NCBI RefSeq assembly: GCF_025369935.1
Contig: NZ_CP104467.1
Coordinates: 1,255,001 to 1,319,000 of the forward strand
Direction of reading: 5' to 3'
Source: Paenibacillus andongensis
Lineage (GTDB): Bacteria > Bacillota > Bacilli > Paenibacillales > NBRC-103111
Length of the DNA: 64,000 bases
The translations under genes and the position numbers were made by a program. Below, piece after piece: positions 1 to 64,000 of the stretch. The notes beneath the pieces are model-generated. The model was given only the letters and a program-made list of their open reading frames with translations. It searched no databases and was not told where the DNA came from. Position 1 is the stretch's first letter, and every line of letters begins with the position of its first letter.

Positions 1-1529
1 CGGATAATACGATTCAGGAGCGAGTTCTTACGAAGATGAGATTGCGGGAGTATTTTTCTTCGTATGCCGTTAACAACTCTAACGGCATATCGATTAGTGC
101 TTTTGCCGAGGATGCCGGCGGATTGTGGACGCAAGATAGAACCTATAAAAATAGCGAGTGGTTTACGGCATTTATGACAGCGAACAAGCGCTGGACGACA
201 GCGCATAAAGATATCGATCAGTCGGACGAATTCATGAGAGCAAGATCGATTAACAGCTTTCTTTTTCCATTGGTGCAGCTGCAATCGTTAAAGAATGTCG
301 GGTTCATTAAAGTCAATTACCCTACAACCTTGCTTCGAAATGCGATTGAGAAGATTCGGGTCGGGAAGACGGGGAAAGTGATTTTGCTAACGAGCGAAGG
401 CAATAGTGTGTTGGATCAAAATATGTCAGAGGATCGGGACATTCTAAGGAGTGGTCTTGAGCAAATCGATAAACGCTTCGAGGGGGAGAATAGCGGGATT
501 TTCCCTATTGAGGATAAGGGGAATACGAATCTGCTCTTTTTCCGCAAATTGCCTGCTCAAAATTGGACGATTGTAGGCACCGTTCCCGAAGGAGAATTGT
601 ATGAGAAGATCACTCATATCAGGCAAACGATGCTTTTGGTTACTGCCCTTTTGCTTATTCTCGCCATACTGACGGCCTTCTGGTTGTCCGCAGGCATTAC
701 CAAACCGCTTAGTGTGATGGGCAAAGCGATGAAGCATGTGCAGCGCGGCGAATTTAATCAGGCTCTGCATGTGATGCCGAAAGTCAGGGAAGGACATAGT
801 GAAGTAGGCTATGTGACGGGGGTTTTCGAGCAAATGACGCACAGGTTGAGATATTTGATCGAAACTGAATTCGAAACGAATTTACGTCGAAAAAATGCCG
901 AATATAAGGCGCTGCTGCTGCAAATTAACCCGCATTTTTATAATAATACGCTTGAAATCATTAGTGGTCTGGCGGCTATGAAGCGGGAAGACCTAGTGAT
1001 GGACGCCACCGAGGCTTTAGGTAAAATGATGAGGTATTCGCTGAACCTCAATAGCGATTTGGTCCGAGTAGCCGAGGAAATGAGCTATATTCGTGATTAT
1101 CTGTTCATTCTCCTTTTGAGACATGAAGATCGATTACAAGTCGTAATAGAGGATGATCCCGCTGCTAAGGATTTCATGATTGCCAAGTTTATTATTCAGC
1201 CCTTGGTGGAAAATGCAGTGAAGTATAGTCTCGAGAAGGACGGTGTCGCACAGGTTACGCTGCGGACACAGGTGCAAGACGGTAGACTGATGATCTGTGT
1301 CAAAGATAATGGAATCGGCATGTCCCCCGAGTTGGTTCAAGATTTACTGGCTGAGATTAAGACGGGTGATTCTGTTGCCATTCTAAGCAGCGAGGGGCAA
1401 AGCATCGGACTTCGCAATGTTTTATCACGATGTCGGTTAAATTATGGGGAGCAATTTCACTTAGGCTTACATTCCAGGTTGGGCGAGGGGACGGAAATGA
1501 CCTTGTACCTTCCTCTGTTAAGGAGCTGA
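1..1529 (+). CDS. Sensor histidine kinase, YesM type (5' end outside window)
   Basis: The reading frame is open to the first base (codons begin at base 3), so the N-terminus lies upstream and the ATG at 36 is internal. What remains is the end of an extracellular dCache-like sensor, one transmembrane segment coded around 630-700, a HAMP-like linker, the His_kinase domain with the phospho-acceptor motif QINPHFYNN (His codon at 933-935) and a HATPase_c domain with N-box LVENAVKY and KDNGIGM. In this family the kinase senses an extracellular or binding-protein signal and phosphorylates the neighbouring AraC-type regulator. The regulator begins 9 bases downstream, so the two are one operon. The position before a GH32/permease cluster suggests a fructan-related signal, which is inference. 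Confidence 0.9.
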   Translation, partial: DNTIQERVLTKMRLREYFSSYAVNNSNGISISAFAEDAGGLWTQDRTYKNSEWFTAFMTANKRWTTAHKDIDQSDEFMRARSINSFLFPLVQLQSLKNVGFIKVNYPTTLLRNAIEKIRVGKTGKVILLTSEGNSVLDQNMSEDRDILRSGLEQIDKRFEGENSGIFPIEDKGNTNLLFFRKLPAQNWTIVGTVPEGELYEKITHIRQTMLLVTALLLILAILTAFWLSAGITKPLSVMGKAMKHVQRGEFNQALHVMPKVREGHSEVGYVTGVFEQMTHRLRYLIETEFETNLRRKNAEYKALLLQINPHFYNNTLEIISGLAAMKREDLVMDATEALGKMMRYSLNLNSDLVRVAEEMSYIRDYLFILLLRHEDRLQVVIEDDPAAKDFMIAKFIIQPLVENAVKYSLEKDGVAQVTLRTQVQDGRLMICVKDNGIGMSPELVQDLLAEIKTGDSVAILSSEGQSIGLRNVLSRCRLNYGEQFHLGLHSRLGEGTEMTLYLPLLRS

Positions 1530-1537
1530 CAACACAG

Positions 1538-3157
1538 ATGTACAGAATTATGCTGATCGATGACGAAGTCGGCGTACGAAACAGTATTAAAGCCAAAATT
1601 GATTGGAAATCTGCCGGATTTGAAATTGAATTAGAAGCAGCTAATGGTCTGGAAGCCATGCAGCTTCTTAGTGAGCAGCCGCTGCCCGATGTTGTGATTA
1701 CGGATGTCCGAATGCCGCAAATGGACGGTATAGCGTTCATCAAAGCGAGTAAGGAGAAGTTCCCCCATCTTCGTATCATCGTGCTTTCGGGCTACTCGGA
1801 TTTTGAATATATGAAGGCAGCCATCCAGCTGGGTGTGAAAGATTATTTACTAAAGCCCGTGGTGCGCAGCGAATTAACGGCACTCCTTGCCAAATTGTCC
1901 GAAGAATTGGAAGATGACCGCAATCGAATACGCGAACAAGAGCAAGAGGAAATGAAGAATCACCAACAGCTTCAGCTCATGCAGGAGCAATTAATTTGGC
2001 AGCTGGTGAAGGACGAATGGTTTAGTGTATCAACTGTGAAAGAACGGATGCAGCAATTACAGCTGTCTTCTTTGACTATAGATGATGTACATGCACAGTT
2101 TGTGACGGTGGAGATGAGAATTCCGCAAGGCCGCTTGGACGATTGGAGTGAGCGGAAAGACTTGCTCTATCTGGCATTCCAGATGATTTGCCGGGAGTCT
2201 GCTGAAAATTGGGAGCAGGTGTATCCCTTTTATCCGATTAGTCATCCCGCGATGATGCATTTTCTGATCCTTATTCAAGATCCTGTACAGCATAGTCGTT
2301 TCATGGAGGACTTCGTTCGCAAGCTCAAGCGAAATATCAAGAGTTACTTGAGAGTAGAGAGTGTAGTCGGCATAGGCGAGTCCATTAATGGCTTGAGGCA
2401 GTTGAAGGATGGTTATGCATCGAGCATGCTGGCTTGGAGCCAAGGCACGATCCATTCAGACAAGTCGGAGCCTAACCGAAATATGTTGGCATTGACACAT
2501 GCGTTTTCGCCGGAAGTAGAAAGAAAGCTGATGCAAACCATTGAAAATCTGGATATGCCTGCATTTACTAAGCAGCTGCAAACGATTTTCTCCGCCGAAC
2601 GAGACACGCCGATGTTTGTATTTACCTTTTTGACGCTTCGGATTATTTTGCTGTTTAATGCGATAGCCAAGAAGTTTGAACTCGGTGATGCCTCGCTGCA
2701 AAGCTATCTATGGAACTGTCAGATGACGGTGAGAGATTATTCGTCTAGGGAGCAAGTGTTGGAACAGCTTCATGAAATGGCGCAATTGGTGATGAATGAA
2801 GTAAGGAAAACGAGGTTCTCCAGCGGTCAGCAAATGATCGAAGCGATTCGCAATTATGTGGATGAGAACTTTTCCTATGAGCTCACGTTGGCTTCTCTTG
2901 CGGATATGTTTCATCTTAATGAGACCTACTTGTCCGGATTGTTTAAGACGAGCGTTGGCGTTACTTTTAGTGATTATGTCACGAAATTGCGACTAAGTAA
3001 GGCCGCGGTGCTGCTGGAAGAAAATGAACTGAAGCTAACGGATATTGCTACGCTGGTGGGCTACTCCAGTTCAAGTTACTTTAGTACGGCTTTTAAAAAG
3101 TATTATGGCAAAGGGCCTAAGGAGTATCGGGAAGAACTACTAAATAAAAAAGTGTAA
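1538..3157 (+). CDS. Response regulator, YesN type (REC + AraC HTH)
   Basis: This is a 539-residue regulator. Its N-terminal receiver domain has acidic residues D8/D9, phospho-acceptor D56 in ITDVRMP and the KPV motif near 104. A linker of about 300 residues follows, then a C-terminal AraC double helix-turn-helix (roughly 440-535, with the IATLVGYSSSSYFSTAFKK-type signature). An in-frame GTG/ATG reading extends upstream into the kinase gene, but ATG 1538 is chosen because translation from it begins directly with the receiver fold and AAGGAG lies at 1520-1525. It is probably phosphorylated by the preceding kinase and probably activates the downstream fructan genes. A terminator separates it from the next gene. 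Confidence 0.92.
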   Translation: MYRIMLIDDEVGVRNSIKAKIDWKSAGFEIELEAANGLEAMQLLSEQPLPDVVITDVRMPQMDGIAFIKASKEKFPHLRIIVLSGYSDFEYMKAAIQLGVKDYLLKPVVRSELTALLAKLSEELEDDRNRIREQEQEEMKNHQQLQLMQEQLIWQLVKDEWFSVSTVKERMQQLQLSSLTIDDVHAQFVTVEMRIPQGRLDDWSERKDLLYLAFQMICRESAENWEQVYPFYPISHPAMMHFLILIQDPVQHSRFMEDFVRKLKRNIKSYLRVESVVGIGESINGLRQLKDGYASSMLAWSQGTIHSDKSEPNRNMLALTHAFSPEVERKLMQTIENLDMPAFTKQLQTIFSAERDTPMFVFTFLTLRIILLFNAIAKKFELGDASLQSYLWNCQMTVRDYSSREQVLEQLHEMAQLVMNEVRKTRFSSGQQMIEAIRNYVDENFSYELTLASLADMFHLNETYLSGLFKTSVGVTFSDYVTKLRLSKAAVLLEENELKLTDIATLVGYSSSSYFSTAFKKYYGKGPKEYREELLNKKV

Positions 3158-3181
3158 TCATTACAAAATCATAGCCTACCC

Positions 3182-3214
3182 AAGTCCCTGCATTTGCAGA
3201 GGACTTATTTTTTT
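3182..3214 (+). terminator. Rho-independent terminator after the kinase/regulator pair
   Basis: The arms AAGTCC (3182-3187) and GGACTT (3201-3206) pair, with an inner TGCA/TGCA stem, and are followed by ATTTTTTT. It ends the two-component operon, so the GH32 gene at 3322 should have its own promoter. A TACAAT -10-like box lies at 3275-3280 but no well-spaced -35 is visible, as expected if an activator is needed. Confidence 0.8.
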
Positions 3215-3321
3215 GCAAATAAAATTGAAAGGCAACACCCGATGATTTTGAAATCTTTCTTCGTACGGACTCGGTACAATAACGATACAGAAAATGATGG
3301 CGACATGCACAAGGAGGAAGT

Positions 3322-5172
3322 ATGCGGAAGAAATTAGGGTTATGGGCAGTTGGTGCTGCCATAGTCGTACTTCTAGGAGTGGGGGTGGCGGTTCTGGTTA
3401 AAAGTGATGGCAAATCGACGCACTCAGCTGAAAGCGCAGCTTTTACGTATGCGAGCGATCCTAATTATTATACGGAAAAGTTCCGTCCGCAGTATCACTT
3501 ATCGCCGGAATCCGGCAATATGAGTGATCCGAACGGGATGGTCTATTTCGAAGGCGAGTATCACCAATTTTATCAAAACAGCGCTCAATGGGGACATGCG
3601 GTAAGTAAGGATCTCCTCCATTGGGAGCATCTCCCAGTAGCTCTGGCTCGGGATTCCTTGGGGGAGATTTGGTCTGGGAGCGCCGTGGTAGATAGCAAGG
3701 ATACGAGCGGATTTTTTGGCGGCAAAGCGGGTTTGGTCGCGATTTTTACCCATTTTAAAGGCGGTCTTCAGTCGCAAAGCATTGCCTACAGCGCGGACAA
3801 AGGCCGGACATGGACCAAATATGAAGGTAACCCGGTGATTCCGAATCCGGGCTTGAAGGATTTTCGAGATCCGAAGGTCATCTGGCATGCGCCTACCCGT
3901 TCTTGGGTGATGGTTGTTTCCGCGGATAACAAAGTTCAATTTTACACATCGCCCGACTTGAAATCATGGAAAATGACCAGTGAATTCGGAAGCGATCAGG
4001 GCTCGCACGCAGCAGTATGGGAATGCCCGGACTTGTTTGAGCTGCCAATTGAGGGATCCAAAACGAAAAAGTGGGTGTTAGCGGTAAGTATCGGCAGCAA
4101 CGATACGACGAAGGGCTCAACAGCGCAATACTTCGTAGGTACGTTCGACGGGCTAACGTTCAAGAATGATAATAAGCCATCTGACGTTCTTTGGACGGAT
4201 TATGGCAAAGATTTCTATGCTGCTGTGTCCTATTCGGATATTCCGGCCAAAGATGGACGCCGCATCTGGCTGGGCTGGATGTCGAATTGGCGTTATCCGT
4301 TCGCGATGCCGACAGGCAGCTGGAAGGGGAACATGTCCATTCCCCGCGAGCTTAGGCTGAGGAATATTCCAGATCAAGGCTTGCGGCTGATTCAGGAGCC
4401 TGTGAAAGAACTCCAGACTTTGCGTGGTAAAGAAGTTGCCCTGTCCAAGCAGGAACTGACTGCAGGACATAATCCGTTCGATGCCATCAAAGGAACATCC
4501 TATGAGTTGGTTACTGAACTGTCCGTTCAGCCGAATGCAAAATTGGTGTTCAAGCTTAGAAAAGGAAGCGGCCAGGAAACGAGCGTCAACTACGATGCCA
4601 AAACGGAGCAGTTGACGGTAGATCGATCACATTCAGGCATCACCTCATTCGAGAAGGGCTTTGCTGAGAAAGTTTCGGCACCGCTGAAGCTGAAGGATGG
4701 CAAGCTCAAGCTCCGATTTTTTGTAGATGAATCGAGTCTTGAGGTATTTGGGAACGATGGCGAGGCTGTCGTCACCTGTTTGATTTTTCCTGATCCGACG
4801 AGTAACCGATTGGAGTTAACTGCCTCGGAAGGCAGCGCCACGCTGGACAATGCTCAGTTTTATCCGATGCAAACGGTATGGCGGAATGAGGATGTGAATG
4901 CCTTCAAGCCACAGCGGATTGTGCTAAGTAAGAGCACGCTCGATGTGCTAGTAGATGGCAGTCAGCAGGTTGAAGCTTCGGTCATTCCATTAAGCGCTCC
5001 GCAGCTGTTGAAATGGCAGTCTAGCAGTGATGCGATTGCAACGATTACAGCGGTTGACGAAGGAGCTATAGTGAAGGGCGTTCAGGCGGGGCAGGCTGAG
5101 ATCAAGGCGTTCAGCCCAGACGGGAGTGTGGTTTCGAGCTTCAAGGTTTTTGTCTACGAAGGAAATAAATAA
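3322..5172 (+). CDS. Exported GH32 fructan hydrolase (levanase/inulinase type) with C-terminal Big2-like domain
   Basis: This is a 616-residue glycoside hydrolase family 32 enzyme, predicted to release fructose from fructans outside the membrane. A basic start and one hydrophobic stretch (about 8-27) form a signal peptide or signal anchor with no clear cleavage site. The five-blade propeller follows with nucleophile D69 in MSDPNG, the transition-state stabiliser in R182-D183 (FRDPK) and acid/base E234 in WECPD. A beta-sandwich covers about 370-525, and a bacterial Ig-like (Big2) domain with the KWQSSSDAIATI-type pattern fills about 530-616. AAGGAGGAAG lies at 3311-3320, just before ATG. The downstream permease gene starts within 25 bases, so they are one operon. 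The split between levan, inulin and sucrose cannot be read from sequence. Confidence 0.92.
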   Translation: MRKKLGLWAVGAAIVVLLGVGVAVLVKSDGKSTHSAESAAFTYASDPNYYTEKFRPQYHLSPESGNMSDPNGMVYFEGEYHQFYQNSAQWGHAVSKDLLHWEHLPVALARDSLGEIWSGSAVVDSKDTSGFFGGKAGLVAIFTHFKGGLQSQSIAYSADKGRTWTKYEGNPVIPNPGLKDFRDPKVIWHAPTRSWVMVVSADNKVQFYTSPDLKSWKMTSEFGSDQGSHAAVWECPDLFELPIEGSKTKKWVLAVSIGSNDTTKGSTAQYFVGTFDGLTFKNDNKPSDVLWTDYGKDFYAAVSYSDIPAKDGRRIWLGWMSNWRYPFAMPTGSWKGNMSIPRELRLRNIPDQGLRLIQEPVKELQTLRGKEVALSKQELTAGHNPFDAIKGTSYELVTELSVQPNAKLVFKLRKGSGQETSVNYDAKTEQLTVDRSHSGITSFEKGFAEKVSAPLKLKDGKLKLRFFVDESSLEVFGNDGEAVVTCLIFPDPTSNRLELTASEGSATLDNAQFYPMQTVWRNEDVNAFKPQRIVLSKSTLDVLVDGSQQVEASVIPLSAPQLLKWQSSSDAIATITAVDEGAIVKGVQAGQAEIKAFSPDGSVVSSFKVFVYEGNK

Positions 5173-5192
5173 GTGGAATGGAGAGAGAGACC

Positions 5193-6110
5193 ATGGATAC
5201 AGCGATACAAACAGCGGTAGATACTAAAATAAAATCGCGAAGCTTCCGAAAGCATGAGCAAGCAACCGCATTCTGGTTTATTTTCCCGGCGATAGCCTTA
5301 TTGCTTGTCTTCGTGTTTTACCCCATGCTGCAAGCCTTCATCATCAGTTTTAAAAACTACTCGCTAGTTGGCGCAGGCGATGTATTTGTCGGAATGGACA
5401 ATTATGTTCATTTGATGAAGGACCGCGCCTTCTTTAACAGTCTGAAGCATTCGTTTTATTTTGCTATCCTTGTGATCCCGATTCAAACGAGCATCGCTCT
5501 GGGGCTAGCGCTATTGATCCAGAAGAAAACGGCAGCGGCAGGTTTGTTCCGAACGCTCTATTTTATCCCGGTTATCATTTCGACAGCGGTGGCTGCAACG
5601 GTTTTTAAGCTGATTTACAATAAAGAGTTTGGGCTTTTGAACAGTGTTCTCAAGGCGCTGCATCTGCCGGTTACAAGCTTTCTATCGGATCCGGACACGG
5701 CGATGAATGGCATAATTGTGCTCGGGATCTGGAAGGGCGCCGGATTTTTCATGATCATCTTTCTGGCAGGTCTGAACAATATTTCCCCTGATCTATACGA
5801 AGCTGCCAGAGTGGATGGCGCATCTAGGATTCAGCAATTTTTCAAAATTACGCTTCCGTTGTTGAATCGGACCATGGCCTTCGTTGTCATTATGACGACG
5901 ATTGATGCAATCAAGCTGTCAGGGCTCGTTTTCGTATTGACAAATGGAGGGCCGAACAGCTCGACGGAGACGGTTGTTTTCTATATTTATAAGCAGGCTT
6001 TTACGCAAATGAGAATGGGGTATGCGACAGCGGCGGCTTTTGTGCTCTTTGCGATCGTGCTAGCCATTTCACTTATCCAAATGAAGCTGTTTAGCAAAGA
6101 CACTGATTAA
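5193..6110 (+). CDS. Sugar ABC transporter permease, MalF/UgpA type (CUT1)
   Basis: This is an integral membrane subunit of a carbohydrate importer with six predicted transmembrane segments. The cytoplasmic EAA loop reads YEAARVDGASRIQQFFKITLP, which docks to the ATPase. An upstream in-frame ATG exists at 5178, but GGAGAG at 5180-5185 is placed correctly only for ATG 5193, giving 305 residues. It sits between an exported fructanase and a second permease and presumably imports fructo-oligosaccharides or sucrose. No binding protein or ATPase gene is present in this operon. CUT1 ATPases are often encoded elsewhere and shared, but the missing binding protein is less usual and may lie upstream of the window. 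Confidence 0.93.
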   Translation: MDTAIQTAVDTKIKSRSFRKHEQATAFWFIFPAIALLLVFVFYPMLQAFIISFKNYSLVGAGDVFVGMDNYVHLMKDRAFFNSLKHSFYFAILVIPIQTSIALGLALLIQKKTAAAGLFRTLYFIPVIISTAVAATVFKLIYNKEFGLLNSVLKALHLPVTSFLSDPDTAMNGIIVLGIWKGAGFFMIIFLAGLNNISPDLYEAARVDGASRIQQFFKITLPLLNRTMAFVVIMTTIDAIKLSGLVFVLTNGGPNSSTETVVFYIYKQAFTQMRMGYATAAAFVLFAIVLAISLIQMKLFSKDTD

Positions 6111-6131
6111 AGAGGAGAGAAGGGAATCGCT

Positions 6132-6968
6132 ATGAAGAGGGTAACCAACATCGTAGGAATGATCATCATGATTGTGATCGCTCTGATTTCTGTCGCTCCG
6201 ATCCTATGGATGGTCGCTGGCTCGTTTCGCCCGTACCAGGAGCTTTTTAAATATACGTCTCTGAATATTCATCTGCTAATTCCTGTTGAATGGACGGGAC
6301 GTAATTTTCATAATGTCATTTTCAATGCGCGAAATCCGTTTCTTCGTTATATCTGGAATACTTTGTTCGTGGCTTCGATTGTCACCGCGCTTGTGCTTAT
6401 CATTAACTCGATGGCAGCTTTTGCGTTTGCTAAACTCAGGTTTCGTTTTAAAACGGTCGTTTTCGCTCTGTTTATGTCCGCGATGATTATACCAGGTGAA
6501 GTTACGCTCGTGCCAAATTACTTGCTCATGCATGATCTAGGCTGGCTTAATTCATATAAAGCGCTGATCGTACCTTCGATGCTGTCCGTGTTTGGCATCT
6601 TTATGCTGCGGCAATTTTTCGCTGAGGTCCCGAATGAAATGATGGAAGCAGCACGCATTGATGGAGCTAGCTTACCACGCACATTCGTATCCATCGTGCT
6701 TCCGGCGGCAGTTCCCGCATTGATTACACTCGGTCTGATGACGTTCCTTGGCAATTGGGATTCCTATCTCTGGCCGCTCATTGTGATCAATGATCAGAAG
6801 ATGCAAATGATTCAAGTGGGTATTTCCACATTTTCCTCTAACGAAGGTACGGATTGGTCCAAAGTATTAGCGGCGAACACACTTTCGACAGTGCCGATTC
6901 TGTTGCTGTTCTTGTTCTTGCAACGTTACTATATCCAGGGTATCACGATGTCAGGTATTAAAGGTTGA
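6132..6968 (+). CDS. Sugar ABC transporter permease, MalG/UgpE type (CUT1)
   Basis: This is the second membrane subunit of the same importer, 278 residues with six predicted transmembrane segments. The EAA loop (MEAARIDGASLPRTFVSIVLP) and the C-terminal end GITMSGIKG are typical of MalG-type partners. GAGGAGAGAAGG lies just before the start. It begins 21 bases after the first permease, so the two are translated from one message and form the heterodimeric channel. Confidence 0.93.
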   Translation: MKRVTNIVGMIIMIVIALISVAPILWMVAGSFRPYQELFKYTSLNIHLLIPVEWTGRNFHNVIFNARNPFLRYIWNTLFVASIVTALVLIINSMAAFAFAKLRFRFKTVVFALFMSAMIIPGEVTLVPNYLLMHDLGWLNSYKALIVPSMLSVFGIFMLRQFFAEVPNEMMEAARIDGASLPRTFVSIVLPAAVPALITLGLMTFLGNWDSYLWPLIVINDQKMQMIQVGISTFSSNEGTDWSKVLAANTLSTVPILLLFLFLQRYYIQGITMSGIKG

Positions 6969-7007
6969 TCCAAGGAGTTTGCATAATGTGGAGAAAGGAA
7001 GCTTAGG

Positions 7008-7979
7008 ATGAACTATGATGCAGTTGCACTAGGGGAGTACTTAATTGATTTTACACCTCAAGGGTTATCAGACGCCGGACAGCCTGTGTTTGAGCGCAAT
7101 CCGGGAGGAGCTCCCGTGAACGTTGTGGCCGCTATGGCTAAGCTCGGTATGAAGACCGGGTTCATTGGGAAAGTGGGAAATGATCCCTTTGGCGGGTATT
7201 TGCGGCAAGCTTTGCTGCAGCAGGGTGTGTCAGACAGCGGGCTGATCGCTACTGACGAGGCCCATACGACAATGGCCTTCATTCATTTGGATGCCCAGGG
7301 CGATAGATCCTTTCATTTCTCACGAAAGCCCGGCGCTGATCAGCTGCTGAGAGAGGATGAGGTGAATCCAGCCATGCTGGAGGGAACGCGGATTTTTCAC
7401 TTTGGATCGATTTCGATGACCGCGGAACCCTCTTACACGGCTACGATGAAGTCTGTGCAGAAAGCCAAGGAGAAAGGTGCGCTTATTTCGTATGATCCCA
7501 ACTGGCGTCCTTCTTTGTGGGAAGACGAACAGCATGCTAGGAAGACTATTCAAGAGGGCTTAAATCTTGCTGATCTTGTTAAAGTTTCCGAAGAAGAGAT
7601 CATCTTTCTGACAGGGCAGCAGAATATAGAGCTTGCATCCAAACAGTTGATGGAGCGGTATTCCATTCAATTGCTATTAGTAACAGCGGGATCTGTAGGC
7701 TCATTTTATCGGATGAACGATTGGTGGGGTAAGGTGGATAGCTATTCGGTTCATACCGTTGATACAACAGGTGCAGGAGATGGCTTTCTCGGAGCTTTTC
7801 TATACCAGGTGTTAATGTTGGGGAAACCTTTACAGGCTTGGCGTGAGGATGAACTATGCAGTGCTTTGAGATTCGCGAATGCAGCAGGTGCTTTAGCTAC
7901 GACTCGGAAAGGTGCCATTCCATCCCTTGGGACAATTGAAGAAATTGAAGCATTGTTGCGAGCTGAAAATGTGTTATAG
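7008..7979 (+). CDS. scrK: Fructokinase, PfkB/ribokinase family
   Basis: This cytoplasmic kinase is predicted to convert fructose to fructose-6-phosphate. The 323-residue protein has the N-terminal PfkB signature (GGAPVNVVAAMAKLG, about 33-47), the substrate-side GKVGNDPFG stretch and the C-terminal signature DTTGAGDGF with catalytic base D258. It lies 40 bases after the permease gene and just before a cytoplasmic GH32 gene. Fructose released inside the cell is therefore the likely substrate. The family also contains 2-dehydro-3-deoxygluconate kinases, but the context favours fructokinase. Confidence 0.9.
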   Translation: MNYDAVALGEYLIDFTPQGLSDAGQPVFERNPGGAPVNVVAAMAKLGMKTGFIGKVGNDPFGGYLRQALLQQGVSDSGLIATDEAHTTMAFIHLDAQGDRSFHFSRKPGADQLLREDEVNPAMLEGTRIFHFGSISMTAEPSYTATMKSVQKAKEKGALISYDPNWRPSLWEDEQHARKTIQEGLNLADLVKVSEEEIIFLTGQQNIELASKQLMERYSIQLLLVTAGSVGSFYRMNDWWGKVDSYSVHTVDTTGAGDGFLGAFLYQVLMLGKPLQAWREDELCSALRFANAAGALATTRKGAIPSLGTIEEIEALLRAENVL

Positions 7980-8005
7980 ATATTTAGGAATGAGGGGGAA
8001 ATAGG

Positions 8006-9514
8006 ATGAGTCAACATCAAGTAGACAAGGAACGGAATAAGGTTCACGAAGATCAAGTAGTACTAGCCAATACGGCGTTGGGGCAAGCCTCAGAAACAGT
8101 GGTAGAGAGCACCTTCAGGCTGTACTATCATTTGATGCCTCCAACAGGCTGGATGAATGATCCGAATGGCCTGATTTATTTTAATCATGAACATCATGTG
8201 TTTTATCAGCACTATCCTTATGAGCCCAAAGCGGGACCGATGCACTGGGGACATGCTAAGAGTAAAGACTTGGTGAACTGGGAGCATCTGCCCATAGCGT
8301 TGGCGCCATCAGAAAATTACGATCTGGGAGAAACCGGTGGCTACGGTTGCTGGTCTGGCAGTGCTGTGGACGATAACGGCGTGCTGACGTTGATCTACAC
8401 GGGGCATGTCGATGGACGCACACCCACTGAAGTACAGTGTATTGCCACAAGCACAGATGGGGTTACTTTCACCAAAGCAGCGAATAACCCTGTTATTGCT
8501 GGCGCGCCAGAGGAAGGTGGATTCGGATTTCGGGATCCAAAGGTTTGGCAGCATGATGGTGTATGGTACATGGTTGTTGGATACGGGAAAGACGGCTTGG
8601 GCAAAGCGCTGCTGTATAAATCTCCTGATCTGCGGGATTGGAGCTATATCGGGATCGCAGCTGAAAGTGATGGCACGATGGGGGATATGTGGGAGTGCCC
8701 GGATTTGTTTCCGCTGGGGAACGGAAATGAGCACGTGCTGGTGATTTCCCCTATGAATATGGGAACGACGAAGACGATGTATCTAAGTGGCAAGCTTAGC
8801 TATGAGACCGGAATATTCGACTACCGTTATGCGGAGCGTCTGGACTATGGCTTCGATTTCTATGCGCCGCAAACGTTCGTGGACGGACAGGGAAGGCGCA
8901 TTCTCATTGGCTGGATGAATATTTGGGGCGCTCAAATGCCGGAGCAGGAGCATGGTTGGATGGGGGCTCTTACCCTGCCTCGCGAGCTGACACTTTCAGA
9001 GGACGGGACGCTGCGGATAGAGCCTGTGGAGGAATTGAAAGCCATGCGCGGGATTCATCAACGTGTAAACAATCTATCTATCTGTGCGGATACGGAAGTG
9101 CCTTTGCCAGAAATTCATGGGGATGCGATTGAACTTATCGCCGTTTTTAACACGGATAAATTATCTGGCGATGCTGAGTTCGGTTTGCTGCTTCGCTGTT
9201 CAGAGGATGGTTCCGAGTACACGGAAGTGAGCTATTCGGCTGCTGACCGTAAGCTTAGAGTGGATCGTAATCACTCTGGTACAGGCGAAGCGGGTGTGAG
9301 TGAAGTAGATCTGAATCCTCTGGAGGATGGCCGCATTAAGCTGCAGATTTTCATTGACCGCTCCTCAGTTGAGCTATTTGCTAATAACGGGCTGAAAACC
9401 GTAACGAACCGCATTTACCCGAAACCTGACAGTCTGGGAATCAAGCTATTTGCCAGGAATGGAGAAGTATCTCTGGAAAGCTTGGACGCATGGAAGTTAA
9501 CAACGGAAGGGTAA
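8006..9514 (+). CDS. Cytoplasmic GH32 beta-fructofuranosidase (sucrose-6-P hydrolase/fructosidase type)
   Basis: This is a 502-residue GH32 enzyme without a signal peptide, so it should act on imported sucrose or fructo-oligosaccharides. The motifs are intact: nucleophile D52 in WMNDPNG, FRDPK in the middle of the propeller and acid/base E230 in WECPD. The C-terminal beta-sandwich ends with the family pattern DRSSVELFANNG. Its length matches SacA/ScrB-like enzymes. It follows the fructokinase by 26 bases with GAGGGGGAAATAGG as ribosome site, and it is the last gene of the operon. Because the importer is an ABC system rather than a PTS, the substrate is more likely unphosphorylated. Confidence 0.93.
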   Translation: MSQHQVDKERNKVHEDQVVLANTALGQASETVVESTFRLYYHLMPPTGWMNDPNGLIYFNHEHHVFYQHYPYEPKAGPMHWGHAKSKDLVNWEHLPIALAPSENYDLGETGGYGCWSGSAVDDNGVLTLIYTGHVDGRTPTEVQCIATSTDGVTFTKAANNPVIAGAPEEGGFGFRDPKVWQHDGVWYMVVGYGKDGLGKALLYKSPDLRDWSYIGIAAESDGTMGDMWECPDLFPLGNGNEHVLVISPMNMGTTKTMYLSGKLSYETGIFDYRYAERLDYGFDFYAPQTFVDGQGRRILIGWMNIWGAQMPEQEHGWMGALTLPRELTLSEDGTLRIEPVEELKAMRGIHQRVNNLSICADTEVPLPEIHGDAIELIAVFNTDKLSGDAEFGLLLRCSEDGSEYTEVSYSAADRKLRVDRNHSGTGEAGVSEVDLNPLEDGRIKLQIFIDRSSVELFANNGLKTVTNRIYPKPDSLGIKLFARNGEVSLESLDAWKLTTEG

Positions 9515-9686
9515 ATAGGTCATCGATGATAAGAAAGGCGCTTAGTGAAGCTCAAAAGGAAAGAAACAAAAAGAAGAAGCCACAGTTGTCCGTAAGCAAC
9601 TACCTTCTGTCAGTGGATGAACTCAGTGGATGAACAACCTGCATTTCATGCATGATAACTCTGCAAAAAGTAGAGTGATAGGGGAT

Positions 9687-9821
9687 GACCTGCAAAAGAT
9701 ACATCTAAATTGAGCACTTTAGTCGCTGTTGGCGCTTTTCGAGCAAATGAGATGCAGGTTTTGCAGGTAAGCACCTTGAAAACGGCAAATCCTCTAAAAT
9801 AAGATGTACTTTTTGCAGGTC
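9687..9821. repeat. Imperfect inverted repeat of about 20 bp, arms 95 bp apart
   Basis: The left arm 9687-9706 (GACCTGCAAAAGATACATCT) and the right arm 9802-9821 are reverse complements at 18 of 20 positions. A third partial copy, ATGCAGGTTTTGCAGGT, lies between them at about 9752-9768. No open frame of note is present. It resembles a small non-coding intergenic repeat and lies in the 500-base gap before the large fructanase gene. Confidence 0.65.
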
Positions 9822-9831
9822 GAGGCTGGAC

Positions 9832-9959
9832 GAAATGTTGTACAAACTACAACAACACGGATAAAGCCAATGCTTAAAATAGATACGTCTTAGGCGTATC
9901 TTGCCTTGCGTCAACTTCTATAGACCCTCGTATTCAAGAACGGCGATAAGCCGTTTTCT
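9832..9959 (+). repeat. Dispersed ~130-bp intergenic repeat, copy A
   Basis: This stretch matches 26664-26794 along its whole length in the same orientation, with scattered substitutions and small gaps. Both copies start with a hairpin TGTTGTA-caaac-TACAACA (here 9836-9854). They share the blocks CGTCAACTT, TATAGACC and CGTATTCAAG, and end with a short stem ACGGC/GCCGT followed by a T-run. The terminal hairpin could stop transcription coming from the upstream GH32 operon. The function is unknown. Confidence 0.75.
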
Positions 9960-9971
9960 CATCCTTCACAA

Positions 9972-9985
9972 TAAAAGCGCTTACA
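9972..9985 (+). promoter_or_regulatory. CcpA cre-like box before the large fructanase gene
   Basis: TAAAAGCGCTTACA agrees with the Gram-positive cre consensus TGWAANCGNTNWCA at all but one position (A for G at the second base). It lies about 36 bases before the start codon, which fits carbon catabolite repression of the secreted fructanase. Confidence 0.6.
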
Positions 9986-10020
9986 TATAAATATTCACGA
10001 AAATTAGGAGATGAATATGT

Positions 10021-13000
10021 ATGAAAATCAAATGGATGTTGAAAGCATTTCTAATTTGTTTCATTGCATGTACGGCGTCATTAGGAGTTACGACAGCCTA
10101 CGCATCAAGCTTCAATACAAATATGCCGGGCTATACACCCATTTCCGGGACTTGGTCTATTCAGTCAGTTAGCGGAGTTAAGGGAGTAAGCGCAGCGAAT
10201 ACGAATGCTTTTGCAGTGTCGACGACAACAACAGGGACTAATTTTGTTTACGAAGCCGATGTGACGGTAGACAGCGCCTCATCTTTCGGCGTAGGATCTC
10301 TTGTCTTCCGAGCCAGCGAAGACGGATCCAAAGGGTATGTGGTCAGCGTTGACCCGAATCTCGACTGTGTAAGGCTTTTTGATTATGCTACTGGTTCCGA
10401 TGTGGGGACACCGTATACAACGATAATAAATACAGGAACTGCTTATCATCTGAAGGTCACGGCTGACGGACCGCAAATCAAAGTGTATCTAGGCAGTGTA
10501 CTGGCGATTTCCGCAAGTGACACGAAGTATTCCAATGGGAATCTGGGCTACCACGTGTATAACGGAACGGTTTACTTTCAGAATGTCTATCAGTATGAAA
10601 CGACGACGAACTTAATAGGTTGGAATGTGGCATCAGGTACATGGACTACGACGACACAAGGCTGGAGAGGGACGGCTGTCAGCGGACAAAACGCCTATGC
10701 GATCTCATCGACGAGCTCAGATGATTTTACCTATGAGGCGGATGTGCTCATTGAAGACACATACGCGGTATCCACGCTGCTTTTCCGTTCGAATGCCAGC
10801 GCAACACAGGGATACGGTCTGCAAATCGACCCTAATCTCGATAGACTTCGACTGTTAAATATCAGCGGTGATGTCACGCTTGGCACGCAAACAGTGACCC
10901 TGGATACTGGCAACGTTTATCATGTCAAGGTGAAAGCAGAAGGCACTGTAATCAAGGTCTATTTGCAAACCAATTACTTGCAAGCGGATGGCTATGATCC
11001 AATTTTGACGGTTACGAATGCGGCTTATTCGTCAGGCTTTGTCGGGCTGAATGTCTTTAACGGCAGCGCCAATTTCCAAAAAATTCTGATCAGTGACGCG
11101 AACACGAATTTAGTGGGCTGGACATCCATCAATGGAAACTGGACGCCACATCTGGACGGTGTGAAAGCTGTTAGCACCGGAGCGGCTGACACCTTCCGAA
11201 TCGCAGCGAACACAGCGTCCGATTTCGTGCTTGAAGGCGACTTGAAAGTGGATGCCGGTACGCCATTCGCAACAGCAGGGCTTCTTTTCCGTACGAATGC
11301 AAGCGCTACCAGTGGTTATATACTCAACATTGATCCTAACCTGGATCAAATCCGTTTATTTAAAGCGGGTACCGGAACGACGATGGCCACCTCAACGCGT
11401 ACGATTGACACAGGTAAAACGTACCATGTTGAGATCATCGCAAGCGGTTCATCTATCAAAGTATATGTAGACGGCTATGCGACCCCGGCGATTAATGCTA
11501 CTGACAGTACCTACTTGAGCGGGAAAATTGGTCTGAATACGTATAACGGAACAGCCTATTTTCAGAATATGCATGTGACCGATTTAAGCGAGTACTCTAA
11601 TGAGATGTACCGTCCTGGGTATCATTATACACAGGAAGCAAGTAAAGCGAGCGATCCCAACGGACTTGTCTACTATGCAGGTGAATATCATCTGTTTCAT
11701 CAGGACGAAGGTCGGTGGGCACATGCGGTAAGCACAGATCTTACACATTGGAAACGTCTACCTATCGCACTTCCCTTCAATGATTTGGGCAATGCTTGGT
11801 CAGGTTCAGCGGTCGTGGATACGAACAATGTAACAGGATTGTTTGGCGGAGGCTCTGGTCTCGTTGCTTTCTATACGAATTATAACCCTGATAAGGTCGG
11901 TGGCAACCAGAAAATCAGTCTCGCCTACAGCATCGACAAAGGGAGAACCTGGCAGCAGTATTCAGGCAATCCTATTGTACAGAATCCCGGCGGCGTGAAC
12001 GGCGGTTGGGATTTCCGCGATCCTAAAGTTGTTTGGGACAGCGATCACAATGAATGGGTAATGGTGGTATCGGGCGGGGACAATATCCGTTTCTATACGT
12101 CCACCAACCTGCTCACCTGGACATATACAAGTTCATTTGGTTTTGGTAGCTATCTACATGGAGGTACCTGGGAATGTCCTGACTTTTTCCAGCTTGGGGT
12201 AGATGGGGGAGCGACGAACAAGAAATGGGTGCTTTCGATTAGCACAGGTCCAGCAACGCAAACGAACGGTTCCTCGTCTGAATATTTTGTAGGTTCATTC
12301 GACGGGTCGACTTTTACCAGCGACAATCCAGCCAGCACCGTACTTAGAAGCGAGTATGGCAAAGATATGTATGCGGCTATAACCTTCTCGGACATTCCTT
12401 CGAATGCACGCCGGATTGAAATTGGTTGGATGAGCAACTGGGATAATCCTTTCAGTGAACCCACATTCCCGTTCCACGGTCAATTGTCGATACCTCGTGA
12501 GCTTACACTGGTAACGTATCCGGAGGGGGTGCGGCTTGCTCAGAAACCAGTTACTGAGATGAATAATCTGCGCGGCACAGCCACTACATTTAACAACGTA
12601 ACCATAACACCGACGAGCACAAATTTGTTGTCCGGCTTATCCGGCAATGCTTACGAAATTGATGCTGAGTTTCAACTTCCCGCAACCGGAGCGGCATCCG
12701 AGTTTGGGATTAGTCTAAGAGAGCTCGGAAGTCAAAAAACGGTCGTAGGTTATCAACCGCCTGCCTCCAAAATGTTCGTGGATCGCGTGAATGCGGGCCG
12801 AACTGATTTCACGGCCAATTTCGCCTCGCGAAATGATGTCGTTGTAAATCCCGTGAACAATCGTGTGAAAATGCACATTTATGTCGATGAATCCTCGGTA
12901 GAGGTATTCGGCAATGACGGTAAGGTCGTCTTCTCCGACATTATACTGCCGGATTCGGCCCGTGACGGCTTGAATTTCTATACGACAGGCGGTGATGTGA

Positions 13001-13827
13001 CTGTAGTTTCTATGAGTGTGTATCCGCTAGCAAATACATGGCGCAACGAACCGACTAGCGGAACCATTCCGCAAAAAGTTGTGATGGATAAACCTAATCT
13101 TGAAATCGGCGTTGGTTCAACGAAGCAGTTCTACACAACTGTGCTTCCTCGCACCGCAATAAATAAAAATGTAATCTGGAGCACCAACAATGGCGCAATC
13201 GCTACAGTAACGGCTGTGGATGCCCGCAGTGCCAATATCGTGGGAATCAGTCCTGGTCGCGCGGTGATTACAGCAACGACACAGTCCGGCTCGATTGTGG
13301 GCACAACTGTCGTCCAGGTAGGTCCTGCATTCAGCACGAATTTGACAGGATGGACTTCGACCAACCAAGCGCAATGGATTCCGACGGCTGACGGGATTGC
13401 AGGTTATTTTGATCTGGACAGCAACTATATGTCCACGGTAACGGGCGGCAACTTCACCTATGAAGCCGATATGAAGCTGGATGCGTTGGGAGGAGCGGGT
13501 TCCATCATCTTCCGCAGCGATGCCACAGGCTCGAACGGCTATTACTTCAATGTCGATCCAAGTCTGAAAACACTGCGTTTGTTCTACAAGCTGAACGGCA
13601 GCTTTACCAGCTCACAAATCATTTCCAGCGTGCCGATGCTGCTGCAGCAAAGTAAAACCTATCACGTAAAAATTGTAACTAGCGGAACAAACATCAAAGT
13701 TTACTTTGACGGCGGTTCCATGCCGGTCATAGATGTTAATGACTCGCATTTCAGCAATGGTAACTTCGGTCTTAATCTCTTTGGAGGCAGAGCTTATTAT
13801 CAGAATGTTATCTGGATCGCGAATTAA
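10021..13827 (+). CDS. Secreted modular GH32 exo-fructanase with four CBM66-like modules and a Big2-like domain
   Basis: The 1268-residue protein has a signal peptide (1-29, cleavage probably after AYA). Three tandem beta-sandwich modules follow at about 30-195, 196-360 and 361-520. Each has a GWxxxxGxW start, an FRxxAS...GYxLxIDPNLDxxRLF core and a YFQNxxV end. GH32 comes next (about 525-1010) with nucleophile D545 (SDPNG), R666-D667 (FRDPK) and E718 (WECPD). A Big2-like domain covers about 1017-1100 and a fourth copy of the module about 1102-1268. The modules resemble CBM66, the levan-binding domain of Bacillus subtilis SacC, so levan is the favoured substrate, by inference. AGGAG lies at 10006-10010, and a cre-like box and a terminator flank the gene, so it is a single-gene unit. 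Confidence 0.9.
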   Translation: MKIKWMLKAFLICFIACTASLGVTTAYASSFNTNMPGYTPISGTWSIQSVSGVKGVSAANTNAFAVSTTTTGTNFVYEADVTVDSASSFGVGSLVFRASEDGSKGYVVSVDPNLDCVRLFDYATGSDVGTPYTTIINTGTAYHLKVTADGPQIKVYLGSVLAISASDTKYSNGNLGYHVYNGTVYFQNVYQYETTTNLIGWNVASGTWTTTTQGWRGTAVSGQNAYAISSTSSDDFTYEADVLIEDTYAVSTLLFRSNASATQGYGLQIDPNLDRLRLLNISGDVTLGTQTVTLDTGNVYHVKVKAEGTVIKVYLQTNYLQADGYDPILTVTNAAYSSGFVGLNVFNGSANFQKILISDANTNLVGWTSINGNWTPHLDGVKAVSTGAADTFRIAANTASDFVLEGDLKVDAGTPFATAGLLFRTNASATSGYILNIDPNLDQIRLFKAGTGTTMATSTRTIDTGKTYHVEIIASGSSIKVYVDGYATPAINATDSTYLSGKIGLNTYNGTAYFQNMHVTDLSEYSNEMYRPGYHYTQEASKASDPNGLVYYAGEYHLFHQDEGRWAHAVSTDLTHWKRLPIALPFNDLGNAWSGSAVVDTNNVTGLFGGGSGLVAFYTNYNPDKVGGNQKISLAYSIDKGRTWQQYSGNPIVQNPGGVNGGWDFRDPKVVWDSDHNEWVMVVSGGDNIRFYTSTNLLTWTYTSSFGFGSYLHGGTWECPDFFQLGVDGGATNKKWVLSISTGPATQTNGSSSEYFVGSFDGSTFTSDNPASTVLRSEYGKDMYAAITFSDIPSNARRIEIGWMSNWDNPFSEPTFPFHGQLSIPRELTLVTYPEGVRLAQKPVTEMNNLRGTATTFNNVTITPTSTNLLSGLSGNAYEIDAEFQLPATGAASEFGISLRELGSQKTVVGYQPPASKMFVDRVNAGRTDFTANFASRNDVVVNPVNNRVKMHIYVDESSVEVFGNDGKVVFSDIILPDSARDGLNFYTTGGDVTVVSMSVYPLANTWRNEPTSGTIPQKVVMDKPNLEIGVGSTKQFYTTVLPRTAINKNVIWSTNNGAIATVTAVDARSANIVGISPGRAVITATTQSGSIVGTTVVQVGPAFSTNLTGWTSTNQAQWIPTADGIAGYFDLDSNYMSTVTGGNFTYEADMKLDALGGAGSIIFRSDATGSNGYYFNVDPSLKTLRLFYKLNGSFTSSQIISSVPMLLQQSKTYHVKIVTSGTNIKVYFDGGSMPVIDVNDSHFSNGNFGLNLFGGRAYYQNVIWIAN

Positions 13828-13839
13828 TCAGCAGCATGT

Positions 13840-13881
13840 CCCTTACATTTGCCACAGCAGGCAGTGGTAAGGGCTTTTTTT
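13840..13881 (+). terminator. Rho-independent terminator after the large fructanase gene
   Basis: CCCTTAC (13840-13846) pairs with GTAAGGG (13867-13873), and CTTTTTTT follows. Confidence 0.85.
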
Positions 13882-13994
13882 ACAAAAAAATTAAAGCCAA
13901 GGAACAGAGTATATTGAAATCATTTGCACCCATCCTTTGTTAAAATACGAATAAGTTTATCAATATCATTGTTCAAAGGAATGGGGAGATTAGG

Positions 13995-15113
13995 ATGAAA
14001 ATCGGATTCATAGGCTGCGGAGTGATTTCCGGTGCGCACCTGGAAGGCTTAAAGAAATTAAAAGATGAGAACAAACTGACCTTTCAGCTGACGGCTGTTT
14101 GCGACCTTAAGGTAGGGAGAGCGGAGGCTTTTGCCGCAGAAGTGGACAGGCAGCTTGGGTTTCGGCCGGAAGTATACACGGAGTATCGCCAGATGCTGGA
14201 GAAAGGAGGTCTGGATGCGGTTTCCGTCTTATTAGATCATGATCTGCATCATACAGTGACGGAGGATTGCTTCTCAGCAGGCATCCACGTGCAAATGCAA
14301 AAACCGTTGGCGATATCCCCTTCCTTTGGTCGCAAAATGCTTGCTGATGCTAAGAAGTTCAATAAAGTATTGACGCTTTCTGAACCGAGTGTGCTGGGCG
14401 CTGGTAATGTTGCGATGGCGCGAGCAGTAAAAGCAGGCTTGATCGGCGATGTGTATATGATCATGGATTACGCAACGGTCACACTGGGACGCTCGTTTTT
14501 TGCAGGAACTGCATGGCGTCATATGAAAGGCCGTGCGGGCGCAGGCTGGATTAATGATCACGGGGTTCACCGCACTCATTTCTTCACAGAAGTGAATGGG
14601 CCTATCCAAGAAGTGTTCTCCTATACGCGAATTTTTGAAAAGGAACTAAATGACGGCGAAACAACCATTCACCCTACCGGAGAAGATACATCTGTCACTG
14701 TATTCCGTTTTGAGAATGGAGGTCTGGGTCATTGGATGTGCAGTACAGCAGCTCACGGTGAGAAGACTGACGGGGTATGGATCTACGGGAGCAAAGGATG
14801 CCTGCGTCCTGGTCAACACGTAACACTTGAAGACAAATCAATTGTTACCCATTCTGAAATCATCCAGCGTTACGCGCCTGAAGTTGTAGAAAACCCTTTT
14901 GCCCACTCTTACATGGAATTGTGGGAAGCGATTGCTGAGCAAAAGCAGCCTATTTCCAGCGCTGAACGTGGTCTCGAAGCATTGGGAGTCGTGTTCGCCG
15001 CTCTGGAGTCCGGACATACGGGTCAGCCTGTAAATGTCCAAAGCATCATTCAAGGTGATAAGCATGCCTATGAAGATACCGTTCTAGCAGAAATGAAATC
15101 AGCTCGTTCTTGA
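13995..15113 (+). CDS. Gfo/Idh/MocA family NAD(P)-dependent oxidoreductase
   Basis: This 372-residue dehydrogenase has an N-terminal Rossmann fold opening with GFIGCGVISGAH, the conserved lysine motif QKPLAIS near residue 100 and the family's C-terminal alpha/beta domain with the GHWMCSTAAHG stretch. Such enzymes oxidise or reduce sugars, inositols and sugar acids, and the substrate cannot be told from sequence. GGGGAGATTAGG lies directly before ATG. It faces the convergent AraC gene at 15147-16010, with only 33 bases between the two stop codons. It may serve the arabinofuranosidase locus next to it, but there is no operon link. Confidence 0.88.
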   Translation: MKIGFIGCGVISGAHLEGLKKLKDENKLTFQLTAVCDLKVGRAEAFAAEVDRQLGFRPEVYTEYRQMLEKGGLDAVSVLLDHDLHHTVTEDCFSAGIHVQMQKPLAISPSFGRKMLADAKKFNKVLTLSEPSVLGAGNVAMARAVKAGLIGDVYMIMDYATVTLGRSFFAGTAWRHMKGRAGAGWINDHGVHRTHFFTEVNGPIQEVFSYTRIFEKELNDGETTIHPTGEDTSVTVFRFENGGLGHWMCSTAAHGEKTDGVWIYGSKGCLRPGQHVTLEDKSIVTHSEIIQRYAPEVVENPFAHSYMELWEAIAEQKQPISSAERGLEALGVVFAALESGHTGQPVNVQSIIQGDKHAYEDTVLAEMKSARS

Positions 15114-15146
15114 ATGATATTGCGATAAGGTCCACCATTCGTAAAA

Positions 15147-16010
15147 CTAATGTGAATACTGCTTGCGGAAACGCAGAGGTGAGATGCCGGCATACAGTTT
15201 GAAACAGTTGGAGAAGTATGGTGCGTACTGGAAACCGACCCGTTCGGCGATTTGCCCGATCGGCCAATCGGTTTTGATCAGCAGCAGCTTAGCTTGTTCC
15301 AGTCGATACTCGTGCAGATATTCCATTGGCGTACAATGGTAGATCTCTTTCATACACCTAACAACATAGTTCGGGTGAAAATGAAGGGCCTCCGCAAGTG
15401 ACTCATTCGTCACGTCAGCCTGATAGTGCTGCCTAAGGTAAGCTTCCGCTTTCTCTGCGAGTTTTAAAGCAGGGGAGGCGTCGCTTCCGCTATACCCTTC
15501 CTCTAATAGACGCAGCAGTTCCATGAACAGCTGCTGCTCGTTCCAAAAGGTCGCCGAGCGATGCTGGTCTGACGACGCGAGCATTTTGCGAAGGTGGTTC
15601 TCTGCAAGGGGAAATTCCGGTGGCGAGGCATACTGCCGAATCCGAATCGTATAGGGGTTTGCCCATACGTGCTGGACCGGGTAGGCTGGGTTTGCAGCAT
15701 TGTCCGACGTTTGGAGCCAACTCCCTTTAAAGTCGAAATGATTCCAATAGAAAACAGTCTCCGTCTCACAAGGCTTCATCGCATAGTGATAACGGTCGGG
15801 CAATAGCAGCAGAGTCTGTCCCTCCGTTACCTCCCACTGCCTATCCTCTTCTCCGATGTATAACGTCCCTTTGACAACCCAAAGCAGGTCGAAGATGCCG
15901 ATGTTCCGGCGGCTCGGGTGCTGCTCTCCCGGACTTAAGGTTGATAACCCGGTTGTAATGTAATAGGGCACTGGCGGCAGCTCCATCCAAATGATTCCCG
16001 ATTCGTTCAT
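15147..16010 (-). CDS. AraC-family regulator with N-terminal cupin
   Basis: The protein has about 287 residues. The first part is a cupin-like sensing domain (around 10-150, with WVVKGTLYIGEED-like and HYAMKP stretches). The C-terminal 100 residues form the AraC double HTH with the signature IGQIAERVGFQYAPYFSNCFK. An ATG five codons upstream (16025) lacks a ribosome site. ATG 16010 is preceded by TGGAGG at proper distance, so it is preferred. It is divergent from the GH127 gene across a 146-base promoter region and is the obvious candidate for its regulator, probably responding to an arabinose-containing sugar. Confidence 0.88.
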   Translation of the reverse strand: MNESGIIWMELPPVPYYITTGLSTLSPGEQHPSRRNIGIFDLLWVVKGTLYIGEEDRQWEVTEGQTLLLLPDRYHYAMKPCETETVFYWNHFDFKGSWLQTSDNAANPAYPVQHVWANPYTIRIRQYASPPEFPLAENHLRKMLASSDQHRSATFWNEQQLFMELLRLLEEGYSGSDASPALKLAEKAEAYLRQHYQADVTNESLAEALHFHPNYVVRCMKEIYHCTPMEYLHEYRLEQAKLLLIKTDWPIGQIAERVGFQYAPYFSNCFKLYAGISPLRFRKQYSH

Positions 16011-16156
16011 TCCCGAAGCCTCCATATTGTAGTGTGAAATTTTATAAAAAATAGGTTTGTTTTATTCGTAGTTCATCCCTAAAATCAAGGATAAACTGGA
16101 TGAGAGCGATAATCAAATGTCATATAAATCATGTACAGCCCTAGGAGGATATACTT

Positions 16157-18130
16157 ATGGGAATTTCAACGAGCATGCGGCAGATTGGAAGGCGTGTACA
16201 CATACAGGACGGATTTTGGAATCCGTTTACAGCGCTGGTGCGGGAGACGGTTATTCCCTATCAATGGGAGGCGCTTAACGACCGGATTCCAGATGCCGAG
16301 CCGAGCTATGCGATCCGTAATTTCCGGATTGCGGCCGGGATGGAAGAAGGCGAATTCGGGGGGATGGTTTTCCAAGACAGCGATGTGGCGAAGTGGATTG
16401 AAGCGGTCGGATACTCGCTTGCAAGCCAACCCGACCCCGAGCTGGAGCGAACTACAGACGAGTTGATCGAGCTAATTGCCAAGGCTCAGCACAATAACGG
16501 TTATCTGAACACGTATTACTCGGTCAAAGAACCAGGGAATGAGTGGACGAATCTTCATGAAGCGCATGAGCTTTACTGCGCGGGCCATATGATGGAGGCA
16601 GCGGTTGCGTATTACGAAGCCACGGGAAAACGGAGACTGCTTGATGTCGTTTGCAAATTTGCCGACTATATCGACACCGTATTTGGTCGCGAACAAGGCA
16701 AACTAAGAGGTTATGACGGCCACCAGGAGATAGAGCTGGCGCTAGTGAAGCTGTATCAAGCGACGGGAGAGGAGCGTTATTTGAAGCTGGCGCAATTTTT
16801 TATCGATGAGCGCGGTCAATCGCCGAACTTTCTGATTGAAGAATGCAAGCAAAGAGGCGGCTACAGTCATTGGGCGAAGAAGGAGCTGCCGATTCCGACC
16901 CTTGAACAAATAGCCTATAATCAGGCGCATGTGCCAGTTCGTGAACAGGACGTCGCTTTAGGCCATTCTGTACGGGCAGTCTATATGTATACGGCGATGG
17001 CAGACCTTGCAAGCCTGACAGGTGACCGGGAACTATTCGAGGCATGCCGTCGATTGTGGGATAACACGACGAAACGGCAGATGTACATTACTGGCGGCAT
17101 CGGTTCGACGCATCATGGCGAGGCGTTTACCTTCGACCACGACTTGCCGAACGATACCGTATATGCCGAGACGTGTGCATCCATCGGTCTCATCTTCTTC
17201 GCTCGCCGCATGCTGCTTCTGGAGGCGAAGAGCGAGTACGCCGATGTCCTAGAGAGGGCGCTGTATAATAACGTTTTAGGCAGTATGTCGAGGGACGGTA
17301 AACATTACTTTTATGTCAATCCACTGGAAGTGTGGCCGAAGGCTTCCTTGAATAACCCGGACCGTAGGCACGTGAAGTCGGTGCGGCAGAAGTGGTTCGG
17401 CTGCTCCTGCTGCCCACCGAATGTGGCACGGCTTCTTACCTCGCTGAACGATTATATTTATACAACTTCTGCAGAGGATAACAAAGTTTATACGCATTTG
17501 TTCATCGGCAGCGAAGCGCAGTTCGAGCTAGCTGTCGGTCAAGTGGCGCTGAAGCAGCAATCGCGTCTTCCTTGGGAAGGTTATGTGCGAATTGAATTAA
17601 CTGCTGTTCCGGACACCGAATTTACACTTGCGCTACGCATTCCGTCTTGGTGCTATGGGCAAGCTGTGTTGAAAATTAACGGAAAGATTTCGGATTACGA
17701 TATTGAAAATGGATATGCTGCCGTATCTAGGCAATGGGCACAGGGAGACATCGTGGAATGGGAGCCCGTACTTGAGGCGCATTTGATTTCTTCACATCCG
17801 GAGATCAGGGCTAATAGGGGTAAAGCTGCTATTGAACGCGGTCCGCTAGTTTATTGTCTGGAGGAAACGGATAACGGCAGTTTGCTTCCTAATTTGTCTA
17901 TCGATCGCGAAGCCGAGCTGCAATCGTATTACGACACCGAGCTGCTCGGTGGAGCGGTCGTTATTGAAGCGAAAGGTCGCGCTGATGAACGAGCTTCCTG
18001 GCAAGAGAATATGGCGTACCGCCCGCTTGCGCAGCAGCAAGTGTCTGAGCCTGTAAAGCTTAAAGCTGTACCGTATTACTTGTGGGGCAACCGACAGCCG
18101 GGTGAAATGTCGGTCTGGATTCGTATTTGA
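16157..18130 (+). CDS. GH127 beta-L-arabinofuranosidase (DUF1680 family)
   Basis: This 657-residue enzyme has the (alpha/alpha)6-barrel start of GH127 (GFWNPFTALVRETVIPYQW) and the zinc-thiolate catalytic site. E338 and C340 lie in the AETC motif, and C418/C419 in CSCCPPN. In the characterised Bifidobacterium HypBA1 the matching residues are Glu338, Cys340, Cys417 and Cys418, the first pair at identical numbering. The family removes beta-L-arabinofuranosyl units. No signal peptide is present, so it acts in the cytoplasm on imported oligosaccharides. TAGGAGGATA precedes the ATG. It is transcribed alone and divergently from an AraC gene. No transporter of its own is adjacent, so it may depend on the importer starting at 21635. 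Confidence 0.9.
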   Translation: MGISTSMRQIGRRVHIQDGFWNPFTALVRETVIPYQWEALNDRIPDAEPSYAIRNFRIAAGMEEGEFGGMVFQDSDVAKWIEAVGYSLASQPDPELERTTDELIELIAKAQHNNGYLNTYYSVKEPGNEWTNLHEAHELYCAGHMMEAAVAYYEATGKRRLLDVVCKFADYIDTVFGREQGKLRGYDGHQEIELALVKLYQATGEERYLKLAQFFIDERGQSPNFLIEECKQRGGYSHWAKKELPIPTLEQIAYNQAHVPVREQDVALGHSVRAVYMYTAMADLASLTGDRELFEACRRLWDNTTKRQMYITGGIGSTHHGEAFTFDHDLPNDTVYAETCASIGLIFFARRMLLLEAKSEYADVLERALYNNVLGSMSRDGKHYFYVNPLEVWPKASLNNPDRRHVKSVRQKWFGCSCCPPNVARLLTSLNDYIYTTSAEDNKVYTHLFIGSEAQFELAVGQVALKQQSRLPWEGYVRIELTAVPDTEFTLALRIPSWCYGQAVLKINGKISDYDIENGYAAVSRQWAQGDIVEWEPVLEAHLISSHPEIRANRGKAAIERGPLVYCLEETDNGSLLPNLSIDREAELQSYYDTELLGGAVVIEAKGRADERASWQENMAYRPLAQQQVSEPVKLKAVPYYLWGNRQPGEMSVWIRI

Positions 18131-18214
18131 ATGATCTTCGAAACGCCTCGTTTCGCAAATATTCATGCATATGCCGATGATTTCATAGTCGGCGATCATG
18201 CGAACCGTTGAGGG

Positions 18215-18391
18215 GGAACGAGGAGGCGCTATTTGGACGAAAAACCCCGAAATCAGGATAAAGAGGAACGTAGAAGCGCTATTTCGCGGTTTTTGCCTTT
18301 GGATCGTGCTTTTTTGATCAAATAGCGCTCTCTCGTTCCTCTTATTCGATTTCATAAGCAGAATTTCCGAAATAGCGGCTCTACGTTCCTC
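18215..18391. repeat. Four copies of a ~22-bp unit arranged as two interleaved inverted repeats
   Basis: The unit reads about GAGGAACGnAGnnGCGCTATTT. Copies on the + strand lie at 18215-18235 and 18263-18286, and inverted copies at 18319-18342 and 18369-18391. The first pairs with the third and the second with the fourth, so alternative stems are possible. No ORF is present. The remaining part of the gap (18392-18670) shows nothing recognisable apart from A/T-rich sequence before the kinase gene. Confidence 0.8.
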
Positions 18392-18670
18392 TAACGAAAG
18401 ATCGGGTGACGTTCCCTGGGGCAGCTTATTTTCACGAAATCAATATGTTCTAATAGTGGTAATCAATAAATTAGAATGACATCAGCATTCAGCAGCTCTA
18501 ACATTAAGCTATGAAAGCTTTTTAAATAAGCACCATTAATTCATGAGCGCAAGAGATACTTGCGTTTATTCCATTTTGCCTGAAGATTATGAAATAAAAA
18601 TGCTATTCCTTAAAAGATAAAGTAACATGAAGGTATGCGCTATCTTCGTTCAGAAAGGAACTCTACTGCG

Positions 18671-20461
18671 ATGCGAACAAGCCTACGTCTTCGATTGATG
18701 GTTCTCATGATTTGCTTGACCACGCTGCCGGTTGTAACCGTCACATGGATTGCCACGAATAATACACGGAGTTCCGTGGAGAAGGAAATCATTAATGCGA
18801 ACAATTCGAGGATGTTATGGGCCAATCAATATTTAGAGGAGCTCCATCAGCAAATCGATATTCTGTTTTATTCCTTACAAATTAACCAGACGCTCATGGC
18901 TGGACTTAATGATATGAACAATCCGGATATCGGGGTACAATTTAACACGCAAAATTATATCAAAAACACACTAACGTCTGCCTTCTATGCTAACTCCAGA
19001 AAGATAGATGAATTGAATTTATATATCCATCCGATTCAAAAGGCATTTTCAGTCAGTTATGCAAACAGCGGAACCGTTTATTCCTTAAATATTAGGGAAG
19101 GTAACTGGGGACGTATGCTTCAAACACCCATCAATATGTATTTTAAACAATCCGGCAGTGCCATCTATGCTTATCACAGTATGAATCGATTTGAGGATCG
19201 AATGCTGTTAGGCGGTATTTCCGTCCGTATAAACAAGCAAGTGTGGAGGGAAGTCAGCGATATTTTAAAATCGGAATCAGAGAGCTCGGTTTACTTGATT
19301 AACGATCAAGGGGAACTATTGTCAGGTTCAACGGAGACAATGAATGCCGCAGAGCTTCAGTCCCAACTTCAAAGCCTCGACCAGAATGATTTCGAATTGG
19401 CATTTCGCAGAACGAAAACGGATTTCTATTTCTTAAAAAGAGTCGGAGACGGTCAACTTACGGTGGTGAAGGTCATTCCACTTCGCACAGTTAACCAGAG
19501 CGCACAACCGACGATCCGAGCAGGGATTTTAACAGGAAGCCTGTTTGCTATAGCCTCTATCTTGCTTTCCATCTTCGTATCGCTTCGGATTAGCAGGCCG
19601 ATTGTCAAGCTTGCCAAAACCATGAAGATGACACATATTCATAATTTTAAAATGTCTCCAGTCCAAAGCAGGGACGAAATCGGATTGTTGGAAAACGGCT
19701 ATAATTCCATGATGAAGCGTATTAAGGAATTGATCGAGGTTGAATATCAACAGGAAATCGATCTGAAGAATGCGCAATTAATGGCTCTGCAGGCGCAAAT
19801 CAACCCGCATTTTCTCAATAATACGCTGAATTTGATGGGGGGAATGGCCTTGGTGAAGAATGCTCCTGAAATTTATGAAATTACCCGGGTAATGGGGGAG
19901 CTTTTACGTTATTCCATCAGCGCAGACGGTGATTTGGTACCTCTGGAAGATGAAATCAAGCATATGCGGAATTACCTATATATTCAAGAACAACGCTTTG
20001 CGGATCGCTGCTGTATGCATGTATCTACGGATGAGAGGGCACTGCTTACAAGGCTTCCTAAATTCACACTTCAACCGATCCTCGAGAATGCGTTTGAACA
20101 TGGACTGCAGCGTAAGGAAGGCAAGTGGAATATCGAGATTCGGATAAGGCTCATAGGTAAACGAGTCAATATCTTCGTTAAGGATGACGGGGTAGGCGTT
20201 GACGAGGAACATCTACGCGAGTTGCGATCGGATTTGAGAGAGGGGCGACTGGCGCCTCGAGCAAGGAACAACGATGTAAAAAAGAAAAGAGGAATCGGAT
20301 TAAGAAATGTCCATGCACGGCTCAAGCTGCAATTCGGCAAGGGCTGCGGTGTTCGCATATTTAGTAAGATGGGTGTAGGGACTTTGGTTGTATTAGTAAT
20401 GGCTGCTGTTAAGCATGAGGAAGGAGGCAAAACGGATGCTAAATGTATTGATCATCGATGA
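18671..20461 (+). CDS. Sensor histidine kinase, YesM type
   Basis: This is a membrane kinase of 596 residues. It has an N-terminal transmembrane helix, an extracellular sensor of about 250 residues, a second helix near 290, a HAMP linker, the His_kinase motif QINPHFLNNTLN with H380 and a HATPase_c domain with ILENAFEHG and KDDGVGV. A longer frame opens at 18635, but ATG 18671 follows AGAAAGGA at 18652-18659 and begins with the basic/hydrophobic run expected of the first helix. The stop overlaps the regulator gene by 26 bases, showing translational coupling. Between the ATP-box and the C-terminus a basic insertion (RARNNDVKKKRG) is present. Confidence 0.9.
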   Translation: MRTSLRLRLMVLMICLTTLPVVTVTWIATNNTRSSVEKEIINANNSRMLWANQYLEELHQQIDILFYSLQINQTLMAGLNDMNNPDIGVQFNTQNYIKNTLTSAFYANSRKIDELNLYIHPIQKAFSVSYANSGTVYSLNIREGNWGRMLQTPINMYFKQSGSAIYAYHSMNRFEDRMLLGGISVRINKQVWREVSDILKSESESSVYLINDQGELLSGSTETMNAAELQSQLQSLDQNDFELAFRRTKTDFYFLKRVGDGQLTVVKVIPLRTVNQSAQPTIRAGILTGSLFAIASILLSIFVSLRISRPIVKLAKTMKMTHIHNFKMSPVQSRDEIGLLENGYNSMMKRIKELIEVEYQQEIDLKNAQLMALQAQINPHFLNNTLNLMGGMALVKNAPEIYEITRVMGELLRYSISADGDLVPLEDEIKHMRNYLYIQEQRFADRCCMHVSTDERALLTRLPKFTLQPILENAFEHGLQRKEGKWNIEIRIRLIGKRVNIFVKDDGVGVDEEHLRELRSDLREGRLAPRARNNDVKKKRGIGLRNVHARLKLQFGKGCGVRIFSKMGVGTLVVLVMAAVKHEEGGKTDAKCIDHR

Positions 20462-21536
20462 CGAGCTATGGTCCAGACAAGTCGTAAGATCATTGGGAGC
20501 TTGGAATAAACTCGGACTGAACATTGTTGGGGAAGCAGATGGCGGGCGGGAAGGAATCGATCTGATTGAGACGCTGCATCCTAGCATCGTGATCACCGAT
20601 ATGCGAATGCCGGGACTGGACGGTGTGGAGCTTCTTCAGGTATTAAACGAACGATACCCCGAAGTAAAAATCATCGTAATGAGCGGTTTTGACGATTTCG
20701 TTTATTTGAAGCAGGCGATACGTTCACGTGCCATCGAATATCTATTGAAGCCAATCAATCCAGTTGAATTGAACGCTGCCCTTTCTCGATGTGTGGAGGA
20801 GCTGCAAGCTTCACTACAATTACCAACTTCCTGGGATACGCACATCTTTACGGATAAAATGATGCTGGACACCTATTTGAATTACCGGCAGCAGGTTTAT
20901 GAATATCTCTTGGAACTTAATCGTCCCGCAGTGCTCCACACACTCAAAAGGATAGAGGACCTCTTATCCGAAGGCTATGCAGAGACACAGGACGGGAGAT
21001 TACCTGCTAGAATTGCGCATGATTTTCTGCACTTGCTAGAAGAGTTTACAGCGGGTACGGACTATGGTTTGGATCCAGCTTGGATCGAAGAACGACGTGA
21101 ACGTGCTGCATGGCTAAGCGGGTACTCTTTAGGGGAAATTCATGCCCTCCTGCGTGATTGGTTCATTGATGCCATAGATGCCATTGAGGCGTATCGCAAA
21201 AATAAAAATCGATTAGTCCCCGAGGATGTACAGGTCTACATTGACCGCCACTATCAAGAAACGATTTCCCTTGAGACGGTCGCTCAACACTTTTTTGTAA
21301 GCAAGGAGCATCTAAGTCGAACATTTAAGGCTTCCATCGGTGAGAATTTATCCGATTATATCGTTCGTAAGAGAATGGAGAAAGCTAAAGAATTAATTAT
21401 GGATCAACGACTTGCCATCAAACGTGTAGCTGAACTAACCGGCTATATCGATATCGCTTACTTTTATCGCGTTTTTAAGAAACATTTTGGACTCACTCCA
21501 GGGGAAATGCGTAAGGATGAGCTGGGAAATCAATAA
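20436..21536 (+). CDS. Response regulator, short YesN type (REC + AraC HTH)
   Basis: This regulator has 366 residues. The receiver domain shows D8/D9, phospho-acceptor D55 in ITDMRMP and the KPIN lysine near 105. A linker of about 130 residues, shorter than in the other two regulators of the window, leads to an AraC double HTH (about 265-362, ending in IDIAYFYRVFKKHFGLTP). AAGGAGG at 20422-20428 fixes the start at 20436 rather than the in-frame ATG at 20415. It probably activates the binding protein, permease and GH5 genes that follow. Confidence 0.92.
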   Translation: MLNVLIIDDELWSRQVVRSLGAWNKLGLNIVGEADGGREGIDLIETLHPSIVITDMRMPGLDGVELLQVLNERYPEVKIIVMSGFDDFVYLKQAIRSRAIEYLLKPINPVELNAALSRCVEELQASLQLPTSWDTHIFTDKMMLDTYLNYRQQVYEYLLELNRPAVLHTLKRIEDLLSEGYAETQDGRLPARIAHDFLHLLEEFTAGTDYGLDPAWIEERRERAAWLSGYSLGEIHALLRDWFIDAIDAIEAYRKNKNRLVPEDVQVYIDRHYQETISLETVAQHFFVSKEHLSRTFKASIGENLSDYIVRKRMEKAKELIMDQRLAIKRVAELTGYIDIAYFYRVFKKHFGLTPGEMRKDELGNQ

Positions 21537-21634
21537 AATACAATAACGAATGCTAATAACATCAAATGATTCATTACCCCCTTCTCTCTATACTGAAATT
21601 GTAGTTACTAATCATCTTTAGGGGGAAATGAAAA

Positions 21635-22954
21635 ATGAAGAAAGCGCTTCACTTATTACTAAGTGTTACCTTATTGGGCGCAATGGTCGGTTGCGGCACG
21701 AACACCAACTCCAGTAATGGCGGAAAAGAGGCAACGCCAGCTCCGGCGGATTCGAAACCGGCAGCATCTACTCTTGCTCCAGCTAAGAAAGTAGAATTGA
21801 AAGTATTTATGGGCTTTCCACGGTTTAAGGATCAATTTGATAAATACTTTGAACAATTTAAGGCAAAGGAAAAAGCTGAAAAAAATATTGATGTCACCAT
21901 CAATCTTGAAATGCCAAATCCGGATCAAGCCAAGCAAATTTTGCAGACTCGCCTTTCTTCTAATGATGCGCCGGATTTGTTCACCCTGCACGCTGTAGCA
22001 GACGTTCCCAGTTATTACAAAGCCGGTTACTTGAGTGACCTATCCAATCAGCCATTTGCGGCTGGCTTGTTCGATAACGTTAAGAAGACAGTAACCTTTG
22101 ATGGCAAAATAGTAGCATTACCGCTTGAAAGCTTGGAATGGGGTTATTTGTACAATAAGAAAGTGTTTAATGACATAGGTCTGAAAGCTCCTCAAACGAT
22201 AGATGAAATGAAAGCGGTTGTAGAAAAGCTGAAAGCGAACAAAGTGACACCCTTCGAGTTGTCTTTCCAAGAGGCATGGATTCCGCAGCTGATCATGGCG
22301 CTATCGCTCGGCGGGATTGTGACTTCGGAGCATCCGGATTGGATTCAGAAGATGAACAAGGGTGAGGCCTCCTACAAAGACGTACAGGACGTATTTAATA
22401 TTATTGATATTGTAATGCAAAATGGGACAGATAAGCCATTCGAAGTAGGCAGCGCTCAAGGCTCTACTGATTTCGCTAACGGAAAAGCGGCGATGTGGGT
22501 TCAAGGTCCATGGCAAGCAGAAGCAATTCAAAAGGTTAATCCGAAAATTGAATTTGGCGTGGCACCGCTCCCGGTGAGTAATAACCCCAAGGGTACGATG
22601 ATCAACCTATCAACGTCCACATCTCTAGCGGTATCTCCAACAAGCAAGAACAAAGAGGTTGCCATGGATCTTCTAAACTACATCCTTGATCCGAAGGATT
22701 CGTCAGCCTTGTTCCAAGAGTTGAAGTTCAATCCCGTATCTAAGGTGCACACGTATAAATCGTTCCCTTGGATCGATGAAGCGATGACCTACGTTTCTCA
22801 AGGGAAGGCTTATCAGGACCTGTCTCTTCCCAATGGCATCACGGATGAACAAGCGAAGCTGCTGCAAAGTTACTACGCAAAGCAAGTAACGAAAGACGAG
22901 ATCATCAAATCGCTGGATAAGAAATGGGCAGACGCGATTAAGGCTCAGCAATAG
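21635..22954 (+). CDS. Sugar-binding lipoprotein of an ABC importer (family 1)
   Basis: This 439-residue extracellular solute-binding protein has a type II signal peptide with lipobox LGAMVGC (lipid-anchored C20), a Ser/Pro/Ala-rich linker to about residue 50 and the MalE-like fold with the signature FANGKAAMWVQGPW. TTTAGGGGGAAATG precedes the start. It is the first gene of a four-gene transport/hydrolase operon placed after a two-component system. The ligand is probably a beta-glucan or mannan oligosaccharide judging from the GH5 gene downstream, which is inference. Confidence 0.93.
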   Translation: MKKALHLLLSVTLLGAMVGCGTNTNSSNGGKEATPAPADSKPAASTLAPAKKVELKVFMGFPRFKDQFDKYFEQFKAKEKAEKNIDVTINLEMPNPDQAKQILQTRLSSNDAPDLFTLHAVADVPSYYKAGYLSDLSNQPFAAGLFDNVKKTVTFDGKIVALPLESLEWGYLYNKKVFNDIGLKAPQTIDEMKAVVEKLKANKVTPFELSFQEAWIPQLIMALSLGGIVTSEHPDWIQKMNKGEASYKDVQDVFNIIDIVMQNGTDKPFEVGSAQGSTDFANGKAAMWVQGPWQAEAIQKVNPKIEFGVAPLPVSNNPKGTMINLSTSTSLAVSPTSKNKEVAMDLLNYILDPKDSSALFQELKFNPVSKVHTYKSFPWIDEAMTYVSQGKAYQDLSLPNGITDEQAKLLQSYYAKQVTKDEIIKSLDKKWADAIKAQQ

Positions 22955-22992
22955 CATGGCTATATATGGTGACCGGGAGTGAGAATAGGCTA

Positions 22993-23874
22993 ATGACAAC
23001 GAAACGAAAAAAGACAGTCATCCTATTAGCCTTCGTGTTTCCCGCTCTATTATTCTACGCTGTATTCGTACTCGCCCCCGCATTCGGGGGCGCATGGTAC
23101 AGCCTTACGAATTGGAACGGACTGAATCGCACGTATCGGATGGTGGGATTGGCGAATTACATCGAGGCTTTGACGGCGGACCCGTTCTTCCTAAAGTCGG
23201 TAGGCTTCACCCTTAAATATGTCGTGTTCATGGTTGTGCTTCAGAATGTGATCGCTCTGCTTCTGGCGGTTCTTGTGGAATCCAGACGGCTCAGCAAGGT
23301 ATGGTTCCGAACGATTTTATTCATGCCTAATATGATCAGCTTGATCATAGGCGGATTTATGTGGTTATTTATTTTCACCAAAGTACTTCCGTATATAGCC
23401 GAACATACGGTATTCACCTTTTTGGACAAATCTTGGATCGGTGATCCGGCGTATTCGTTCTTCGCCATCGTCATCGTGTCCCTGTGGGGCGGTGTCGGTT
23501 ACCTGATGGTGATCTATATCGCCTCCTTACAGGGAGTACCCCAACATCTGAAAGAAGCGGCTGCGATGGATGGTGCGAATGCTTTTAAAACGTTTCGTTA
23601 TGTGACGCTTCCGATGATTTATCCGGCTTTGACGATTGGTATCTTTCTTACTCTTAACGGCTCATTTAAAGCATTCGATGCCGTCTACTCGTTAACCGGC
23701 GGTGGTCCGGGCAGATCCACGCAGGTCATCGCGCTGAACATTTTCGAAGAAGCTTTTAAATCAAGTAATCGATATGGATATGCAAATGCCAAGGCGATGA
23801 TCTTGTTTCTAGTCGTGTTTTTGATCACCTTGATTCAGCTATGGTTGATGAAAAGAAGAGAGGTGGAATCATGA
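22993..23874 (+). CDS. Sugar ABC transporter permease, MalF type
   Basis: This CUT1 inner-membrane subunit has 293 residues from the ATG at 22993, which is preceded by GGGAGTGAG. An earlier ATG at 22966 has no ribosome site. Six transmembrane segments are predicted and the EAA loop reads KEAAAMDGANAFKTFRYVTLP. It follows the binding protein by 38 bases and overlaps the next permease by four bases. Confidence 0.92.
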   Translation: MTTKRKKTVILLAFVFPALLFYAVFVLAPAFGGAWYSLTNWNGLNRTYRMVGLANYIEALTADPFFLKSVGFTLKYVVFMVVLQNVIALLLAVLVESRRLSKVWFRTILFMPNMISLIIGGFMWLFIFTKVLPYIAEHTVFTFLDKSWIGDPAYSFFAIVIVSLWGGVGYLMVIYIASLQGVPQHLKEAAAMDGANAFKTFRYVTLPMIYPALTIGIFLTLNGSFKAFDAVYSLTGGGPGRSTQVIALNIFEEAFKSSNRYGYANAKAMILFLVVFLITLIQLWLMKRREVES

Positions 23875-24695
23875 AGCGAATCGGTTCCTTTATGATTCTG
23901 CTCATCCTCATTGCTGCTGCCATCTTTACGTTGTTTCCGATCTACATGGGACTGCTGAACTCCTTTAAGACGGAAGGTGCGATGATGAATAACATTTTGT
24001 CGCTGCCTACCCATTTGGAAGTAGGAAATTATATAGGCGCATTCCATAAGACTAATTTTGTTAGAAGCTTAGGAAATACGATATATATCGCGTCGGTTGG
24101 CTTGTTAGGCATAATTATTTGCGCTTCGATGGCAGGCTTTAAACTATCTAGGACACCGGGGAAGTTAAGCGCATTTATTTTTCTGCTGTTCGTCATGTCC
24201 ACGTTGATTCCATTTCACTCTATTATGATAACGCTGACTAAAATATCTAAAGCGCTATCTGTGCAAGGCTCTACGACGGGTCTAGGATTGATATATATAG
24301 GCACGGGTGTCGCATTTGCGATCTTTTTGTACCATGGTTTTGTGAAATCGATCCCCCGCGATCTGGATGAAGCGGCTGTCATCGATGGATGTGGTGAGTT
24401 CCGATTATTTTTTATCGTCATTTTTCCGTTATTACTGCCGATTACGGCTACGATTGCGATTTTAAACCTGTTATGGATATGGAACGACTTTCTTCTGCCG
24501 TTACTGATGTTAACCAACTATAAGACGTATACCTTGCTATTATCCACCAACATGCTGTTCGGTCAATACGGGAATAATGACTGGTCGGCCATCTTGTCTT
24601 CATTGGTTTTGGCCATGCTGCCGGTCGTTCTCTTCTATTTATTACTGCAAAAATACATTATGAAGGGTATTGCAGACGGTGCGATAAAAGGATAG
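23871..24695 (+). CDS. Sugar ABC transporter permease, MalG type
   Basis: The partner permease has 274 residues and starts in an ATGA overlap with the stop of the MalF-type gene, with GAGGTGG upstream. The EAA loop is LDEAAVIDGCGEFRLFFIVIFP and the C-terminus ends GIADGAIKG. No ATPase gene is in the operon, so a shared MsmX-like ATPase elsewhere is expected. Confidence 0.92.
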   Translation: MKRIGSFMILLILIAAAIFTLFPIYMGLLNSFKTEGAMMNNILSLPTHLEVGNYIGAFHKTNFVRSLGNTIYIASVGLLGIIICASMAGFKLSRTPGKLSAFIFLLFVMSTLIPFHSIMITLTKISKALSVQGSTTGLGLIYIGTGVAFAIFLYHGFVKSIPRDLDEAAVIDGCGEFRLFFIVIFPLLLPITATIAILNLLWIWNDFLLPLLMLTNYKTYTLLLSTNMLFGQYGNNDWSAILSSLVLAMLPVVLFYLLLQKYIMKGIADGAIKG

Positions 24696-24707
24696 GAGTG
24701 AAAATGA

Positions 24708-26312
24708 TTGAGCTCAATTCGTGAGAATGAAGTTGTTGGCTTTCTTAGAGCTGACGGGAATAGGCTAGTCAACGGAGAAGGTCGCGAGGTGCTGCTGAGA
24801 GGCGTAGGCTTTGGAAGTTGGCTGCTCCCAGAGGGTTATATGTGGATGTTTCCGGAGCAAGGGGATCGTCCGCGGCGTATTGAAAAGATGATTCAAGAGC
24901 TGATCGGCGAACGGCAGGCTGAAAGATTTTGGGACATTTACTATGACATTCATACGACGGAAGCAGATATTCAGCAGATTGCTGCTGAAGGCTTCAATTC
25001 GGTTAGGGTGCCAATAAACGCAAGATTTTTGATTGAAGATGGCGAGCCCCTTCGGGTGAAGGAACATAGACTACAGCTTATCGATCGGCTAATCGGATGG
25101 TGTCGTAAACACAGTCTTTATGTAATTCTAGATCTGCACGGGGCACCTGGGGGCCAGACGGGTACGAATATCGACGACTCTGAACGCGACTTGCCGGAGC
25201 TGTTTACAGAAGAACATAATAAACGTCTTACGGTTCAGTTATGGCGTTTTCTCGCAGAGCATTACAAGGATGAATGGATTGTTGCTGGCTATGATCTGCT
25301 CAATGAGCCGCTGCCCAACTGGTTCTCTGCTTATAACGATGAGGTCATGCCACTTTATCGGGACATCGTCAAGGCCATCCGAGAAGTGGATGATCGCCAC
25401 ATAATTATTCTAGAAGGTGCCCATTGGGCAACGGATTGGTCAATTTTCACGGAGAAAATCGACGATAATCTGATGCTGCAGTTTCATAAATATTGGAACA
25501 ATCCAGATACGGAGAGCATTAGAGTCTATTTAGATAAGTGTGAAGAGTGGAACGTGCCCATTTATATGGGTGAAGGCGGCGAAAATAATAAAGCATGGTA
25601 CGCGGGTGCTTTCCGCCTTTTTGAAGATCATAATATCTCATGGAATTTCTGGACTTGGAAAAAGATGGGTAAGAATAATTCGCCATGCAGCGTTAAGGTG
25701 CCTCGCGATTGGCAGATGCTGGTCGAGTATTTAGAAGGCGGTGCGAAGCCAGATGAGATAACCGCACAACGGATCTTAGAGGAGTATCTGACTAATTTAG
25801 CTTTTGAGGAATGTGTGTATTATCGCGATGTTGTTGACGCCTTGTTATGCAGACCTCCTGTTCGCATACCTGCTATTTTCTACGGGTATCGGGGAGAAGG
25901 GGTCAGTTATGGCATCCAGCAGCCGTCGAACCAGAATGTTGGCTTTCGCATCCACGACCGTACGGACATTCGATTTGTCGCAAGTGCCAGGGAGACAGCA
26001 AACTTCGAACATGGCAAAGGAGAGGTCTGGCAAGAGGATGAGCGCCTAGAAGTACACTTGGCTGAAAGCGATTGGCTAGCCTACGAAATTTATGTGCCAA
26101 GAGTGAGTGATTACTCGGTTTACGAGATCAACGTTCACCTTAACGAGCTTGATGAAAACGGAAGTCTGGCAATCTCAATAGATGACCAAAACAAAAATTG
26201 TAGAGAACCGTTTACGCTTGAGTCAGGGACACATCGTATTGTAGTTCAAGCTAAAGGTGCTCCCGTTCGGCTCGAATGGTTAGAAATCATTCCGACCAGC
26301 ATGATGACTTAG
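24708..26312 (+). CDS. GH5 family beta-glycanase with C-terminal beta-sandwich, TTG start
   Basis: This 534-residue enzyme has no signal peptide, so it should cleave oligosaccharides brought in by the preceding importer. The GH5 barrel (about 10-380) shows acid/base E200 in LLNEPL and nucleophile E289 in YMGEGGEN. Residues from about 400 form a beta-rich domain like CBM6/35-type modules. The only start consistent with the frame and with AGGAG at 24694-24698 is TTG 24708. The ATG at 24704 runs into a stop after six codons. Beta-1,3-glucan, mannan or xyloglucan-type fragments are possible substrates, and the subfamily cannot be settled here. Confidence 0.88.
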   Translation: MSSIRENEVVGFLRADGNRLVNGEGREVLLRGVGFGSWLLPEGYMWMFPEQGDRPRRIEKMIQELIGERQAERFWDIYYDIHTTEADIQQIAAEGFNSVRVPINARFLIEDGEPLRVKEHRLQLIDRLIGWCRKHSLYVILDLHGAPGGQTGTNIDDSERDLPELFTEEHNKRLTVQLWRFLAEHYKDEWIVAGYDLLNEPLPNWFSAYNDEVMPLYRDIVKAIREVDDRHIIILEGAHWATDWSIFTEKIDDNLMLQFHKYWNNPDTESIRVYLDKCEEWNVPIYMGEGGENNKAWYAGAFRLFEDHNISWNFWTWKKMGKNNSPCSVKVPRDWQMLVEYLEGGAKPDEITAQRILEEYLTNLAFEECVYYRDVVDALLCRPPVRIPAIFYGYRGEGVSYGIQQPSNQNVGFRIHDRTDIRFVASARETANFEHGKGEVWQEDERLEVHLAESDWLAYEIYVPRVSDYSVYEINVHLNELDENGSLAISIDDQNKNCREPFTLESGTHRIVVQAKGAPVRLEWLEIIPTSMMT

Positions 26313-26339
26313 TACAAGTAATTTAAATGAGTTTCCACT

Positions 26340-26383
26340 AATAAGCAGGCGTTCACTCTTTTGGGTGAATGCTTATTTTTTTG
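26340..26383 (+). terminator. Rho-independent terminator after the GH5 operon
   Basis: AATAAGC...TTCACTC pairs with GGGTGAATGCTTATT across a TTTT loop, and a T-run follows. The GGCGTTCACTC part recurs in the hairpin at 61029-61060. Confidence 0.85.
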
Positions 26384-26505
26384 GAATGGTTATTTGGAAA
26401 AGTGGAGCAGTCGTAGATTGAACAAGGGTTAGTTAGTTGGTAAGTGGCTATTTTCACCAGTGGTTAGTTTTCTGATTCGTGGGAGAAGGGGAAACAAGTA
26501 GGCAA

Positions 26506-26686
26506 GTTGTACAATGTACAACAATTCCTTGATTTTTTCCGGATATGCTGCAGATGTTGTATGTTGTACAACAATTTATCCCTTTTTTATGTGATTGAAC
26601 GGATATTGACCGGAATTGTTGTATTTTTTGCAACAATGACGCGAAAAATGCTAATTAACATGCGAAATGTTGTACAAACTACAACA
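26506..26686. repeat. Cluster of palindromes built on GTTGTA/TACAAC
   Basis: Four inverted repeats lie within 180 bases. They are GTTGTAC-aat-GTACAAC (26506-26522), GTTGTACAAC (26563-26572), ATTGTTG-tatttttt-CAACAAT (26615-26637) and TGTTGTA-caaac-TACAACA (26668-26686). The last is also the left end of the dispersed repeat described next. They could be hairpins or protein-binding palindromes. No coding potential is convincing here. Confidence 0.7.
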
Positions 26687-26794
26687 ATACGGATAAACAA
26701 GCGGATGTTTAAAACATATAGGTCTTAAGCGTAACTTGCCTTTCGTCAACTTTTATAGACCTTCGTATTCAAGGACGGCGTAAGCCGTTTTTCT
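26664..26794 (+). repeat. Dispersed ~130-bp intergenic repeat, copy B
   Basis: It matches copy A at 9832-9959 in the same orientation, including the left TGTTGTA/TACAACA hairpin and the right ACGGC-gtaa-GCCGT stem with a T-run (26775-26793). It fills the gap between the GH5 terminator and the AraC gene at 26953. The nearest genes at the two copies are unrelated, so it is a repeat element and not part of a gene. Confidence 0.75.
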
Positions 26795-26952
26795 TGTGTT
26801 AAAATAATGGCACATTAGGCTGAACAGACGATCAACAAAACTTAGTTTTAGTTATGACCATTTTAACGAAGCTGCGCAGCTTATTCCTTTAAAGTAGACA
26901 CCTTAACGGACATAAGAGTATTCTTATGTGTAGCAAAAGGAGGCCCAAATGT

Positions 26953-28002
26953 ATGAAGTCTCATACCTCTGACCGTATTAAAATCCCGCCGGGATTTTGG
27001 GCTGGATTACGTCAATTAGGGATTGCCGCCCACGAGGTAGCTCGCAAAGCACGACTGCCTCTCACCATTATTACTGAACCAGTAGTTACCACTGCTCAAT
27101 ATTTCGCGATTTGGCAGGCTTATTCCGATCTCATGGGTGACACTGCCGAAGCAATCATCAAACTTGCGACCGTCTTTGAAACAGCGAAGTACCCACCTAC
27201 CGTCTTAGCGACTTACCACGCTCGTGACTACCGCGACGCTCTAAACCGAATGGCTCGGTACAAACAACTGTGTCCTCCCGAAAGCTTACGTATCACCGAG
27301 GAGGGCGAGCACTGTACAATCGAACTGGAATGGCTGAATACCGAGCAACCCGGTCCGCCGACGCTGGTTGGTATCACGCTGGCTTATCTTCTGGAGCTTG
27401 GGCGCCGGGGCACAGGTCAACCTTTGACGGCGCGGTTCGTTGAATTCTCGCACGCAATGGGCGATGTACAGGCCCTTGAGGCTTACTTCGGCTGCCGTGT
27501 CCGGATTGGTGCAAAATGTAACCGGTTGACGTTACATAGAAAGGATCTGGATAGCCCCTTTATCTCGTACAACGAAGAGTTGCTGGAGATTCTGACTCCC
27601 GTTCTGGACCGAACGCTCAATGAGCATCAACACAGCCGCTCAATACCCGAGATGGTCAAGTGGATCATGAAACGCAGCCTAACAGGAGGACGCCCCGACA
27701 TTCAGGCTGTCGCGAGCGAGCTCAGTATGAGCGATCGTACCTTGCAGCGCCGGCTTACTGATGAAGGCACGAGCTTCAAGCATCTGTTGACACAAGCTCG
27801 ACATGAGCAGGCACGAGAGTACTTGGCAGACCCCTCGCTCGATATTAAAGAAGTGGCTTTCTTGATTGGATATGAAGACCAGAACTCGTTCTACCGCGCC
27901 TTCCGCCTTTGGGAAGGTGATACTCCTTCAAATTGGCGTACTGAACATTTAGGTACAAACTCGATATCAGTAGGACCGCTAGGAATGCCGACTATTCACT
28001 GA
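26953..28002 (+). CDS. AraC-family regulator with N-terminal arabinose-binding-like (PF12625-type) domain
   Basis: The 349-residue protein has a sensing domain of the kind found in OruR/ArgR-like AraC proteins (about 15-230) and a C-terminal double HTH with the patterns VASELSMSDRTLQRRL and IKEVAFLIGYEDQNSFYRAFR. This architecture is commoner in Proteobacteria than in Firmicutes. AAAAGGAGG at 26935-26943 favours ATG 26953 over the in-frame ATG at 26926. The SDR gene begins 120 bases downstream on the same strand and may be its target. The ligand is unknown. Confidence 0.85.
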   Translation: MKSHTSDRIKIPPGFWAGLRQLGIAAHEVARKARLPLTIITEPVVTTAQYFAIWQAYSDLMGDTAEAIIKLATVFETAKYPPTVLATYHARDYRDALNRMARYKQLCPPESLRITEEGEHCTIELEWLNTEQPGPPTLVGITLAYLLELGRRGTGQPLTARFVEFSHAMGDVQALEAYFGCRVRIGAKCNRLTLHRKDLDSPFISYNEELLEILTPVLDRTLNEHQHSRSIPEMVKWIMKRSLTGGRPDIQAVASELSMSDRTLQRRLTDEGTSFKHLLTQARHEQAREYLADPSLDIKEVAFLIGYEDQNSFYRAFRLWEGDTPSNWRTEHLGTNSISVGPLGMPTIH

Positions 28003-28122
28003 GTCATCTTATTTGGCGTGTTAAACAAGAACTTTGGCGCAATATGCTAGTTACTGAACAATCCAGACAAGGTAATATAATCTCTATCCGGAGCACAAGA
28101 CTAATCAGTAAGGGAGAAATGT

Positions 28123-28920
28123 ATGATGGATATGGGATTAAACAATAAAACAGCTTTAATTACTGGATCAACGAAAGGGATAGGTAAAGCAATCGCCATT
28201 GAACTTGCCAAAGAAGGTGTTCATGTACTAATTAATGGACGAAATGATGAAGAGGTAGAACGAACTGTCAATGAGTTGAAGTCAGATTTTCCGGCTACCT
28301 CTCCTCAAAATGCTACAGCCGATATTGTGGATACTCAGCAAAGAGAAGCTTTATTTGAAAAATACCCCAATATCGATATTTTAGTTAACAATATGGGTAT
28401 TTATGAAATTATGCAATATGAGGACGTTGACGATGAAGTATGGGAAAAATACTTTCGTACGAATGTTCTTGCTGCAAATGGATTATCTAAATTTTACTTA
28501 CCTAAAATGTTGAAGAATGATTATGGCCGCATTATCTTTATTGGGAGTGAAGAAGCAATTATGCCTTCTGGGCTAATGCCTCAGTATTGTATGACCAAAT
28601 CAATGCTATTATCATTGTCAAAAAGCTTATCTAAATTAACAAAAGGAACCGAAGTTACAGTCAATACGATCATGCCAGGACCAACACTCTCTGAGAATGT
28701 GCATCAAATCATTGAGGGTATGTACCCTAATGAAGATATGACTTTTTCGGAAAAAGAGAAAGAATTTATGACTACAAACCTACCTCAATCTGAAATACAG
28801 CGATTTATCAAGCCTATTGAAATAGGTAGATTAACAACATTTGTATGTAGTCCTTATGCATCCGCATTTAAAGGTTCTCCAATCCGTATGGATGGGGGTA
28901 TGGTACCGACTATTTTTTAA
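28123..28920 (+). CDS. Short-chain dehydrogenase/reductase (SDR), classical type
   Basis: This 265-residue NAD(P)-dependent oxidoreductase has the cofactor motif TGSTKGIG (15-22), the NNMG variant of the NNAG motif, the active-site YCMTK and the C-terminal FKGSPIRMDGGM. AGGGAG lies at 28111-28116. It follows an AraC gene and is visibly more A/T-rich than that gene, suggesting the two have different histories. The substrate is not predictable. Confidence 0.9.
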   Translation: MMDMGLNNKTALITGSTKGIGKAIAIELAKEGVHVLINGRNDEEVERTVNELKSDFPATSPQNATADIVDTQQREALFEKYPNIDILVNNMGIYEIMQYEDVDDEVWEKYFRTNVLAANGLSKFYLPKMLKNDYGRIIFIGSEEAIMPSGLMPQYCMTKSMLLSLSKSLSKLTKGTEVTVNTIMPGPTLSENVHQIIEGMYPNEDMTFSEKEKEFMTTNLPQSEIQRFIKPIEIGRLTTFVCSPYASAFKGSPIRMDGGMVPTIF

Positions 28921-28950
28921 CATTTTGCTAACCTTTAATTTTGTTAACAT

Positions 28951-28976
28951 AAAAAAACCTTCCGAAAGGAAGGTTT
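28951..28976 (-). terminator. Terminator for the AHSA1-type gene
   Basis: AAACCTTCC-gaaa-GGAAGGTTT forms a perfect stem. On the minus strand it is followed by seven T residues, while the plus-strand tail is weak, so it mainly serves the gene at 29000-29425. Confidence 0.8.
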
Positions 28977-28999
28977 AAATTAATGCTTCAATGATATGA

Positions 29000-29425
29000 T
29001 TACTTAGAAATTTCACTGTATTTTTTGAAATTGTCTAGAAACGCCTGCCAGCCTGCTTTTTGCATCTCAATGGAATTGGTGGTTTCTGCTTCAAAAACTT
29101 CAATTACTTTCGTATCGTTTTCTTGACTAATAAAAGTGATCGAAACTTTTCTTCCATCTCCCAAAGTGTAAGAAATAAATTCATTGATTCTCACTTCATC
29201 ATAAACGCCACCAAAATCAAATCCAAAACTTCCATCCTTCGCTTCCATTCTAGTAAAAAATTTTCCGCCAGCCCTTAAATCATTTTCGGCATTTGGTGCA
29301 TGCCAGTCATCAGAAGCAAAAGACCATTTCGTGATATGCTGTGGTTCTGTCCAATACTCCCACACTTTTCCAACTGGTGCATGAACTGTGGTTTCTACCG
29401 TGATTGTTTGATTACCTGTTTCCAT
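29000..29425 (-). CDS. SRPBCC / AHSA1-type (START-like) protein
   Basis: This 141-residue protein is of the AHSA1/activator of Hsp90 ATPase homologue group. It begins TVETTVHAPVGKVWEYWTEPQHITKW and ends with the helix WQAFLDNFKKY. The fold forms a hydrophobic cavity for small ligands, and the role of bacterial members is mostly unknown. GAGGCGG lies upstream of ATG on the minus strand. It stands alone, convergent with the SDR gene. Confidence 0.85.
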   Translation of the reverse strand: METGNQTITVETTVHAPVGKVWEYWTEPQHITKWSFASDDWHAPNAENDLRAGGKFFTRMEAKDGSFGFDFGGVYDEVRINEFISYTLGDGRKVSITFISQENDTKVIEVFEAETTNSIEMQKAGWQAFLDNFKKYSEISK

Positions 29426-29678
29426 TATAATTACCGCCTCACTATATGTAATTTAGATCATCTATGGTTAATTATACCATTAATCTAACGGCAGACAAGC
29501 ACGATGAAGCAGTATTAGAAATGGTAACTTGGAAAAATTTAACTTTATTTTTATTTGACCGGCGCTAAGACTCACTCAGTAACATCAACCCAGAAATAGT
29601 AGGATCCACCCTGTAGACTGTTCCCAAAACATCTTATAATAGAAGGTATAGTACGGGGAGCAATGGGAGGTTATTAGA

Positions 29679-30938
29679 ATGAATAGTTATACATTCCAGA
29701 AAAACGTGGCTGTATACGATAAAACGGACATTTTGATTGTCGGAGGCGGTCCAGCGGGTGTGGCAGCAGCTATCGCGGCGGCAAGGTGCGGAAAAAAAGT
29801 CACGCTGCTCGAACAATCCGGACAATTAGGCGGGATGGGCACCTTGGGCAACGTCAGCGTATTTATGGGTGTCGGCAATGTGACGGGCATTTATCGTGAG
29901 ATCGTTTCCGAAGTGCTGCCGCAGCAGGCGGTTCCGGACGATCATAAAGGTTCAATCTGGCCGCAGTACAATCCGTTCCGTCTGCGGCATTATTTGAACG
30001 AGAAGCTGGAAAAGGAAGGCGTACAAGTGTTGTTCCACGTCAGCTTCGCAGGAACTGTCATCGATCAGGGACGTGTAAAGGCGGTCATCGCGAATTCGCG
30101 CGAAGGGCTGCTGGCGTTTGAAGCGGATGTGTTCATCGACTGCACGGGAGATGGGCGTGTTGCCATCGAAGCGGGGGCGGAATATACCTCTGGACGCGAC
30201 GTCGACGGGATGACCCAACCAATGACGCTTATGTTCATGATGCAAAATACCGGTCAGCCCGCCGTACGGCAACTGCCGGAGGGCTGTTATCGTTACGAGA
30301 ATGTATCCGAATTGCCGCAAGGAAGACTGCTCCATTGGGAGCAAAACGAACCAGGCAATCTGCTCGTTAATATGACCCGAGTGAAGGGAAACGGGGCCAA
30401 AGTCAAGGACGTCAGCTATGCGGAAAAAGAAGCGCTGCGACAGGCTTTCTCCGTTGCCGACTTTTTGCAGCGCAACGGATTCGAGAACTATGTGCTTTCG
30501 CATGTGCCTGGTCAGGTCGGGGTCAGGGAGACGAATCAGATCGTCGGCCATTATACGCTGACCGAGGATGATATTCTCTCCAGCCGGAGATTTGACGATG
30601 TGGTGGCGCAAACCAACTACGAGATTGATATTCACAATCCGGACGGCAAGGCGGGCACCGACGAGCGAGAAGTGAAAGGATACGACATTCCGTACCGCTG
30701 CCTTATTCCGCAGGGGGTACAAGGCTTGCTCGTAGCGGGGCGCTCCATATCGGCCACGCATGTGGCCATGTCGTCGATGCGGGTTCAGGCGACGTGCTAT
30801 GCGCTCGGCCAGGCAGCCGGTGTCGCAGCCTCGATCGCGGCGGATCAAGGAATTCCGCTGGAGCATGTCAGTGTGGATGAGCTGCATGAAGCATTAAGAC
30901 TTCAGAATGTGATGTTTTTGAAGAACGCTCACAAGTGA
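29679..30938 (+). CDS. FAD-dependent oxidoreductase (FAD_oxidored family)
   Basis: This is a 419-residue flavoprotein. It has a dinucleotide-binding motif GGGPAG at 22-27, the FAD-contact motif FIDCTGDG near 150 and the C-terminal GRSISATHVAMSSMRV followed by ALGQAAGVAAS. The family often accompanies carbohydrate clusters of Paenibacillus-like bacteria, but substrates are mostly undetermined. GGAGG occurs in the leader at 29665-29669. A terminator-like inverted repeat follows, so it is transcribed separately from the regulator at 31062. Confidence 0.88.
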   Translation: MNSYTFQKNVAVYDKTDILIVGGGPAGVAAAIAAARCGKKVTLLEQSGQLGGMGTLGNVSVFMGVGNVTGIYREIVSEVLPQQAVPDDHKGSIWPQYNPFRLRHYLNEKLEKEGVQVLFHVSFAGTVIDQGRVKAVIANSREGLLAFEADVFIDCTGDGRVAIEAGAEYTSGRDVDGMTQPMTLMFMMQNTGQPAVRQLPEGCYRYENVSELPQGRLLHWEQNEPGNLLVNMTRVKGNGAKVKDVSYAEKEALRQAFSVADFLQRNGFENYVLSHVPGQVGVRETNQIVGHYTLTEDDILSSRRFDDVVAQTNYEIDIHNPDGKAGTDEREVKGYDIPYRCLIPQGVQGLLVAGRSISATHVAMSSMRVQATCYALGQAAGVAASIAADQGIPLEHVSVDELHEALRLQNVMFLKNAHK

Positions 30939-30963
30939 ATCAATCATTGAATCGTCCGTAAAA

Positions 30964-31019
30964 GCACAAACGGGTTCGCGCGTCGGAGCAGCAGCGAGAC
31001 ACACGTTTGTGCATTTTGT
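30964..31019 (+). terminator. Terminator-like inverted repeat
   Basis: GCACAAACG (30964-30972) pairs with CGTTTGTGC (31004-31012) around a 31-base, partly self-pairing loop, and ATTTTGTTG follows. Confidence 0.55.
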
Positions 31020-31061
31020 TGTCATATCGTTCTTACATGTTCAGATAAGGAGACAGGAATT

Positions 31062-32678
31062 ATGTATAAACTGGTTATTGTCGATGATGAACCTGCTGTC
31101 CGAGGAGGGCTCAGCAAATTCGTCGAGTGGAGCAATTATGGGATTGTTCTCGCTGGCACAGCGGACGACGGCGATACGGGGCTGGAACTGATTGAACGGG
31201 TGAAGCCCGACATCGTGCTGACGGATGTGATGATGCCTGTCATGGACGGCATCCAAATGTCGAGGGAGATTCGAGAGCGGTTCCCCGAGACAAAGATCGT
31301 TTTCATCAGCGGCCACAATGAAGCCAACCTTTTGCGTTCGGCATTACAGATTCATGCTGCCGATTATATTTTCAAACCGGTCAAGCGGACTGAGCTCCAA
31401 AAGGTCATTGAAGGAGTCGTTCGGGACTTGCTGACGGAAGAGAAGGAGCAGCAACGGCTCAAAGACATGCAGGTAAAATTGACACAGAGTATGCCACTGC
31501 TTAGAGAGAAATTTCTAATGGCGCTGATCCAGGACGGGGACGCAAAGCCGGATGTGCTGCGGGAAAGAGCGGCATTTCTCAATCTGGAACTGCCGCTTGA
31601 AACGCCATATCTCGTACTCGTGATAACCATTGACGATTCAAAAGAGGTGCTCGGCAGCCGTTCGGAGAGGGACAAGCAGCTGATGTCTTACTCACTCTTG
31701 AACGTCGTTCAAGAACTAATTGATCAGTACCTGCATGGGTATGCATTCGAGAACAGATCCGCAGAATACGTTGGGCTGTTGGTACTTGACGATCAGTTGA
31801 TTGACCCGGAGTCTACGCTGCTTTCGCTGGCAGAGGCGATCCGCGATAATCTGCGGCGCTGGCTGAATATTAGTGTCACGATTGGGGTAGGCGAGCGCGC
31901 CGAAAATATCCGGATGCTTCCAGCGTCTTTTCGGCATGCCCGCGACGCGGCGGACCAAAAGTGGTACATGGGCAAGAATCAAGTGATCACAATGGACAGT
32001 CTGGAAATTGGAGCAGTCAGTCCGATTCGGTTCGGTACCAGCCAGAGTGAGCGACTGGTATCCGTGCTGAAATCGGGAGAGAAGCAACAATTGGAGTTGG
32101 AAATGGAAAGCATTCTCGAGCCGCTGGCGCAAATTCGTAAGGACGGCTTCAAGTACGGCCGGCAGGTAGGACTGCAAATGATCGCTCTCGCCGGAAGGTT
32201 GCTGCTTGACCTTAATCTGCTTACCCGTGAGAAGGATGAGGAGGAAGCTTGGGCGCTGGATCGGCTCCTGAAGCTGGAAACGATGGCGGATTTGAAAACC
32301 TTTGTAAGCGATTACCTGTATAGCATTTGCTGCTGGATTCAGGAGAAGCGTAGCGGTCGATCGAGTAATGTGATCGAACAGATTCAGAGGTTTATTTCCG
32401 AGAATTATGCCAAGAACCTGTCAATCGCAGAGATTGCAGCTAGCGTTTACCTCAGCCAAACCTATGTCAGCTTATTATTCAAGCAGGAGACTGGCGAGAC
32501 GATATACGAATATTTGATGAAGGTCCGTATCGCGAAAGCGAAGGAATTGCTTGTGGATCCCCGCATCAAGTTCTACGAAGTTTGCGAGCTTGTCGGCTAC
32601 ACGGATCCAAGCTATTTCAGCAAGCTGTTCAAGAAGATAACCGGACTTACACCAAGCGCTTATCGGGACCAGCAATAG
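31062..32678 (+). CDS. Response regulator, YesN type (REC + AraC HTH)
   Basis: This regulator has 538 residues. The receiver domain has D8/D9, phospho-acceptor D55 in LTDVMMP and the KPVK lysine near 104. A long linker (about 130-430) resembles a degenerate GGDEF-like fold as in other YesN proteins, and the C-terminal AraC double HTH spans about 435-535. AAGGAGAC precedes the start. Unlike the other two pairs in this window, the regulator gene comes before its kinase gene. It probably controls the transporter and GH74 genes downstream. Confidence 0.92.
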   Translation: MYKLVIVDDEPAVRGGLSKFVEWSNYGIVLAGTADDGDTGLELIERVKPDIVLTDVMMPVMDGIQMSREIRERFPETKIVFISGHNEANLLRSALQIHAADYIFKPVKRTELQKVIEGVVRDLLTEEKEQQRLKDMQVKLTQSMPLLREKFLMALIQDGDAKPDVLRERAAFLNLELPLETPYLVLVITIDDSKEVLGSRSERDKQLMSYSLLNVVQELIDQYLHGYAFENRSAEYVGLLVLDDQLIDPESTLLSLAEAIRDNLRRWLNISVTIGVGERAENIRMLPASFRHARDAADQKWYMGKNQVITMDSLEIGAVSPIRFGTSQSERLVSVLKSGEKQQLELEMESILEPLAQIRKDGFKYGRQVGLQMIALAGRLLLDLNLLTREKDEEEAWALDRLLKLETMADLKTFVSDYLYSICCWIQEKRSGRSSNVIEQIQRFISENYAKNLSIAEIAASVYLSQTYVSLLFKQETGETIYEYLMKVRIAKAKELLVDPRIKFYEVCELVGYTDPSYFSKLFKKITGLTPSAYRDQQ

Positions 32679-32714
32679 GAGAAGAAGGGTTGCCATGCAA
32701 AAGGAGTTGATCCA

Positions 32715-34517
32715 GTGAGAGGGGTCTTGCAAAAAAGAAGGATCCGCGCCTCCAATTTGTGGGAAGGCGTTGTGGCGGCCAGGAGGTGGATGCTCGCCTA
32801 CGGACTGATGATTTTCCTGCCGGTATGCATCATGCTGTTCGTCTATTATGAACAATCCTCCCGGATTTTGCAGGAGGAAGTGACCCAGACCATGCAGCAA
32901 ACGCTGAAACAGGCAGGTATTAATTTAAGCTCGAAGCTCAACTATGTGCAGAATTCATCCAATTCTATCTTCATGAACCATAAGCTGTATGAGAATTTGG
33001 ATCCCGCTTCTCCGATCATCGAGCGCATCACACAGTCGAAGGAACTGCGCAATTTGCTTGAATCGGTTCAAACGGCGCCGGATATTGTCAGGGCGCGTGT
33101 TTTTACCGATTCGGGAAATCTATACGGCTTCGATTTATTGAATCTTTTTCCGCTAGATAGCTTGAAGGATCGCCCTTGGCACAAAGAAGTCATAAACGCG
33201 GGCGGCAGCATCGTGTGGACGGGCATCTACGAAGAAAACTATCTGGACTCAGGACCAGCACGGATTCTTTCCTGTGCCCGCTTGTTGCGACACCCGCGAA
33301 ATTTTGATCAAAGTCTTGGTGTGCTGATGCTTGACGTTCCCGAGAAGATGGTCGCTGACATCATTTCCGAGCTTAATTTTCCAGCTCAAAGCCGTGTCTA
33401 TATCGTGGATCGCAGTGGGACTATCATTTACAGCGCGGATCAATCGTTGATCGGCACAAAGACTGCCCTCGCGAGTGAGTCCGATGAAGGAATCCTCGAA
33501 CGGTCTGAAAACGGTGTGGACGTGTTTGAGGTGCGTGCACCCATCAAGGCTGTGGATTGGCGTCTCGTGCTGGAGGTGCCTAAGACTGGCCTGACGCATC
33601 GCACAACCACGTTAAGTCAGTGGTCCGGCATTGCGACGGTCGCCGGTATGACGATCATGTTTTTAATTTTGGTATTCATGTTATTGGCGTTCGTTATTAA
33701 CGGGATGAACCGCCGGATCAAATCGGTCGTCAAGACGATCCGCACGGAAGGCGTCGAAGGGCTGGAGGAGCCGGGAGGCGACTTCCGTTTGCTTGAGCGA
33801 GTTGTCGATCATTTGGTGCATCGGGTGAAGGATTTGATGGAGGAAGCTTACCGTTCGAAAATGCTGGAGCGGGAGGCTGAACTTCGCGCGTTGCAAGCAC
33901 AGATCAATCCGCACTTTCTCTACAATACGCTGGATACGATCAATTGGCTGGCGATCTCTCGCGAAGCCGACGATATCAGCCATCTGATCGAGAGCCTGTC
34001 CGACTATTTCCGTCTAAGCCTGAACAAAGGGAAGGACTATGTCTGCGTAGCGGATGAACTGGAGCTCGCGCGAGTCTATTTGGAGATTCAGCAGAACCGG
34101 TTCCCTTCCACCTTCGAGTTCGTGATTGAAGAGAGTCCGGAGGCGAACCGGTGCATCATTCCAAAGCTGACGCTGCAACCCATCGTCGAGAATGCGCTGC
34201 TGCACGGCATCCGCAAGGACAAGAGTAAAACAGGGACCATCTGCATTCGCGCAGAGCAGTTTGGTGACGAGCTTGAGATTACCGTCAAAGATGATGGGAT
34301 CGGTATGGAGGAGCAACTGGCCTCCAGCCTTTTGTCCACATCGCGCCCTTTGCAGCATGCCGAAGGAAGTGGCAGCTCGTATGGTCTTTACAATGTGAAC
34401 GAGCTAATCAAGCTGCTGGCCGGTTACGAATATGGACTAACGGTCCGATCCCGTCCAGGCGATGGCACTGTCGTGATCGTTCGACTCAAGGCGATGCAAG
34501 AGAAACAAACTAAGTAG
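32715..34517 (+). CDS. Sensor histidine kinase, YesM type, GTG start
   Basis: This is a 600-residue membrane kinase. It has a transmembrane helix at about 26-45, an extracellular dCache-like sensor, a second helix near 300-322, a short HAMP-like linker, His_kinase motif QINPHFLYNTLD with H400 and HATPase_c with IVENALLHG and KDDGIGM. AAGGAG at 32701-32706 sits eight bases before GTG 32715. It follows its regulator by 36 bases in one operon. Confidence 0.92.
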   Translation: MRGVLQKRRIRASNLWEGVVAARRWMLAYGLMIFLPVCIMLFVYYEQSSRILQEEVTQTMQQTLKQAGINLSSKLNYVQNSSNSIFMNHKLYENLDPASPIIERITQSKELRNLLESVQTAPDIVRARVFTDSGNLYGFDLLNLFPLDSLKDRPWHKEVINAGGSIVWTGIYEENYLDSGPARILSCARLLRHPRNFDQSLGVLMLDVPEKMVADIISELNFPAQSRVYIVDRSGTIIYSADQSLIGTKTALASESDEGILERSENGVDVFEVRAPIKAVDWRLVLEVPKTGLTHRTTTLSQWSGIATVAGMTIMFLILVFMLLAFVINGMNRRIKSVVKTIRTEGVEGLEEPGGDFRLLERVVDHLVHRVKDLMEEAYRSKMLEREAELRALQAQINPHFLYNTLDTINWLAISREADDISHLIESLSDYFRLSLNKGKDYVCVADELELARVYLEIQQNRFPSTFEFVIEESPEANRCIIPKLTLQPIVENALLHGIRKDKSKTGTICIRAEQFGDELEITVKDDGIGMEEQLASSLLSTSRPLQHAEGSGSSYGLYNVNELIKLLAGYEYGLTVRSRPGDGTVVIVRLKAMQEKQTK

Positions 34518-34608
34518 GATACGACTAGAAAGTGTCGGATTGCCCTCTACATGAAGCACCATCCGGCAGGTACAATGAAGCCATAAGTGCAGGAGGTGCA
34601 ACCACAAT

Positions 34609-35574
34609 ATGAGCGAGCTCATCACACAATTGAATGGAAAGGCAGGGGAGGCCAAGGTTTCGCGCAAACGTGAAAGCAGATGGCGGCTGGTATGGCGGAA
34701 CTTCGATACCTACGTGCTTCTGTTGCCTGGGCTGCTTTTACTGCTGCTATTCAAATACACGCCGATGTACGGAGTCTTGATAGCGTTTCAGGATTACAAC
34801 ATTTTCGACGGGATCGTAGGAAGCAAGTGGGTTGGACTTGAACAGTTCCGCAAGCTCATGCAATCGGCGGAATTCATGCAAGTGTTCACGAATACGTTGC
34901 TCATCAGTGTATACAAGATCGTGCTTCTGTTCCCTATACCGATTCTTATCGCCCTGCTGCTGAACGAGATTCGGTTCACAGGGTTCAAACGGACCATCCA
35001 GACGATTATCTACATGCCTCACTTCTTGTCCTGGGTCATCATCTCCGGCTTGTTCATGACGATCTTGTCTCCTTCCGACGGACTTGTCAACTCCGTCATT
35101 CAATGGCTCGGCGGCGAATCGATCCGATTTTTTATGGACAACCATGTGTTCCGAAGCGTCGTCGTATTCACTGCAGGCTGGAAGGAGATCGGCTGGAACG
35201 CGATCATCTTCATCGCCGCTCTCGCCAGTGTCGAGCAGGAACAATACGAGGCGGCTTCGATCGACGGAGCTAACCGGCTGCGGCAGATGTGGCATATCTC
35301 GCTTCCCGGCATTGTGCCGACGATCATCCTGATGCTCATTCTCCGCCTTGGCATGGTGCTAGACGCGGGCTCAGAGCAGATACTAACGATGTATAACCCT
35401 ACGGTCTACGCATCCGGCGACGTCATCGGCACCTTCGTCTACAGGATGGGTCTCGGCAAGATGGATTACAGCTTCAGCACCGCGGTCGGCCTTTTCAATT
35501 CGGTCGTCGGCTTCATTCTCATCGTCTCCGGCAACTGGCTCAGCAGAAAAATGCTGAACCGTGGGATCTGGTAA
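34609..35574 (+). CDS. ABC transporter permease, LplB type
   Basis: This 321-residue permease has six predicted transmembrane segments and belongs to the LplB/YtcP-pair group, with the opening WRNFDTYVLLLPGLLLLLLF, the KYTPMYG motif and EAA loop YEAASIDGANRLRQMWHISLP. GCAGGAGGTG precedes the start. This importer class usually takes up polysaccharide fragments. The other permease and the binding protein follow in order. Confidence 0.93.
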   Translation: MSELITQLNGKAGEAKVSRKRESRWRLVWRNFDTYVLLLPGLLLLLLFKYTPMYGVLIAFQDYNIFDGIVGSKWVGLEQFRKLMQSAEFMQVFTNTLLISVYKIVLLFPIPILIALLLNEIRFTGFKRTIQTIIYMPHFLSWVIISGLFMTILSPSDGLVNSVIQWLGGESIRFFMDNHVFRSVVVFTAGWKEIGWNAIIFIAALASVEQEQYEAASIDGANRLRQMWHISLPGIVPTIILMLILRLGMVLDAGSEQILTMYNPTVYASGDVIGTFVYRMGLGKMDYSFSTAVGLFNSVVGFILIVSGNWLSRKMLNRGIW

Positions 35575-35585
35575 GGAGGTTAGGC

Positions 35586-36467
35586 ATGCATATCCGTAAA
35601 AGAACGTTCAGCGACTGGGTATTAGACACCTTCGTATACGGCTTCATGATCGTGTTAGGACTGATTACCTTACTACCCATGATCCACGTGTTCTCCAAAT
35701 CCGTCAGCTCGGATTGGGCGCTTGTATCGGGACGAGTGAACCTGCTGCCGGTCGGCTTCCAGCTCGATACGCTGGTAAACGTCGCCACCTCCCACGCATT
35801 CGGCCGAGCTTTCGTCATTTCGGTCATCGTGACAGTAGCTGGGACACTGCTAAGCATTTTGGTGACAGCAATCACCGCCTATCCGCTGTCTAAGCGGCAT
35901 CTGCCCGGCATCTCGGCAATCATGATATTGTTCGTCTTCACCATGCTGTTTAGCGGAGGACTCATTCCGAATTACCTGTTGATCCGTGAGCTGCACCTGT
36001 TAAACAATCTATGGTCTCTCATCTTGCCAGCCATGATCAGTGTGTTCAATATGCTGGTAATCAAAAGCTATTACGAAGGGCTTCCCGAAGCGCTTGAAGA
36101 ATCGGCGCGGATCGACGGAGCGAAAACATATACGATTCTGTTCCGCATCATTCTTCCGCTCAGCATGCCTGTTCTGGCTGCGATCGCCTTGTTCTATGCG
36201 GTTGGCTTCTGGAACGATTACTTCAGTCCGATGCTTTACATTAGCGATCCTTTGTTGAAAACTCTTCAACTGCATTTGCGCGATATCGTGATGGAGAACG
36301 ATACGGCGAACGCGCTTAACAAGTCGGCCGACGATCTGATGAATATGTCACCGGAAAGTATCCGGGCCGCTACGGTAGTGGCATCTACCGTACCCATTCT
36401 TCTCGTATACCCGTTCCTTCAGAAGTATTTTATTAAGGGTGTATTGATCGGTTCCGTCAAAGGTTAA
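35586..36467 (+). CDS. ABC transporter permease, LplC type
   Basis: The 293-residue partner permease follows by 11 bases with AAGGAGG upstream. It shows the family opening VLGLITLLPMIHVFSKSVS, the EAA loop LEESARIDGAKTYTILFRIILP and the conserved C-terminal LQKYFIKGVLIGSVKG. It is co-translated with the LplB-type gene. Confidence 0.93.
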   Translation: MHIRKRTFSDWVLDTFVYGFMIVLGLITLLPMIHVFSKSVSSDWALVSGRVNLLPVGFQLDTLVNVATSHAFGRAFVISVIVTVAGTLLSILVTAITAYPLSKRHLPGISAIMILFVFTMLFSGGLIPNYLLIRELHLLNNLWSLILPAMISVFNMLVIKSYYEGLPEALEESARIDGAKTYTILFRIILPLSMPVLAAIALFYAVGFWNDYFSPMLYISDPLLKTLQLHLRDIVMENDTANALNKSADDLMNMSPESIRAATVVASTVPILLVYPFLQKYFIKGVLIGSVKG

Positions 36468-36543
36468 TGCTGCATTAACGCCGGCGGAATCCATGCCGCT
36501 GCTTAATGATAAATTGCACTTCATACACAGGAGGGTTTAAAAG

Positions 36544-38079
36544 ATGAAGAAAACGATGAAATGGGCCGCGCTCCCTATAGCGGTCAGCTTGATGCTTCTG
36601 TCTGCTTGCGGCTCAAACAGTGCAGGGGAGAAAAGCTCCAGCTCCCCGGCACCGTCCTCCCAGCCAGCGAATGCCGGCCCCAAGCCTGAATTGAAAGCGC
36701 TCATGCGTTTAGGCCCGAACTTCGCGAAAGACCCAATTGCCATGATGCTGGAAGAGAAGACGGGCTACAAAGTTAATTACGAAGCGCTTCCTGTAGATAA
36801 GCCGGAGGACAAACTCAATCTCTTGATCGCTTCCTCCGAGCCTTACGATATCGTCTCGACAGGCGGGGACAGCAGCTCCAAAGCCATCTATGCCGATTAT
36901 GCCAAAAAAGGCGCGCTGGTCGATCTGACTCCGCTGATTGACAAGTATGGAAAAAATATTAAAGCGTCGTTGTCCAAAGAGACGCTGGAAAATGCCAAAG
37001 TCGACGGTAAAATCTATGCGATTCCGACCCGCTCCCTCGAATCCGTCGGCACGAGCCTGATGATTCGCAAGGATTGGTTGGATAAGCTCGGTTTGCAAGT
37101 ACCGTCAACGCTTGACGAACTGATGGTTGTCCTCAAGGCATTTAAGGAGAAAGATCCTGGCGGCAACGGAGCTAAGAACGTGCCTTTGTCCATTAAGGGT
37201 GACGCACCGATGGTCGACAATCTCATCGGCGCCTTCGGCATGGTCAACGATTGGAACGATGTGAACGGTAAGCTGATCCCACGAGCTATGAACCCATCGT
37301 TTAAAGAATATTTGACTTATATGTCCGATCTTTACAAGCAAGGGCTGCTGGATCAAGAGTTTGCGATTAATAAGGACGCAACTGTGAAAGAGAAGTTTAC
37401 GAACGGCAAGGCGGGTGTCATCGTGTTGCATTGGGCCGACATTCCAACGATCGACGATGCACTCAAGAAGAACATCCCAGGAGCCACTTATGTGTACATT
37501 CCTGCGCTGATAGGCAAGAACGGTCAGGCAGGTTTGGCGCAGTCCTCCGGATTCGATCGACTGACTTTCGTTCCTAAAGCATCCAAACATCCGGAAGATG
37601 CGATCAAATGGATGGATGCCAAGCTCGAACCGGATACGTTCAAAAATATGGCGATTGGCGTCGAAGGTACGCATCATACGGTTAAAGACGGAAATTATTT
37701 CCCGATTTTGCCGATTTTCAATGACGAGAGAGGTTCGGCAAGCAACTATTTGACCGGCATCGACGAAACGAAATACCCGATTTACTGGCAGGCTCGCGTT
37801 CGCAAAGATGATCGGCTCTACAAGGGTTGGGAATTTCTAAACAAGCTGCAAAAACCGGAAGTGTTCAAGAAGAATCCGCTTGGATTAGCGCCTTACTTCC
37901 CGAATTACTCGAAGGAGAATGCGCAGCTTAACCAAATGGTCAACGATTATGCGATTAAAATCATCGTCGGCGGCGAACAGCTTACAGGGTTCGATGCATT
38001 TACAGATAAATTCAAAAAAGCCGGCGGCCAAACGAGCTACGACGAAATCAACGCTTGGTACGCGACCACTCGTAAATGA
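36544..38079 (+). CDS. Extracellular substrate-binding lipoprotein, LplA type
   Basis: This 511-residue binding protein is in the long form typical of Lpl systems. A type II signal peptide has lipobox LLSAC with lipid-anchored C22, a Ser/Pro-rich linker reaches about residue 45, and the two-lobed binding fold follows. CAGGAGGG precedes the start. Together with the two permeases and the GH74 gene it suggests uptake of xyloglucan oligosaccharides, which is inference from context. Confidence 0.93.
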   Translation: MKKTMKWAALPIAVSLMLLSACGSNSAGEKSSSSPAPSSQPANAGPKPELKALMRLGPNFAKDPIAMMLEEKTGYKVNYEALPVDKPEDKLNLLIASSEPYDIVSTGGDSSSKAIYADYAKKGALVDLTPLIDKYGKNIKASLSKETLENAKVDGKIYAIPTRSLESVGTSLMIRKDWLDKLGLQVPSTLDELMVVLKAFKEKDPGGNGAKNVPLSIKGDAPMVDNLIGAFGMVNDWNDVNGKLIPRAMNPSFKEYLTYMSDLYKQGLLDQEFAINKDATVKEKFTNGKAGVIVLHWADIPTIDDALKKNIPGATYVYIPALIGKNGQAGLAQSSGFDRLTFVPKASKHPEDAIKWMDAKLEPDTFKNMAIGVEGTHHTVKDGNYFPILPIFNDERGSASNYLTGIDETKYPIYWQARVRKDDRLYKGWEFLNKLQKPEVFKKNPLGLAPYFPNYSKENAQLNQMVNDYAIKIIVGGEQLTGFDAFTDKFKKAGGQTSYDEINAWYATTRK

Positions 38080-38085
38080 CACATG

Positions 38086-38127
38086 GCGGCAGTCTGTTGG
38101 CAGCGCTTAGGCGGCGCAGACTGCCGC
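38086..38127 (+). terminator. Hairpin between the binding-protein and GH74 genes
   Basis: GCGGCAGTCTG (38086-38096) and CAGACTGCCGC (38117-38127) are perfect reverse complements. The T-run comes 12 bases later (CTTTTT), so it may be a weak terminator or a processing/attenuation hairpin that lowers GH74 expression relative to the transporter. Confidence 0.5.
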
Positions 38128-38223
38128 TTCCACTATGCCTTTTTAAGTAAAGGATGACTAAGTAAAGGGGGGATAGGTGCTGTAAGTCATGCAAGATGAT
38201 GTCCATTATGGGAGGGAATTGGA

Positions 38224-41200
38224 ATGATTGCTTTGGCATTTTCGAAAAGGTGGAAATTGCACGGTTTCATGATGCTCTTCTTTCTGATTAGTCTGCTGCT
38301 ATTGTCCGCATCTTCCGTCAAAGCCGCTCAGCAAGAACCTTACAACTGGCAAAATGTACGCATTGGCGGCGGCGGATTTGTAACCGGGATCGCGATTCAT
38401 CCGACGGAGCCGAATCTTGTCTATATTCGTACCGACGTCGGCGGCGCCTTACGCTGGGACGAAGTGAATCACAAGTGGATTCCATTATTGAATGCAATTC
38501 CAAGAGAAAAATACAATGAGTACGGCATCGACAGCATCGCACTTGATCCTTCGAATCCGAATGTGGTCTACATCGCAGCTGGCAAGTACAACTATGTAGG
38601 CGCTCCTGCGGATATTCTGAAATCAACGGATCGTGGAGCCAATTGGACTTCAACCGGGTTTGCACCTAGGCATTATGGTAACGGGCCAGGACGAGATTTA
38701 GGTGAACGGCTTATGGTAGACCCGAACAACAGTCAAATCATTTACATGGGAACGCGTTATGACGGGCTGTGGAAAAGCACATCCGGTGCCAGCTCAGGCT
38801 CATGGGAGCAGGTTACTAATTTCCCGACCCCCGGTGCCGATCCAACCGGACTCAATTTTGTTTTATTTGATAAGAGTACGGGTTCTCCGGGCATTGCGAC
38901 TCAAACCATTTATGTCGGGGTCAAAGGCACTGGCATTTACCAGAGCGTAAATGGCGGGACGACATGGACGCTGATGAATGGAAGTCCGCTTACACCTCGT
39001 CGGGCTGTTCTGGCGGATGGCGGCACTCTGTATGTCACTTATGAATCTGGCGTCACGAAATTTGCAAACGGTGTATGGACCGACATTACGCCTCCGTCGA
39101 CGGGGAGATACAACGGCATTACCGTAGATCCTACGAACCCGAACATCGTGATGACGGCCATTGAGGACGGCTCGAACACACCGGCTCCGATCTACCGGTC
39201 GGTCAATGGAGGAACGAACTGGACGCAGGTTACCTTCGTCAAACATCCGAATGTTCCGTGGTGGACGAGTAATTGGTTTGCTGCCAATACCTCCACCTTG
39301 ACCATCGACCCCCATTTTCCGAATCGTGTCTGGTTAACCGACTTCTACGGCACATGGCGTACGGATGATATAACGGCAAGTCCGTCCCACTGGTATACGT
39401 ACGAGGAGGGCCACGAAGAAGTGGTGACGTTCGCTTTGCGCAGCACGCCGATCGGTGCACCGCTGCTGAGCGGGCACGCGGATGTCGACGGTCTGCGTCA
39501 TACTTCGCTGATGGCGTTTCCAAGTGGTAAATTCGGCAGTCCGTCTCTAGGCGATACGGTGTCGATCGACTTTCAAGAGAGTAATCCTAACTTCATCGCC
39601 CGGGTAGGTTCCACGCGTTATGCCGGTACAGGCGGCGGTGGTTACAGCACCAACAACGGGGCTTCCTGGACGGCGTTTCCCAATCCGCCAGGCGTGGCGG
39701 GCCGCATCGCCGTATCCGCTGGAAGCGAGACGCTGGTCTGGGTCCCGCAGAGCGGAAGTCCGATCTATTCAACCGATCGGGGACAAACGTGGAACCCGAG
39801 CACAGGCGCACCATCCGGAACCGTACACGATTTCTGGGTCTGGTACCAGCCGCTGGCGTCTGACCGCGTTAACAATAATACGTTCTATCTGTTAGAACGA
39901 AATACTTGGAAATTATTCCGCAGTACGGACGGTGGAGCGTCTTGGACGGTTGCGTCGACGATGCCGACAATACCAGCGAAAACTCCCGCGTATTTCAGCG
40001 TCAAGGCAGCGCCGGGTAAGGCGGGCGAAGTATGGGTCAGCCTGGATGGGGGAGGCCTCTGGCGTTCCAGCAACGCTGGCGATTCATGGACGCGGCTGCC
40101 GAATGTTCAGCAAGCGACATTGTTTGCATTTGGTAAAAATAAGCTTGGTTCTCCAGATCCCACAGTTTTCGTATACGGCAAGGTGGATAATACTGTAGGT
40201 ATTTTCCGCTCCGATGATTTCGGCACCTCCTGGGTGAAGATTGACGTAGCCGATCCGGCAATTGGCGCTGAAGCCAACACGATGGAAGGCGACCGTCAGA
40301 CTTGGGGACGTGTCTATATCGGAACGAATGGAACCGGTGTTTTCTACGGTGACACTTTGATGAGTGAAGGGACCGATACAGAGCCGCCGACAGCGCCTTC
40401 GAACCTGACATCTCCATCGAAAACATCCACGAGCGTTAACTTATCTTGGACGGCTTCAACCGATAACACCGGTGTAGCCGGGTACAACATTTACAGCGGA
40501 GGTGTCTATGTCGGTGCCACAACAATGCTCTCGAGTACAACATATACGGTAAACGGCTTAGCGCCTAGCACCGCCTATTCGTTTACGGTGAAAGCCAAAG
40601 ATGGAGCGGGAAATCTGTCGGCTCCGAGCAATGCAGTGAGTGTGACGACAGCGTCTCCGCCGGCACCGCCGACGAATCTGACAACGACAGCGGCGACGCT
40701 CACGAGCCTCAGCCTGAGTTGGAGTCCGCCATCCAATCCCTCCGGCGTAGTCGGATATCGGATTTACGTCGGATCCAAGCAGGTCGCTGCTACCTCGGGC
40801 ACGACGTATACGCTCACGGGACTACTGCCCAACCAAACATATTCGGTTACCGTTCGTTCCGCGGACGGTGCAGGCAGCACGTCAACAGCTAGTAATACAG
40901 TGGCTGCAACGACGGCGACAGGTCCGGGCACACTCGCATTCAGCGACGATTTTCAGGATGGGGTAGCGGATGGTTGGACGCCTGCGAACGGTACGTGGTC
41001 TGTCGTAACATCAGGCGGGTCCAAGGTTTACAAGCAAGCTTCCTGGCTGGATAAGAATGCGTTCAGTACCGTCGATACCAGCACATATACCAACTACAGC
41101 GTGGAAACGAACATCAAACTTACCCAAAATGATATCGATCTGGCAGCCGGTATTACGGCCCGCTATCAGGATCCGAACAATTTTTATTATTTCCGAATCA

Positions 41201-43155
41201 AAGCAGGCAAGCTGCAGATTGGCAAATCGGTGAACAACGTCATCACGATCCTGACTGCGAAAAATTATACGATGACGACGAATGAAGTGTACACGTTCAC
41301 TGCGGTTTTAAACAACAGCACACTCGATTTCTATGTGAATGGGTTTAAGGAATTAACGGTTACGGATACGAGTCTTACTTCGGGGAAAATCGGCCTATAT
41401 GCCTATAAAACGAGCGTTGAGTTTGACAATGTGAAAGTCGTTCATGATCGCGATTTCGCGCCGCCGACGGCTCCTGGCAATTTACGCTTAGTGTCCAAAA
41501 GCGAGACCACGGCAGATTTGGCTTGGGATGCATCCTTGGACAATATCGGTGCAACCCAGTATGAGGTATATCAAGGTTCAACGTTGATAGGAACCGTCAC
41601 GTCCAACACGTATTCCGCGACCAACCTTGCGGCGAATACCGCTTACACGTTCAGCGTAAAGGCAAGGGATGCAGCAGGCAACGTGTCCGCAGCGAGCGGT
41701 CTGCTCAACGTCACGACAGACCCGTATCTGTTTCAAGCGAAGAAAACGGTCGCCCCCATTACCGTTAACGGATCCTTGGACGAACAAGTATGGTCCTCGT
41801 TCAAGCAGATCAAGAAAGCAATTATCGGAACTCCGAATAATACGGCTGAATTCAGCTCGCTCTGGGACAATACTTATTCGTATGTAGGCGTCAAAGTCAT
41901 CGACGGGAATCTGTATAATACCTCCGTGCAACCTTATTATGATGACTCCATCGAAATCTATATCGACAGCAACAACAATAAGGGCACTACGTATGACAGC
42001 TATGACCAGCAGTATGTCAAGGGATGGAATGATAGTACGCTATGGCTGAAGAGAGTGATGCCAAGCGGTGTGCTGCATGGCTGGGCGCCGATTCCAGGCG
42101 GATACAGCGTGGAGCTGGCGATTCCGTGGAGTACTCTCGGCCTTACGCCGACCGCCGGTATGACCATCGGCTTCGACGTGGTGAACAATGACACAGACAC
42201 CGGTGCCGGCCGGCAAAGCCAGCTGATGTGGGCCGGAACGAGCGACAACTGGACGAATACGTCCGCCTTCGGGAGTCTGCAGCTTTCCTCCACCTCTATT
42301 GGAGATACGCAGCCGCCGACAGCTCCGGCGAATTTGACATCACCCTCGCACACCGACCGGACGGCGGCATTGTCCTGGACGGCTTCGATGGACAATGTGG
42401 GCGTTACCGGATACGACATTTATAACGGTGGAAATCTGGTTGCAACGGTAACTTCGACGACCTATACGGTCACCGGGTTAACGCCGGGAGCTAGTTACCT
42501 CTTTACTGTAAAAGCCAAAGATGCGGAAAACAATGTGTCGGCGGCGAGCAACTCGGTCAGCGTCACGATGGATGCGTCCTACACGTTGCTCCCTGTTACC
42601 AAAATGAGTACCGCCATCCAAGTCGATGGCTCGCTGAACGAATCGGCTTGGGCCATAACGAAACAAGTGAGCAAAAACGTGGTCGGAACCTCTAACAACT
42701 CAGCACAGTTCGGGGTACTATGGGACGATACTTATTTGTATGTCGGGGTTAACGTCCTCGACGCCAATCTGTACAATAATTCGCCGGAGCCCTATTCCGA
42801 CGATTCCGTCGAGATTTATATTGACGGCAATCATAACCAGGGCGCGACATATGACAGCTATGACCGGCAGTTTATCAAAGGATGGAACGACAGTACGCTA
42901 TTCGAGGCGGCAAGCCGCACGGGCGGCGTGCAGCATGCATGGGCTACGACGACGGGTGGATACAGTTTTGAGATGGCGATTCCATGGGGTTCGCTTGGCA
43001 TTACGCCATCCGCCGGGATGATGATTGGCTTCGACGTAGCGAACAATGACGAGGACGATGGCAACGGTCGTCAGAGCCAGACGGTATGGGCCGGCGAGTC
43101 CACGAACTGGACGAATACATCCGCATTCGGGGAATTGAAGCTGATAGCGCCATAA
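38224..43155 (+). CDS. Secreted GH74 xyloglucanase with four FN3, one CBM66-like and two CBM9-like modules
   Basis: This 1643-residue protein has a signal peptide (1-35, cleavage likely at VKA). The GH74 double propeller (about 40-720) begins NVRIGGGGFVTGIAIHP. Its catalytic aspartates are probably D71 (RTDVGG) and D420 (HADVDG), and it holds several BNR/Asp-box turns such as STDRGANWTS. FN3 domains lie at about 721-809, 812-898, 1080-1166 and 1363-1449. A beta-sandwich like CBM66/LamG covers 902-1075. CBM9-like modules lie at 1168-1356 and 1452-1643 with paired DDSIEIYID/DDSVEIYID motifs. GGGAGGG lies seven bases before ATG. It should cut xyloglucan outside the cell for the Lpl-type importer upstream. 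The FN3/CBM9 pairs look duplicated. Confidence 0.92.
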   Translation: MIALAFSKRWKLHGFMMLFFLISLLLLSASSVKAAQQEPYNWQNVRIGGGGFVTGIAIHPTEPNLVYIRTDVGGALRWDEVNHKWIPLLNAIPREKYNEYGIDSIALDPSNPNVVYIAAGKYNYVGAPADILKSTDRGANWTSTGFAPRHYGNGPGRDLGERLMVDPNNSQIIYMGTRYDGLWKSTSGASSGSWEQVTNFPTPGADPTGLNFVLFDKSTGSPGIATQTIYVGVKGTGIYQSVNGGTTWTLMNGSPLTPRRAVLADGGTLYVTYESGVTKFANGVWTDITPPSTGRYNGITVDPTNPNIVMTAIEDGSNTPAPIYRSVNGGTNWTQVTFVKHPNVPWWTSNWFAANTSTLTIDPHFPNRVWLTDFYGTWRTDDITASPSHWYTYEEGHEEVVTFALRSTPIGAPLLSGHADVDGLRHTSLMAFPSGKFGSPSLGDTVSIDFQESNPNFIARVGSTRYAGTGGGGYSTNNGASWTAFPNPPGVAGRIAVSAGSETLVWVPQSGSPIYSTDRGQTWNPSTGAPSGTVHDFWVWYQPLASDRVNNNTFYLLERNTWKLFRSTDGGASWTVASTMPTIPAKTPAYFSVKAAPGKAGEVWVSLDGGGLWRSSNAGDSWTRLPNVQQATLFAFGKNKLGSPDPTVFVYGKVDNTVGIFRSDDFGTSWVKIDVADPAIGAEANTMEGDRQTWGRVYIGTNGTGVFYGDTLMSEGTDTEPPTAPSNLTSPSKTSTSVNLSWTASTDNTGVAGYNIYSGGVYVGATTMLSSTTYTVNGLAPSTAYSFTVKAKDGAGNLSAPSNAVSVTTASPPAPPTNLTTTAATLTSLSLSWSPPSNPSGVVGYRIYVGSKQVAATSGTTYTLTGLLPNQTYSVTVRSADGAGSTSTASNTVAATTATGPGTLAFSDDFQDGVADGWTPANGTWSVVTSGGSKVYKQASWLDKNAFSTVDTSTYTNYSVETNIKLTQNDIDLAAGITARYQDPNNFYYFRIKAGKLQIGKSVNNVITILTAKNYTMTTNEVYTFTAVLNNSTLDFYVNGFKELTVTDTSLTSGKIGLYAYKTSVEFDNVKVVHDRDFAPPTAPGNLRLVSKSETTADLAWDASLDNIGATQYEVYQGSTLIGTVTSNTYSATNLAANTAYTFSVKARDAAGNVSAASGLLNVTTDPYLFQAKKTVAPITVNGSLDEQVWSSFKQIKKAIIGTPNNTAEFSSLWDNTYSYVGVKVIDGNLYNTSVQPYYDDSIEIYIDSNNNKGTTYDSYDQQYVKGWNDSTLWLKRVMPSGVLHGWAPIPGGYSVELAIPWSTLGLTPTAGMTIGFDVVNNDTDTGAGRQSQLMWAGTSDNWTNTSAFGSLQLSSTSIGDTQPPTAPANLTSPSHTDRTAALSWTASMDNVGVTGYDIYNGGNLVATVTSTTYTVTGLTPGASYLFTVKAKDAENNVSAASNSVSVTMDASYTLLPVTKMSTAIQVDGSLNESAWAITKQVSKNVVGTSNNSAQFGVLWDDTYLYVGVNVLDANLYNNSPEPYSDDSVEIYIDGNHNQGATYDSYDRQFIKGWNDSTLFEAASRTGGVQHAWATTTGGYSFEMAIPWGSLGITPSAGMMIGFDVANNDEDDGNGRQSQTVWAGESTNWTNTSAFGELKLIAP

Positions 43156-43372
43156 GATAGGGTAGCTGCCGATAACATCTGCTAGTGTCAACGACAAGTT
43201 TTGTAAATGCTAAGCACCTATGGCGTCGGTTCCGGTTTATTTGCATGGTGGATGGGAGCCCTGTTCATACCGGACCGACTGTCAAAGGATGTCCCGTACT
43301 CTAACGGAGAAACGTTCAGACGGGGAGAGAGAATAGTTGCAATTAAATGGTTGAGAGAAGGTGGCTGAACGT

Positions 43373-43987
43373 ATGGAAATCATTCGTCGCGTTTCAACAT
43401 CACAAAAAGCTATTGCTTTTACATTCGACGATGGTCCTAATCCGATCTATACTCCGCAATTGTTAGATATTTTCGAAGAGGTTTCCGGTCACGCTACGTT
43501 TTTCATGATGGGTAAACAAATCGAACTTTATCCCGAGACCGCTCTGGATGTCCATGTCAGGAAACATGAAATTGGGAACCATTCTTACTCCCATCCTTAT
43601 ATGACTCAAATTAGTTTGGACGCATGCGAGCGCGAGCTTTTCGATACGGACAGGTTAATCACACAGGTAACAGGCGGCCGGCCTGCTGTTATGCGTCCTC
43701 CATACCTCGATTATAACTTGGAAGTCCATGCGATTACTGCCAAACTGGAGTATCATGTCATAGGAGCTCTCAACGGAGAAGCCAAAGATTGGGGGATGCC
43801 TGGAGTAGAGCATATTCTCGATTCAACCCGAAAGCAGGTTGGATGCGGGAGCATTCTTCTCTTTCATGACGGCTTCGGGGACCGGTCCCAAACCATCGAA
43901 GCCGTTCGAATTTTAACCAAGGAATTAACAAAAGAAGGTTATCAGCTTGTAACGGTTAGTGAGCTCTTACAAATGCCGGAATCATAA
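43373..43987 (+). CDS. Polysaccharide deacetylase (CE4 NodB domain), compact
   Basis: This is a 204-residue carbohydrate esterase family 4 protein made almost only of the catalytic domain. Motif 1 is TFDDGP with D19/D20, motif 2 is NHSYSHP with metal ligands H70 and H74, motif 3 is MRPPYLDY where a Gly is usual after Tyr, and the late motif is LLFHDGFG. No signal peptide is seen, which is odd for an enzyme on peptidoglycan or chitin, so the site of action is uncertain. ATG 43373 is chosen over the in-frame GTG at 43361 because AAGGTGG lies eight bases before it. A terminator follows. Confidence 0.85.
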   Translation: MEIIRRVSTSQKAIAFTFDDGPNPIYTPQLLDIFEEVSGHATFFMMGKQIELYPETALDVHVRKHEIGNHSYSHPYMTQISLDACERELFDTDRLITQVTGGRPAVMRPPYLDYNLEVHAITAKLEYHVIGALNGEAKDWGMPGVEHILDSTRKQVGCGSILLFHDGFGDRSQTIEAVRILTKELTKEGYQLVTVSELLQMPES

Positions 43988-44022
43988 TCAAAAAATAGTG
44001 ATCGTGATAGAGAAGAGGATCT

Positions 44023-44062
44023 CGAAAAGAACCTAGCCAACGGTTAGGTTCTTTTCGTTCAT
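44023..44062 (+). terminator. Strong bidirectional terminator after the deacetylase gene
   Basis: CGAAAAGAACCTA...TAGGTTCTTTTCG forms a stem of about 15 pairs with a very short loop (44023-44057), with T-rich sequence in the 3' arm. Confidence 0.75.
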
Positions 44063-44173
44063 GTTGAACGTAAATAAAGTAAAAATAGTAGCATGAAAGG
44101 TGAAAATAGAAATTTGAATACGCTTTCATTTCTCGACATAATTTAACCATACACGATATAGAAGCATGAAAAG

Positions 44174-44220
44174 CGGCAGTTCGACGATCGGCTGCCGTTG
44201 TCCGTTGAAGGAACGGGCAG
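44174..44220 (+). repeat. Hairpin plus ACGGGCAG box, copy 1
   Basis: CGGCAG/CTGCCG arms (44174-44197) are followed 15 bases later by ACGGGCAG (44213-44220). A similar pair is at 63034-63074, and the ACGGGCAG box alone recurs at 45711-45718. All lie in gene-free gaps. The stretch 44058-44352 otherwise holds nothing recognisable. Confidence 0.4.
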
Positions 44221-44352
44221 CTTAGTTCAACGCTCATTTGTGGTAAAATGGGAACTAAACTAACGAGGGAATGATAGTGTAATAACCACGCAAAGGGAAT
44301 CACATTAGGTCTTGTTACTTGGTCATAAGTGCGCAATTAAAGGAGAGTTAAC

Positions 44353-44550
44353 ATGGGTGACCATAAAGATATGTATGACTACCCTCTGTTAAATCGTTCA
44401 CTATGGATGGGAGATTGCTACGATATCAACGCTGTGATAGAAAGAATGGTAAAACCGTCAACTCTTCAGTCTTTAGAATCCGAACTTGGTTTTCAAATTG
44501 ATATGTCCAAAGCAGCGAAGGTATGTCCTAACTGCTGTCATAATTCTTGA
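44353..44550 (+). CDS. Small hypothetical protein, 65 aa, with C-terminal Cys pair
   Basis: The family is not recognised. The ATG follows AAAGGAGAG at good spacing. The product is 65 residues with an aromatic, acidic start (MYDYPLLNRSLWMGDCYD) and a C-terminal CPNCC cluster that could bind metal or form disulphides. It has no membrane segment or signal peptide. It is the first of four tiny genes on this strand within 1.2 kb. Confidence 0.55.
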   Translation: MGDHKDMYDYPLLNRSLWMGDCYDINAVIERMVKPSTLQSLESELGFQIDMSKAAKVCPNCCHNS

Positions 44551-44841
44551 GCTACTTCTCACTTTAATTGCTTAATTGTCGCTTTAACCTGTGGTACGAG
44601 TAAAGAGCTGTTATTTGCCATGGGATAAAATCATTCCTTTTCTCAATGTGCTTTATTTTGTGGAGATTAAGGGATGATTATGCAAGAATAATCTCATTTG
44701 AAAAGCTTTAGTTCCCAGTAAGAAATTATTGTTTAATTTCTCCTACCAACTAAGTGATTGGCACAATGTGTCTGCTTATATTGCTTCTTAAGTGAGTACA
44801 ATATATATGTTTCCAATTACTCAAAGGGGTGTGTTAAAGTT

Positions 44842-44934
44842 ATGACTAATCAAAAGAAAAGCGTAAAATCCGAAAAGCAAAAAAACCAAAAACCAAATCA
44901 AAAGGGTAAAATTGATGAGGCAAATATTAATTAA
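44842..44934 (+). CDS. Tiny lysine-rich protein, 30 aa
   Basis: ATG 44842 is preceded by AAAGGGGTG. The 30-residue product is almost entirely Lys, Gln, Asn and Ser (MTNQKKSVKSEKQKNQ...) and strongly basic and disordered in its first two thirds. This is the composition of small spore-core or nucleic-acid-binding proteins, but no family is recognised. A TACAATATATAT run lies about 35 bases upstream. Confidence 0.45.
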   Translation: MTNQKKSVKSEKQKNQKPNQKGKIDEANIN

Positions 44935-45053
44935 GGTGGTTAGTTAACAAAATGGTTCACATATAAAGCCCTAAAAAAGCCTGAGGATACTTTCCCACAG
45001 AACAGGCTAAATGTTTTAGTTTATTTCATCAAGATAGAAAGGAGGTAATCTCA

Positions 45054-45185
45054 ATGTCCGATAAAACTAAAACTAAGATAACCAAATCTCAGCGAACCGT
45101 TGATAAGGAACTGCAATCTCGAACTCGAAAATCGCCTGACCAGTCTGCACAAAATAATACACACGATCAACCAGGTGATGCTTAA
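45054..45185 (+). CDS. Tiny hydrophilic protein, 43 aa
   Basis: An ideal ribosome site AAAGGAGGT (45038-45046) sits seven bases before ATG. The product is 43 residues, basic in the first half (SDKTKTKITKSQRTVDK) and Asp/Gln/Asn-rich at the end, without hydrophobic segments. The strong translation signal argues that it is real. No family is recognised, and a small spore-type protein is one possibility. Confidence 0.55.
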   Translation: MSDKTKTKITKSQRTVDKELQSRTRKSPDQSAQNNTHDQPGDA

Positions 45186-45331
45186 AAACATTTCAGCGAA
45201 CCATTCAATTAACAGTAGCTGAATCTGTTGGTGTTGATTACACAATTGCATGAGGCTCTATGTGGAATAAAGGTGGAAAATAGCATCATAATATAGTAGA
45301 AAGATCCTTTCGAATTTGGAGGATAAATAAA

Positions 45332-45517
45332 ATGACATCCAGTAGAGGACATCAAGGAGCTCATGGCACAGGACAAATTGTTAAGCAACTGAACAATCAA
45401 GCCCAAGCCGCGGAGCAAATTCAAGGAAGTAATAAGGTCGATCAAGAAATTATTGCAGCCGCAAACGAACATAGTTCAGAACTGGATGAAATCATTGATA
45501 CGGATGTCAATTCCTAA
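45332..45517 (+). CDS. Small Gln/Ala/Glu-rich protein, 61 aa
   Basis: TTTGGAGGATAAATAAA precedes ATG 45332. The product is 61 residues, polar and helix-prone (HGTGQIVKQLNNQAQAAEQI...) with an acidic tail. Its composition is reminiscent of small acid-soluble spore proteins of the gamma type, but no signature is clear enough to assign it. A terminator follows at 45564. Confidence 0.55.
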   Translation: MTSSRGHQGAHGTGQIVKQLNNQAQAAEQIQGSNKVDQEIIAAANEHSSELDEIIDTDVNS

Positions 45518-45563
45518 GTTGAGCTTCGGCATGGAACGATCTAAAGTAATACGAGTTAGAGAC

Positions 45564-45597
45564 CTGCGGCATGCTTCATGCTGCGGTTTTTTTTTTT
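45564..45597 (+). terminator. Rho-independent terminator ending the small-protein cluster
   Basis: CTGCGGCATG-ctt-CATGCTGCGG-type stem with two G-U pairs, followed by a long T-run to 45597. The rest of the gap to 45860 is A/T-rich with the ACGGGCAG box at 45711-45718 and nothing else recognised. Confidence 0.8.
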
Positions 45598-45859
45598 CTT
45601 GTTCGGCGGCACAAACATAATCGTTGTTACAGTAAGTAAAAAGTGCGTAACAGCAAACACGAGTTGAGGGGCTTGCCTCGCGGCAATTCCTTTTTTTCTT
45701 CATTCAAGTAACGGGCAGCATTCCTATAATAAGGAATGAAATTACCGAAATGTGACTACTTAATTTAATATTAAAGCCCAACAAACTCGATCGTAGTGAA
45801 ATCAAGAATATACTGCTCATATTATGGCAAAATAATAAAAACAATAAGGAGAGATTCCC

Positions 45860-47581
45860 TTGAAAAGAACGATAGCTGATTCCATCGTGGAATCCCTTCT
45901 GAACGCCGGCGTTAAGCGAATTTACGGCATTATCGGCGATTCGCTTAATGCCTTGCTCGATGCGATCCGTCGTTCCGGAGAAATAGAATGGATCCATGTC
46001 CGCCACGAAGAGGTTGCAGCGTTCGCGGCTGGCGCGGATGCCACCCTCAGCGGAGGAATCGCCGTTTGTGCGGGTAGCAGCGGACCTGGTAATTTACATC
46101 TCATTAACGGATTGTACGATTGCCATCGAAACCGGGTGCCAGTGCTTGCGATTGCCGCTCATATTCCGAGCAGTGAAATTGGCAGCGGCTTTTTTCAAGA
46201 GACTCGTCCGGACTTGTTGTTTCAGGAATGCAGCTTCTTTTGTGAAATCGTAACCGGACCGAGGCAAATACCTCGAGCGGTTACGATGGCGATGCAAACC
46301 GCGACGGCAAAGTCTGGAGTGTCTGTCTTAGTTCTTCCTGGTGATGTAGCCGCTTTCGAATACGACGAAAGCCCGGTTCCAGAACGCGTCATCCATTCCA
46401 CCCGGCCAATTGTCTGCCCTTCTACAGACGAATTGAAGACGCTTGCCGACTACTTAGACAAAGGCAAGAGGATCACCTTGCTGTGCGGTGCTGGCTGCTC
46501 GGGAGCTCATGCTTCGCTCATGAAGCTGTGCGAGAAACTGCAATCCCCGATGGTCATAGCGCTGCGAGGAAAAGAATATCTGGAATATGACAACCCGTAT
46601 TCCGTCGGATTAACCGGTCTTATCGGATATTCATCAGGATACCACGCCATGATGGAATGCGATGTCCTACTCATGCTGGGTACCGATTTTCCATACCGGC
46701 AATTTTATCCGCAAGAAGCGACCATCCTTCAGGTTGATTTGGATTCCTCCCGACTAGGCCGGCGAACGCCGCTCGCATACGGGGTGTGCGGAGACGTACA
46801 GACGACGGTCGACATGCTATTACCCCTTTTAATGGAACCGCACTCCCCTGATCATTTGCAGCACTTTGCAGCACATTATGCCAAAGTCCGCGAGGAACTG
46901 GACAACCTTGCAGCTCCTGGTCGAGCTCCTATTCATCCGCAATTCCTCATGAAGGTAATCAGTGATCTCGCAGATGAGGATGCCATTTTGACTTGCGATG
47001 TTGGTACGCCGACTGTGTGGGCTGCCCGATACTTGAGCATGAATGGAAAAAGAAGGCTACTTGGCTCGTTTAACCACGGGACAATGGCGAACGCCATGCC
47101 CCAGGCGATTGGGGCTCAGGTTGCGCAACCGGAACGCCAGGTCATATCGCTGTCTGGGGACGGGGGACTCACTATGCTGCTCGGAGATCTATTGACCCTT
47201 CGTCAGCATAAGCTCCCGATCAAGATCGTTGTCTTTAATAATGGCGCGCTTGGATTCGTGGAATTAGAAATGAAAGCAGCTGGCTTTTTAGAATTCGGAA
47301 CGGAACTCGACAATCCAAACTTTGCGGCACTTGCTCAAGCCATGGGAATCGAAGGAATTCGCGTCGAGGATCCGAATGACTTGGAAAGCGCCGTTCGCCG
47401 AACCCTCGAACACAGCGGTCCGGTAGTGCTGGACGTCGTCGTCAATCGTCAGGAGCTGGCGATGCCGCCGAAAATCAACCTCGAGCAGGCTCGAGGATTT
47501 ACGATGTGGATGCTGAAAGCCGTTTTGAACGGGCAAGGCAACGAAGTCATCGAACTGGCGAAAACCAATCTCCTTCGGTAA
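45860..47581 (+). CDS. poxB: PoxB-like pyruvate dehydrogenase (quinone)/pyruvate oxidase, TPP-dependent
   Basis: This is a 573-residue thiamine-diphosphate enzyme. It has the N-terminal PYR domain (GIIGDSLNALLDAI, catalytic Glu50 in VRHEEVAAFAAGA), a central FAD-type domain and a C-terminal PP domain with the TPP/Mg motif GDGGLTMLLGDLLTLRQ...NN. The order and spacing match E. coli PoxB, which oxidises pyruvate to acetate and CO2 and passes electrons to the membrane quinone pool. A true PoxB has a C-terminal lipid-binding tail, and here the C-terminus is similar in length but not clearly amphipathic. AAGGAGAG precedes the start. It is monocistronic with a terminator behind it and is probably an overflow-metabolism enzyme. 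Confidence 0.85.
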   Translation: MKRTIADSIVESLLNAGVKRIYGIIGDSLNALLDAIRRSGEIEWIHVRHEEVAAFAAGADATLSGGIAVCAGSSGPGNLHLINGLYDCHRNRVPVLAIAAHIPSSEIGSGFFQETRPDLLFQECSFFCEIVTGPRQIPRAVTMAMQTATAKSGVSVLVLPGDVAAFEYDESPVPERVIHSTRPIVCPSTDELKTLADYLDKGKRITLLCGAGCSGAHASLMKLCEKLQSPMVIALRGKEYLEYDNPYSVGLTGLIGYSSGYHAMMECDVLLMLGTDFPYRQFYPQEATILQVDLDSSRLGRRTPLAYGVCGDVQTTVDMLLPLLMEPHSPDHLQHFAAHYAKVREELDNLAAPGRAPIHPQFLMKVISDLADEDAILTCDVGTPTVWAARYLSMNGKRRLLGSFNHGTMANAMPQAIGAQVAQPERQVISLSGDGGLTMLLGDLLTLRQHKLPIKIVVFNNGALGFVELEMKAAGFLEFGTELDNPNFAALAQAMGIEGIRVEDPNDLESAVRRTLEHSGPVVLDVVVNRQELAMPPKINLEQARGFTMWMLKAVLNGQGNEVIELAKTNLLR

Positions 47582-47641
47582 TAAATAGGAGTACTTGGAC
47601 TCCTACAACTGACTGGTCACACTGCCTTAGTCGCAAGTTTA

Positions 47642-47680
47642 AAATAGCCCCCATCTGATTGCCAGATGAGGGCTATTACG
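47642..47680. terminator. Bidirectional terminator after the PoxB-like gene
   Basis: AAATAGCCCcCATCTG pairs with CAGATGaGGGCTATT across an ATTGC loop. The T-run is weak on the plus strand. Confidence 0.65.
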
Positions 47681-47874
47681 CTTACGTTAATACAAAAAGA
47701 ATTACAGCCGGTTACATCGCAATTATCTCTAGTATGTATCGAAATTTATTCGATTTGGTGCCTATGTCCGATTAATGAGGTAGAGAACTTTGAGCAATCG
47801 GCAGCTCGTTAAACGGAGAACGATAGTTGATCATATTGCACCGATCAGGCTTGTCGAAATGAAAAAAAACAAAG

Positions 47875-47903
47875 TTGACAAAGTAGAAAGAAGAAAGTAG
47901 GAT
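47875..47903 (+). promoter_or_regulatory. Sigma-A-type promoter for the double-GH32 gene
   Basis: TTGACA (47875-47880) is separated by 17 bases from TAGGAT (47898-47903). The -35 is perfect and the -10 matches four of six. The expected start of transcription near 47910 lies just before the operator array, leaving a leader of about 270 bases. Confidence 0.6.
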
Positions 47904-47919
47904 TAAATCAGAACAACTT

Positions 47920-47954
47920 GTAAACGTTTACGTAAACGTTTGCGTAAACGTTAC
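47920..47954 (+). promoter_or_regulatory. Three tandem 12-bp LacI-type operator units
   Basis: GTAAACGTTTAC (47920-47931), GTAAACGTTTGC (47932-47943) and GTAAACGTTAC (47944-47954) follow head to tail without gaps. Each has the central CG and flanking A/T of LacI/GalR/CcpA-family operators. Placed at about +10 to +45 of the predicted promoter, they should block transcription when occupied. No LacI-family gene is in the window. Confidence 0.65.
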
Positions 47955-48023
47955 TACAATTGAAGGAGATTCCTTTTATTGTCAATTATCTAGTTGAAGT
48001 CATGAAGGTGGTGATATAAAACA

Positions 48024-48095
48024 TTGAGCCTGACCCGCTGCTTCTCGTTTATGCTAGCTGACACTCTTCATAGAAAGGAGATTAAAGTGTTGTAA
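48024..48095 (+). other. Possible leader peptide ORF, 23 codons, TTG start
   Basis: AAGGTGGTGAT at 48005-48015 sits eight bases before TTG 48024, which opens 23 sense codons ending at TAA 48093-48095. A second ribosome-like site AAAGGAG with GTG-TTG-TAA lies at its end. It is in the leader of the double-GH32 gene. Coding is unproven. Confidence 0.2.
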
Positions 48096-48096
48096 A

Positions 48097-48112
48097 TAGT
48101 AAGCGCTTACGT
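48097..48112 (+). promoter_or_regulatory. cre-like palindrome before the double-GH32 gene
   Basis: GTAAGCGCTTAC (48099-48110) is a perfect 12-bp palindrome matching the core of the CcpA cre consensus. A weaker relative, TGTAAGCGTATTCT, lies at 48141-48154. A second -35/-10-like pair (TTGTTT at 48125, TATTCT at 48149) would place a transcription start close to the gene. Confidence 0.55.
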
Positions 48113-48181
48113 AAAAAGTTGTTTTTGTTTATCGGAAAATTGTAAGCGTATTCTAAACAGAATAGTGGGAGATGTCAATTG

Positions 48182-51100
48182 ATGAGGAATAAAAGGACTT
48201 TTCGCGGTAATATGAAAAAATTCCTAGCCATTTTATTTGCCTCACTTTTAGTGGTTCCTAATTTACCGCCAACCGTAGTAAAAGCAGCTACGACCATTAC
48301 CAATCCTAGCTTTGAGTCGGGGGATTTGACCGGTTGGACAGCAACCGGAACTACATTTACCAACACAAGCGTAGCGAACGATACAAATTACTGGAACCTG
48401 CAAAAATTCAATCAACATAACTTCTGGCACATTTGGGATGGCAAAGGCGACAATTCCAAAGTTGGCGTTTTGCAATCCGAGACGTTTACTCTCGGCGGCA
48501 ACGGCGCGGTCGATTTTCTGATCGGCGGCAACAACGACATCAATAACCTGTATGTCGCGCTCGTTCGGGATTCCGACGGCGTCGAGCTGATGAAAGCGAC
48601 AGGGACCAATACAGATACTTATGCGCGGGTCAATTGGAACGCGGCGGCGTACGTCAACACAGTCGTCAAAATCAAAGTCGTTGATAATTCCACGACGGGC
48701 CATATCAACATTGACGATTTCCACGTTCCGCAAACGGCAACGCTGCACGGACACGTATCGCCGGCGCTGTACAATCCGGACTTCGAATTGACGGATCTGG
48801 TGCCTTTTGAAATCAAGGGCTGGACGAACGTCAGCGGCGACGCGTTCGCGCCAAGCAACCTGGTGTATGAGAATAATTACAGCCAGGGCGGCGCATTCGG
48901 CAAAGCCGGCACCTATCACTTATTTGGATTCAAAGCGGCTGGCGATAGTGCGACCGGTACGCTGCAGTCCTCCACCTTTACACTTAGCGGCAATGGCGGC
49001 ATCGACTTCCTGATCAGCGGCGGCCGCGACATCACCAATCTGTACGTATCGCTTGTACGCGTATCGGACGGAGCCGTACTCTTTAAAGAAACCGGCAGTA
49101 ATTCCGAAGCTTACCGGCGTGTGTTCTGGGACGCTTCGGCTTACCTCAGCCAAGATGTGTACATCAAAATCGTTGACAGTTCGACGGGTGGTTTTGGCCA
49201 CATCAATGCCGACGATTTCAATGTGCTCAATTCCATATACGCAGGCGGCCTGGTCGGCCAGTGGCATTTGAATGAAACGACTGGCGCAACAACATCCGAG
49301 ACGGTATCGGGTAATGCTGATGCGGTGGCATACCACTTGAATACTGGCGTATACCAATCATCGCAAAGTCCTCTTTGGAAAAGCGATGGAATCAGCAGCG
49401 GAGCGCTATTGTTCGACGGATATTCCACATGGGTCGATCATCCGGTGAATAAGTTCCCAACACCTACGAAAGCGATTACAGTCGAAGCGTGGGTTGCTCC
49501 GCGCAACTTCGAATCGGGTGCAGAAGGACGTTTGTCCGCGATCGTCAACCAGCATAACCGGGAGGCGAAAGAGGGCTTTATTCTCGGTAACTCTCGGGGA
49601 GGCACATTTGGCTTCCAATTTGGAACAGGCAGTGACTGGCGTGAAATCATGTCGGATCAGCAGTTGCCGCTCAACGAGTGGTCGTATGTGGTCGCTTCGT
49701 ACAGCAGTGACACAGGTCTTGCGGCTCTGTACTTGAACGGGAAACAAGTAGCGACAGCGAATTTCCCTGTAGGTCAGCAGATTTTGGCTAGCGATACTGA
49801 TCTATTGATTGCCAAAAACAATCAAGCTTTTTGGCTGTACGGATTTAACTTGAATTCGTTCAGCGGTTTGATCGACGAGGTGAAAATTCGCAACCAAGTC
49901 ACGCCGGCGGCCGATATTCAAAGCGCTTACAATTCGTATAAGAGCGCTCTTGGCGGGAACCTGCCGACAGCGAACAATCGTATCGACCGCAGCATTTTGG
50001 CGAACGATTCGCAGCGTCCGCAATTCCACGCTGAACCGCCTTCTGCATGGCAGAACGAGCCGGGCGGCGCACTCTACTTCAATGGCCAATACCATGTATT
50101 CTACCAAAGCAATCCACGTGGACCTTACTGGGATAACATCCGTTGGGGCCATCTGGTCAGCAGCGACATGGTTCACTGGCGAGACGCGAAAGACGCGGTA
50201 ATTCCTGAGAAGAATGCGGTCGATATCGACGGCGCATGGGCAGGCGGTTCCGTTCTGGACGGCAACAATATTCCGGTTATTTTCTATACAGCCGGTGATA
50301 ATCACCAATCGCCAGGACAGCGAATCAATATCGCTCGCAGCAACTATGGCGTTGACGCAGATAACGACCTGAACAACTGGAACAAAAGTCCGAAGGTCGT
50401 CGTTAACCAGCAATCAGGTCAAGGAATGTCGGGTGAGTTCCGCGACCCATTCGTTTTCAAGGACGGCAGTACGTGGTTTATGCTGGTAACTTCGGGCAAG
50501 GCTGACAACACGGGCGGCACTGCACTTGTTTACTCGACAACCGATCCGACGCTGGAATCCGGTTGGACGTTTAGAGGAGACCTGTACGACGGTGACTTTG
50601 CCACCTATCCGCAAACCGGGCGCGTCTGGGAACTGCCGAACTTACGTCCGCTCGGCACGAGCGGCAAGTACATTTTCATGATCAACCCGGCCAAAATGGC
50701 AAGCTCGGAGCTCCAATCCCGCTATACGTACTACTGGATCGGTACATGGAACCCGACGACGGCGCGGTTTACGCCGGACAATGCGACGCCGCAGCTGCTT
50801 GACGTCGGTGAACATTTCACGGGACCTGCAGCCGGCCTGACAGCTGACGGCAGAACGGTCATCTATAGCATCGCGCAAGGCCGCAGAACGGCAACGATGG
50901 ACTCCGATGCCGGATATGCGCACAACTTCGGAATTCCGCTGAACGTGTACCTGCGCGCAGACGGCAAGCTCGGTGAGGAGCCGATCAGTGAACTGACATC
51001 TCTTCGCGGCACACAGCTCGTTAACATCACGACGAATACAACTTTCGCGGCAGCCAATACGGCGTTGTCCAGCATCAGTTCCGACATGTATGAAATCGTG

Positions 51101-54100
51101 GCGGATATCGATCCGGGCACTGCGAATGAAGTAGGATTCAGTCTGCGCCGCTCGCCGGGGGCAGAAGAGTACACCAATATGTACTATAAGGTGAGCTCGA
51201 AGGAATTCTGGGTCGACCGGACGAAAAGCAGTCTGAACCCGGATGTCGAGAAATGGTATCAGGGCGGCGTCACTGACATTGGTACGTCTACAGTTCAGTT
51301 GCACATTTATGTGGACCGTTCAATGATCGAAGGATACTTGAATGGGTTGAAATCGCTCACAACACGTGCTTATCCGACACGCAGCGACGCAAAAGGCATT
51401 CAGTTATACGCCAACGCAAACTCGAGCACGGTAACTGTTAAATCTCTGCAAGTGTGGGCGATGAATTCCGCTTACACAGCGGTTAACCCGACAGTTGTTA
51501 CCTTACCTGCATCGAAAACGATTATTAATGGAGACAGCCAATTGCTGCTGGCTACAGTATCTCCTTCGAACGCAACAAACAAAGATGTCATTTGGACATC
51601 CAGCAACCCGGCTGTGGCATCGGTTATCAACGGAAATGTAACTGCGAATTCCGTAGGTACCGCAACCATTACGGCAAAAACAAGGGTCGGCAACTTTACT
51701 GCAACCAGCGCGATAACGGTTACCGCCGAACCGGCGCATGGAAATTTAATTAACCCGGACTTCGACAATAATTTGTCGGGCTGGACGATTCTGAGCGGCG
51801 ACGCGTTCAGCAATCTGGACGTGACAACAGCCAAAAGCTGGAGTTGGGGCGGTCCGTTCAACCAGAGCGGAAACAGCCATTTCTGGGGTGCGGCTAATAC
51901 GACCGACTCGCAAATCGGTTCGATGCGCTCACAGAAATTTATTCTCGGCGGAAATGGCCAAATCAACTTCCTGATCGGCGGCGGCAACAACTATTATGAT
52001 CTGTATGTGTCACTGGTTCGCGCTTCGGACGGCAAAGAATTGTTCAAAGCCACCGGCGGCGACCGCGAATCGTACAGCCGAGTCAATTGGGATGCGGCCG
52101 ATTACATCGGCACACAGTGTTACATCAAAGTGGTCGACAACGCGACTGGCGCATGGGGCCATATCAATATCGACGATTTCCATGTACCGACGCAGGCGCC
52201 GACAACCGTCAACATCACTAATCCGGACTTTGAGACCGGCAACTTGACGGGCTGGACCGTTGTCAGCGGCACCGAGTTCGTCAACGCCGACGTAACTTCG
52301 GATACCGGCTGGGGCTATGGTGGACCGTTCAATCAAAACGGAACGTACCACATGTGGGGCTTTAAAGGTGCAAGTTCCGATACACCGGTCGGTGTCATGA
52401 AATCAACTACGTTCACGTTGGACGGAACTGGATGGATCGACTTCCTGATCGGCGGCGGCAACGACATCAACAACGAGTACGTCGCACTCGTCAGAGCGTC
52501 TGATGGCGCGGAGCTGATTAAAGAAACAGGTAAGAACAACGAGCAATACAGACGGGTATTCTGGGATGCATCCCAGTATCTCGGTGAAGACGTGTACATC
52601 AAAGTCGTTGATAACTCGACCGGTGGTTGGGGCCATATCAACGCTGACGATTTCCACGTATACAATACAGCAAGCGATCTCGCAGGTACTCGCTATCAGC
52701 AGTACCGGGAATCATACCATTTTGCACCACAACAGAAATGGATGAATGACCCGAACGGACTTGTTTATTCCAACGGCGAGTACCATATGTTCTATCAAAA
52801 GAACTCTACAGGACTCACTTGGGGACCGATGTTCTGGGGCCATGCAGTCAGTACAGATCTTGTGAACTGGCAGGAGCTGCCGATCGCGCTTGAGCACGAC
52901 AGCAACGGATTCCCATGGTCGGGCAGCGTCGTAGTAGATACGAACAACACGAGCGGATTCCTAACCGGCACGACCCCGCCAATGGTCGCGATATTCACGC
53001 AGGAAAACAGCGGCACGCAGGTGCAAAGCGTCGCATACAGTAACGACAATGGACGTACTTGGACAAAATACGCAAGCAATCCGGTCATTACGATGCCGGC
53101 AGGGCTTACCGTGTTCCGCGATCCGAAAGTATTCTGGAACGCAGGAACGAGCAAATGGGTTATGGTTATATCTGCGGGCGACCGCGTGCGCTTCTACACG
53201 TCCACTAATTTGAAAAGCTGGACGTACGCGACCGAATTCGGCAGCGCGGATGGTTCGCATGGCGGCACGTGGGAATGTCCGGACTTGTACCAATTGCCGG
53301 TTGACGGCAACACGGGCAACATGAAATGGGTATTGTCGGTCAGCATCGCCAATGGTGCGCCAGCAGGCGGTTCAGGCATTCAATATTTCGTGGGACAATT
53401 TAATGGAACTACCTTTACGAATGACAATCCATCAACAACGGTACTATGGCGTGATAATGGTTCGGACGATTATGCTGCAACATCGTTCAATAACATTCCG
53501 TCAACGGATGGCCGCCGGATTGAAATCGCTTGGATGAACAACTGGAACTACGGCCAAGGCATCCCAGCTTCTGTTTCGAGAAGCGCAATGACGCTTCCTC
53601 GCGAAGCGAAGCTGGTAACTACAGGCTCTGGCGTGCGCTTGACGTCGAACCCTGTGACTGAGGTCAATGCTTTGCGCGGTACGACAAACAGCTGGACAAA
53701 CCAAACGATTACACAAACTGGAACGAACTTGTTGTCAAGCTTGTCGGGCGACAAGTGGGAGATCGTCGCAGAATTCCAAGACAATACAGCGACAGCAACG
53801 GAGTATGGCTTCAAAGTGCGTAAAGGCGCGAACGATTCAACTGTAGTCGGGTACAATAAATCGACCGGTAAAATGTTCGTTGACCGCACCGCATCGGGCG
53901 AGTCTAAATTCGACAGCACTTTTGCGGCTAGACACGAAGTTGCCATGACTGCCGACAGCAATAAAATCACGCTTCACATTTACGTAGATCGTGCATCTGT
54001 TGAGGCGTTCGGCAACAACGGCAAGGCAGTGATCACCGATCAAATCTTCCCGCTTCTTGCCGATACGGGACTGGAGCTTTACTCAACGGGGGGCAACGTC

Positions 54101-54601
54101 ACGTTGAACAGCTTGAATGTGTATAACCTGACACCAACGACGCAATTGACGAATAACGATTTTGAAACAGGTGACCTGACCGGTTGGACGGTTGTCAGCG
54201 GTACGGCTTTCAGCAATTCCAGCGTTACATCGCTGACAAACTGGGGCTGGGGCGGCATGTTCCAGCTGAACAATAAGTATCACTTGTACGGCTACCTGAA
54301 CGGCGGAGACGCTGCGGTTGGAACCATCAAATCGTCAACCTTCACACTGGGTGGCAGTGGTAAAATCGATTTCCTGGTCGGCGGGGGCAACAGTATAAGT
54401 AATCTGTATGTCGCCTTGGTCCGTGCTTCGGACGGAGTCGAACTGATGAAATCGACAGGAACGAACAGTGAAACGTACTCGAAAGTGATCTGGGACGCTT
54501 CAGTCTACTTGAATACCCCATGTTACATCAAGATCGTAGATAATAACACCGGCGGTTGGGGTCATATCAACCTGGACGATATTAACGTTCCAGTGAAGTA
54601 G
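48182..54601 (+). CDS. Giant secreted two-catalytic-domain GH32 fructanase (endo-type + exo-type) with five CBM38-like modules
   Basis: The 2139-residue protein has a signal peptide to about 35 and CBM38-like modules at about 38-183 and 196-344. A LamG-like domain covers 352-575. GH32-A follows (about 605-1095) with E626 in WQNEPGG in place of Asp, R754-D755 (FRDPF) and E817 (VWELPNL). A Big2-like domain lies at 1100-1185, modules at 1187-1338 and 1343-1494, GH32-B at about 1505-1985 with D1523 (WMNDPNG), R1646-D1647 (FRDPK) and E1698 (WECPD), and a last module at 1986-2139. CBM38 is the inulin-binding module of cycloinulo-oligosaccharide fructanotransferase. Glu as nucleophile is known from endo-inulinases. 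One chain may thus cut inulin internally (or cyclise it) and trim the ends. ATG 48182 is chosen after GTGGGAG; TTG 48179 is also possible. Confidence 0.9.
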   Translation: MRNKRTFRGNMKKFLAILFASLLVVPNLPPTVVKAATTITNPSFESGDLTGWTATGTTFTNTSVANDTNYWNLQKFNQHNFWHIWDGKGDNSKVGVLQSETFTLGGNGAVDFLIGGNNDINNLYVALVRDSDGVELMKATGTNTDTYARVNWNAAAYVNTVVKIKVVDNSTTGHINIDDFHVPQTATLHGHVSPALYNPDFELTDLVPFEIKGWTNVSGDAFAPSNLVYENNYSQGGAFGKAGTYHLFGFKAAGDSATGTLQSSTFTLSGNGGIDFLISGGRDITNLYVSLVRVSDGAVLFKETGSNSEAYRRVFWDASAYLSQDVYIKIVDSSTGGFGHINADDFNVLNSIYAGGLVGQWHLNETTGATTSETVSGNADAVAYHLNTGVYQSSQSPLWKSDGISSGALLFDGYSTWVDHPVNKFPTPTKAITVEAWVAPRNFESGAEGRLSAIVNQHNREAKEGFILGNSRGGTFGFQFGTGSDWREIMSDQQLPLNEWSYVVASYSSDTGLAALYLNGKQVATANFPVGQQILASDTDLLIAKNNQAFWLYGFNLNSFSGLIDEVKIRNQVTPAADIQSAYNSYKSALGGNLPTANNRIDRSILANDSQRPQFHAEPPSAWQNEPGGALYFNGQYHVFYQSNPRGPYWDNIRWGHLVSSDMVHWRDAKDAVIPEKNAVDIDGAWAGGSVLDGNNIPVIFYTAGDNHQSPGQRINIARSNYGVDADNDLNNWNKSPKVVVNQQSGQGMSGEFRDPFVFKDGSTWFMLVTSGKADNTGGTALVYSTTDPTLESGWTFRGDLYDGDFATYPQTGRVWELPNLRPLGTSGKYIFMINPAKMASSELQSRYTYYWIGTWNPTTARFTPDNATPQLLDVGEHFTGPAAGLTADGRTVIYSIAQGRRTATMDSDAGYAHNFGIPLNVYLRADGKLGEEPISELTSLRGTQLVNITTNTTFAAANTALSSISSDMYEIVADIDPGTANEVGFSLRRSPGAEEYTNMYYKVSSKEFWVDRTKSSLNPDVEKWYQGGVTDIGTSTVQLHIYVDRSMIEGYLNGLKSLTTRAYPTRSDAKGIQLYANANSSTVTVKSLQVWAMNSAYTAVNPTVVTLPASKTIINGDSQLLLATVSPSNATNKDVIWTSSNPAVASVINGNVTANSVGTATITAKTRVGNFTATSAITVTAEPAHGNLINPDFDNNLSGWTILSGDAFSNLDVTTAKSWSWGGPFNQSGNSHFWGAANTTDSQIGSMRSQKFILGGNGQINFLIGGGNNYYDLYVSLVRASDGKELFKATGGDRESYSRVNWDAADYIGTQCYIKVVDNATGAWGHINIDDFHVPTQAPTTVNITNPDFETGNLTGWTVVSGTEFVNADVTSDTGWGYGGPFNQNGTYHMWGFKGASSDTPVGVMKSTTFTLDGTGWIDFLIGGGNDINNEYVALVRASDGAELIKETGKNNEQYRRVFWDASQYLGEDVYIKVVDNSTGGWGHINADDFHVYNTASDLAGTRYQQYRESYHFAPQQKWMNDPNGLVYSNGEYHMFYQKNSTGLTWGPMFWGHAVSTDLVNWQELPIALEHDSNGFPWSGSVVVDTNNTSGFLTGTTPPMVAIFTQENSGTQVQSVAYSNDNGRTWTKYASNPVITMPAGLTVFRDPKVFWNAGTSKWVMVISAGDRVRFYTSTNLKSWTYATEFGSADGSHGGTWECPDLYQLPVDGNTGNMKWVLSVSIANGAPAGGSGIQYFVGQFNGTTFTNDNPSTTVLWRDNGSDDYAATSFNNIPSTDGRRIEIAWMNNWNYGQGIPASVSRSAMTLPREAKLVTTGSGVRLTSNPVTEVNALRGTTNSWTNQTITQTGTNLLSSLSGDKWEIVAEFQDNTATATEYGFKVRKGANDSTVVGYNKSTGKMFVDRTASGESKFDSTFAARHEVAMTADSNKITLHIYVDRASVEAFGNNGKAVITDQIFPLLADTGLELYSTGGNVTLNSLNVYNLTPTTQLTNNDFETGDLTGWTVVSGTAFSNSSVTSLTNWGWGGMFQLNNKYHLYGYLNGGDAAVGTIKSSTFTLGGSGKIDFLVGGGNSISNLYVALVRASDGVELMKSTGTNSETYSKVIWDASVYLNTPCYIKIVDNNTGGWGHINLDDINVPVK

Positions 54602-54635
54602 TAATATGAAATAGCATCCTATAAGATTTAGCTTA

Positions 54636-54672
54636 CAACGCACCGGAACCAAAATGGTTCCGGTGTTGTTTA
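54636..54672 (+). terminator. Rho-independent terminator after the double-GH32 gene
   Basis: CACCGGAACC (54641-54650) and GGTTCCGGTG (54656-54665) form a perfect 10-bp stem around AAAAT, extended by ACAA/TTGT and followed by TTTATT. Confidence 0.85.
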
Positions 54673-54778
54673 TTGATCGGACCAGTTCAGGTTAATAAGT
54701 ATAATTAGGAGTAAGAAACTTTACTGATTCTGGAAACGTCTAATTATTGAATTGATTTTGGATAAAATGGAGGCATAT

Positions 54779-55294
54779 TTGAATTGTAAAAAAACATTCA
54801 TCATAAGTATGTGTGTTTTAACAATCATTGGATTGGTATCTGCCACCACTTGGTATCAAATTACAGATCCATTAACAAATGAAGGACTTCAGCAAGTCAA
54901 CTACCAAGATGTAGGACAAAAAGAATATGTCCTTGAGTTAAGTAATGTGGGCAATGGTAAAATCGACATTCTAAGTGTGATGATTAACGGAGATAATACA
55001 CCCGATACAGTTCAGCTCGGTGTCACTTATGATTCAGCTGCCATGGTACAAGTTCTTTCTAATCCCGATCCAGCACTTAAGTTTACAGATATCCACGCAT
55101 CCTCCATTTACCCTAAACTTTCACTAAAAGAATTTCATGCTGCGTTGGAGAAAAAAGTACAAACCCCGATGCAATATGGATTACGCTTCCGTTATGAAAA
55201 ACAACCGATTCAAAGTGTGACCATCCGTTATAAATATTTAGGCTTCACAAAAGTCAAAACCATAACAAGATGGTTCAATGATGAAGCTAAATGA
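54779..55294 (+). CDS. Hypothetical protein with one N-terminal membrane anchor
   Basis: The family is not recognised. The frame is open from TTG 54752 and includes ATG 54767, but the only good ribosome site is GGAGG at 54769-54773, five bases before TTG 54779, giving 171 residues. A hydrophobic segment of about 20 residues near the N-terminus (TFIISMCVLTIIGLVSAT) anchors an extracellular beta-rich part. It stands alone after the terminator of the fructanase gene. The base composition is A/T-richer than the gene before it. Confidence 0.65.
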   Translation: MNCKKTFIISMCVLTIIGLVSATTWYQITDPLTNEGLQQVNYQDVGQKEYVLELSNVGNGKIDILSVMINGDNTPDTVQLGVTYDSAAMVQVLSNPDPALKFTDIHASSIYPKLSLKEFHAALEKKVQTPMQYGLRFRYEKQPIQSVTIRYKYLGFTKVKTITRWFNDEAK

Positions 55295-55329
55295 CTCAAT
55301 TCTAACGGATAACGATAGTTGAAAACCGA

Positions 55330-55353
55330 AAGGGCTATCGCGTGATAGCCCTT
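55330..55353. terminator. Hairpin after the anchored hypothetical gene
   Basis: AAGGGCTATC-gcgt-GATAGCCCTT is a perfect 10-bp stem with a GCGT loop. Only CGTTACG follows, so the T-run is poor. Confidence 0.6.
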
Positions 55354-55513
55354 CGTTACGGGTAATTTAGCGTGATGAAACTGGCTGCTTTTTCAAGCTC
55401 CTTAAGCGATACGACAACATGTAAATTCCAACATATGGTATAATGGGGTGACAATTATACATTGATGAGAGAGCAATTTGATTTAAAAAAACCAATTAAA
55501 GGTGGTTGAATAA

Positions 55514-55942
55514 ATGAAGCGTAATTCGATGAAAAGAATTGCAATATACTTGATTTATTCTGTTGTAATGATTAGCATAATTTCACTTGGATTTAAGTAT
55601 CAGAATTATTTGGATAATGAGGCACAACAAACGTATAAAATTAGTTCTACTCTAATTTTTGCAGTGATGTTTCCTCTCATTCTTGGGATTCTCTTTTCTG
55701 TACCAAGTTTTTATCGTAATTTTCGGAAGCATGGAACTTGGAAGATAGATTGGGTTAAACTCTGTATTATAGGAATACCTACACTTTATATCGTATTTAT
55801 TCCCTTGCTTATGGTTTTAGGCTTAAATACAATTAAGTTGCCCTTTGCGATGTTTTTATTTAATTCCGGACAAATATCATTTACCATTAGTGGCTTAGTT
55901 TTTGGTTATTTGTTATTGGGCGTATTCGAGAAGAACAACTAA
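55514..55942 (+). CDS. Small integral membrane protein, 142 aa
   Basis: The family is not recognised. Four hydrophobic segments are visible (about 8-26, 44-64, 82-102 and 115-135) with a basic loop FYRNFRKHGTWKIDW between the second and third. AAAGGTGG precedes ATG 55514. No operon partner is present. Confidence 0.65.
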   Translation: MKRNSMKRIAIYLIYSVVMISIISLGFKYQNYLDNEAQQTYKISSTLIFAVMFPLILGILFSVPSFYRNFRKHGTWKIDWVKLCIIGIPTLYIVFIPLLMVLGLNTIKLPFAMFLFNSGQISFTISGLVFGYLLLGVFEKNN

Positions 55943-56084
55943 TTTCAATAAAACATGGATTTGATTAGGAATGAAAAAGGTAACATAAATTCATAAAATA
56001 AGAGAAATAATTGTCCTATAATCACAAATGATTTATTCGTAACGGCAGGCTTTGATACAAAGCCATATTTAATTCTTAATGCTT

Positions 56085-56329
56085 AACTGGAGAAATCGAA
56101 TTATCGTTACTGGAGTAAGAGGCGTTTACTTAAACGAAAATGGTAAGTTTGCAATATAAACTACTGATAGTGAAGTAAGATTTTGTACTTTGTTTGGAAA
56201 AAACACGACAGACTTAACAGAGCAATTTTTAATGACCAACAAGGACTACTAACGTGGGCAGTTGGAACTAGATGCTTTAATTTTGATGGACAGGAATTGT
56301 GGAATACAGAAATACATTTTTTGAAATAG
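56085..56329 (+). pseudogene. Degraded hypothetical gene with internal stops and a frameshift
   Basis: One frame reads IIVTGVRGVYLNENGKFAI, hits TAA at 56157-56159 and continues TTDSEVRFCTLFGKN to about 56250. The protein-like reading then passes to another frame as LLTWAVGTRCFNFDGQELWN and ends at TAG 56327-56329. No intact start or ribosome site is seen. The family is unknown. The rest of the gap 55943-56663 shows nothing recognisable. Confidence 0.4.
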
Positions 56330-56663
56330 CTTGGCATAAAAATTTAGGATGTTGGTTGGGTATATAACATTCTGATAATCGTTGTGAAGGAATGATACTT
56401 GTCCAAAGATGCTATCAATTCCTGATAATAGAGATTGTATGGGATTTTATTAAATAAAAGAGAAGTTCTATTTAAAGAAACCACTCCATTGGCAGGAGTG
56501 GCTTTGTCTTTATATGTTGATATATATTTTGTGATCAAAATGAACTTTGTGCTCAGATACATTTCGGGGAACTTTATCATAGAGCGAACTTAGTTCGCTA
56601 CGCTAACTGGGAGCGTTAGCGCAGAAAACACCGCTCTTCCAGACTATGTCGAGCGAGATTCGC

Positions 56664-57146
56664 TTAACAACGGCGCAGTGCGATGATGAATGCGGCCAGA
56701 GAAGCCAGGGAGGCGATCGTCCGCACATGGTTCCAGGCTACCCAGCGAGATAGATAGTGTTGCCAGACTTCCGCACCTTTGGCGCTGCCGGGTTCGACGG
56801 CGGCGAGCGCATCGTTAAGAGGCACGTTAAAGATGATCGTGGCGACGAAAGCGCCGACAAAATAGAGCAGGCTGCCGATCAGTATGTACAGTGCGCCGGG
56901 CGTACCCAGCCGGAAAAACGATACGCCCCCCAGGACGACGGAGACAAATGCAGTTCCCATGAAAACGAAGCTGAAAAGTGTCTGCAGGATGGTCGAGTTG
57001 ATGGACTGCATCGCGACGATCCCTTGCGCCGCCGGGAGCCGGGCGAGTGCGGCCATGACGAAGGTTGAGAAAGCGAAAAAAATGCCCGCGATCAACCCCG
57101 AGCCGAGCGCGGAGGCATAGGTGAGGCCGATGGTCCATTTAGCCAT
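56664..57146 (-). CDS. DUF1772 family membrane protein
   Basis: This is a 160-residue protein with four hydrophobic segments and the DUF1772 (anthrone-oxygenase-like) pattern: GLIAGIFFAFSTFVMAALARLP, NVPLNDALA and a C-terminal WVAWNHVRTIASLASLAAF. AAAGGAG lies 10 bases before ATG 57146, and an ATG two codons earlier is also possible. The gene is clearly richer in G+C than both flanks, which suggests separate acquisition. The function of bacterial members is unknown. Confidence 0.82.
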   Translation of the reverse strand: MAKWTIGLTYASALGSGLIAGIFFAFSTFVMAALARLPAAQGIVAMQSINSTILQTLFSFVFMGTAFVSVVLGGVSFFRLGTPGALYILIGSLLYFVGAFVATIIFNVPLNDALAAVEPGSAKGAEVWQHYLSRWVAWNHVRTIASLASLAAFIIALRRC

Positions 57147-57440
57147 AAACATCCAACTCCTTTTAATTAATTGCAAGCAAATAAAAATTGCTGAACTCCT
57201 CGTTTAGGGGGAAATCGAAAGGCCTTGTTTCTCACGGCGTTCTTTGAAGTAGATATCGAGCAAGGGGGAAATTGCTTGCTCTTACAAATATATAAGGATT
57301 TCCAGATAATGTGAAGTACATCTTTTTGAAAACGCGTCGTAGAATCATTATGCTAAACTTTCCTGTTAGGGCTAAGAAATAGCCTTTGTCAAAAAAGGAG
57401 CGCCTCGGTATGATGGGTTTGTCCCGGGATTAAGCCTACA
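57147..57440. other. Gap without recognisable genes
   Basis: This stretch holds the upstream region of the minus-strand DUF1772 gene and A/T-rich sequence. An AAAAAAGGAG with ATGATG at about 57397-57416 may be the relic of a ribosome site of the degraded transposase that follows. Confidence 0.3.
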
Positions 57441-57795
57441 GTGTCCGGTTACAGAATCGAATTATTCGCTGGTTGGATATTCGCTTCATGCTTAGTGAGA
57501 TTCCGATAGCAAGTCAGCTTCGCTCTATCAAGGGGCTTGGCCCCATCTTTGTTGCAGCGATTTTAGCTGGTGCGGGTGATCTTAGACAGTATGCGCATGG
57601 ACGTCAGTTACTGCGAAAAGCGGTCTTAATCTAGCTGAAAGTACGTCAGGAAAACGGAAGGGACAGATAGTCATATCTAAACGTGGAGATTCAACCTTAC
57701 ATAAGTATTTGTTTCTCGCTACTCTACAGCTCATTGGTGTAAATCCTGTATTTCGAGAGTTACATGAGTATAACGTTAAAGTTAACCAAGCTTAA
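57441..57795 (+). pseudogene. IS110-family transposase remnant (C-terminal Transposase_20 part)
   Basis: From about 57446 one frame reads IKGLGPIFVAAILAGAGDLRQYAHGRQLLRKA, the helix-hairpin-helix segment typical of the C-terminal part of IS110/IS116/IS902 transposases, and stops near 57634. After a frameshift around 57605 the matching continuation (GLNLAESTSGKRKGQ, KRGDSTLHKYLFLAT) runs to TAA 57793-57795. The N-terminal catalytic DEDD domain is missing, so the element is dead. No element ends could be defined. Confidence 0.75.
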
Positions 57796-57930
57796 ACTGG
57801 AGTCTCATGGCCGATTTAAAGCCTATTTAAAACAAAAATAGATACTTGACTATTAATCAATCAGACAAGAGTCCATCATATAAATGTATAAGTTACATAG
57901 TATACTTTAGTCTATAGGGAGGTGTTTTTA

Positions 57931-58722
57931 TTGGTTTTATCCAAATCCAGTCGAAAAAAAGTATTTAAAAAGAAATCAGTTGTATGTCGCCCTTCGAATA
58001 GAAAAAAAGCGTGTAAGAAACTTATTATCGTCAGAAAAAAAATTGTACTTGTACGTAGTCCACGTCCCCAAATTAATGTTTCTGTCCCTCAAGGGATTCA
58101 GGGACCTACCGGTCCTCAAGGAATTCAGGGACCCATAGGACCTGGGGCATTACTTAAATGGTACGATTTTATAGAAGTCCCTGACCCTATGATTCCTGGA
58201 GGTACTGCAATTACAACGTTTCCACTATCATCTCCACCTACTTCATTCGGGCCTGAAGTTCCTATAGCTGAGTTATTCATCACCCTGGATAATATCGATT
58301 CTGATGATAGAGCAGAGTTAAAAGTGACTATCGTTTGGAATTTTGGCGTTACAACAACTGTTCCTAGTCCTGAAATTTCAGTTCTTTCCCAACAAATGCA
58401 ATTCAGTATATGGCGTGATGCAGCTTTAACAGGAACACGTCTTTGTTCAGTAGTTGATCACGGTAATATTACACAAATTTCAGAAACAGCTCCAGTCGGA
58501 ACTCCAATAATCCAAACTTTGACGACATCGTTCACATGCACTGATATAGGAATTACCGGTACACCACATAAGTATTTTTTAACAGGCGCAGCAGGCCCAG
58601 CTAATGGCTTCTTTGTATCGGCGGGTGACGACGGTGGTGGTCCAGCACCTATTACCACTTTCGACAATCCAAACGTTACAGAAGTTCATTTTAGTGGAAT
58701 GGTTATTGACCGCAATTCTTAA
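57931..58722 (+). CDS. Collagen-like-repeat surface/exosporium-type protein
   Basis: This protein has about 263 residues. A strongly basic N-terminus (KSSRKKVFKKKSV, RKKACKKLIIVRKK) is followed by six Gly-X-Y triplets (GIQGPTGPQGIQGPIGPG) and a beta-rich C-terminal domain of about 180 residues. This resembles BclA-like spore filament proteins, with a short collagen stalk and a jelly-roll-type head, in a minimal form. AGGGAGGTG at 57916-57924 favours TTG 57931; GTG 57922 overlaps the ribosome site. No sortase signal or signal peptide is present, as is usual for exosporium proteins. Confidence 0.7.
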   Translation: MVLSKSSRKKVFKKKSVVCRPSNRKKACKKLIIVRKKIVLVRSPRPQINVSVPQGIQGPTGPQGIQGPIGPGALLKWYDFIEVPDPMIPGGTAITTFPLSSPPTSFGPEVPIAELFITLDNIDSDDRAELKVTIVWNFGVTTTVPSPEISVLSQQMQFSIWRDAALTGTRLCSVVDHGNITQISETAPVGTPIIQTLTTSFTCTDIGITGTPHKYFLTGAAGPANGFFVSAGDDGGGPAPITTFDNPNVTEVHFSGMVIDRNS

Positions 58723-58744
58723 GAAACAAAACGCTTATGAGTCT

Positions 58745-58888
58745 ATGATTGATTATAGTATTCATTCAACTAATAATCAGTACGATATGAGTCAATTTGA
58801 AGATGATAGTGATAACGATGTGAACGAATATGATCTTTTTGACTACAAGTACCTTGATTATTACTGGACAGAAGGAGGATGGTCTTAA
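58745..58888 (+). CDS. Possible small acidic protein, 47 aa
   Basis: ATG 58745 opens 47 codons rich in Asp, Asn and Tyr (FEDDSDNDVNEYDLFDYKYLDYY). The ribosome site is weak (AAGAAAC). It begins 22 bases after the collagen-like gene and could be co-transcribed with it. Real coding is uncertain. Confidence 0.35.
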   Translation: MIDYSIHSTNNQYDMSQFEDDSDNDVNEYDLFDYKYLDYYWTEGGWS

Positions 58889-58982
58889 ATTGAGAGCATG
58901 AAATTAACTTAATTGTATTATGGGATCAACTCATTTTTAAATCGACATTACCACCTTGGTTGAGAAATTGGAGAAGGGCGAA

Positions 58983-59924
58983 TTATAGGCCCTTTTTAAA
59001 AATACGATCAATTTCGTTGATTTCTTCTACTGTTAGGTGGACGTCTAATGTTTTTAAATTATCCAGCACTTGCTCTGCTCTTTTTGCTCCGGGAATGACA
59101 ACATTAATTGAATCATGTGTTAAATACCAAGCAAGGACTACATGAGCAACTTCAGCATTTTTTGCATTTGCAATTTTACGGAGCTGCTCTACCTTTTCTA
59201 AATTATTTTTAAATTTATCGCCCTGAAAGTGAGGCATATCTTTGCGTAGATCATTGAATGTCATATCCTTATTGTATTTACCAGCAAGCAAGCCTGATGC
59301 TAGTGGAAAATATGGAATAAACGAAATGTTATTCTCTGTTGTATATGGAAAGAATTCTTGTTCCGCTTCACGCTGCAGCAAATTGTAGTTTCCCTGTAAT
59401 ACATCGACAAAGCCATCCTTATTTGCTTCTTTCAATTGTTCATGTGAGAAATTAGAAACGCCAATTGCTCTAATTTTACCTTCGTCCTTTAGCTGTTTTA
59501 AGACTCCAACCGCCTCATCTTTTGGTGTATCCTGATCTGGAAAATGGATATAAAATAAATCTATGTAATCTGTTTGCAGCCTTTTCAAACTATCTTCAAC
59601 GGCTTGTTTTAAAAAAGTAGGCGAATTATCCATGGCAACATCATTGCCTACAAGTGTAAGGCCGCCTTTTGTTGTAAGGATGAGTTCATGACGCTTTCCT
59701 GCTTCTTTTATCACTTCACCTACTAGCTCCTCTGAACGTCCTGTTCCATAAAAAAACGCCGTATCTAAAAAATTCACTCCATGGTTGATCGCAGCCCGCA
59801 CCAAATCTTTTCCTACATCTTCATTTAAATTAGGATAAATATTGTGCCCACCTACAGCGCTTGTTCCAAGTCCGATTGGATTGACAACTAAATCTGTTTT
59901 ACCAATTCGTATTTGTTTCGTCAT
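58983..59924 (-). CDS. Aldo/keto reductase
   Basis: This 313-residue NADPH-dependent reductase of the aldo/keto superfamily has the catalytic tetrad in order: Asp and Tyr in LDTAFFYG, Lys in LTTKGG and His in YIHFPD. The cofactor signature [15 protein letters not shown] lies near the end. GAGGGAG sits before ATG 59924 on the minus strand; a TTG three codons earlier is less likely. It follows a truncated MerR gene on the same strand, a pairing often seen for stress-responsive reductases. Confidence 0.9.
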
Positions 59925-59997
59925 TCTCTTCAACTCCCTCTCGTTTTTAATCGTTTAGTCACTTTTATATTACCTTTTTCTCCAGTAACTAATTAGC

Positions 59998-60165
59998 CTA
60001 AAATTGCGAGTATGCAATATCGGATTCGGTATAGATCCTGTGTCCAGAGTCGGTATGACCGGATGGTGAGAACAAACCGATCTGGTCGTAGTATCGCAAT
60101 GTTTGAACCGTTAATCCTGCTAATTTCGCAAGTTCTCCAACTTTCCACTCTCGTTTCACGATCAT
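59998..60165 (-). pseudogene. Truncated MerR-family regulator (N-terminal HTH only)
   Basis: On the minus strand, GTG 60159 (or ATG 60165) opens about 52-55 codons reading REWKVGELAKLAGLTVQTL, then RYYDQIGLFSPSG and HRIYTESDIAYSQF, before TAG at 59998-60000. This is the winged-helix DNA-binding head of a MerR protein of the TipA-like type. The dimerisation helix and effector domain are missing. AAAAAAGGG supplies a ribosome site six bases before the GTG. It lies directly upstream of the aldo/keto reductase gene it may once have controlled. Confidence 0.75.
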
Positions 60166-60304
60166 CCCTTTTTTCGCGCGAGGTTTTACCGGTATCTACA
60201 TCTTAATTCATTACGTTACGTAAGTTTCAAGTACAATATGTAATTATTAAAATGATGAACATGCAGTATTTTTACAAAATAAATTTCCAGAGGGGGAAAT
60301 GGTC

Positions 60305-60838
60305 GTGCAAGACCTGACAAAGAACGTACTCGAAGACATGAACAAGCAGCTTGATCGAATCATAAAGAGCTTGAACATGCTTGATGATGATTTGATTTGG
60401 AAAAAAATGAAGGATTCTATGAACAGTATCGGAAATCTTTGCTTACATTTAGCGGGAAACGAGTATCAGAACCTCATAAGTGCAATCGGAAACAAACCTT
60501 TCATTCGGGAACGGACTCAAGAATTTAATTCTGAAGGTGGCATATCAAAGGATGAATTGATTAGTCTTCTTTTGAAGACACGGTCCGAATCGGCAAGTAT
60601 ATTATCGGTTTTGTCAGAGGAGGATATAAAAAGGGAAGTCATAATCCGCTATGATCTGGAGGATTGGAACAAAATGCTTCGGGTTAACGCTGCAGAAGAT
60701 GAAACCTATGAAATGAGAGTAATCAGTAGGCTTCTTGTTCAGGTTGCTGCACACTACGGATATCATGCAGGGCAAATTGTGCTACTCTCCAAATTACTGA
60801 AAGATACGAATGAACACATCACAGGACAGTATCATTAA
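60305..60838 (+). CDS. DinB-like / DUF1572 four-helix-bundle protein
   Basis: This protein of about 177 residues has the DinB-fold pattern: an N-terminal helix, a first metal-type His in NLCLHLAGNEYQNL and the pair HYGYHAGQIVLL near the C-terminus. GAGGGGG is eight bases before GTG 60305 but only two before ATG 60299, so the GTG is favoured. Members of this superfamily include metal-dependent thiol transferases, and the substrate here is unknown. Confidence 0.82.
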   Translation: MQDLTKNVLEDMNKQLDRIIKSLNMLDDDLIWKKMKDSMNSIGNLCLHLAGNEYQNLISAIGNKPFIRERTQEFNSEGGISKDELISLLLKTRSESASILSVLSEEDIKREVIIRYDLEDWNKMLRVNAAEDETYEMRVISRLLVQVAAHYGYHAGQIVLLSKLLKDTNEHITGQYH

Positions 60839-61231
60839 TCATTCATTGCAAGAACGAATGAGTGTGCTAAAGAACAATACTTCACTGATAGAAATGACTC
60901 TTGAGTGATGCATTTTATCTCATTCCTTTTTATCGGGATTATCATTGATTTTCTTATCCACTTACTCAGACGTACAAAAACTTCAACTTAATTTGTAAAT
61001 TGATTTTAAAAGAAAGTTTTGAAGTGACATAGGCGTTCACTCTATGGGGTGAACGCCTATTAAATTTCTTTATGGAGGTTCATCGGGTTCAATGAAAAGA
61101 GGGGATCATGCCAGAGAACAATTCATTCAAGATTTTTGGTCCTTCTACGATAAATAAAACAAGCACACAATCATGTCTCAACAGGGCTTCATATAATAGA
61201 TAAGCTTCGACAAAAAGGAGGTGTATTTTTA
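60839..61231. other. Gap with one perfect hairpin
   Basis: ATAGGCGTTCAC (61029-61040) pairs perfectly with GTGAACGCCTAT (61049-61060), followed by TAAATTTCTT, so it is a possible weak terminator. The motif GGCGTTCACTC recurs in the terminator at 26340-26383. No other feature is seen apart from the ribosome site AAAAGGAGGTG of the next gene. Confidence 0.55.
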
Positions 61232-61672
61232 ATGGTAAGATTACTAGATAATAGAACATCGCAAAATGCTAGTTTTCAACAATCGATCAGTTCTTCGACC
61301 TCCAGCACTCCCACATTATTTGGACAGGTAGGGCTAGATTGTTTGAATCCAGGAGGACTCATACGTGTTGATTTTACTGCAACAGTGACCATTTCGTTTC
61401 CAAGTAACGCAACAGCTTTAACTATCCTTATCCAAGTTGTAAGAGGAACACTGATAACAGATCCATTGGTGTACTCCGCTAATCTAACCATACCAGCTAC
61501 ACCAGAAGCGGGCTCTCTTATCTTTCCTTATACCGTTACAGGATCAGATTACAACGTCCCAGCTCCTCCAAACAACCAGCTTATTTATACCGCATTCATA
61601 AGTTCCAACAGCACCCTACCGCTTCGGGTCGGTCCGGAAAGTTTTAATGTCGCTGCGTATTCGGACTTTTAA
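61232..61672 (+). CDS. Beta-rich hypothetical protein, possible spore-surface protein
   Basis: The 146-residue protein has a Ser/Thr/Gln-rich start (NRTSQNASFQQSISSSTSS) and alternating hydrophobic beta-strands to the end, without signal peptide or membrane segment. The style resembles the head domain of the collagen-like protein at 57931, and both share the AGGAGGTG-(T-rich) leader. No family is recognised. A spore-surface role is inference. Confidence 0.6.
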   Translation: MVRLLDNRTSQNASFQQSISSSTSSTPTLFGQVGLDCLNPGGLIRVDFTATVTISFPSNATALTILIQVVRGTLITDPLVYSANLTIPATPEAGSLIFPYTVTGSDYNVPAPPNNQLIYTAFISSNSTLPLRVGPESFNVAAYSDF

Positions 61673-61773
61673 CGAATCACTTGCATTGGAATTGAGTTGA
61701 ATCGTTACAATCACGAGAGTACGCAACTTAGCATCTTAAAAAGACTCAACTCCCTCGGGAAAGAGTTCAATAC

Positions 61774-61827
61774 AAACAGCGATAGTCTAGGGCTTTTTCT
61801 CGCCCGAGTCTGTCGCTGTTTCTTTTA
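61774..61827. terminator. Bidirectional terminator overlapping the end of the DUF2334 gene
   Basis: AAACAGCGA (61774-61782) pairs with TCGCTGTTT (61813-61821), with TCTTTTATTAT after it on the plus strand. It serves the gene ending at 61672, and its 3' half codes the last residues of the minus-strand gene. Confidence 0.65.
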
Positions 61828-62698
61828 TTATATAAGAACGGAACAAGTCCAGGATAGATACGAAGCGCCGGCCATTTGAAAACATGTGTTGAATGAGCCT
61901 TTTGAGGGGAGAACGATCCTCATAAATGGGAGGAGCATTCTTCCGTATGTGAATATAGGGAAATTCGAGAAACGGATGATAAAAAAAGGAAGCCAAATCA
62001 TTTTCACCGAAGCTGTTAGCTTGGTTCATCATCCTATTCACATCTTGTTCCACGGTTTCACTGCCTATATAGCCCAAGGGCGTAGGTACATAATATGTCT
62101 TCCCGAAAATCGAACTTGATCTGCGAAAAGTCATTTGTCGGCTGTTGGGGGCTTCTGGATTATCTTCATAAATCAAGCAGGTGCAAGCCTCCAAAATCTT
62201 GCGTTGAACTTCGGATGCCGTATAATGCGGGGTTTCAAACCAATTCGGGTGCAAACCTGCAGCATGAAACTCGGAATATGCCATGTAAAATCGTCTGTAA
62301 GCGTAAGACTTTTGAAAATGAAACATGGTTGATAACGATTCCAGCGGATCCCCAGGTGGGCAGTCTTTCTTACATCCCGAATAAGCAAATTCATATCCCT
62401 CAGCACTGATTGACTGGCCATACTGGTGAGTATATCCGTGCATGCCGAGTGATGCTCCGCGTGCGCACAAGGCATGTAGGGTTTGAACGAATCTTACGGA
62501 AACAGGATTGTGAGGATTTCCCATGGGGCAATCGACTCCACGTAGGGGATCTATAAATCGTGAGATCACCGCAACCTGAAAAGGCACTCCATGCATATAT
62601 AAATAATCCGCAAGAGCGAGTAATTTCAGTTGACTCTCCGCCGTTTCGTAATAACCCCCAGGTCCGACATCCTCGAGCCGAATTAATGCTTCCAACAT
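61787..62698 (-). CDS. DUF2334 polysaccharide-deacetylase-like protein
   Basis: This 303-residue protein belongs to the DUF2334 group of the NodB-like deacetylase superfamily. It begins ALIRLEDVGPGG, the acidic pair being where CE4 enzymes have their metal Asp residues, contains the HGYTHQYG motif around residue 103 as the metal-His motif, and ends with FFYHPFLEFP and a C-terminal helix. No signal peptide is evident. Expression is from the minus strand on its own. The substrate is not known for this family. Confidence 0.82.
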   Translation of the reverse strand: MLEALIRLEDVGPGGYYETAESQLKLLALADYLYMHGVPFQVAVISRFIDPLRGVDCPMGNPHNPVSVRFVQTLHALCARGASLGMHGYTHQYGQSISAEGYEFAYSGCKKDCPPGDPLESLSTMFHFQKSYAYRRFYMAYSEFHAAGLHPNWFETPHYTASEVQRKILEACTCLIYEDNPEAPNSRQMTFRRSSSIFGKTYYVPTPLGYIGSETVEQDVNRMMNQANSFGENDLASFFYHPFLEFPYIHIRKNAPPIYEDRSPLKRLIQHMFSNGRRFVSILDLFRSYIIKETATDSGEKKP

Positions 62699-62810
62699 TC
62701 AATCTCCCCCCAAAATTGTATGTTGCCTCTTTTACCAATTTATGTGAATGACTTGAGTTTCATCACTTGATGACACCTGTGTATTATTGGGCAGAGTCTT
62801 TCATTGCACG

Positions 62811-62900
62811 ATGCTTGATGAGAAAATCGTCTATCAAAACGAAGAAGAAGGCTTCGAAGAAACGGTGAAGAAGGTAACTAATCACCTCAAGTCAGCGTAG
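62811..62900 (+). other. Possible small or remnant ORF, 29 codons
   Basis: ATG 62811 opens MLDEKIVYQNEEEGFEETVKK and ends at TAG 62898-62900, immediately before a strong terminator. An alternative frame from ATG 62770 reads a basic 32-residue peptide. No ribosome site supports either, so this may be the tail of a lost gene. Confidence 0.25.
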
Positions 62901-62924
62901 ATCCACCTACCTCATTGAAAGATG

Positions 62925-62953
62925 CCCTCAACCCTTGCGGTTGGGGGTTTTTT
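62925..62953 (+). terminator. Rho-independent terminator
   Basis: CCCTCAACC (62925-62933) pairs with GGTTGGGGG (62939-62947) around CTTGC, and six T residues follow. No intact gene lies just upstream, which suggests a lost or very small gene. Confidence 0.8.
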
Positions 62954-63033
62954 GTCTGTTAGAATTTTTTTTACCCTTTTTTGATTCTCACTATTTAGAG
63001 ATTCTCTAATGGGAATCTAGAGTACAACAAACA

Positions 63034-63074
63034 ACAGGCTGTCGGTAATCGGCAGACTGTTGAGGGACGGGTAG
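63034..63074 (+). repeat. Hairpin plus ACGGGTAG box, copy 2
   Basis: ACAGgCTGtCG and CGgCAGaCTGT arms (63034-63060) are followed by TGAGGG and ACGGGTAG (63067-63074). It resembles the element at 44174-44220. Confidence 0.4.
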
Positions 63075-63130
63075 TTATTTAGTACCGAATCGGACTGAGG
63101 CTTTTTAACATGTTAAATTTAAAAATGTTG

Positions 63131-63160
63131 TTGACACGACACCAAATGGTGACCTATAAT
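63131..63160 (+). promoter_or_regulatory. Consensus sigma-A promoter of the ArsR-SRPBCC operon
   Basis: TTGACA (63131-63136), an 18-base spacer and TATAAT (63155-63160) match the consensus at all twelve positions. A palindromic operator fills the spacer. Confidence 0.85.
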
Positions 63161-63183
63161 TAAAATGTCACTAAATGGTGTCC
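63138..63183 (+). promoter_or_regulatory. Two candidate operators for the ArsR-family regulator
   Basis: GACACCAAATGGTGACC (63138-63154) lies between -35 and -10, and GTCACTAAATGGTGTCC (63167-63183) covers the transcription start. Each holds an inverted CACCA/TGGTG core (one mismatch in the second), and their centres are 29 bases apart. Binding at either would block RNA polymerase, so autorepression is expected. Confidence 0.75.
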
Positions 63184-63251
63184 AATTAGGAGTTAGTCAA
63201 TAGGAAAGTTTGGAACCTGAATAAGGAAAATAATATTTTGGAGGGGCTGAT

Positions 63252-63581
63252 GTGAGCGAGAACAACCAGTTGCGGGATGTGTTTGACGCGATTGCAGATC
63301 CAACTAGGCGCCGACTGATTCGTCTGTTAGCAGAGGCAGAGGAGATACCGCTTCATGAATTAACGGCACAGTTTCAAATGGGCCGTACAGCGGTATCCAA
63401 GCATTTGACAATCCTTAAAGAGGCCGGACTGGTGCTTGACCGAAAAGTCGGCAGAGAAACACGATTTAGGCTGAATGCCTCTCCACTCCGAGAAATTCAA
63501 GATTGGGCGGCATTCTACAGCAAGTTCTGGAGTACGAATATGTTACGTTTGAACCAACTATTAGAGGAGGAAGAAGAATGA
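63252..63581 (+). CDS. ArsR-family winged-helix repressor
   Basis: This 109-residue DNA-binding protein has the ArsR pattern from DVFDAIADPTRRRLIRLLA to the recognition helix MGRTAVSKHLTILKEAGLV. There are no cysteine pairs of metal sensors, so it belongs to the SdpR/YczG-like group that often pairs with SRPBCC genes. GTG 63252 follows GGAGGGG; the overlapping ATG at 63250 reads straight into a stop. It overlaps the next gene by four bases and probably represses its own operon through the paired operators upstream. Confidence 0.9.
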   Translation: MSENNQLRDVFDAIADPTRRRLIRLLAEAEEIPLHELTAQFQMGRTAVSKHLTILKEAGLVLDRKVGRETRFRLNASPLREIQDWAAFYSKFWSTNMLRLNQLLEEEEE

Positions 63582-63997
63582 GTTTAACATTATCCTTGGA
63601 TTTTCAGTACACGACATCGATCGAGAAACTTTGGTCCGCTTTAACCGATTCAAGCAAGCTTGCCAAGTGGGTGGTCAACATCCACAATGGCCAGGCGATG
63701 GATAATAATTTTGAGCCGGTCGTTGGACACCGTTTTCAGTTTCGCACTCAGCCATCCGAATGGTGGGATGGAATTATTGACGGCGAAGTGCTTATCGTGG
63801 ACGCACCAAACCGGGTGTCCTACACTTGGGCCAGCGGAGGGGAAAAGCACACGGTCACCTGGACGCTGCAGGATTTAGGGGACGGCAAGGTTAACCTTCA
63901 TCTCGAACAAGTCGGATTCGCAAATGTTCAAGGTCTCGAAGGGGCTAAGTATGGCTGGGGTAAATGGTGCAGCGAGCTTGAAAAGGTATTGGCCTAG
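63578..63997 (+). CDS. SRPBCC / AHSA1-type (START-like) protein
   Basis: This 139-residue ligand-cavity protein begins LDFQYTTSIEKLWSALTDSSKLAKWV and has the VSYTWASGG strand. It starts in an ATGA overlap with the ArsR stop, with GAGGAGGAAGAA upstream, so expression is coupled. A longer frame from 63503 runs inside the ArsR gene and is not used. In comparable ArsR-SRPBCC pairs the physiological ligand is usually unknown. The stop codon is complete three bases before the window ends. Confidence 0.88.
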   Translation: MSLTLSLDFQYTTSIEKLWSALTDSSKLAKWVVNIHNGQAMDNNFEPVVGHRFQFRTQPSEWWDGIIDGEVLIVDAPNRVSYTWASGGEKHTVTWTLQDLGDGKVNLHLEQVGFANVQGLEGAKYGWGKWCSELEKVLA

Positions 63998-64000
63998 TTG

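Follow-up and report, generated by a model that had tools for sequence, protein, structure and literature searches.

A predicted secreted protein that joins a Glu-type and an Asp-type GH32 domain on one chain, with a likely role in inulin use

Results and discussion

Two complete GH32 domains of different type are encoded in one reading frame of the window, the 64-kb stretch of DNA analyzed here (Table 1). The first (domain A) carries Glu at the nucleophile position and is likely endo-acting on inulin-type fructan, while the second (domain B) carries Asp and likely trims fructose from inulin chain ends. The protein is predicted to be secreted, and we consider it somewhat probable that this endo plus exo enzyme supplies an importer and, behind it, a Glu/Asp pair in the cytosol within a LacI-controlled system of inulin use. 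The component parts are already known. However, neither the Glu/Asp pairing on one chain nor any natural protein with two GH32 domains was found described in the titles, abstract starts and passages of the literature searched.

Table 1. Features of the tandem GH32 gene and its upstream region (positions in the window; residue numbers in parentheses).
Feature	Position	Strand	Basis or remark
Two overlapping LacI-type operator palindromes	47923..47950	.	14-mer CGTTTACGTAAACG at 47925-47938
Second palindrome GTAAGCGCTTAC	48099..48110	.	LacI/CcpA-like by eye
Tandem GH32 protein CDS	48182..54601	+	open ATG-to-stop frame, 2139 aa
Likely Sec signal peptide (1-36)	48182..48289	+	by inspection only
CBM38-like repeat 1 (36-187)	48287..48742	+	HMM, 189 bits
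CBM38-like repeat 2 (193-353)	48758..49240	+	HMM, 195 bits
LamG-like domain (412-580)	49415..49921	+	Pfam PF13385 (Laminin_G_3), 9.6e-22
GH32 domain A, Glu type (597-1095)	49970..51466	+	Pfam, HMM limits
E626 (motif WQNEPGG)	50057..50059	+	aligned with GH32 nucleophile Asp and INU2 E43
D755 of RDP, transition-state stabilizer	50444..50446	+	by alignment
E817 of WELP, acid/base; next residue Leu818, not Cys	50630..50632	+	by alignment
Big_2 domain (1108-1175)	51503..51706	+	Pfam PF02368, 1.1e-11
CBM38-like repeat 3 (1186-1340)	51737..52201	+	HMM, 212 bits
CBM38-like repeat 4 (1342-1498)	52205..52675	+	HMM, 225 bits
GH32 domain B, Asp type, exo-inulinase-like (1500-1983)	52679..54130	+	Pfam, HMM, similarity
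D1523 of WMNDPNG, nucleophile	52748..52750	+	by alignment
D1647 of RDP	53120..53122	+	by alignment
E1698 of WECP, acid/base	53273..53275	+	by alignment
CBM38-like repeat 5 (1986-2139), up to C terminus	54137..54598	+	HMM, 214 bits

Domain architecture and export

Pfam detects the GH32 N and C domains in two stretches each (1.2e-144 and 1.9e-70), and GH32 membership is given by PF00251 (N-terminal propeller) and PF08244 (C-terminal sandwich), both present twice. The initial annotation had proposed two complete GH32 domains in one frame together with five CBM38-like modules and LamG-like and Big2-like domains. All of these are recovered: the HMM limits of the catalytic domains lie close to those proposed, the five repeats are found by HMM at 189-225 bits, and Pfam identifies Laminin_G_3 and Big_2. 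The catalytic motifs WQNEPGG (623) and WMNDPNG (1520) differ as described, and the view that the protein is no simple duplication holds, because domains A and B are only 32% identical, which argues against recent duplication, and fall into separate clades. A TTG in the same frame, at 48179, provides a second candidate start codon. By inspection, a basic start, the hydrophobic core LAILFASLLVVP and an AxA-like end form a candidate signal peptide. No tRNA genes occur in the window, and in the plasmid collection no record spans 80% of the tandem GH32 protein at a single place.

The CBM38 of the Paenibacillus macerans CFTase (residues 32-389) consists, according to passages of the source, of two beta-sandwiches and binds inulin and also levan (PMC10076258); thus, each of the five repeats likely corresponds to one sandwich. 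Used alone as a model, the five window repeats find four stretches in the CFTase P0083 (48-196 bits) and three in P0101 (55-195 bits), and they reveal CBM38-like repeats in 53 of the 57 tandems that include a Glu domain. The predicted structure of residues 355-1100 (LamG plus domain A) has a mean pLDDT of 91.9 and matches GH32 structures, a fold comparison that carries no information on endo versus exo action. The CBM repeat model is poor (pLDDT 67.1), with a weak best structural match (8xmz, 1.5e-4). In NCBIfam only the sucrose-6-phosphate hydrolase subfamily exceeds the cut-off, for P0001. Most of the GH32 relatives are named unspecifically, for instance 'GH32 C-terminal domain-containing protein' or 'sucrose-6-phosphate hydrolase'.

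Active sites of the two domains

By alignment the catalytic triad of domain A is complete (E626/D755/E817), with Glu replacing Asp at the nucleophile. This position is Glu in 112/112 A-like and Asp in 45/45 B-like domains, the classes being assigned by BLAST similarity, and the three carboxylates are kept in all A-like rows, CFTases among them. A review describes, in the passages concerned, an endo-inulinase in which Glu43 replaces Asp and Cys is missing after the acid/base (PMC13416181); this Cys is also absent in about a third of Asp-type rows. W335 of the Aspergillus awamori exo-inulinase is described in a source passage as narrowing the exo pocket (PMC6560043). Its equivalent in domain A, by our own mapping, is Arg (R901), and Trp occupies the position in 0/42 bacterial or archaeal and 0/4 fungal Glu rows, versus 41/53 Asp rows. 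Ala687 is found in 34/34 window-type rows, where the INU2-type Thr at position 100 is not seen, and near the -1 subsite the window clade differs from CFTases and INU2 in having Ala687 together with, in most cases, Gly628. Domain B has a complete triad (D1523/D1647/E1698, by alignment) and keeps the exo features, namely Asp nucleophile, Cys after the acid/base and the Trp of WMNNW; its best solved relatives are the exo-inulinases 8i12 (8.9e-113) and 1y4w (6.2e-104).

Phylogenetically, domain A and the CFTases fall together in a Glu clade of bacteria. The test for one clade uniting every Glu-type domain leads to its rejection, and with it to that of common descent of domain A and INU2 within the Glu type (p-AU 0.00066). 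The Glu domains of INU2 type cluster with exo domains of fungi and not with domain A (support 97/96). In the careful tree 13 of 99 rows were dropped as long or distant branches. These included P0111, P0113, P0116, the Asp/Asp tandems P0134, P0137, P0165, P0177 and P0194, and the Asp domain of archaeal P0107, so that the Asp domain of the archaeal fusion is unplaced there.

Alternative functions of domain A

Rather unlikely, in our view, is a CFTase-like domain A that would act as a cyclizing transferase and convert inulin to cyclic inulo-oligosaccharides, with domain B removing the linear remainder. Its clade holds the CFTases P0083 (45% identity) and P0101 (44%), which share LamG and CBM38-like repeats with the tandem protein, and an exclusive clade of domain A and CFTases is not rejected (p-AU 0.087). 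However, this exclusive clade is absent from the best trees, and the CFTase motif WMNEAHA contrasts with WQNEPGG in domain A. The earlier proposal of a likely endo-acting or cyclizing domain A beside an exo-type domain B is supported by the sequences. We regard it as quite unlikely that domain A, though endo-acting, mainly attacks levan or a branched fructan instead of inulin. The levan binding of CFTase CBM38 and the residues near the -1 subsite that set the window clade apart from CFTases and INU2 would be in line with this, but CFTase acts on inulin. INU2, likewise of Glu type, is described in source passages as acting on inulin, and the Glu-type groups of known function thus argue against levan. 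The endo-levanases LevB1 and BT1760 are of Asp type, and a separate GH32 protein in the window (10021-13827) has the Pfam make-up of P0157 and P0186, both annotated as levanbiose-producing levanase. For the levan half of the inulin- or levan-degrading machine first envisaged, no specific support is seen here.

It is very improbable that domain A has lost all or nearly all catalytic activity and acts as a binding or spacer module. Its active site is odd, with Glu, Ala and Arg in the places of Asp, Ser and Trp, and the exchange W334L, at the same Trp by our mapping, is reported in a source passage to abolish the exo-inulinase activity of KcINU1 (PMC7545266). Against this stand the three carboxylates conserved throughout the A-like rows, CFTases included, and INU2, which with its Glu43 is described in source passages as an active enzyme. 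An artefact of assembly or gene model as origin of the fusion has a negligible chance, and nothing was found in its favor. Paenibacillus, Cohnella, Guptibacillus and others show the same domain order, as does the related genome G039, which rules out an assembly fusion. In all 13 fungal or fungal-type tandems examined, the linkers are rich in Ser/Thr and lack any stretch resembling a signal peptide.

Recurrence of the Glu/Asp pairing

A database search of the kind proposed in the initial annotation yielded dozens of Glu/Asp tandems; the architecture is not rare. Among 62 database proteins with two GH32 domains, 51 combine Glu and Asp, five are Asp/Asp and none is Glu/Glu; in the other six the first nucleophile is unread and the second domain is of Glu type. 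The fusion is also found in other bacteria, an archaeon and fungi, and the Glu-first/Asp-second order in 19 of 118 database proteins. Only P0133 among the tandems found bears the name of a characterized enzyme (after inu2). Across 16 genomes, the Asp-type GH32 nearest to a Glu-type GH32 lies on the same strand in 26/26 cases and within 6 kb in 21/26. Glu or Asp at the nucleophile splits the GH32 relatives into two sets that are linked as fusions or neighbors.

Both domain orders and the separately derived fungal Glu domain indicate that Glu and Asp domains were paired on more than one occasion. Constraint tests do not support a single ancestral fusion behind all tandems; their p-values are optimistic since the groups were named after a quick tree had been seen. 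One clade of the Glu domains of 26 bacterial or archaeal tandem rows gives p 9e-6, and placing the P0140 Asp domain in the main tandem group gives p 0.0047. A common clade for Glu domains from core Glu-first and Asp-first tandems is only weakly rejected (p 0.022), while the Asp domains of P0036/P0038 with the main tandem group are not rejected (p 0.30). Such repeated assembly suggests selection for having both activities adjacent.

Operator and proposed pathway

The 7.64-Mb genome has exactly two copies of the 14-mer within the operator, one upstream of the tandem gene and one, 1.39 Mb away, upstream of an operon at 2.70 Mb encoding an importer, a Glu-type GH32, a PfkB-type kinase and an Asp-type GH32. 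When up to two mismatches are allowed, the 16-base operator form matches four times on the two strands of the window, where 0.02 matches would be expected. A lacI-family repressor gene, at 2.695 Mb, adjoins the distant operon, and judged from these sites its product likely regulates both loci. The operator thereby points to a likely regulon, of which no description was found in the parts of the literature searched.

In the pathway that we favor, the CBM38-like repeats would bind inulin, a function known from CFTase, and domain A would cut inulin-type fructan inside the chain, creating new ends close to domain B, which would release fructose from them. Oligosaccharides escaping domain B may enter via the ABC importer of the operon, and the unfused cytosolic Glu/Asp GH32 pair would finish them together with the PfkB-type sugar kinase. 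We think it unlikely that the system instead privatizes inulin by making, importing and opening rings. There, the secreted Glu domain would make cyclic inulo-oligosaccharides without a free non-reducing end, usable only by cells with the co-regulated importer and a cytosolic Glu-type opener; domain B would clear the linear rest, and one LacI-type operator would control the system. Such a scheme would explain why a cytosolic Glu enzyme lies beside an exo enzyme that by itself should be enough for linear oligosaccharides. As for the endo plus exo enzyme, it makes endo/exo synergy simple to test inside a single molecule and is a candidate one-piece enzyme from inulin to fructose.

Comparison with known systems

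The exo-inulinases 8i12 (InuAMN8) and 1y4w (A. awamori) share the triad motifs and WMNNW with domain B, however they have a single GH32 unit per chain. The CFTases of Niallia circulans (P0083) and Paenibacillus polymyxa (P0101) resemble domain A in the Glu at the nucleophile position and the tandem protein in a LamG before GH32 and CBM38-like repeats on both sides, but have one GH32 domain, with WMNEAHA, and no exo-type partner on the chain. INU2 (PDB 3rwk/3sc7) is like domain A in its Glu nucleophile, the missing Cys after the acid/base (Val234 in INU2) and the loss of W335. Fungal tandems of an exo and an INU2-type domain (P0123, P0125-P0129, P0132, P0133) likewise couple a Glu domain to an exo domain of Asp type and carry CBM38-like repeats, yet in Asp-Glu order, with a Ser/Thr linker and with these repeats placed within the exo domain. 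Among the bacterial Asp-first/Glu-second tandems (e.g., P0058, P0120, P0022), P0022 has an Asp domain outside the group of the window protein (p 1.8e-93). These tandems have the same domain types, CBM38-like repeats and a LamG before the Glu domain, in the order opposite to that of the window protein.

Results

We show here that a single unbroken reading frame of the window encodes two GH32 domains of different type, A with Glu and B with Asp at the nucleophile position, within one modular protein of 2139 residues (table). A Pfam search gave no S-layer domain in this protein, unlike some long relatives (P0043, P0049, P0124) that carry PF00395, and it is therefore probably released from the cell and kept in place by its substrate.

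Features of the tandem GH32 protein, the 2.70-Mb locus and other window loci
Feature	Position	Remarks
Tandem gene	window 48182-54601 (+)	
Putative signal peptide	N-terminal	first in order
CBM38-like repeats	residues 36-187, 193-353	before A
LamG	residues 412-580	
GH32 domain A	residues 597-1095	
Big_2	residues 1108-1175	
CBM38-like repeats	residues 1186-1340, 1342-1498	between Big_2 and B
GH32 domain B	residues 1500-1983	
CBM38-like repeat	residues 1986-2139	after B
2.70-Mb locus (L039)	2.70 Mb, same genome	lacI, two ABC permeases, 587-aa protein, Glu-type GH32 (747 aa), PfkB, Asp-type GH32 (490 aa), Gfo/Idh
587-aa protein	L039 8198-9961	slot of the importer's solute-binding protein; no Pfam match at 0.001
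One-mismatch operator copy CGTTTACTTAAACG	window 56123-56136	about 1.5 kb past the tandem gene
Second fructan locus	window 36-15113	histidine kinase/response regulator, GH32 (3322-5172), two ABC permeases, PfkB, GH32 (8006-9514), 1268-aa GH32 (10021-13827), Gfo/Idh
1643-aa protein	window 38224-43155	weak BNR/Asp-box matches, four fn3 and two CBM9 stretches; gene lies downstream of one for a solute-binding protein
GH127 and GH5 genes	window 16157-26312	with two-component system and ABC importer genes

We aligned 157 GH32 domains, taken from proteins P0001-P0119 and from a further three GH32 proteins encoded in the window, and assigned them as A-like or B-like by BLAST similarity. The nucleophile is Glu in 112/112 A-like and Asp in 45/45 B-like domains, and stabiliser Asp and acid/base Glu are present in every one. 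Fungal INU2-type (endo-inulinase) domains, outside this alignment, are B-like by similarity, yet have Glu at the nucleophile. The exo pocket is described as narrowed by Trp335, Trp38 and Trp65 (PMC6560043), and an exo-inulinase mutant, W334L, as inactive (PMC7545266). The Trp of WMNNW, equated with W335 of the A. awamori exo-inulinase by our own mapping (alignment and chain numbering), is kept in 41 of 53 Asp rows, but in none of the 42 bacterial/archaeal and 4 fungal Glu rows.

Three similarity searches gave 328 database proteins, a set that is no unbiased census because A and B were the queries. Two of the searches are samples (120 of 449 and 120 of 629 matches listed) that scored just the candidates with most words in common. 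The first search (118 proteins) held 19 Glu-Asp and 15 Asp-Glu tandems, one protein with an unread first nucleophile ahead of a Glu domain, 76 single Glu and 7 single Asp proteins. Among the 120 of 449 matches listed, 90 proteins were new: 16 Asp-Glu tandems plus P0129 (split by the parser), five with a truncated first domain ahead of a Glu domain, five Asp-Asp tandems, 50 single Asp and 12 unread singles, and P0160, whose one interrupted Asp domain was read as two and left out of the tandem count. The third search (120 of 629 listed), whose length limit keeps tandems out, gave 118 single Glu and 2 unread proteins. Altogether there are at least 51 Glu+Asp tandems, at least 6 with the first nucleophile unread and at least 5 Asp+Asp tandems; no Glu+Glu tandem occurs among the matches listed.

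A model built from the window's repeats alone finds CBM38-like repeats in 53 of 57 Glu-containing tandems, and not in P0036, P0038, P0140 and P0107. The sources include bacteria (Paenibacillus, Cohnella, Guptibacillus, Marinicrinis, Halalkalibacterium, Halobacillus, Neobacillus), the archaeon Natronococcus pandeyae (P0107) and fungi (Coniochaeta, Cadophora, Leptodontidium, Aspergillus, Talaromyces, Rutstroemia, Dichotomopilus). Merged gene models are an unlikely source of the fungal tandems, because the linker is Ser/Thr-rich in 13/13 inspected by eye and hydropathy (8 named fungal, 5 metagenomic fungal-type) and in none holds a signal-peptide-like stretch.

Interruption of the GH32 fold by other modules is seen in many of P0145-P0191, often Bacillus/Priestia-type with 3keto-disac_hyd among their domains, and in fungal P0123-P0133, where the insert in the exo domain is a single CBM38-like repeat or a pair of them. 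The 1268-aa GH32 protein of the second fructan locus also carries 3keto-disac_hyd (presumably CBM66-like), LamG and Big_2, a Pfam make-up equal to that of P0157 and P0186, named levanbiose-producing levanase. Ser replaces Asn ahead of the nucleophile in this protein (KASDPNG) and in the first GH32 of the locus (NMSDPNG).

In a careful tree of 86 rows, the Glu domains of bacteria and archaea come together in a single group (41 rows, support 100/100) with the CFTases (cycloinulo-oligosaccharide fructanotransferases) inside, and the INU2-type Glu domains of fungi cluster with the exo domains of fungi (8 rows, 97/96). The tree test rejects a single clade for all Glu domains (p 0.00066), hence the nucleophile residue changed at least twice, most simply from Asp to Glu each time. 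Members with a fused Asp domain occur in both Glu groups. In P0022 and P0024, whose domain order is reversed, the Glu domain belongs to the same group as that of the window protein, and membership of P0022's Asp domain in the window's Asp group is rejected (p 1.8e-93). P0140 is a fusion of relatives of two genes that are near neighbours in the genome of the window, grouping with GH32 gene ownL008 (98/99) and with ownL003 and ownL004 (100/98). P0012 (1347 residues) is a CFTase-like cassette that matches the window protein at 74% from residue 13 to residue 1340; the window protein has in addition a block of repeat, B and repeat. Cassettes without this block lie nested within groups of tandems (8 changes over 38 rows), so the block was lost or gained several times.

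Glu- and Asp-type enzymes also occur as neighbouring genes. Neither GH32 of the 2.70-Mb locus has a signal peptide visible by eye. Of 104 genomes searched, 49 gave any match and 16 gave close Glu-type matches; for the Glu-type genes of these 16, the nearest Asp-type gene lies on the same strand in 26/26 cases, within 3 kb in 16 and within 6 kb in 21; three of these 26 Glu-type genes are fusions. For comparison, an Asp-type gene has another on either strand within 3 kb in 13/92 and within 6 kb in 30/92 cases, and a Glu-type gene another Glu-type within 6 kb in 11/26. Genome G039 has permeases, binding protein, Asp GH32, Glu GH32, Gfo/Idh and directly then the fusion gene on one strand.

The palindrome CGTTTACGTAAACG has exactly two copies in the 7.64 Mb genome, one with its first base 257 bases upstream of the tandem gene's ATG, the other at 2.696 Mb between lacI and the first permease; its reversed control has none there. 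Seven of the 9 exact sites in the 16 genomes are at Glu/Asp loci (two in the window's genome G000, the others in G032, G044, G046, G048 and G053) and two elsewhere (G063, G069). In these six genomes an exact site, and in G047 and G054 a one-mismatch site, lies 4.41-4.45 kb upstream of the Glu-type match, with a second, one-mismatch copy 1.08 kb farther upstream in 7/8 (absent in G032), which in G000 sits at the lacI start. In G044, whose tandem is a 2025-aa frame of reverse order, overlapping one-mismatch or 12-base sites form two pairs 103-190 bases upstream of the tandem gene. Against a regulon count one-mismatch totals barely above control (57 vs 48), the 12-mer GTAAACGTTTAC, rarer than its control (13 vs 20), and G039, which has no exact site. 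The exact sites and their positions make it likely that the tandem gene and the 2.70-Mb operon form one regulon.

Discussion

Our main reading is a secreted enzyme combining endo and exo action on inulin. The CBM38-like repeats would keep it on inulin, A would cut the chain internally and B would remove fructose from nearby new ends, while the remaining oligosaccharides would be imported and then completed by the cytosolic Glu/Asp pair; beyond the existence of the domains and the operator, we infer all of these steps. The main rival, also the more novel case, is that A cyclises like the CFTases, represented by P0083 and P0101 in the database set.

CBM38, CFTase, INU2 and exo-inulinase are already known: CBM38 has been described (PMC10076258), and in a gut metagenome study one gene of a Bacteroides uniformis locus is denoted GH32;CBM38 (PMC9458734). 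We found no description of natural Glu/Asp GH32 tandems in the literature searched. In the endo-inulinase, Asp, Ser and Cys are reported as replaced by Glu43, Thr100 and Val234 (PMC13416181), and the matching positions in domain A are Glu626, Ala687 and Leu818. Glu626 and Leu818 leave the exo state in the sense of INU2, whereas Ala687, compared with Thr100, is a change peculiar to A. Domain B has its best matches among solved structures in exo-inulinases.
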